From Gammaproteobacteria bacterium (GTDB lineage: Bacteria; Pseudomonadota; Gammaproteobacteria; Pseudomonadales; Azotimanducaceae_A), in assembly GCA_028819775.1 (NCBI GenBank), contig JAPPKV010000481.1, positions 1 to 18,403 on the forward strand: a DNA stretch of 18,403 bases. Direction: 5' to 3'. The notes below the pieces were generated by a model. That model had not been told where the DNA came from, ran no database searches, and saw nothing but the letters and a program-made list of their open reading frames with translations. The position numbers and the translations under genes were made by a program. Shown one piece after another: positions 1 through 18,403 of this stretch. The first letter of the stretch is position 1, and every line of letters begins with the position of its first letter.

Positions 1-2
1 CC

Positions 3-311
3 ATCCGCGCGGCGAGCGGGAAGGGGGCGGACGGCAGGTTCTTCAATCAGCCAAGCGATGCCGAACTAGAACGCTGCTGGTTCGCGGACGACAATTTCGA
101 ACGACGGGCCCGAGCCGTTGAGTTGGCGGGCGAGCGCGGCGTGGAACCGATCAATGTCGCCTTGGCGTACGTACTCAGTCAGCCATTCCCCTGTTTCGCG
201 CTGTTCGGCCCACGCGTGCTCGCCGAAACCCGGTCTTCCCTGGTGGCGTTGGACGTCACGCTTACTGAAGGCGAACGGCGTTGGCTCAATCTGGAGACGA
301 ACTCGCGGTAG
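3..311 (+). CDS. Aldo/keto reductase, C-terminal part (5' truncated by window edge)
   Basis: An open frame enters from the window edge in the register beginning at base 3 and stops with TAG at 309-311, giving about 102 C-terminal residues. The final third reads as the end of an aldo/keto reductase. The segment NVALAYVLSQPF followed by FGPR corresponds to the last barrel strand and cofactor-binding helix, and the tail (SSLVALDVTLTEGERRWLNL) is the usual C-terminal helix and end of this NAD(P)H-dependent oxidoreductase family. The catalytic Asp/Tyr/Lys/His residues lie upstream, outside the window, so substrate and activity cannot be judged. It is the only convincing plus-strand gene and points towards the minus-strand island, so it probably marks the chromosomal border. 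Family assignment is from recognisable C-terminal motifs only. Confidence 0.8.
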   Translation: MRAASGKGADGRFFNQPSDAELERCWFADDNFERRARAVELAGERGVEPINVALAYVLSQPFPCFALFGPRVLAETRSSLVALDVTLTEGERRWLNLETNSR

Positions 312-616
312 CGTGCCTTGGGGCCGCCGTCCCACGATCATCCCCGGATCAGGCCCCGGACACGCGGTTCGCCCTCACTTCGCGCACGACATTTAAAGCG
401 CGACGGGTCGTGGTTAGCTCAGGCGCGGGACGGTCTTCGGGGCGTTAAGCCCGGTGGCTAGACCGCTGCGTTTATGCGATGTAGCCCACATGCAGGACAT
501 TCGGTGCGGCCAAGCCGGTCACCGTCTGCAACGCCGACGCGCGATTCGTCGGGACCTCGAGACCGCGTTGCGACGGAGGCAGCGCGACCTGGAATCCCAG
601 AATTGCGTTCCAGCAG
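312..616. other. Intergenic region between aldo/keto reductase and RexB-like gene; no gene seen
   Basis: This is 305 bases between two convergent genes. I see no tRNA, no integrase remnant and no credible reading frame; a short plus-strand frame beginning at 454 runs antisense into the neighbouring gene and has no family resemblance. It contains a repeated CCCCGGA heptamer (342-348 and 354-360) and a weak inverted repeat CTGGAA/TTCCAG (589-594 and 608-613). Neither is followed by a T run, so neither is a convincing intrinsic terminator. It is the left edge of the accessory region. Confidence 0.55.
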
Positions 617-1183
617 CTAGTTGGTTTCCTCGTGGGAAGCGAGACCGCCGTAGCCTGAGGGCTGCTGAAGGGGCTTGTCGCTTTTGGCCTGTCGGCGTTT
701 CTTGGCTTGTTCCCTAGCGAGGCGTCTGCGGGCGGCCTCGCGCATCAGGTCACCCTGCAGCCTGACGAGCCCGATGTCTCCTCGCACCAAGTGTATCGTC
801 CGGATGAAAGCGAACGACGTGAGTAAGACTCCGATGGCGGTAACGATCCGACCAACGTACGCTCCTGGCTCGCAGGGGACCAGCCCGGGAGTGCTTGCCA
901 CCACACTGACTATGAGGGCGACTGTGACGAAGACCAACATTACAGCCGTCCTCTGGGCAAGATTGCGAGCCATCTCCGCCAAGCGATCTGCTTCGGTGAT
1001 GGACAGATCCTTGGGGCCGAACTCAGGGAGTCCTCGTCCGAGTCGGAAGAGGATTGCAGCACCGAAAATTGAGAGCACCGGGACGAGCTTCGCCGATAGC
1101 TGGAGCCATGTTGTGGTGGGCAACCATATCCATGCCGCGACTCCGAGCGCGGTTGGTATACCGGCCTGCCACAACCAAGACAT
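617..1183 (-). CDS. Four-TM membrane protein, RexB-like (abortive infection candidate)
   Basis: This 188-residue protein has four hydrophobic segments at about residues 4-21, 32-48, 80-97 and 110-130. A hydrophilic loop lies between segments 2 and 3, and a long basic tail (about 140-175, rich in Arg and Lys) is probably cytoplasmic. Lambda RexB, an inner-membrane ion-channel-forming abortive-infection protein of about 144 residues, also has four membrane segments. Its last segment, as I remember it, reads AIG....SF..I...L; here the equivalent is TAIGVLLTSFAFIRTIHL. The gene lies 22 nt downstream of a RexA-like soluble protein, matching the rexA-rexB order. ATG start at 1183; GAGG about 12 nt upstream is a modest ribosome binding site. 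The basic C-terminal extension is not a RexB feature I know. The similarity is from memory and short, so an unrelated small membrane protein remains possible. Confidence 0.5.
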   Translation of the reverse strand: MSWLWQAGIPTALGVAAWIWLPTTTWLQLSAKLVPVLSIFGAAILFRLGRGLPEFGPKDLSITEADRLAEMARNLAQRTAVMLVFVTVALIVSVVASTPGLVPCEPGAYVGRIVTAIGVLLTSFAFIRTIHLVRGDIGLVRLQGDLMREAARRRLAREQAKKRRQAKSDKPLQQPSGYGGLASHEETN

Positions 1184-1205
1184 TGTCGAAGCGCCTCTTC
1201 ACTCG

Positions 1206-2231
1206 TTAATCGGGCGGAATCCGCCCCTCTTCCAGGAACCTGTCATGCACGCTCAACAGTTTCTCCTGAACATCGACCCAATCAAAGAGGTTCCCGTTCG
1301 GGTGGACCAGCCCTAGTCTGACTGGCATGTGCAGGCGCGCATCCTCTCCGCGTAAGTTGCCGTTGCGGCCTTTGACCAACACTTCGCCGTCGTCGAGGTT
1401 CCTCGCCGCGACCGCGACCGAGGCGAGAGCCTCCCGCGACACCTCCCGACGCGTCGTGACATAGCCGACTTGGACGGTCACCTTCAATGCTGCGCCTTCT
1501 GGCACCCGGCCCATGATTCGGTCGGCCTCCAAGGTTCCGAATGCCGCATTGAGACAACGTGACGCAAGTTCGCTTCCCGCAACGCGCTCCTCAAGCGTCC
1601 TTCGTACGTCAACATCCCGCACAACAGTGCGCTGCTCGTCCCCGCTCTCCGGTGGGTCAATCGTCTCTGGGACCAGCCCGCCGACTTCGATGGCCGTAAC
1701 CTCCCCGACTCCCGACACGTCGCCCGTAGCGAATTCGGCTTGGAGGACGACCTGTTCCGAGTCGGTGAGGGTACCGGTTTGTCGCAGCAGCCAACTGAGG
1801 TACGACTCAATTGCTCTCGTGCGCACGCTGCTGTGCTGAACCACATAGCAGTGATCTCCGACCAGCAGCCAGAATGCCATGCCGTGAAGGAAGTTCTCGC
1901 CTTGGCGCGGTGGCAGGTCGTTGACATCTACTTCGTGGCGTCCTTGTTGACCCGTTGCGATCACAGCCTGCATCTGGTTGTCTGTGAAGGCGCACAGGTT
2001 GCCGAAGGTGGTGTCGAGGCCGATGTCGTGATTGTTCACGAAATGGCTGACATGCGGGTCACCGGTCGCCCGATGTACGCGATCTTCCCAGTTCATGAAG
2101 CGCGGCTCTGCCAGCGCGGAGCCGACAGCTTCTGCGAGTGGTTCGCCTCCTAGGGTCGCATGTATGCGCGATAGTCGTCGGTAATGGACCGTCACGCCTC
2201 GCGTTGGCATCAAGACCACCCAGATTCCCAT
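1206..2231 (-). CDS. RexA-like soluble protein (abortive infection candidate)
   Basis: This 341-residue protein has no membrane segments and no catalytic motif that I can recognise. Its layout resembles lambda RexA, the intracellular sensor of the Rex exclusion system. A central hydrophobic strand pair (about 118-132, FWLLVGDHCYVV) is followed by a helix (138-150) and then TLTDSEQVVLQAEF (154-167), parallel to the RexA stretch with a VEGD turn and an SSGERVQIEPL segment. The C-terminal part has a helix of the form EALASVAVAARNL, then a strand with KGRNGNLRG, and a final helix ending near residue 335; RexA ends in the same order. Residues 185-205 form an acidic, Pro-rich linker. It precedes a four-TM protein by 22 nt, which strengthens the Rex reading. 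ATG at 2231 is the upstream start; ATG at 2210 (codon 8), preceded by GGTGG, is an equal alternative. The assignment rests on pattern comparison, not an alignment. Confidence 0.5.
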   Translation of the reverse strand: MGIWVVLMPTRGVTVHYRRLSRIHATLGGEPLAEAVGSALAEPRFMNWEDRVHRATGDPHVSHFVNNHDIGLDTTFGNLCAFTDNQMQAVIATGQQGRHEVDVNDLPPRQGENFLHGMAFWLLVGDHCYVVQHSSVRTRAIESYLSWLLRQTGTLTDSEQVVLQAEFATGDVSGVGEVTAIEVGGLVPETIDPPESGDEQRTVVRDVDVRRTLEERVAGSELASRCLNAAFGTLEADRIMGRVPEGAALKVTVQVGYVTTRREVSREALASVAVAARNLDDGEVLVKGRNGNLRGEDARLHMPVRLGLVHPNGNLFDWVDVQEKLLSVHDRFLEEGRIPPD

Positions 2232-2254
2232 TGGACTCGACCGAACAGTAACAC

Positions 2255-2271
2255 GACCTAGCTTGACCTAG
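2255..2271. repeat. Tandem GACCTAG heptamers upstream of the RexA-like gene
   Basis: Two exact copies of GACCTAG (2255-2261 and 2265-2271) are separated by CTT, giving a 10-base period of about one helical turn. They lie 24-40 bases upstream of the ATG at 2231. The position suits a small operator or activator site for the Rex-like pair. The rest of the 208-base gap (2232-2439) shows no clear -35/-10 pair and no gene. Two heptamers can also occur by chance. Confidence 0.3.
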
Positions 2272-2439
2272 TAGATCGGGGTGTAGGCGTAGGGGGGTAC
2301 TGACGGGACATGGTGCGTGCCGTGAACTGCGCCATCGCTACCACGACGGTTCCAGCGCGCGAGGAGGCGGGCTTGGTTCAGATACGTACAGCGCACCGGT
2401 ACGGGTGGAGCGGTGGCCCATGGCGCCACAGTTGGTCTG

Positions 2440-3222
2440 CTACTCGGTGGCGGTGACGTTAGCCCCTCGGAAGACCTTGGCACGGTGCCAAGGTAGGTAG
2501 TCCTCGTGCATTGAGTCGAGACCGTCGACCTTGAGCCAGCCGTCCAACCCAAGAGTCGAGTAGGTGTCGGGAGGAAGGCTGGTCGAGCAGAGCACGGATC
2601 CGCTCTCGGCGATGGTGATGAGCCCGGTATCGAACAGCGCATCGACGTGCGGGGCCAGTAAGAGGCCGTTAAAAACATCAAGGCGCTCGCCATCAGTGGC
2701 GCAGTCCGCCCAAGGCTTGATGTGGCTGGCCCGAAGGAGTTCGGGCACGTCGAGCCCAGTGATGGCGCAACGTCCGTCCCAAAACTCTAGCAAGCCGCGG
2801 CGGAAGATGTCTTGGCCGACTCGCTGGACCACCAAACGTTCGGCCTCGGTCGTGCGAGGCAGGTTCGCGGTTTGTTGGTTGAAGGCATCGAGCAACGCGT
2901 GCGGCAGCGTCCGGGCGAGCTGGAAGGCGCGGCGCAGCAGGCGGTGCAGCGATGCGATGTCAACCAGGCGATAGGCACCTACGGCGGCGGCCGGGAGCGT
3001 ACTGGACCACGCCTCGCCGTGGCCGTCCAATGCGCTGAGGACGTCAGTTCTGGATGCCGCCGCGACGAATCGCGGCTCGACGGTAGCGGAGAGCCAGATG
3101 CGCATCTTGGTCTGGCTGCTGCCGAAGACGAGCCAGTCGTTCTCGCGGCCCAGACCGAGGTCGAAGCCATTATCGGTGGCTGCCTTCGACAGGCGCGCAA
3201 TGTTGACTGCGGCGATAGTCAA
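2440..3222 (-). CDS. HNH endonuclease, HNH_2-type
   Basis: This 260-residue protein is a member of the restriction-like HNH_2 family. The nuclease core begins with RVGQDIFRRGLLEFW (134-148), then CAITG (152-156), RASHIKPW (164-171, catalytic His167), NGLLLAPHVDALFD (185-198, Asn185, His192, Asp194) and a conserved tail (YLPWHRAKVF, 242-251). Such enzymes cut DNA with a divalent metal and are often found near restriction and defence genes. The N-terminal 110 or so residues are an uncharacterised alpha/beta region that could recognise DNA or a partner. The start is TTG at 3222, which overlaps the previous gene's stop in TTGA; I see no in-frame ATG or GTG near this N-terminus, so translational coupling to the PtuB-like gene is likely. 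It is the last gene of the operon. It shares no obvious homology with the neighbouring HNH protein beyond the fold. Confidence 0.85.
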   Translation of the reverse strand: MTIAAVNIARLSKAATDNGFDLGLGRENDWLVFGSSQTKMRIWLSATVEPRFVAAASRTDVLSALDGHGEAWSSTLPAAAVGAYRLVDIASLHRLLRRAFQLARTLPHALLDAFNQQTANLPRTTEAERLVVQRVGQDIFRRGLLEFWDGRCAITGLDVPELLRASHIKPWADCATDGERLDVFNGLLLAPHVDALFDTGLITIAESGSVLCSTSLPPDTYSTLGLDGWLKVDGLDSMHEDYLPWHRAKVFRGANVTATE

Positions 3223-3950
3223 AGGCGTTGCCCGAGCTCTTTGCGAAGCCAGGCAACCCGGATGCTCACATGGGCTGGTCGCGGGTTCTGGTCCAGGATC
3301 TCGTCAGCCCGGGCGGCGCGGTCCTGTCGCGACGCGGTTCGGCCCGCGAACGCGCGACCGAGCCGGGCCCGCTCTTGATCCAAGGCCGCCCTGCGTGCCG
3401 CCGTCAACGTTGGGTGATTGAGGTTCAGGATGGCGGGCCGGTCGCCAGTGCCGTTGATGGCGAGTTCGAGAGCGTGGCGAATCACATCGCTCGCGGGCGC
3501 GTTGTCGTGCAGACGCATCTCGCCGCGGGCGTTGTAGCCGACCAATCGTTCGTAGGCCAACTCGGTCGGCCAAGGGAGTTCTGGTCCGTCGATGCCGAGC
3601 CACCGATCACCCTTGGCGGCGTCGCAGGTGTCTGCCGTGGGGCATGAGAGGTAGAGGTTCGCCCAGTGGAGGGCGAATTCGGACGCCCTGTTCAAAGGCC
3701 GCCAGTGCTCAACGTGCGGCGTCTTGTCCTCGGACAGCCGCCGCTCGCAGTAGACGCACAACGAGCGCTGCTCGGCGTACATGGGTTCTCGGAGCTTGGC
3801 CTTGTCAAGCTGATCGAACTGTGTGCGGGCGGAGACGTTGCCTGCGGGCAGGATCGCCAGGAAGTCCCGCTCGGCGTCCACTAACCGACGCGGCGTCTGC
3901 CCACGGGGACTCACGTTCAAGGGCGGAAAGCTCTTCTTCACCCCTCGCAC
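3219..3950 (-). CDS. ptuB: PtuB-like HNH nuclease (Septu / TIGR02646-type)
   Basis: This 243-residue HNH protein is of the kind paired with PtuA in Septu and in Ec78-type retrons. It shows LCVYCERRL (64-72, zinc-type Cys65/Cys68), HVEHWRP (79-85, catalytic HNH His82 in the VEH motif), WANLYLSC (96-103, Asn98) and TCDAAKGD (108-115, Cys109, Asp110, Lys113). Conserved helices follow, in which LNLNHPTL (175-182) is also typical. The predicted role is DNA cleavage controlled by the upstream ATPase. The start is GTG at 3950, chosen because GGAGG sits five bases before it inside the last codons of the ATPase gene. The ATPase stop (3951-3953) abuts the start codon with no gap. Family assignment is strong; assignment to a true Septu system is less certain because the pair lies within a larger helicase/methylase operon. 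Confidence 0.85.
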   Translation of the reverse strand: MRGVKKSFPPLNVSPRGQTPRRLVDAERDFLAILPAGNVSARTQFDQLDKAKLREPMYAEQRSLCVYCERRLSEDKTPHVEHWRPLNRASEFALHWANLYLSCPTADTCDAAKGDRWLGIDGPELPWPTELAYERLVGYNARGEMRLHDNAPASDVIRHALELAINGTGDRPAILNLNHPTLTAARRAALDQERARLGRAFAGRTASRQDRAARADEILDQNPRPAHVSIRVAWLRKELGQRL

Positions 3951-5204
3951 CTAATCCTCCGAGAGTTCGTCGTCTAGGAAGCCTTGGGCACGGATGAGCT
4001 CCGGATCGTCGTCACCCCATCGACGGCGGAGCCTTTCGAGTAGCCGAGTAGCAGCATTTCGGTCACCGCCATCAACCGCGTCATACAGGTCCCGCAGCAT
4101 ATCGTTGCCAGCTTCGTCGCGGTCGTCGGTGTGCATGTGGTCGCGCAGGATCGCGTTGGTGTCGCGGCCCCAAACGTGAACGTCGTGTTCCCGCAATTCC
4201 CCGTTGACCAGCCACCGCACTTGGCGGTTCTCCACGCTGCTGAGTACCTGGGGCGAGTGCGTGGTGACGACGAGCTGCAACCTCGGGAAAACGCGACGTA
4301 GCCCTGGGAGAGCCACGCGTTGCCAGCGCGGGTGGAGGTGCAGGTCCAACTCGTCGATGAGGATTACTCCTTCAACTCGATCCGCTGCCTTGCCCGCGTC
4401 GAATTGGTTCAGCATGACGGCGCGCCGGGCAATGTCGGCGACCAGAGTCATGTAGACGTGGTAGCCGTCCGAGAGCTCGGACCAAGGGGCGACGTGCCCG
4501 TCTTTGAAGCGGACCGCCGGTCCTTGCTCCACCGGGTCGTACCAAGCGCCGGTGACTCTTGGAGTGGCCCGGGCCACTGCCTCCATCACGGTCGTGTGCA
4601 GGAAGCGTTCCGGTTCGCCCTGCTCCCTGCGGGCAAGGTCGCCGAGCATTTCGTCCTGGAGCCACTGAAGTAGAGGGGCCTCATCGAGGCTTGGGTCCAG
4701 CGCAGATTCGTAGGCTTCCCAACGGTCTCCGGTGCGAACGACCTTCCTCCGGCCAGGATGCTGGCGGCCGAGACGATCAACGCCATACCAGGCGAATAGG
4801 GGCCACGGCCCTCCAGGCACTCGGGTCCGCTCCAACGCATCTTGGATGGACTTGCGCTTGTTCGATACGCGTTGAGTCCGGGGGTCAGCAATCGTGGACC
4901 ATGTCGGTAGTTCTTCATCGCCCACTTGGGCAGTCCAAGTGATCTCGCATTTGCCGACCGGTTCTCGTCGCGCGGTTTCACCCAGCGTGCGCATTCGAGG
5001 ATCACGGTGACGGTCGAGCTTGAGGTCTTGCGACGTACCCACCTGGAAGGCGGCTAGGCCCATGGCCAGCGCGGTGAGCAGGGCGGTCTTGCCGCCGCCG
5101 TTCTCGGCGAAGAGCACCGTAGTGTCCGCTTCGAGCGAAAGCGTCAATGTCTCGAAGCAGCGATAGTTCTCGACACGAAGCTCGCGGAACTGAAGTCGGC
5201 TCAT
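3951..5204 (-). CDS. ptuA: PtuA-like AAA/ABC-type ATPase (Septu)
   Basis: This 417-residue ATPase belongs to the SMC/RecF/OLD-like group. It begins with a typical RVENYRCFE segment (10-18). Walker A is AENGGGKT (33-40), with Ala where the first Gly is usual. An ABC-signature-like SELSDGYHVYM lies at 242-252, Walker B is VILIDELDLHLHP (280-292, Asp284/Glu285), and the switch His is in TTHSPQV (314-320). No TOPRIM nuclease domain follows. Instead the C-terminus has the short DTNAILRD helix and a helical tail (about 348-412) as in PtuA partners of HNH PtuB proteins. In Septu the ATPase binds nucleotide and controls the nuclease. The ATG at 5204 overlaps the methyltransferase stop in ATGA, with GGAGG five bases upstream of the start, and the PtuB-like gene follows directly. 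It is translated with, and probably works with, both neighbours. Confidence 0.87.
   Translation of the reverse strand: MSRLQFRELRVENYRCFETLTLSLEADTTVLFAENGGGKTALLTALAMGLAAFQVGTSQDLKLDRHRDPRMRTLGETARREPVGKCEITWTAQVGDEELPTWSTIADPRTQRVSNKRKSIQDALERTRVPGGPWPLFAWYGVDRLGRQHPGRRKVVRTGDRWEAYESALDPSLDEAPLLQWLQDEMLGDLARREQGEPERFLHTTVMEAVARATPRVTGAWYDPVEQGPAVRFKDGHVAPWSELSDGYHVYMTLVADIARRAVMLNQFDAGKAADRVEGVILIDELDLHLHPRWQRVALPGLRRVFPRLQLVVTTHSPQVLSSVENRQVRWLVNGELREHDVHVWGRDTNAILRDHMHTDDRDEAGNDMLRDLYDAVDGGDRNAATRLLERLRRRWGDDDPELIRAQGFLDDELSED
3956..3960 (-). promoter_or_regulatory. Ribosome binding site fixing the GTG start of the PtuB-like gene
   Basis: GGAGG (minus strand) lies inside the final codons of the ATPase gene, five bases before GTG at 3950. 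It supports this GTG over the next in-frame GTG (codon 4), which would have a spacing of about 14. Confidence 0.7.
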
Positions 5205-8200
5205 GCCGCCCTCCTCGGCGGGCCAAGCGGCGACTCGTAGGCTACACCCCTCTTGGCTGCAGCGGCGAGCGCGTCGTAGGTCTGAAGGACTAGGTACTCG
5301 GTCCGGTACTCACCGTGCTCGCGTTGCTCTGTTCGCTTGAGCGCGGGGAAGGTGTCGAGGATATGGGCGGTGTCGCCTCGCGAGAGGCCGTACAAATGGC
5401 AGAAGGCGGCGTCTATCTCGCAACGGATTAGATGGCGACGCTCGGCATCCCATAGGAACGGTGCGCCATCGTCACCGCAATCCTCGGCGAATGCCTTCAT
5501 GTTCCATGCCGTATAAGTGAGTTCCAGCACGCGTGGCAGGAACCAGTCCTGAACTCTAACCGAGCGTGCCCAAGGCGCGCGGCGTACGTATTCCTCAGGA
5601 CTGAGCCCAGGAAGCTGTCGCATCGTGAAGTATTTCAGACTGACGCCACCAACCTTCTGCCTGGCACAATAGTCGAACGGAATGCTAGACAGGTTCGCGT
5701 AAAGGCTGGCCACGAGGCGGGCATTGATGGACGGCATCATCAGCAGGAACTTGTCGTTTACGGCAGCTCGAGGAACGATGCAAGCGATGACTGTCCTGAT
5801 GTCGCTAGCGCGTGCAATGTCCCTCCATCCAAGCATCCAACGCCGGTCCCAAGTGCCCTCCAACTTGGCTGCCACCATGTCTTCGGCGACCCAGTACCTT
5901 GGCAATGTCGTCCGCCCCGGGTCGGCATGCGCAACATGGTCAAGTTCCGGGAGCTTTCCTCGGTTCGCTTGGGAATCGCTCTGTCCATCGTAAGTCCCGA
6001 AGCGATGATCGAACTGGTGGACCATCTTCGCCTCGTACAACGGCAACAGGATCTTCCCATCCTTCTCAAACCGGTCTCCGTCCAAGGTCCATCCATCCGC
6101 TTCCAAGTCGTTCCTCGTGCGGAAGAGGCCGGAGTCATTAGCCATGTGAAACATGCTCAGAAACCGGAGTCCCCATGGATTGCCGTCCGGGTCGTCCTCG
6201 CGCCACAAGACTCCCCCTCGACGGTACATCGTCAAGTTGATGTTGGCGTCGCGATGTGACCTGAAAGTGGGGCAGGTCCGCGTGTTCGGGTTTAGCGTGA
6301 CAAAGTCGCTGGGGGTCAATGCGAAGTGCCGCCACGGGTCTTCGAGATCGGTTGCACGGCGCGCATAGAACACGAGATCGGCTTGACGGGACTCCCGGAT
6401 TGTCAGGAGAAGGAAGCGGTATCTGTGGTGGAGGCCCTTGAAGACGAGGCTTTCGTTTTCAAAGTGATGGACGCTGGCAAGCGCGTGACGGGTCAGAACG
6501 GCTTGGAAGTAGTGCTTGGTGGTGTCGTCAGTGACGATTCCACTCGGTACGATGAAGCCTGCGCACCCCCCGTGGGCCAGCACGGCCCAATTGTGCTCCG
6601 CGAACAACGCATAGGTGTTCACGTCGCCCCTGCCACACAGCGGATAGCGTTTGGACTGCCGAACGAAGTGGCTCTGTCCTTGCGCGATCCGCGATTCGCT
6701 CCGCCATTCCATCCATAGCGCCGGGTCCGTGACCGGCAGCGCGGCAATCAGCCTCTTGCGCGCTGCAGCGTTCCGTGCACCGGCGATCGACGGATCGCGC
6801 TTAGCGAAGAACTCCTGTTCTTGCAGCTTGACGCGCTCCCACGGCGGGTTGCCGAGCACCACGTCGAAACCGCCTCGCTCGAAGACATGCGGGAACGCTA
6901 GCTCCCAATGGAAGAACCCGTAGTCAGCCGCAATGCGACGTGTCGTGGCAACGAGTCTCTTCGGTGCCGGTCCCTCCCGTTCCCGAAGCGCACGCCAGGT
7001 GGCCGTGGTTGGTGCGGCCTCGAAGTCGGCACCTACTTCGGCCTTGGGCCACAGGAACGCAGCGCACCACGCGTCCGCCACCAGCTTCTCGTGCTCGTAG
7101 GTCGCCGATGCCAAGAGCGCACTCCACCGCCGCTCCTTGTCCGCCAAGGAAACGACATCCGTATCCGGGGCTTGCTCGACCGTGCGGATGTCTTCGCTCA
7201 GTGTGTCGTCGCCCTCACCGCGCTCGAACGGAAGCCTGGGCTCCCCGGAGATGTCATCCTTGTTGCGCCTTCTGAGCGCCCGGACGACCTTGTTGTCGTC
7301 GCCCTCGAGTGCGACCCACGCGGCGTCAGGTACCCGGTCGCCCATCAGCTCGGAGTTCGTGCCAATGAGGGCGTTGCCGCGCCGGATGTGGCTCTCCAGG
7401 AACGTAAGCGGCAGTCCCGGATCGATCGACTCCATCCACAAACCCACCTTGCAGATTTCCACCGCCAGCGGATTCTGGTCGACACCGTAGATGCAGCGGC
7501 GAACGACATCGCGGAGCGCGCTCTGATAGTCGTCCGGAGTGGGCGTGCCTCCGGTTCGGATACGCGCAACCCGGTCGGCAAGTCGACGCGCCGCTGCCAG
7601 CAGGAAGTGCCCGGAACCGCAAGCCGGGTCCACGATGGCGAGGTCGAGGAGCGCCTCGACCGCGCTGTCGGGGTTGGCGTCTACGGTTCGGTCGATGACG
7701 GGGTCGAGAGCGGTCCCTAGGAGGACTTGAACGAGTTCGTCCGGCGTGTAGTAGCTCCCGGTGGTCTTGCGGGCATGGCCTAGGCTCTCGCCGCCCCCCG
7801 CGAATGTGAACGAACGCCCGTTTTCGACGATTTGCGGCACCAGTTCCAGCAATCCTTCGTAGACGTAGCCCAGTTCGTCGGGGCCCATGTCGCGCCAGTT
7901 CACGCGAACGAGACCGGACTGATCCCTAAGCCATGCAAGGCAGAAGACCGCCTGGAGAAGGGTACGATTGTCGAGTTTCGCGGTGTCGAGATGGCGACAC
8001 CGATCCTGCGCGAACAAGCCGGCGAGGGCAGGAATTCCGAGCCTGGGCTCGCCGACGGCGAGGGATCGGAAGACGATCCTCACCATCTCCCAGAGGTCGC
8101 CGTGGCGATCATGGGCGCCGCGCCGTACGGCTCGGTCCCGCAAGAGGCGCAAGGCGTAGCCATCGGCGTAGAGGGTACGGGCCGACTCCGTTGCGTCCTT

Positions 8201-9148
8201 GGCGTGGAGCAGATCCCGCTCTTCAACGGTGAGAACGAAAACGAGCCGATAGACCAGTCGCAGTAGTTCCTCGAAGTAGCCTTCGGTCGACAGTTTGCCG
8301 TCGCGTAGCGCGATGTGAAGATCCTTGTTGGCGGCATGGGCGAGGAACCCTTGGCCGAGTATCTCAAGTGCCTGTCGAAAGCCGTCGCTCAGCCTTTCCC
8401 GGGCCGGCGTGCCCTCCTGCTGGGCGGTCTCCCGCCAACGTTCGAGCGGGCAAGCTGTGGGGGGGTCTGACGGGCGACCGAAGCGGGTCTCGTGGGCGAG
8501 CAGCCACAGCGCGGCGAAGTCCGAATACAGTTCTTCGGCGAAAATCCTGCCGAGATCCGCCTCGATCCAAGCAGGTCGCGTGAGGCTCGCGTTGTCGCGG
8601 GCGATGCGCAGGGTCAGCCCGTCCGTCGCCAACCCCCAAAGGGCGTCCGGGCTGGCGTTCAGGAATTCCTGCACTAGCCCGAAGGCAGTCCGTCTACGCC
8701 CGTCAACGCCAAAGTCGGAGAGGGGCGCATCCAAACCCGCGCCGATGGGCGCAACGACGATCGGAACCCGTTCGCCAATCGCGAAGAACTGCAGGGGATA
8801 CTCCGGCGCCCCATCCTCTGCTGACGTTTGCTGAAGTTCCCGGACCAATGACTTGAAGCAGAGCGCGTCGCGCAGAAGGGCCTCAACGAAACGGTCGGCA
8901 AGTGCGCGGGCATCGCCCCCTGATGCTCGTCCCGTCTCCATCGCTTGGAAGCAAGCTTGGGCGATACGCCAACTTCGTGAGATCTCGTCGCGTAGTTCCA
9001 GCCCAGCGGGGATGCCGTAGTCGGCTGGCGTTTGGCTGTCGGCGCGGAGTTGGGCCACTTTCGCCAACCAGTCCGCCCCCAGCAGTCCACCCTTGATCGA
9101 GAGCGCGTCGAACCCGATCCGAGCGTCGGTCTGACCTGGACAAGCCAC
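5201..9148 (-). CDS. Large adenine-N6 DNA methyltransferase, Eco57I/PglX/DrmMI-like
   Basis: This 1315-residue class I SAM-dependent DNA methyltransferase carries GSYYTPDELV (464-473), SAM-binding motif I VDPACGSGHFLL (506-517), IYGVDQNPLAVEICK (553-567) and catalytic motif IV GNPPW (766-770). The NPPW form predicts N6-adenine methylation. The region from about 800 to 1200, including KVGGVSLKYFTMRQLP (1165-1180), is the target-recognition and helical part seen in type IIG and PglX-like enzymes. The N-terminal 460 residues are long and helical; I do not see a convincing PD-(D/E)XK nuclease there, so it may be a methylase only, like PglX of BREX or DrmMI of class 1 DISARM. Next to an SNF2 helicase, the DISARM reading is preferred: it would mark host DNA as self. 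The start is GTG at 9148, one base after the stop of the helicase gene, with GAAGG about 10 bases upstream. Its stop overlaps the ATPase start. Confidence 0.88.
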   Translation of the reverse strand: MACPGQTDARIGFDALSIKGGLLGADWLAKVAQLRADSQTPADYGIPAGLELRDEISRSWRIAQACFQAMETGRASGGDARALADRFVEALLRDALCFKSLVRELQQTSAEDGAPEYPLQFFAIGERVPIVVAPIGAGLDAPLSDFGVDGRRRTAFGLVQEFLNASPDALWGLATDGLTLRIARDNASLTRPAWIEADLGRIFAEELYSDFAALWLLAHETRFGRPSDPPTACPLERWRETAQQEGTPARERLSDGFRQALEILGQGFLAHAANKDLHIALRDGKLSTEGYFEELLRLVYRLVFVLTVEERDLLHAKDATESARTLYADGYALRLLRDRAVRRGAHDRHGDLWEMVRIVFRSLAVGEPRLGIPALAGLFAQDRCRHLDTAKLDNRTLLQAVFCLAWLRDQSGLVRVNWRDMGPDELGYVYEGLLELVPQIVENGRSFTFAGGGESLGHARKTTGSYYTPDELVQVLLGTALDPVIDRTVDANPDSAVEALLDLAIVDPACGSGHFLLAAARRLADRVARIRTGGTPTPDDYQSALRDVVRRCIYGVDQNPLAVEICKVGLWMESIDPGLPLTFLESHIRRGNALIGTNSELMGDRVPDAAWVALEGDDNKVVRALRRRNKDDISGEPRLPFERGEGDDTLSEDIRTVEQAPDTDVVSLADKERRWSALLASATYEHEKLVADAWCAAFLWPKAEVGADFEAAPTTATWRALREREGPAPKRLVATTRRIAADYGFFHWELAFPHVFERGGFDVVLGNPPWERVKLQEQEFFAKRDPSIAGARNAAARKRLIAALPVTDPALWMEWRSESRIAQGQSHFVRQSKRYPLCGRGDVNTYALFAEHNWAVLAHGGCAGFIVPSGIVTDDTTKHYFQAVLTRHALASVHHFENESLVFKGLHHRYRFLLLTIRESRQADLVFYARRATDLEDPWRHFALTPSDFVTLNPNTRTCPTFRSHRDANINLTMYRRGGVLWREDDPDGNPWGLRFLSMFHMANDSGLFRTRNDLEADGWTLDGDRFEKDGKILLPLYEAKMVHQFDHRFGTYDGQSDSQANRGKLPELDHVAHADPGRTTLPRYWVAEDMVAAKLEGTWDRRWMLGWRDIARASDIRTVIACIVPRAAVNDKFLLMMPSINARLVASLYANLSSIPFDYCARQKVGGVSLKYFTMRQLPGLSPEEYVRRAPWARSVRVQDWFLPRVLELTYTAWNMKAFAEDCGDDGAPFLWDAERRHLIRCEIDAAFCHLYGLSRGDTAHILDTFPALKRTEQREHGEYRTEYLVLQTYDALAAAAKRGVAYESPLGPPRRAA
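5210..5214 (-). promoter_or_regulatory. Ribosome binding site of the PtuA-like ATPase gene
   Basis: GGAGG (minus strand) lies five bases upstream of the ATG at 5204, within the last codons of the methyltransferase gene. It supports the ATGA overlapping start. Confidence 0.65.
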
Positions 9149-9149
9149 G

Positions 9150-11933
9150 TCAGGCGACCTTCGGCAGAAGCACGAACGCCGCGATCACATCAGGACGGGG
9201 GATGGCGTGGACGGTTGTGGTGCCGCTCCCGCGGCTAGCTTGGCGGACACGCAGATGGTCGTCGAGCAAGGTACGCGCCCGCTCGGCTGCTAGGGCCTCC
9301 ATGTCGTCGGTGCGCTCACCTACCAGCCCGAGCGCGCGTTGCACTTCCCGCCGCCGTACATGCGGTGGCGGATCATCGGCAGGCGGCAATGCCAATAGCG
9401 AGAGGGCATCCGTACCGGTGATGGGGGTCTTGGCGGCGGGGGCCGACCAGGCGAGGGCCGTCGCCTCTTCGACCATCAGGGTCGTCTCTCGCCGACGCGC
9501 GCGGGACACGAGCTGGTGGCGCAGGCGCAGAAGCGCGACCGTCGTGCGGCTTTGCACGTCTGCTGATATCCAGCAGCCGACCCGGCCGAGTACTGAAAGG
9601 TCGTCGGCTGCCGCATCGCCGTTGGCGGCGAGGGAGCGTCCGAGCAAGGTGTCCGCGAGAATGGCGATGAGAGGGTGGCTTCGTTGCACCGGACGACACC
9701 CGGGTGCTGCCGGATAGACGAAGTCGATGGCGATGGTGTCGGAAATCCCCTCGGCTTGGAGGCGTTCGACCACTTCGGTTGGGAGTGCTCCTGTCGGCAC
9801 CTTGAATCCGTGTTGGCCCTGCTCAAGGCCGGAACCGAGGCGGGCGAGCGCTCGACTGGCGAATCGTTGCACGGTGTCCCTGTCACCCACGGCAGCCAAG
9901 CTCTTGTGCCACTCGGGCAGCACGTCGTCGGGGTTCATGCGCTGCTGGGCGAACACGGTGCGACTCTGTCTTGCCTTCTCGATGGTGTACTGCCAATGCC
10001 CCTCGAAAAGATCGAGCTGCCGGCTATCCTCCAACGCGGTGCGTCCCCTCAAGAGCACTGCCTTGAGCAACGCTTGGGTTAGCGACTGGCCTTCGTCCGG
10101 CACCGGCACTGGAACGCCGAGTTCTTCGCGAATCTTGGCGGCCTTACGCAGGATGACTCGCAGGACAGCGCCATCCACGGGATTGTTGGCACCGTAGATC
10201 AACGTGGTGCGAACGGTCCGGCTCGGCTGGCCGAAACGGTCGACGCGACCCTCGCGCTGCTCGTGTCGGGTAGGGTTCCACGACAGGTCGTAGTGGACGA
10301 CGGCGTCGAAGTAATCCTGGAGATTGATGCCCTCCGAGAGGCAGTCGGTAGCGACCAGCACTCTGGTGCCTTCGGTGCCGATCTCGACTACGCGTCGCTC
10401 GCGCTCTTCCGGAGAGTACTCTCCCGTCACCGTTTGCACCGCAACGTCAGTCAGGGTGTCGCTGAGGTAGTGAGCCACGTAGTGGGCGGTGGCAATGAAG
10501 CGGCAGAACACCACGACGTTGAAGCCATCCGCTACCAGTGCCTTCACATGATCCGAGGTCACCTTGAGCTTCGGGTCACCGCTCTGTCCAGACAAGCCTC
10601 TTGCCGACTCCATTAGACGTTCGAGTGCGGGATCGTCGCTACCGGCCGGTGGCTCCACGTCGTCCGCAATTAGGGCGACGGCGTTGCCGTCGAAGACGCG
10701 ATCCTGCATTTCCTCCGGATCCTCTGGGCCGGGATCCTCACCGGCCCGCGTACGCAGTGCCTGCACTGCGGCGGCAGGGCTCGAACCGGTGCAGCGGAGC
10801 AGCGCAAGAGTGCTCCAGAAGTTGAGACGCTGGCGCAGATCGTCCCCGCTACCGGTCTCAACGACTCCAGCGCAGTAGTCCAGGACTTCGTTGAAGAATG
10901 CCTCCCAGGCGCCGCTAAGTTCGTAGGTCAGCTCCCTGGTCTGCCGTTGGGGAAAGAGCTCTCCTTCGTGCCACTCGGCGATGTCGGGCCGCCGCCTCTG
11001 GACGAAATGGTTCGCAAGCCGTTCACGCAGCCTTGAACGCTCCCTGCCTTCTGCGTGGGCCAATGCCTGGAAGTCGGAACCCACTAGGCCGAGCAAACGA
11101 TAGAACGCATTGTCGTCGCCGCTGTGCGGTGTCGCAGTGAGCATCACGAGGTGGCGCGTGGCCTTGGCCGCCAAGGCTTGGAGTAACTCGTAGCGCTGGT
11201 GTCTACCGCGACCGGAAGAAGCGCATGTGTGCGCCTCGTCGACCATTACGAAGTCCGGGCACGCCTGTACGAAGCTGTCGCGGCGCTCGGCAGTCTTGAC
11301 GTAGTCCAGGCTGACAACCGTGTGCGGGTAAATCGAGAAGATGCTCTCGCCCGGGGGCACGCCCCGCTCCAAGCGTGGCGCACTGCGGGCGGTGACCGGC
11401 GTGGCTTGGATGTGGAAACGGATTTCCATTTCGGCAAGCCACTGGTCCACCAAATGTGGCGGGCAGAGCACTGTGGTGCGTTCAATGTCGCCGCGGTCGA
11501 GTAGCTCGCGAGCGATGAGCAGGGCCTCGATGGTTTTGCCGACCCCGACATCGTCGGCGATGAGCAGGCGAACCGGGTCGAGCTTTAGGGCCATGAGCAG
11601 CGGTACGAGTTGGTAGGCCCGTGGTTCCACCGCGATTTGGCCGAAGCTCCGGAACGGTCCGGCGCCGCGCCGCAGCGAGAGCAGCAGGGCGTCGCGCAGC
11701 AGCAGCGCCGAGTCGTGGCCCCCGAGCTGATCGGCGTTCGGCAACGCAAAGTGCGCCTCGCGAACCGGTTCGATCTCCAACGGCAGGTGGATCAGCGTCC
11801 GATCTTCGTCCGACCCCGTGACTGGTCGGACCTGGAGCGTGTCGTCCGAGCTTCCGCCGAGCACGACCCACTCGCGGCCACGGGCGGTGATGAGGCTTCC
11901 TGGTGCATAGCTATGGTCCGTCACGGTGCGCAT
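9150..11933 (-). CDS. drmD: SNF2/RapA-family helicase, DrmD-like (class 1 DISARM)
   Basis: This 927-residue protein is an SNF2-family superfamily-2 ATPase. Motif Q/I is visible as AYQLVPLLMAL (106-116) and ADDVGVGKTIEA (126-137). Next come motif II VDEAH (231-235), motif III LTATPHSGD (265-273), motif V ATDCLSEGINLQ (528-539) and motif VI with HEQREGRVDRFGQ (557-569). The last 330 residues are helical and lack a nuclease signature. This architecture and size match DrmD, the SNF2 helicase that distinguishes class 1 DISARM, although related SNF2 proteins occur elsewhere. It should translocate on double-stranded DNA using ATP. The ATG at 11933 overlaps the previous gene by 13 nt. An alternative GTG at 11924 (codon 4) would give a 4-nt GTGA overlap with AGGA eight bases upstream, and is equally plausible. 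It sits next to the adenine methyltransferase, as drmD and drmMI do. Confidence 0.82.
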   Translation of the reverse strand: MRTVTDHSYAPGSLITARGREWVVLGGSSDDTLQVRPVTGSDEDRTLIHLPLEIEPVREAHFALPNADQLGGHDSALLLRDALLLSLRRGAGPFRSFGQIAVEPRAYQLVPLLMALKLDPVRLLIADDVGVGKTIEALLIARELLDRGDIERTTVLCPPHLVDQWLAEMEIRFHIQATPVTARSAPRLERGVPPGESIFSIYPHTVVSLDYVKTAERRDSFVQACPDFVMVDEAHTCASSGRGRHQRYELLQALAAKATRHLVMLTATPHSGDDNAFYRLLGLVGSDFQALAHAEGRERSRLRERLANHFVQRRRPDIAEWHEGELFPQRQTRELTYELSGAWEAFFNEVLDYCAGVVETGSGDDLRQRLNFWSTLALLRCTGSSPAAAVQALRTRAGEDPGPEDPEEMQDRVFDGNAVALIADDVEPPAGSDDPALERLMESARGLSGQSGDPKLKVTSDHVKALVADGFNVVVFCRFIATAHYVAHYLSDTLTDVAVQTVTGEYSPEERERRVVEIGTEGTRVLVATDCLSEGINLQDYFDAVVHYDLSWNPTRHEQREGRVDRFGQPSRTVRTTLIYGANNPVDGAVLRVILRKAAKIREELGVPVPVPDEGQSLTQALLKAVLLRGRTALEDSRQLDLFEGHWQYTIEKARQSRTVFAQQRMNPDDVLPEWHKSLAAVGDRDTVQRFASRALARLGSGLEQGQHGFKVPTGALPTEVVERLQAEGISDTIAIDFVYPAAPGCRPVQRSHPLIAILADTLLGRSLAANGDAAADDLSVLGRVGCWISADVQSRTTVALLRLRHQLVSRARRRETTLMVEEATALAWSAPAAKTPITGTDALSLLALPPADDPPPHVRRREVQRALGLVGERTDDMEALAAERARTLLDDHLRVRQASRGSGTTTVHAIPRPDVIAAFVLLPKVA

Positions 11934-14900
11934 CCTAGCGCGGTTGCGAGCCGCCCGAAGGCATCGCGCCAGTCAGGCGCGTTCTCGAACCGGACCACCT
12001 CGAATCCGAGGTCTTCCAGCGGCCCCACGGCCGGAAGATCGGCATCTTCGATGATCGCCGCGACATAGTGTCGCCGCCACACGGGGCGAACGGTCCGGTC
12101 GGCGACGAATAAAGGCTCTTGGTCGGACTCGGGAATCCCACGTCGGCTCGCCTCGGCCCACCACCTTTCTGCCAGGGTATCTTCGCCAACCGCCTCGCCG
12201 GATTTGCCGGGTGGGTCATTCTCTTGGAGAACCGTGCGACCGTTTGCCAAGCGCAGCAGTAGTGTGCGGGCGTCCTCGTCGCGGCGATCGAGGAGCTCGT
12301 GATCGGGTTGGTTGTAGTAGGACATCAGGCAGCGGTAGCAGCCCGCGACGCAAGCGGGTCCTTCCTGATCCGCGAGGTCCGAAGGCGAGTCCGGCATCGA
12401 GTCAGCGTCGAGGTCCAGGTGCATGATTTGCAGTGCGCTGCGTGCCACTTCGGCCATGGCATTCTCATGGCTGACGAGACGGGTGAGGACGCCGGCACCC
12501 CCCTCCGTGGCCTCGTAGAGCAGAAAGCCCCGGCGGGCGTCGCGGGTGGGCATGGGTTCGGCGAGGACTTCGCTTTCCTCTAGTTGGAACACCGCCTCGA
12601 TGCCCCGCAGGATCGCATGTTGCACGGTGGCGTGGGCGACGTCGGAGAGCGACTCGTCAACGGGTTGAAAGAGCAGCGCGTTCTTGCGGTCCTGAACGCT
12701 GGGGACGATCCGCTGGCGCGGTGTCGCCGTGGGATCCTGCGTATTCTCGTCGTCTTCGTCCTCGTTCTTCGCCCAGTAGCCGGAGACGGGGTCGATGCTA
12801 AAGCCGAGCACCGTCTTGTTGGCCCTGCGGCGCAACCCCTTGTTCAGCCGCGTGATGGTTGCGCCGGGACCATAGGCCAGCCTCACGGCCTGCCCTTCAA
12901 GGTCGCTGACCCATGCGAAACGCACATCCATCGCTTGCTCGCGTGTGGCCCACTCGAAGGTGGTTTGAAGGTCGAAGCCCTGGCGCTGGCGTTCCTCGTC
13001 GTTCGCTGTGATCTGCACTGCGGGATATGTTGCGACGTTCTCGATGCGGTAGGTATTCCGTACAACCTCGGCGGTTCCGAGCGATTCACCGCAGGCGTGG
13101 CACATCGACACCTCGTCGTTGAAATGACCGGCACCGCAGCTCGCGCAGATTCGCACCGCCTTGGTGGGCAGTTGCGTGTCCGTTGTTGCTGATTCGTGGT
13201 GACCTAGGGATAGCATGGCTCGCACCACCCGATGGGCACGCCCCTCGTGGTAGACGAGGCTGCGCGGTCCAAACTCCGAGAGCGCCAGAAACCGCGGACG
13301 CTGCAGATAGGTCTGTCGCCCGCGCCCGTCTCGACTCGCTGGCACATAGGCGAGCAGCGGCAGCCGCGGGAAGTTGTAGCCCGGCAGGAAGCCCTCGGTG
13401 GCGAGATAGCGGTAGGTATAGAAGTCACTCGACAAGGCGCTCGTCCCGCGCTGCAACAGGTTGATCTGGTCGACTGCCTGGGCGTGCCGCGTTTGCGCGG
13501 CCCGCTTATCTCGGTAGGACGCGGAGTAGTCGTCCATGGTCTTTCGGGCGGCGTCTCGCTGCTCCTCGGCGGCGGCGAACAGATCCCGCCAGCGATCGAA
13601 CGCCCGGTCGAAGCGCCGTGCTGCATCCGCGACGATGGCATTCGAGTAAGTCTCTCGACCGGTGTACCACGGCGCTGCCTCTGGGCCGAGTTCGTCCGCC
13701 ACAAGGTCGAGAACGCGCTCAATCCGTTGCTGAGCGGCTTCCGCAACCCGCGTTTCACGGACCGCCGCCTCGACATCCTGATCGAGAGGGCGGCTTCGAT
13801 CCGGCAGGATCAGCAGTTCCGCTATGCACGGGTCCAAGGGCTGGTTGACGCACGATAGCCAGACCGCCTGGAGGTGGCTGTCGATAAGGTCTCGGTTGGC
13901 CAGTTCGAGAACGGGCGCCCGGACCTCCCCGTAGACCATCGCCTTGGGATCCTTGAAGAAATACTGGTCGTGCGGGCTCTGCGAAGAAGCGTACGTCACG
14001 ACCAGCGCGGCTTGGCCGCTGCGTCCCGCTCGGCCACCGCGCTGGGCATAGTTGGCGGGCGTCGGCGGCACGTTGCGCATGTGAACCACGTTCAACTCGG
14101 CGATGTCGACGCCGAGTTCCATCGTCGGCGAACAGAAGAGAACTGGCAGGAATCGGTTGGCCTCGTCGGCCTCTCGGATTTCCTGTTCGGCTTGGTCGAG
14201 CTCGTTGCGCTCGCGTTCGCCGTAACGGAAGCGTTTCTCGCGGATCTTTCGATTGAGCGGATCGACCTGCGCGGTGTGTTCGCGCGCCTCGAAGCCGAAC
14301 AAGGGATGCGTCGGCGCGCGCAGCATGGTCGCCAGATTCCCGTAGAGGTCCCGGAAAAACGCGTTCTGGCTGGAACCGCTCGCATCCGTCTCCGCGTCAC
14401 CGAGTCGGAACACCACGCACGCGTCGTTCAATCGCCAGCCTTGCTGATCAAAAGGCGTGCTCTCTTCGGATACGAGGCCGTGGACAGCGCCGGCGCGGAG
14501 CAGGTTCTCGATGAGTTGGTCGAGATCCTTCGACGGCAGGTCGCGGATGGACGTGTCCCCGCCCCAAAGCGAGGTTGAGCGCAATGTTCGACCGAGGGCA
14601 CTTCTGGATCCTCCGCGAACGATCAGGTCCATGTCGCGCAGCGTGCTGCGTCGGCGAGTGGGTGCCGCGACCATCAGCCAGCGCGCGCCTGCTGGTTGCT
14701 CAAACACGCCGAAGCCCCAAGGAGCCCGGAGCCGGCTGTGTGACTTGCTGACCAGTTGTTCGAGCACGGTGATGTCGAGAACCTGACTGCGGATGGCCAT
14801 CCATTTGCGCATGTGGTCCAGCAGGTGGCGATAGACCGCACGCCGGACGTCGCGACCAGCCTGCCGCAACAGGTCGTGCGATTCCCGAAACAGATCATCA

Positions 14901-17260
14901 TCAGCGGCAAGCTCGTCGATGCCAAGGTAGTCCACGCGCACCATGCCGAGTTGCTCGAGGTTCGGATTGGTGTAACGCCAACCACGGCGTTGGTCGAACC
15001 AGGTGCGGTAGGCGAGCACCTGTCGAAGCGTGGCCTCGGCGTCCTGCAAGTTGAAGCCGCGCAAGGTTGGTTCGAGCAGCCACTCAGCGCGGATTTGCTG
15101 GTCGGTGCGGTCGAAGCCGAGCCCCTGTTGTTGCGCCACGCCTAGTTGGTCGCTACGCAGCCCTTCCACGCCTGCGTCCTGCAATGCGCTTAGGAAACCG
15201 GCGCGAACGACGCTCACGAACAGGAAGTCGTTGAAGTGACCGGCTTGGAGCGCGGCATCCTGGCGGTTGTCGGTGAAGCCGAGGAGCTTGCGCGTATAGC
15301 GATCGAGCGACGAGTCCCCCCCATGCATCCATCGCAGTGCGCTGGCGACCAGTACGGTTGTCGCGGAACTGCGACCTTCCGCAGAGAGCGAGGCGAGACG
15401 GGTGCGATCACGCGATGCACCGCCCTGGGTGTTCCGGCAGCGCAAGCAGAATCGGAACTTGCCTGGCAGGAACCAGACCGCCATCCCTGCACCGACGCGG
15501 CCATCGGGCGCGACGAGATAGCGGCGCGGGCGTGCATCGCGGTAGTACCTGTTTAGCCGAGGGCGTCCACGGGCGTCGAAGTCCTGCCAGCTCTCGGGGT
15601 ATTCGTCGTCGCGGTCCGCGAACGTGAAGTCGGGATCGTCGACCGGGTGCGGGGTTACGAAGCCGAATTCTTCCGCAGGTGGCCCGTCAGCCGCTGCAGC
15701 CATGGATTCGTCCCGCGTTGGCGGCGCATCGTCGATGTCCCGGGCGCGGAATGTCGTTCCGGTCTCCGCATCCTGCACCAACCGCACGGGATGGTATTCG
15801 TGACCGCACTCGCGGCAGAAATGTGCAGGATAGAGGCGCGTGTCCGCGTGTCCGGGGAGGAACTGCTGGCCGTCGACGGTAACGGTGCGTTCGCCCGGTG
15901 GCTCAAAGGTCGAGAGTAGATGCCCAGCGCCGGAGACGAACTGATGGAGCTTGAACGCAAAGAAGCTGTGCCCGCTGGCGTCGGGTCGAGAGGTCCGAAC
16001 CTGCTCGGGCAGGCTCGATACGAGGAGGAAGTTTCGCAACACGTCGCGGCAGTCAGCGGTCGGTCGTCCCGAATCGGCCGATAGCTGGTCCACCGCTTCG
16101 GTCACCGTTTTCGGCTTCGCGCGGATCCAACGCTGGTCGTCCGCGGAGAAGGAGATGCCGAGACGCGTCTCCACCCACACCGCGAGCGGGTCCTCTTGGA
16201 GCGCCGCATTGGAGACGTGCGGCGGCGGACCGCCGCGCTCGATTGCCTCCCCGAGTACGGGGGCGACGGAGTCCGCAGTCTCCGCCGGGTCCGTGATCCG
16301 CTCTAGGGTCTCGGCAATGACGCAGTTCTCTTCGATCACACACCCGAACAATTTTGACGTGACGTCTGCGACGATGCGGTTCTTGTGCTCAAGCGACCCT
16401 TCGCTCGCCATCGTGGCCGAGGTGCCAATGCACAGGAGATTCTCGGGCTGGAGCCGTTCGCGGACGCGGCGGACGAGCAGGGCCACATCCGCGCCTTGGC
16501 GACCTCGGTACGTGTGCAATTCGTCGAGGACGAGGAAGCCAAGGCCGTTGCAGTTGGCGATGACCCGGCGGTCAGTCTTTTCCTGCCGGGTCATGAGGAG
16601 CTCGAGCATCATGAAATTGGTCAGGAGGATGTCCGGCGGGTTTTCGGCAATCCGCTCCCGCTCGTCCGAGTCTTCCTGCCCCGTGTAACGGGCAAAGGTG
16701 ACCGGGCGGTCTCCCGGAACCTGGTCGATGAACTTACCGAGTTCCTCCATCTGGGAGTTCGCGAGTGCGTTCATCGGATAGACGACGATGGCGCTCGTGC
16801 TGGGCGCAGCATCGCGCCGGCGGGCGTTCAGCACATGGCTCACGATCGGGATGAAGAAGCAAAGCGACTTGCCAGAGCCGGTACCGGTCGTCACTACGAA
16901 GCTCTCGCCCGCGGCGGCCAGCGCGATGGCCTCTTCCTGATGCTTGTATAACGAGAGAGGACCTTCCTTGTCGCGGAAGATCGTCTCGCAGCCGGGAGCC
17001 AGGACGCCGCCTGCGACAAGCTCGCCGATGTCGGTTGTGCGCTTGTAGTTGGGGTTGATCTGGATCAAGGGCTCCGGCCAGTAGCGATCCTGATCGTAGA
17101 TGGCATCGACTTGCTCGCGGATGTCCGCAGCATGAATTGTCGTGAACGACGTTGCGAAGCGCTTGTATTCGTCGACCACGCTGTCGCGAAGGGCGAAAAC
17201 GTCGAGCGCTTGCGCTGTACCCGCGTCTGTAGCGGAACGCGGTGTGTCCTTGCGGGTCAT
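11921..17260 (-). CDS. Giant DEAD/DEAH helicase with DUF1998/MZB C-terminus (DruE-like or fused DrmA-DrmB)
   Basis: This 1779-residue protein has, in order: Walker A TGTGSGKS (125-132), motif II LDELH (245-249) and SAT (281-283). A long insertion follows with Cys pairs at 482/485 and 605/608 and the YprA-type signature TDNRQDAALQAGHFNDF (663-679). Helicase-C motifs are CSPTMELGVDIAELN (1043-1057) and YAQRGGRAGRSGQ (1071-1083). A CxxC...CxxC zinc site lies at 1372-1390, and a DUF1998/MZB region has YEATEGGAGVL (1582-1592), Cys1637/1641/1644 and NQPDHELLDR (1650-1659). The size matches Druantia DruE (roughly 1800-2100 aa); in DISARM the helicase (DrmA) and DUF1998 protein (DrmB) are separate. 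I chose ATG at 17260 because AAAGGAAG precedes it; the ATG at 17278, six codons earlier, has no ribosome binding site. It is the first gene of the operon and overlaps the SNF2 gene by 13 nt. Confidence 0.87.
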   Translation of the reverse strand: MTRKDTPRSATDAGTAQALDVFALRDSVVDEYKRFATSFTTIHAADIREQVDAIYDQDRYWPEPLIQINPNYKRTTDIGELVAGGVLAPGCETIFRDKEGPLSLYKHQEEAIALAAAGESFVVTTGTGSGKSLCFFIPIVSHVLNARRRDAAPSTSAIVVYPMNALANSQMEELGKFIDQVPGDRPVTFARYTGQEDSDERERIAENPPDILLTNFMMLELLMTRQEKTDRRVIANCNGLGFLVLDELHTYRGRQGADVALLVRRVRERLQPENLLCIGTSATMASEGSLEHKNRIVADVTSKLFGCVIEENCVIAETLERITDPAETADSVAPVLGEAIERGGPPPHVSNAALQEDPLAVWVETRLGISFSADDQRWIRAKPKTVTEAVDQLSADSGRPTADCRDVLRNFLLVSSLPEQVRTSRPDASGHSFFAFKLHQFVSGAGHLLSTFEPPGERTVTVDGQQFLPGHADTRLYPAHFCRECGHEYHPVRLVQDAETGTTFRARDIDDAPPTRDESMAAAADGPPAEEFGFVTPHPVDDPDFTFADRDDEYPESWQDFDARGRPRLNRYYRDARPRRYLVAPDGRVGAGMAVWFLPGKFRFCLRCRNTQGGASRDRTRLASLSAEGRSSATTVLVASALRWMHGGDSSLDRYTRKLLGFTDNRQDAALQAGHFNDFLFVSVVRAGFLSALQDAGVEGLRSDQLGVAQQQGLGFDRTDQQIRAEWLLEPTLRGFNLQDAEATLRQVLAYRTWFDQRRGWRYTNPNLEQLGMVRVDYLGIDELAADDDLFRESHDLLRQAGRDVRRAVYRHLLDHMRKWMAIRSQVLDITVLEQLVSKSHSRLRAPWGFGVFEQPAGARWLMVAAPTRRRSTLRDMDLIVRGGSRSALGRTLRSTSLWGGDTSIRDLPSKDLDQLIENLLRAGAVHGLVSEESTPFDQQGWRLNDACVVFRLGDAETDASGSSQNAFFRDLYGNLATMLRAPTHPLFGFEAREHTAQVDPLNRKIREKRFRYGERERNELDQAEQEIREADEANRFLPVLFCSPTMELGVDIAELNVVHMRNVPPTPANYAQRGGRAGRSGQAALVVTYASSQSPHDQYFFKDPKAMVYGEVRAPVLELANRDLIDSHLQAVWLSCVNQPLDPCIAELLILPDRSRPLDQDVEAAVRETRVAEAAQQRIERVLDLVADELGPEAAPWYTGRETYSNAIVADAARRFDRAFDRWRDLFAAAEEQRDAARKTMDDYSASYRDKRAAQTRHAQAVDQINLLQRGTSALSSDFYTYRYLATEGFLPGYNFPRLPLLAYVPASRDGRGRQTYLQRPRFLALSEFGPRSLVYHEGRAHRVVRAMLSLGHHESATTDTQLPTKAVRICASCGAGHFNDEVSMCHACGESLGTAEVVRNTYRIENVATYPAVQITANDEERQRQGFDLQTTFEWATREQAMDVRFAWVSDLEGQAVRLAYGPGATITRLNKGLRRRANKTVLGFSIDPVSGYWAKNEDEDDENTQDPTATPRQRIVPSVQDRKNALLFQPVDESLSDVAHATVQHAILRGIEAVFQLEESEVLAEPMPTRDARRGFLLYEATEGGAGVLTRLVSHENAMAEVARSALQIMHLDLDADSMPDSPSDLADQEGPACVAGCYRCLMSYYNQPDHELLDRRDEDARTLLLRLANGRTVLQENDPPGKSGEAVGEDTLAERWWAEASRRGIPESDQEPLFVADRTVRPVWRRHYVAAIIEDADLPAVGPLEDLGFEVVRFENAPDWRDAFGRLATALGCAP

Positions 17261-17262
17261 CG

Positions 17263-17270
17263 CTTCCTTT
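17263..17270 (-). promoter_or_regulatory. Ribosome binding site fixing the start of the giant helicase
   Basis: AAAGGAAG (minus strand) ends two bases before the ATG at 17260, with the AAGGA core at 17265-17269 spaced four bases from it. The ATG at 17278 has no such site upstream. This decides in favour of the shorter product. Confidence 0.65.
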
Positions 17271-17278
17271 GCGTCCAT

Positions 17279-17435
17279 TGGCTCAACACGAAAACACCAC
17301 TGGCAGGCAGGAAGACAGCGGAGAGTCTCAGGAGTCGGTCCGCGAACTCAACCAAGACCCTCCAATGTCTCCGAACCGACACTGATGTGATGCGTACTCG
17401 GTATTTTGCACCGTTGTAGGGGTTGGCGGGAGTGC
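17279..17435. other. Leader and probable promoter region of the defence operon
   Basis: This 157-base gap separates the tlpA-like stop from the helicase gene and is the only place where the operon's own promoter could lie within the window. I could not find a persuasive sigma-70 -35/-10 pair; the most AT-rich stretch is around 17397-17408 (minus strand TGCAAAATACC). There is no intrinsic terminator with a T run after the tlpA-like gene, so read-through from the upstream pair is possible. A direct repeat GAGTC (two copies around 17323-17336) is too short to interpret. Confidence 0.35.
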
Positions 17436-18023
17436 CTAACGGAGCAGGCCCTCGAAGTACTCGATCGAAGAGGGCGCATCCCAGAGTGCGCTGCCCACGT
17501 GGGCGAACACGACGCGACGCGTCTCGTCGAGCACGAAGGTCGACGGGATCCCGGAACTCTGGAACACCGGCGGAACCCGCTCGGCGGTGTAGATCGGTAC
17601 CCGCCAACCCTTGTCCTCCAAGAACGGCGCCACCGTCTCGACGGGTTCGTCGGACACGATGAGGAACGCGATGTCCTCCCCAACAAGCTCCCGGACAAGA
17701 TTCTCGATGCTAGGCATCTCCTCGATGCAGGGGGCACACCAGGTCGCCCAGCGATTGACGAACACAACCTTCTGCGGGATGTCCGCGAGATCCGTCTCGT
17801 TGCCGCCGAGATCCTGCAATCGCCATGTCATCGCCGTATCGACGCCGGTCGGGAACGGCGGTGGCTGAGGACTACCTGCGGCAATGGAGAATGATGTCCG
17901 TCCCGATCCGATTGCCTGGTTCTGGATCCACACGGCAACGAGCACCAGCACGACGACGCCGAAGCCCGCAAGCGCCACCCCGGCAAGCATGCCCACGTAG
18001 AAGTTCTTGTTGAAGAAGCTCAC
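17436..18023 (-). CDS. Membrane-anchored thioredoxin-fold protein, TlpA/ResA-like
   Basis: This 195-residue protein has an N-terminal uncleaved anchor (hydrophobic residues about 9-33) followed by a thioredoxin-like domain. The active site is RWATWCAPC (91-99, redox Cys96 and Cys99), and the cis-Pro loop is SGIPSTFVLD (157-166, Pro160). This is the pattern of TlpA/ResA/DsbE thiol-disulfide oxidoreductases, which face the periplasm and reduce disulfides, for example during cytochrome c maturation. Nothing nearby indicates a specific client, so the exact substrate is unknown. The start is GTG at 18023, with GGAGG six bases upstream. It follows the SRAP stop by 18 nt, so the two are probably co-transcribed. 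It appears to be chromosomal background rather than part of the defence operon. Confidence 0.88.
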   Translation of the reverse strand: MSFFNKNFYVGMLAGVALAGFGVVVLVLVAVWIQNQAIGSGRTSFSIAAGSPQPPPFPTGVDTAMTWRLQDLGGNETDLADIPQKVVFVNRWATWCAPCIEEMPSIENLVRELVGEDIAFLIVSDEPVETVAPFLEDKGWRVPIYTAERVPPVFQSSGIPSTFVLDETRRVVFAHVGSALWDAPSSIEYFEGLLR

Positions 18024-18029
18024 AGGTTG

Positions 18030-18034
18030 CCTCC
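18030..18034 (-). promoter_or_regulatory. Ribosome binding site fixing the GTG start of the tlpA-like gene
   Basis: GGAGG (minus strand) lies six bases before GTG at 18023 in the 18-nt gap after the SRAP stop codon. It supports the GTG start, which places the hydrophobic anchor right after a short N-terminus. Confidence 0.65.
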
Positions 18035-18041
18035 GTCAATC

Positions 18042-18353
18042 TCAGTCGCCGCGGTCACGATCGATCTTCAATGCCGCTGCGACGGGTGCCACGCACCGGG
18101 GTTCCTTGTTGCGCGGGTCGCCCACATAAGCCGAAACCGGCACCACATCGAGGTCGATGGGAATGTGCGGGTTGAACAGTGGACGCAGGTCGGAAATGGC
18201 CACGTCCCGGGACATCCACCGGTGCGCCCCGGCCCTTGAGAGCATCACGGGCTGCCGGTCGTGCAGGAACTCAAGCTTCGCGTTCACCGCCGTCGTGACG
18301 ATGGAGAAACTCGTGATCTCCTGCATGCGGTCCCGGCTCCGCCAGCGGTCCCA
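18042..18353 (-). CDS. SOS response-associated peptidase (SRAP, YedK/HMCES-like), C-terminal part
   Basis: About 104 C-terminal residues of an SRAP-domain protein are present. The frame stays open upstream of the first ATG (18326) and encodes WDRW..., matching the GLW-x-x-W segment of the family. Then come SFSIVTTAVN and LHDRQPVML, where the His is the conserved active-site His (the family usually has HDRMP; here Gln replaces Met). YedK/HMCES proteins attach covalently to abasic sites in single-stranded DNA through an N-terminal Cys, which is not in the window. The ATG at 18326 is therefore internal, not the true start. The gene is cut off where a G run begins; the run would encode polyproline where the family has a conserved AGLW-type segment, so the truncation is probably artificial. 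Confidence 0.85.
   Translation of the reverse strand, partial: WDRWRSRDRMQEITSFSIVTTAVNAKLEFLHDRQPVMLSRAGAHRWMSRDVAISDLRPLFNPHIPIDLDVVPVSAYVGDPRNKEPRCVAPVAAALKIDRDRGD

Positions 18354-18403
<50 letters not shown>

Follow-up and report, generated by a model that had tools for sequence, protein, structure and literature searches.

A probable ARMADA type I variant with a lost Vsr motif, a terminal HNH endonuclease that may replace it, and embedded PtuA/PtuB genes

The window analyzed in this study (the whole stretch of 18,403 nucleotides) contains an operon that is probably a variant of the anti-phage system ARMADA type I, in which the Vsr motif of the YprA helicase was lost, an HNH endonuclease probably replaces it, and PtuA/PtuB are embedded; how the operon works is inferred. 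Read directly from the sequence are a core in ARMADA type I order, the absence of the Vsr motif, a terminal HNH gene with a 4-nt overlap to the rest of the operon, and PtuA/PtuB lying between the methylase and this HNH gene. The loss of the Vsr motif together with a terminal HNH, and the PtuA/PtuB pair in the slot between methylase and HNH, go beyond the main text of the published description of ARMADA (PMC12458937), which mentions HNH a single time, in the title of a reference, and makes no mention of Septu or Ptu.

Materials and Methods

Protein families were searched with PADLOC, Pfam and NCBIfam, and nine ORFs of the window were scanned. The searches gave 42 places, of which 28 were taken and 12 were left out because the contig runs on for under 5 kb, and in most cases not at all, past the SNF2 gene; the remaining G001 and G002 are identical to L001 and L002. 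The plasmid set comprises 18 of the 69 records that have the SNF2 gene; near-copies and most records of Deinococcus, Thermus and cyanobacteria were left out. The SNF2 tree has 51 rows, and six without a known HNH state (four of them also without a known Vsr state) stand outside the 45 loci scored for both traits. The DUF559 comparison covered 21 of the 23 complete motif-bearing YprA proteins (L072 and L073 were left out) and 16 of the 18 motif-less ones (L022 and the cut-off L067 were left out). Proteins in the slot 3' of the methylase were partly scanned against family libraries and otherwise assigned by BLAST linkage; the slot is not comparable in L067, L085, L086, L088, L089, L092 and L121, because the YprA gene lies 3' of the methylase there. 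The assignment to ARMADA type I was made by gene set and order against the passages of PMC12458937 that describe the type.

Results

ORF calling confirmed six coupled genes on the minus strand (Table 1), with junctions of -13, +1, -4, 0 and -4 nt in the order of transcription. The tight coupling proposed in the initial annotation thus stands, and its gene identities were borne out by PADLOC and Pfam matches far above chance. The earliest ATG of the YprA helicase gene lies 18 nt further upstream, at 17278, than the end given earlier (17260). The TTG start of the terminal HNH gene is backed by P0010, a relative of 77% identity whose protein starts at the same residue. The best match of the SNF2 helicase, PDLC02853, is a DpdE-labelled PADLOC model; the protein also matches HmaA (9.8e-53, PADLOC) and, under the model cut-off, RapA of NCBIfam (1.3e-35). 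An NPPW motif was read from the translation of the methylase, whose matches to BREX PglX in NCBIfam are under the curated cut-offs, and the PtuA/PtuB scores are likewise under the NCBIfam cut-offs for retron Ec78 equivalogs. Solved PtuA chains, 22bu, 9kjx and 8ee4 among them, are matched by the PtuA profile. The matches of PtuB to solved PtuB chains are weak (best 2.5e-4), and Pfam gave no family for it. The terminal HNH profile matches the HNH endonuclease 6yex at positions 123-252 (6e-27); the structure model of this protein (mean pLDDT 39) is too low for use.

Table 1. Features of the operon in the window, in the order of transcription
Feature	Position	Strand	Length	Main matches and remarks
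YprA/DruE-like SF2 helicase (ArmC-like) with MZB/DUF1998, C-terminal Vsr-type nuclease motif absent	11921..17278	-	1785 aa	PADLOC DruE1 1.7e-87; Pfam DEAD, Helicase_C, MZB
Degenerate C-terminal region of the YprA helicase	11924..12181	-	last 86 residues, extent approximate	relatives carry D-F/Y ... D-G-x-x-H there
BrxHII/RapA-like SNF2 helicase (ArmA-like)	9150..11933	-	927 aa	PADLOC PDLC02853 3.6e-180, DrmD 4.6e-75, BrxHI 5.8e-60; Pfam SNF2-rel_dom, Helicase_C
PglX/DrmMI-like adenine-specific DNA methyltransferase (ArmB-like)	5201..9148	-	1315 aa	PADLOC DrmMI 9.8e-63; Pfam Eco57I 3.6e-20, N6_Mtase 8.3e-9
PtuA-like ABC-type ATPase in the slot 3' of the methylase	3951..5204	-	417 aa	PADLOC PtuA 2.2e-89
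PtuB-like HNH nuclease	3219..3950	-	243 aa	PADLOC PtuB 2.7e-25
Terminal HNH_2 endonuclease, TTG start, probably replacing the lost Vsr nuclease	2440..3222	-	260 aa	Pfam HNH_2 7.6e-14; PADLOC HNH model PDLC04132 6.7e-25

The features of ARMADA type I found in the window are a YprA-like helicase with MZB/DUF1998, a BrxHII/RapA-like SNF2 helicase and a PglX-like adenine methyltransferase, and their order (YprA, BrxHII-like, methylase) is that of the type. The likeness lies in the three-gene core, its order, and the MZB domain on the helicase. ARMADA type I was published in 2025 (bioRxiv, September 2025; PMC12458937), with WP_108720193.1 as its representative, and the passages on it also give a BrxA-like helical insert, a beta-barrel zinc module and a MarR-like domain as features. 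Fusions of a predicted-active C-terminal Vsr nuclease to YprA are typical according to the same passages, and are taken here as typical rather than defining; this feature is absent from the window, which differs further in its terminal HNH gene and in the PtuA/PtuB pair inside the operon. The order of ARMADA type II (helicase, methylase, YprA, and a GajB-like helicase with a RelE-like domain) is not that of the window.

The window's YprA helicase lacks the Vsr-type nuclease motif by both alignment and pattern scan, and its last 286 aa gave no DUF559 match in Pfam at E<=1. At the same threshold, DUF559 was matched by 17 of 21 motif-bearing C-termini versus none of 16 motif-less ones, among which is the HNH-less L025. 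A terminal HNH gene is found 3' of the methylase in 18 loci, the window included. Among the 45 loci scorable for both traits, again with the window, each of the 18 HNH-bearing loci lacks the Vsr motif and none has both, while 26 have Vsr alone and one has neither; the downstream sequence of HNH-less loci, measured in 22 of 27, spans 1.8 to 7.9 kb, which would leave an HNH farther away unnoticed. In the lone locus with neither, an IS21 element lies directly 3' of the methylase. Outside the 45, the later loci L098 and L121 also have Vsr and no HNH. Plasmid records with at least 80% of the HNH covered at a single place numbered 16, and 14 of these were also listed with the SNF2 gene, near-copies included. 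The Fisher p of 1.1e-11 overstates the exclusion, because the SNF2 tree shows just three changes of the HNH state and two of the Vsr state; two of three independent pairs are as predicted and one shows no difference (sign test p 0.5, and three pairs cannot reach significance). A structure model of the YprA C-terminus (mean pLDDT 68.7) had MrfA as its best match (E 0.04). It gave no PDB match at E<=0.001, and a remnant nuclease fold is therefore unsupported. The best 50 of its 632 matches named no Vsr or restriction-type nuclease and included weak matches to Cas6 and Cse3 ribonucleases and viral nickase domains.

The slot between methylase and HNH is variable. Its contents in the 18 HNH-bearing loci are SMC-like (seven), a HEC-03 pair (two), and a PDC-M25 pair, PtuAB, a UvrD-like protein and an unassigned protein (one each), and five loci have none; HNH-less relatives carry Gabija or McrBC in the slot 3' of the methylase. 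Of the 51 loci with the SNF2 gene, some of which are truncated at contig ends, the window alone was seen to have intact PtuAB in this slot. At 96% identity only one relative was found, and it is decayed. Same-size contigs common to the relatives of SNF2, PtuA and HNH (120 matches listed for each) numbered at least 13, 7 and 8, versus 0.1-0.2 by chance, a hint of more PtuAB-bearing loci in the close clade. PtuA was not found in genome samples of 369 and 199 (E<=1e-80) and of 117 (E<=1e-50), although a negative outcome of such a sample search is no evidence of absence; the PtuAB part of our reading thus draws on the window, one decayed relative and the same-size-contig coincidences. Plasmid and phage searches with PtuA gave only distant relatives, of at most 33.6% identity among the matches listed. 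In viral contigs, searches with PtuA, the PtuA alignment or the HNH alignment gave no relatives. With the SNF2 alignment 15 loci were obtained, and L098 and L099 among them were inspected.

Discussion

The initial annotation described the operon as one hybrid of DISARM, Druantia and Septu, and each part does match PADLOC models of these systems: the window has a DrmD-like helicase and a DrmMI-like methylase as in class 1 DISARM, a large DruE-like helicase as in Druantia, and a PtuA ATPase adjoining a co-directional PtuB HNH partner as in Septu, where PtuA and PtuB form a complex with an ATP-controlled nuclease. However, a single DruE-like protein carries the helicase and MZB domains in place of separate DrmA and DrmB, and the nine scanned ORFs contain no PLD domain family (Pfam) that would represent DrmC. 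Druantia partner genes, namely DruABCD, DruMFG or DruH, were not found by PADLOC among the same nine ORFs. The core instead has the gene set and order of a published three-gene system (the passages on ARMADA type I in PMC12458937), so a new DISARM/Druantia hybrid was rejected and a genuine hybrid of all three systems is highly improbable. The terminal HNH and PtuA/PtuB are separable: the HNH recurs across loci in which intact PtuAB is missing. PtuAB, intact in the window only among the 51 loci, was rejected as a fixed part of ARMADA type I. Part of the gene order recurs in the nearest relative, as a decayed methylase-PtuA-PtuB-HNH copy. Rare adjacency of the helicase/methylase and ATPase/HNH blocks, named at the outset as evidence against a hybrid, is seen across ARMADA type I as a whole, but the close clade may be an exception, given the same-size contigs.

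Another reading is that a complete ARMADA type I and a Septu inserted by chance are independent neighbors without joint function, the HNH belonging to either. PtuAB functions alone as Septu in other settings, it is intact in the slot of the window only among the 51 loci, and other loci hold other complete modules, such as GajA (1.7e-189) and GajB (6.7e-215) in L065. Against this stand the last three junctions, the gene order kept in the decayed copy, and at least 13 same-size contigs common to PtuA relatives (67-90% identity) and SNF2 relatives (jitter mean 0.11), by which the PtuA-SNF2 linkage appears to be kept; independence of the two is somewhat unlikely. The terminal HNH may also be an accessory linked by descent, Vsr having already been dispensable and the HNH having another role, for example a modification-dependent second cut. 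With few state changes on the tree, the HNH/Vsr pattern may indeed reflect shared descent without function, and the best solved relative of the HNH domain, 6yex, comes from a modification-dependent enzyme. Inactivated Vsr domains are also described for Druantia I and II in passages of PMC12458937. This role is nevertheless unlikely in view of the absence, among the 45 loci, of any with both HNH and intact Vsr and of the IS21 element in the lone locus with neither. It is further opposed by Hydrogenimonas (L012), which is placed among Vsr-bearing loci on the tree, on a branch drawn open, and again has HNH and no Vsr. Replacement of the lost Vsr nuclease by the terminal HNH is the probable explanation, although the traits concerned change only two to three times on the tree. 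The initial view of an HNH as stand-in for a missing nuclease is upheld in this respect, although the nuclease replaced is the system's own C-terminal Vsr domain and not the DISARM DrmC.

The restriction-like logic assumed earlier appears right. The methylase would mark self DNA, and the SNF2 and YprA helicases would load on foreign DNA that is unmarked or replicating and travel along it. Recruited to the helicase complex, the HNH protein may make the cut that is predicted for the Vsr domain in other ARMADA type I systems. PtuA/PtuB, which differ from Septu in sitting inside another operon, may act as a second, Septu-like effector embedded at a position where relatives have different ATPase-plus-partner modules. 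More tentatively, ARMADA type I could be a chassis with two exchangeable effector positions: a main nuclease, either a fused Vsr or a separate terminal HNH, and a port 3' of the methylase that takes whole ATPase-plus-partner modules (Septu, Gabija, HEC-03, PDC-M25, Lamassu-like SMC, McrBC) run under the control of the core. If so, some separately catalogued defense systems would also serve as swappable plug-ins of larger machines. The nuclease step of ARMADA would be directly testable, as the same core occurs in nature both with the nuclease fused and with it detached, a natural experiment on the change of a cutting subunit in a restriction-like system.

Related arrangements have been published. 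A catalogued helicase-methylase-ATPase type was anticipated in the initial annotation, and Hma, in passages of PMC8565338, is such an operon and is reported to be common near Septu type I. It consists of the m5C methyltransferase HmaB beside the helicase HmaA and the ATPase HmaC, whereas the methylase of the window is of the adenine-specific Eco57I/N6_Mtase kind, and identity with Hma was rejected. PMC12839542 (NAR, January 2026) deals with the auxiliary and backup nuclease modules found with BREX and BREX-related systems. Its passages describe nucleases, including HNH, that compensate for the lack of a helicase-nuclease fusion, and core loci that contain or adjoin OLD-type ABC ATPases with an HNH partner. 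The cores in that work are BREX or DUF499-ATPase systems, and a keyword search of its main text found no YprA, DISARM, ARMADA or Septu; its BREX-related Type-1 systems, with a DUF499 ATPase as core, were rejected as the same thing. The embedding of defense modules in host systems is itself an already published principle, "guilt-by-embedding", described for HEC and PDC modules in passages of PMC8565338, PMC12988326 and PMC10855318. Among such candidates, HEC-03, PDC-M25 and PDC-M07 have genes in the slot of the window's relatives.

Operon structure and identity of the core genes

Six genes on the minus strand of the window are joined by junctions of -13, +1, -4, 0 and -4 nt. The coupled six-gene unit described in the initial annotation is upheld, since the open reading frames, the junctions (-13 to +1 nt) and the family matches were all found. 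For the two genes that lie downstream, three family libraries gave no match at E<=0.001. The homopolymer at the end of the window is probably an assembly or contig-end artefact.

Coordinates and features of the window and of comparison loci (L-numbers)
Feature	Position	Strand	Description	Remarks
Operon	17278-2440	minus	six genes
Gene 1		minus	DruE/YprA-like helicase, 1785 aa	DEAD, Helicase_C, MZB domains
Gene 2		minus	SNF2 helicase, 927 aa	follows gene 1 in transcription order
Gene 3		minus	adenine methylase, 1315 aa	follows SNF2 helicase gene
Gene 4		minus	PtuA-like ATPase	follows methylase gene
Gene 5		minus	PtuB-like HNH protein	follows PtuA gene
Gene 6		minus	second HNH protein	HNH_2 domain; last in operon
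Downstream gene	1206-2231		341 aa	co-directional with next
Downstream gene	617-1183		188 aa
Flanking gene	17436-18023		thioredoxin/TlpA-like
Window end	18354-18403		50 identical bases in a run	C on minus strand
L001, one contig of G001	9900-10100		YprA end and SNF2 start missing	nearest relative
L010, Acidithiobacillus caldus	14815-15449		toxin-antitoxin pair (annotated Phd/YefM, VapC)	between SNF2 and methylase
L025, Kozakia baliensis	18827-21128		IS21 pair	directly after methylase, where relatives have HNH
L065	2379-6109	minus	complete Gabija pair	behind methylase of Vsr-bearing ARMADA I locus
L091, Deinococcus radiodurans	21261-25504		McrB/McrC genes	in vicinity
L093, Nocardioides	18824-22733		annotated AAA ATPase and McrC genes	directly after methylase

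Genes 1-3 have the gene set and order of ARMADA type I, a system named in a 2025 preprint and there "generally arranged" as a YprA homologue, a BrxHII-like helicase and a PglX-like methylase (PMC12458937). The annotation had raised the recurrence of all six genes across genomes. The core order does recur, being found in all four loci from a profile search of genome contigs (L001-L004; SNF2 identity to the window 96% in L001, 71% in L002, and 42% in L003 and L004), whereas an intact PtuA/PtuB pair in the place after the methylase gene (the slot) occurs in the window only, among 51 loci, some of them cut by contig ends. The core is already known; what is new is the probable nuclease swap and PtuA/PtuB as slot occupant.

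The best-fitting PADLOC model for the window's SNF2 gene, PDLC02853, carries the label DpdE; the protein it captures is apparently the SNF2 helicase of ARMADA I. At the places retrieved with this model and fetched, a YprA-like or methylase gene adjoins the SNF2 gene. At E<=1e-100, it matched 7 of 369 genomes of the class of G001 (the nearest relative), 13 of 398 of its phylum, 22 of 297 of the phylum of G002 (the genome of L002), 8 of 48 of the class of G377 (all already among the G001-phylum matches), and 2 of 181 of the class of G694, with G001 and G694 each entering these counts twice. The 51 SNF2 loci comprise the window, L001-L004, 28 genome places, and 18 of 69 plasmid records.

Terminal HNH gene and YprA nuclease motif

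The YprA C-terminus is of two kinds in an alignment of 41 proteins: a Vsr/DUF559-like nuclease motif, D-F/Y ... D-G-x-x-H, is present in 23 and absent from 18, including the window (in L067, one of the 18, the fetched sequence stops short of the protein's end). D236, F237, D249, G250 and H253 are invariant in an alignment of 21 motif-bearing sequences, and no column after R166 is invariant in one of 16 motif-less sequences. Pfam DUF559 matched 17 of these 21 C-termini at E<=1, and Pfam Vsr matched three, weakly (best 0.077); neither matched any of the 16 at that threshold.

Among 45 scored loci, 18 carry the terminal HNH gene without the motif, 26 the motif without the HNH gene, and none both; L025 alone has neither nuclease. 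Two further loci, L098 and L121, have the motif and lack the HNH gene. On the SNF2 tree, HNH changes state three times and Vsr twice. Only three independent pairs are available, two as exclusion predicts and one without difference, so significance is out of reach. The exclusion is striking, yet it is based mainly on one clade and the Hydrogenimonas locus L012. Among plasmid records, 16 contain a single place that spans 80% or more of the HNH protein, and 14 of them are also SNF2-listed, including near-copies from Acinetobacter soli and Acidithiobacillus caldus; the Paracoccus versutus record and that of Vibrio sp. 16 are absent from the SNF2 list, and their fetched sequence shows no core gene.

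In ARMADA type II, all four genes are needed, defence proceeds without metabolic shutdown, and it depends on the NPPW motif of the methylase as well as on the Walker motifs of both helicases, YprA and SNF2 (PMC12458937). By analogy, the window's methylase may mark self, both helicases would engage foreign DNA, and a cut by a nuclease would follow. With the usual motif gone from the window's YprA, the obvious candidate nuclease is the terminal HNH protein, whose HNH domain has a profile match to the endonuclease structure 6yex, and PtuA/PtuB may serve as a second effector. In BREX and BREX-related loci, a backup effector role has been described for compensatory nucleases and OLD-ABC/HNH pairs (PMC12839542). 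Among the papers listed by searches of an open full-text library, no title or abstract beginning describes ARMADA together with Septu or with an HNH.

Occupants of the slot

The slot tally covers 18 HNH-bearing loci.

Genes found between the methylase and the position of the terminal HNH gene
Loci	HNH	Slot
Window	+	PtuA/PtuB
L008, L011, L021, L022, L023, L075, L076	+	SMC-like protein (in L008 matching Lamassu LmuB, 2.5e-16)
L009	+	HEC-03 pair
L084	+	HEC-03 pair and RNA ligase (second gene's match weak, 2e-7)
L012	+	PDC-M25 pair (seen across plasmid origin as L119)
L013	+	UvrD-like protein
L027	+	unassigned proteins
L002, L010, L024, L026, L077	+	empty
L065	-	GajA/GajB
L063	-	PDC-M07A
L093	-	annotated AAA ATPase and McrC genes
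L064, L069, L071-L073	-	SMC-like proteins
L070, L081	-	first genes without family match

Further loci without the HNH gene have other proteins at this position. Many occupants, not all, consist of an ABC/SMC-type ATPase and a partner. Read from the occupant counts at this slot alone, the slot may be enriched in defence modules. Hma, an operon of helicase, m5C methylase and ATPase, is reported to be frequent near Septu type I (PMC8565338), and "guilt-by-embedding" candidates and Hma-embedded ones have been published (PMC12988326); embedded modules as such are therefore already known. The HEC-03, PDC-M25 and PDC-M07 genes in the ARMADA I slot are consistent with that work.

The nearest relative holds a decayed copy spread over two contigs, which keeps the window's order (methylase, PtuA, PtuB, HNH). 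On its contig C422 (L115/L118), a methylase fragment with a broken reading frame comes first, then PtuA lacking its N-terminal part, PtuB, and an HNH gene that has lost internal sequence. Linkage was also assessed from equal-sized contigs among the best 120 protein-database relatives each of SNF2, PtuA and HNH. Shared sizes numbered 13 for SNF2-PtuA, 7 for SNF2-HNH (one being the window's own) and 8 for PtuA-HNH, against means of 0.11, 0.10 and 0.21 expected from jittered sizes; the size 30684 is common to all three lists. Equal contig sizes are an indirect sign of linkage, as sharing a megabase contig is not adjacency. The gap between SNF2 and methylase genes in L010 is a second entry point for extra operon genes.
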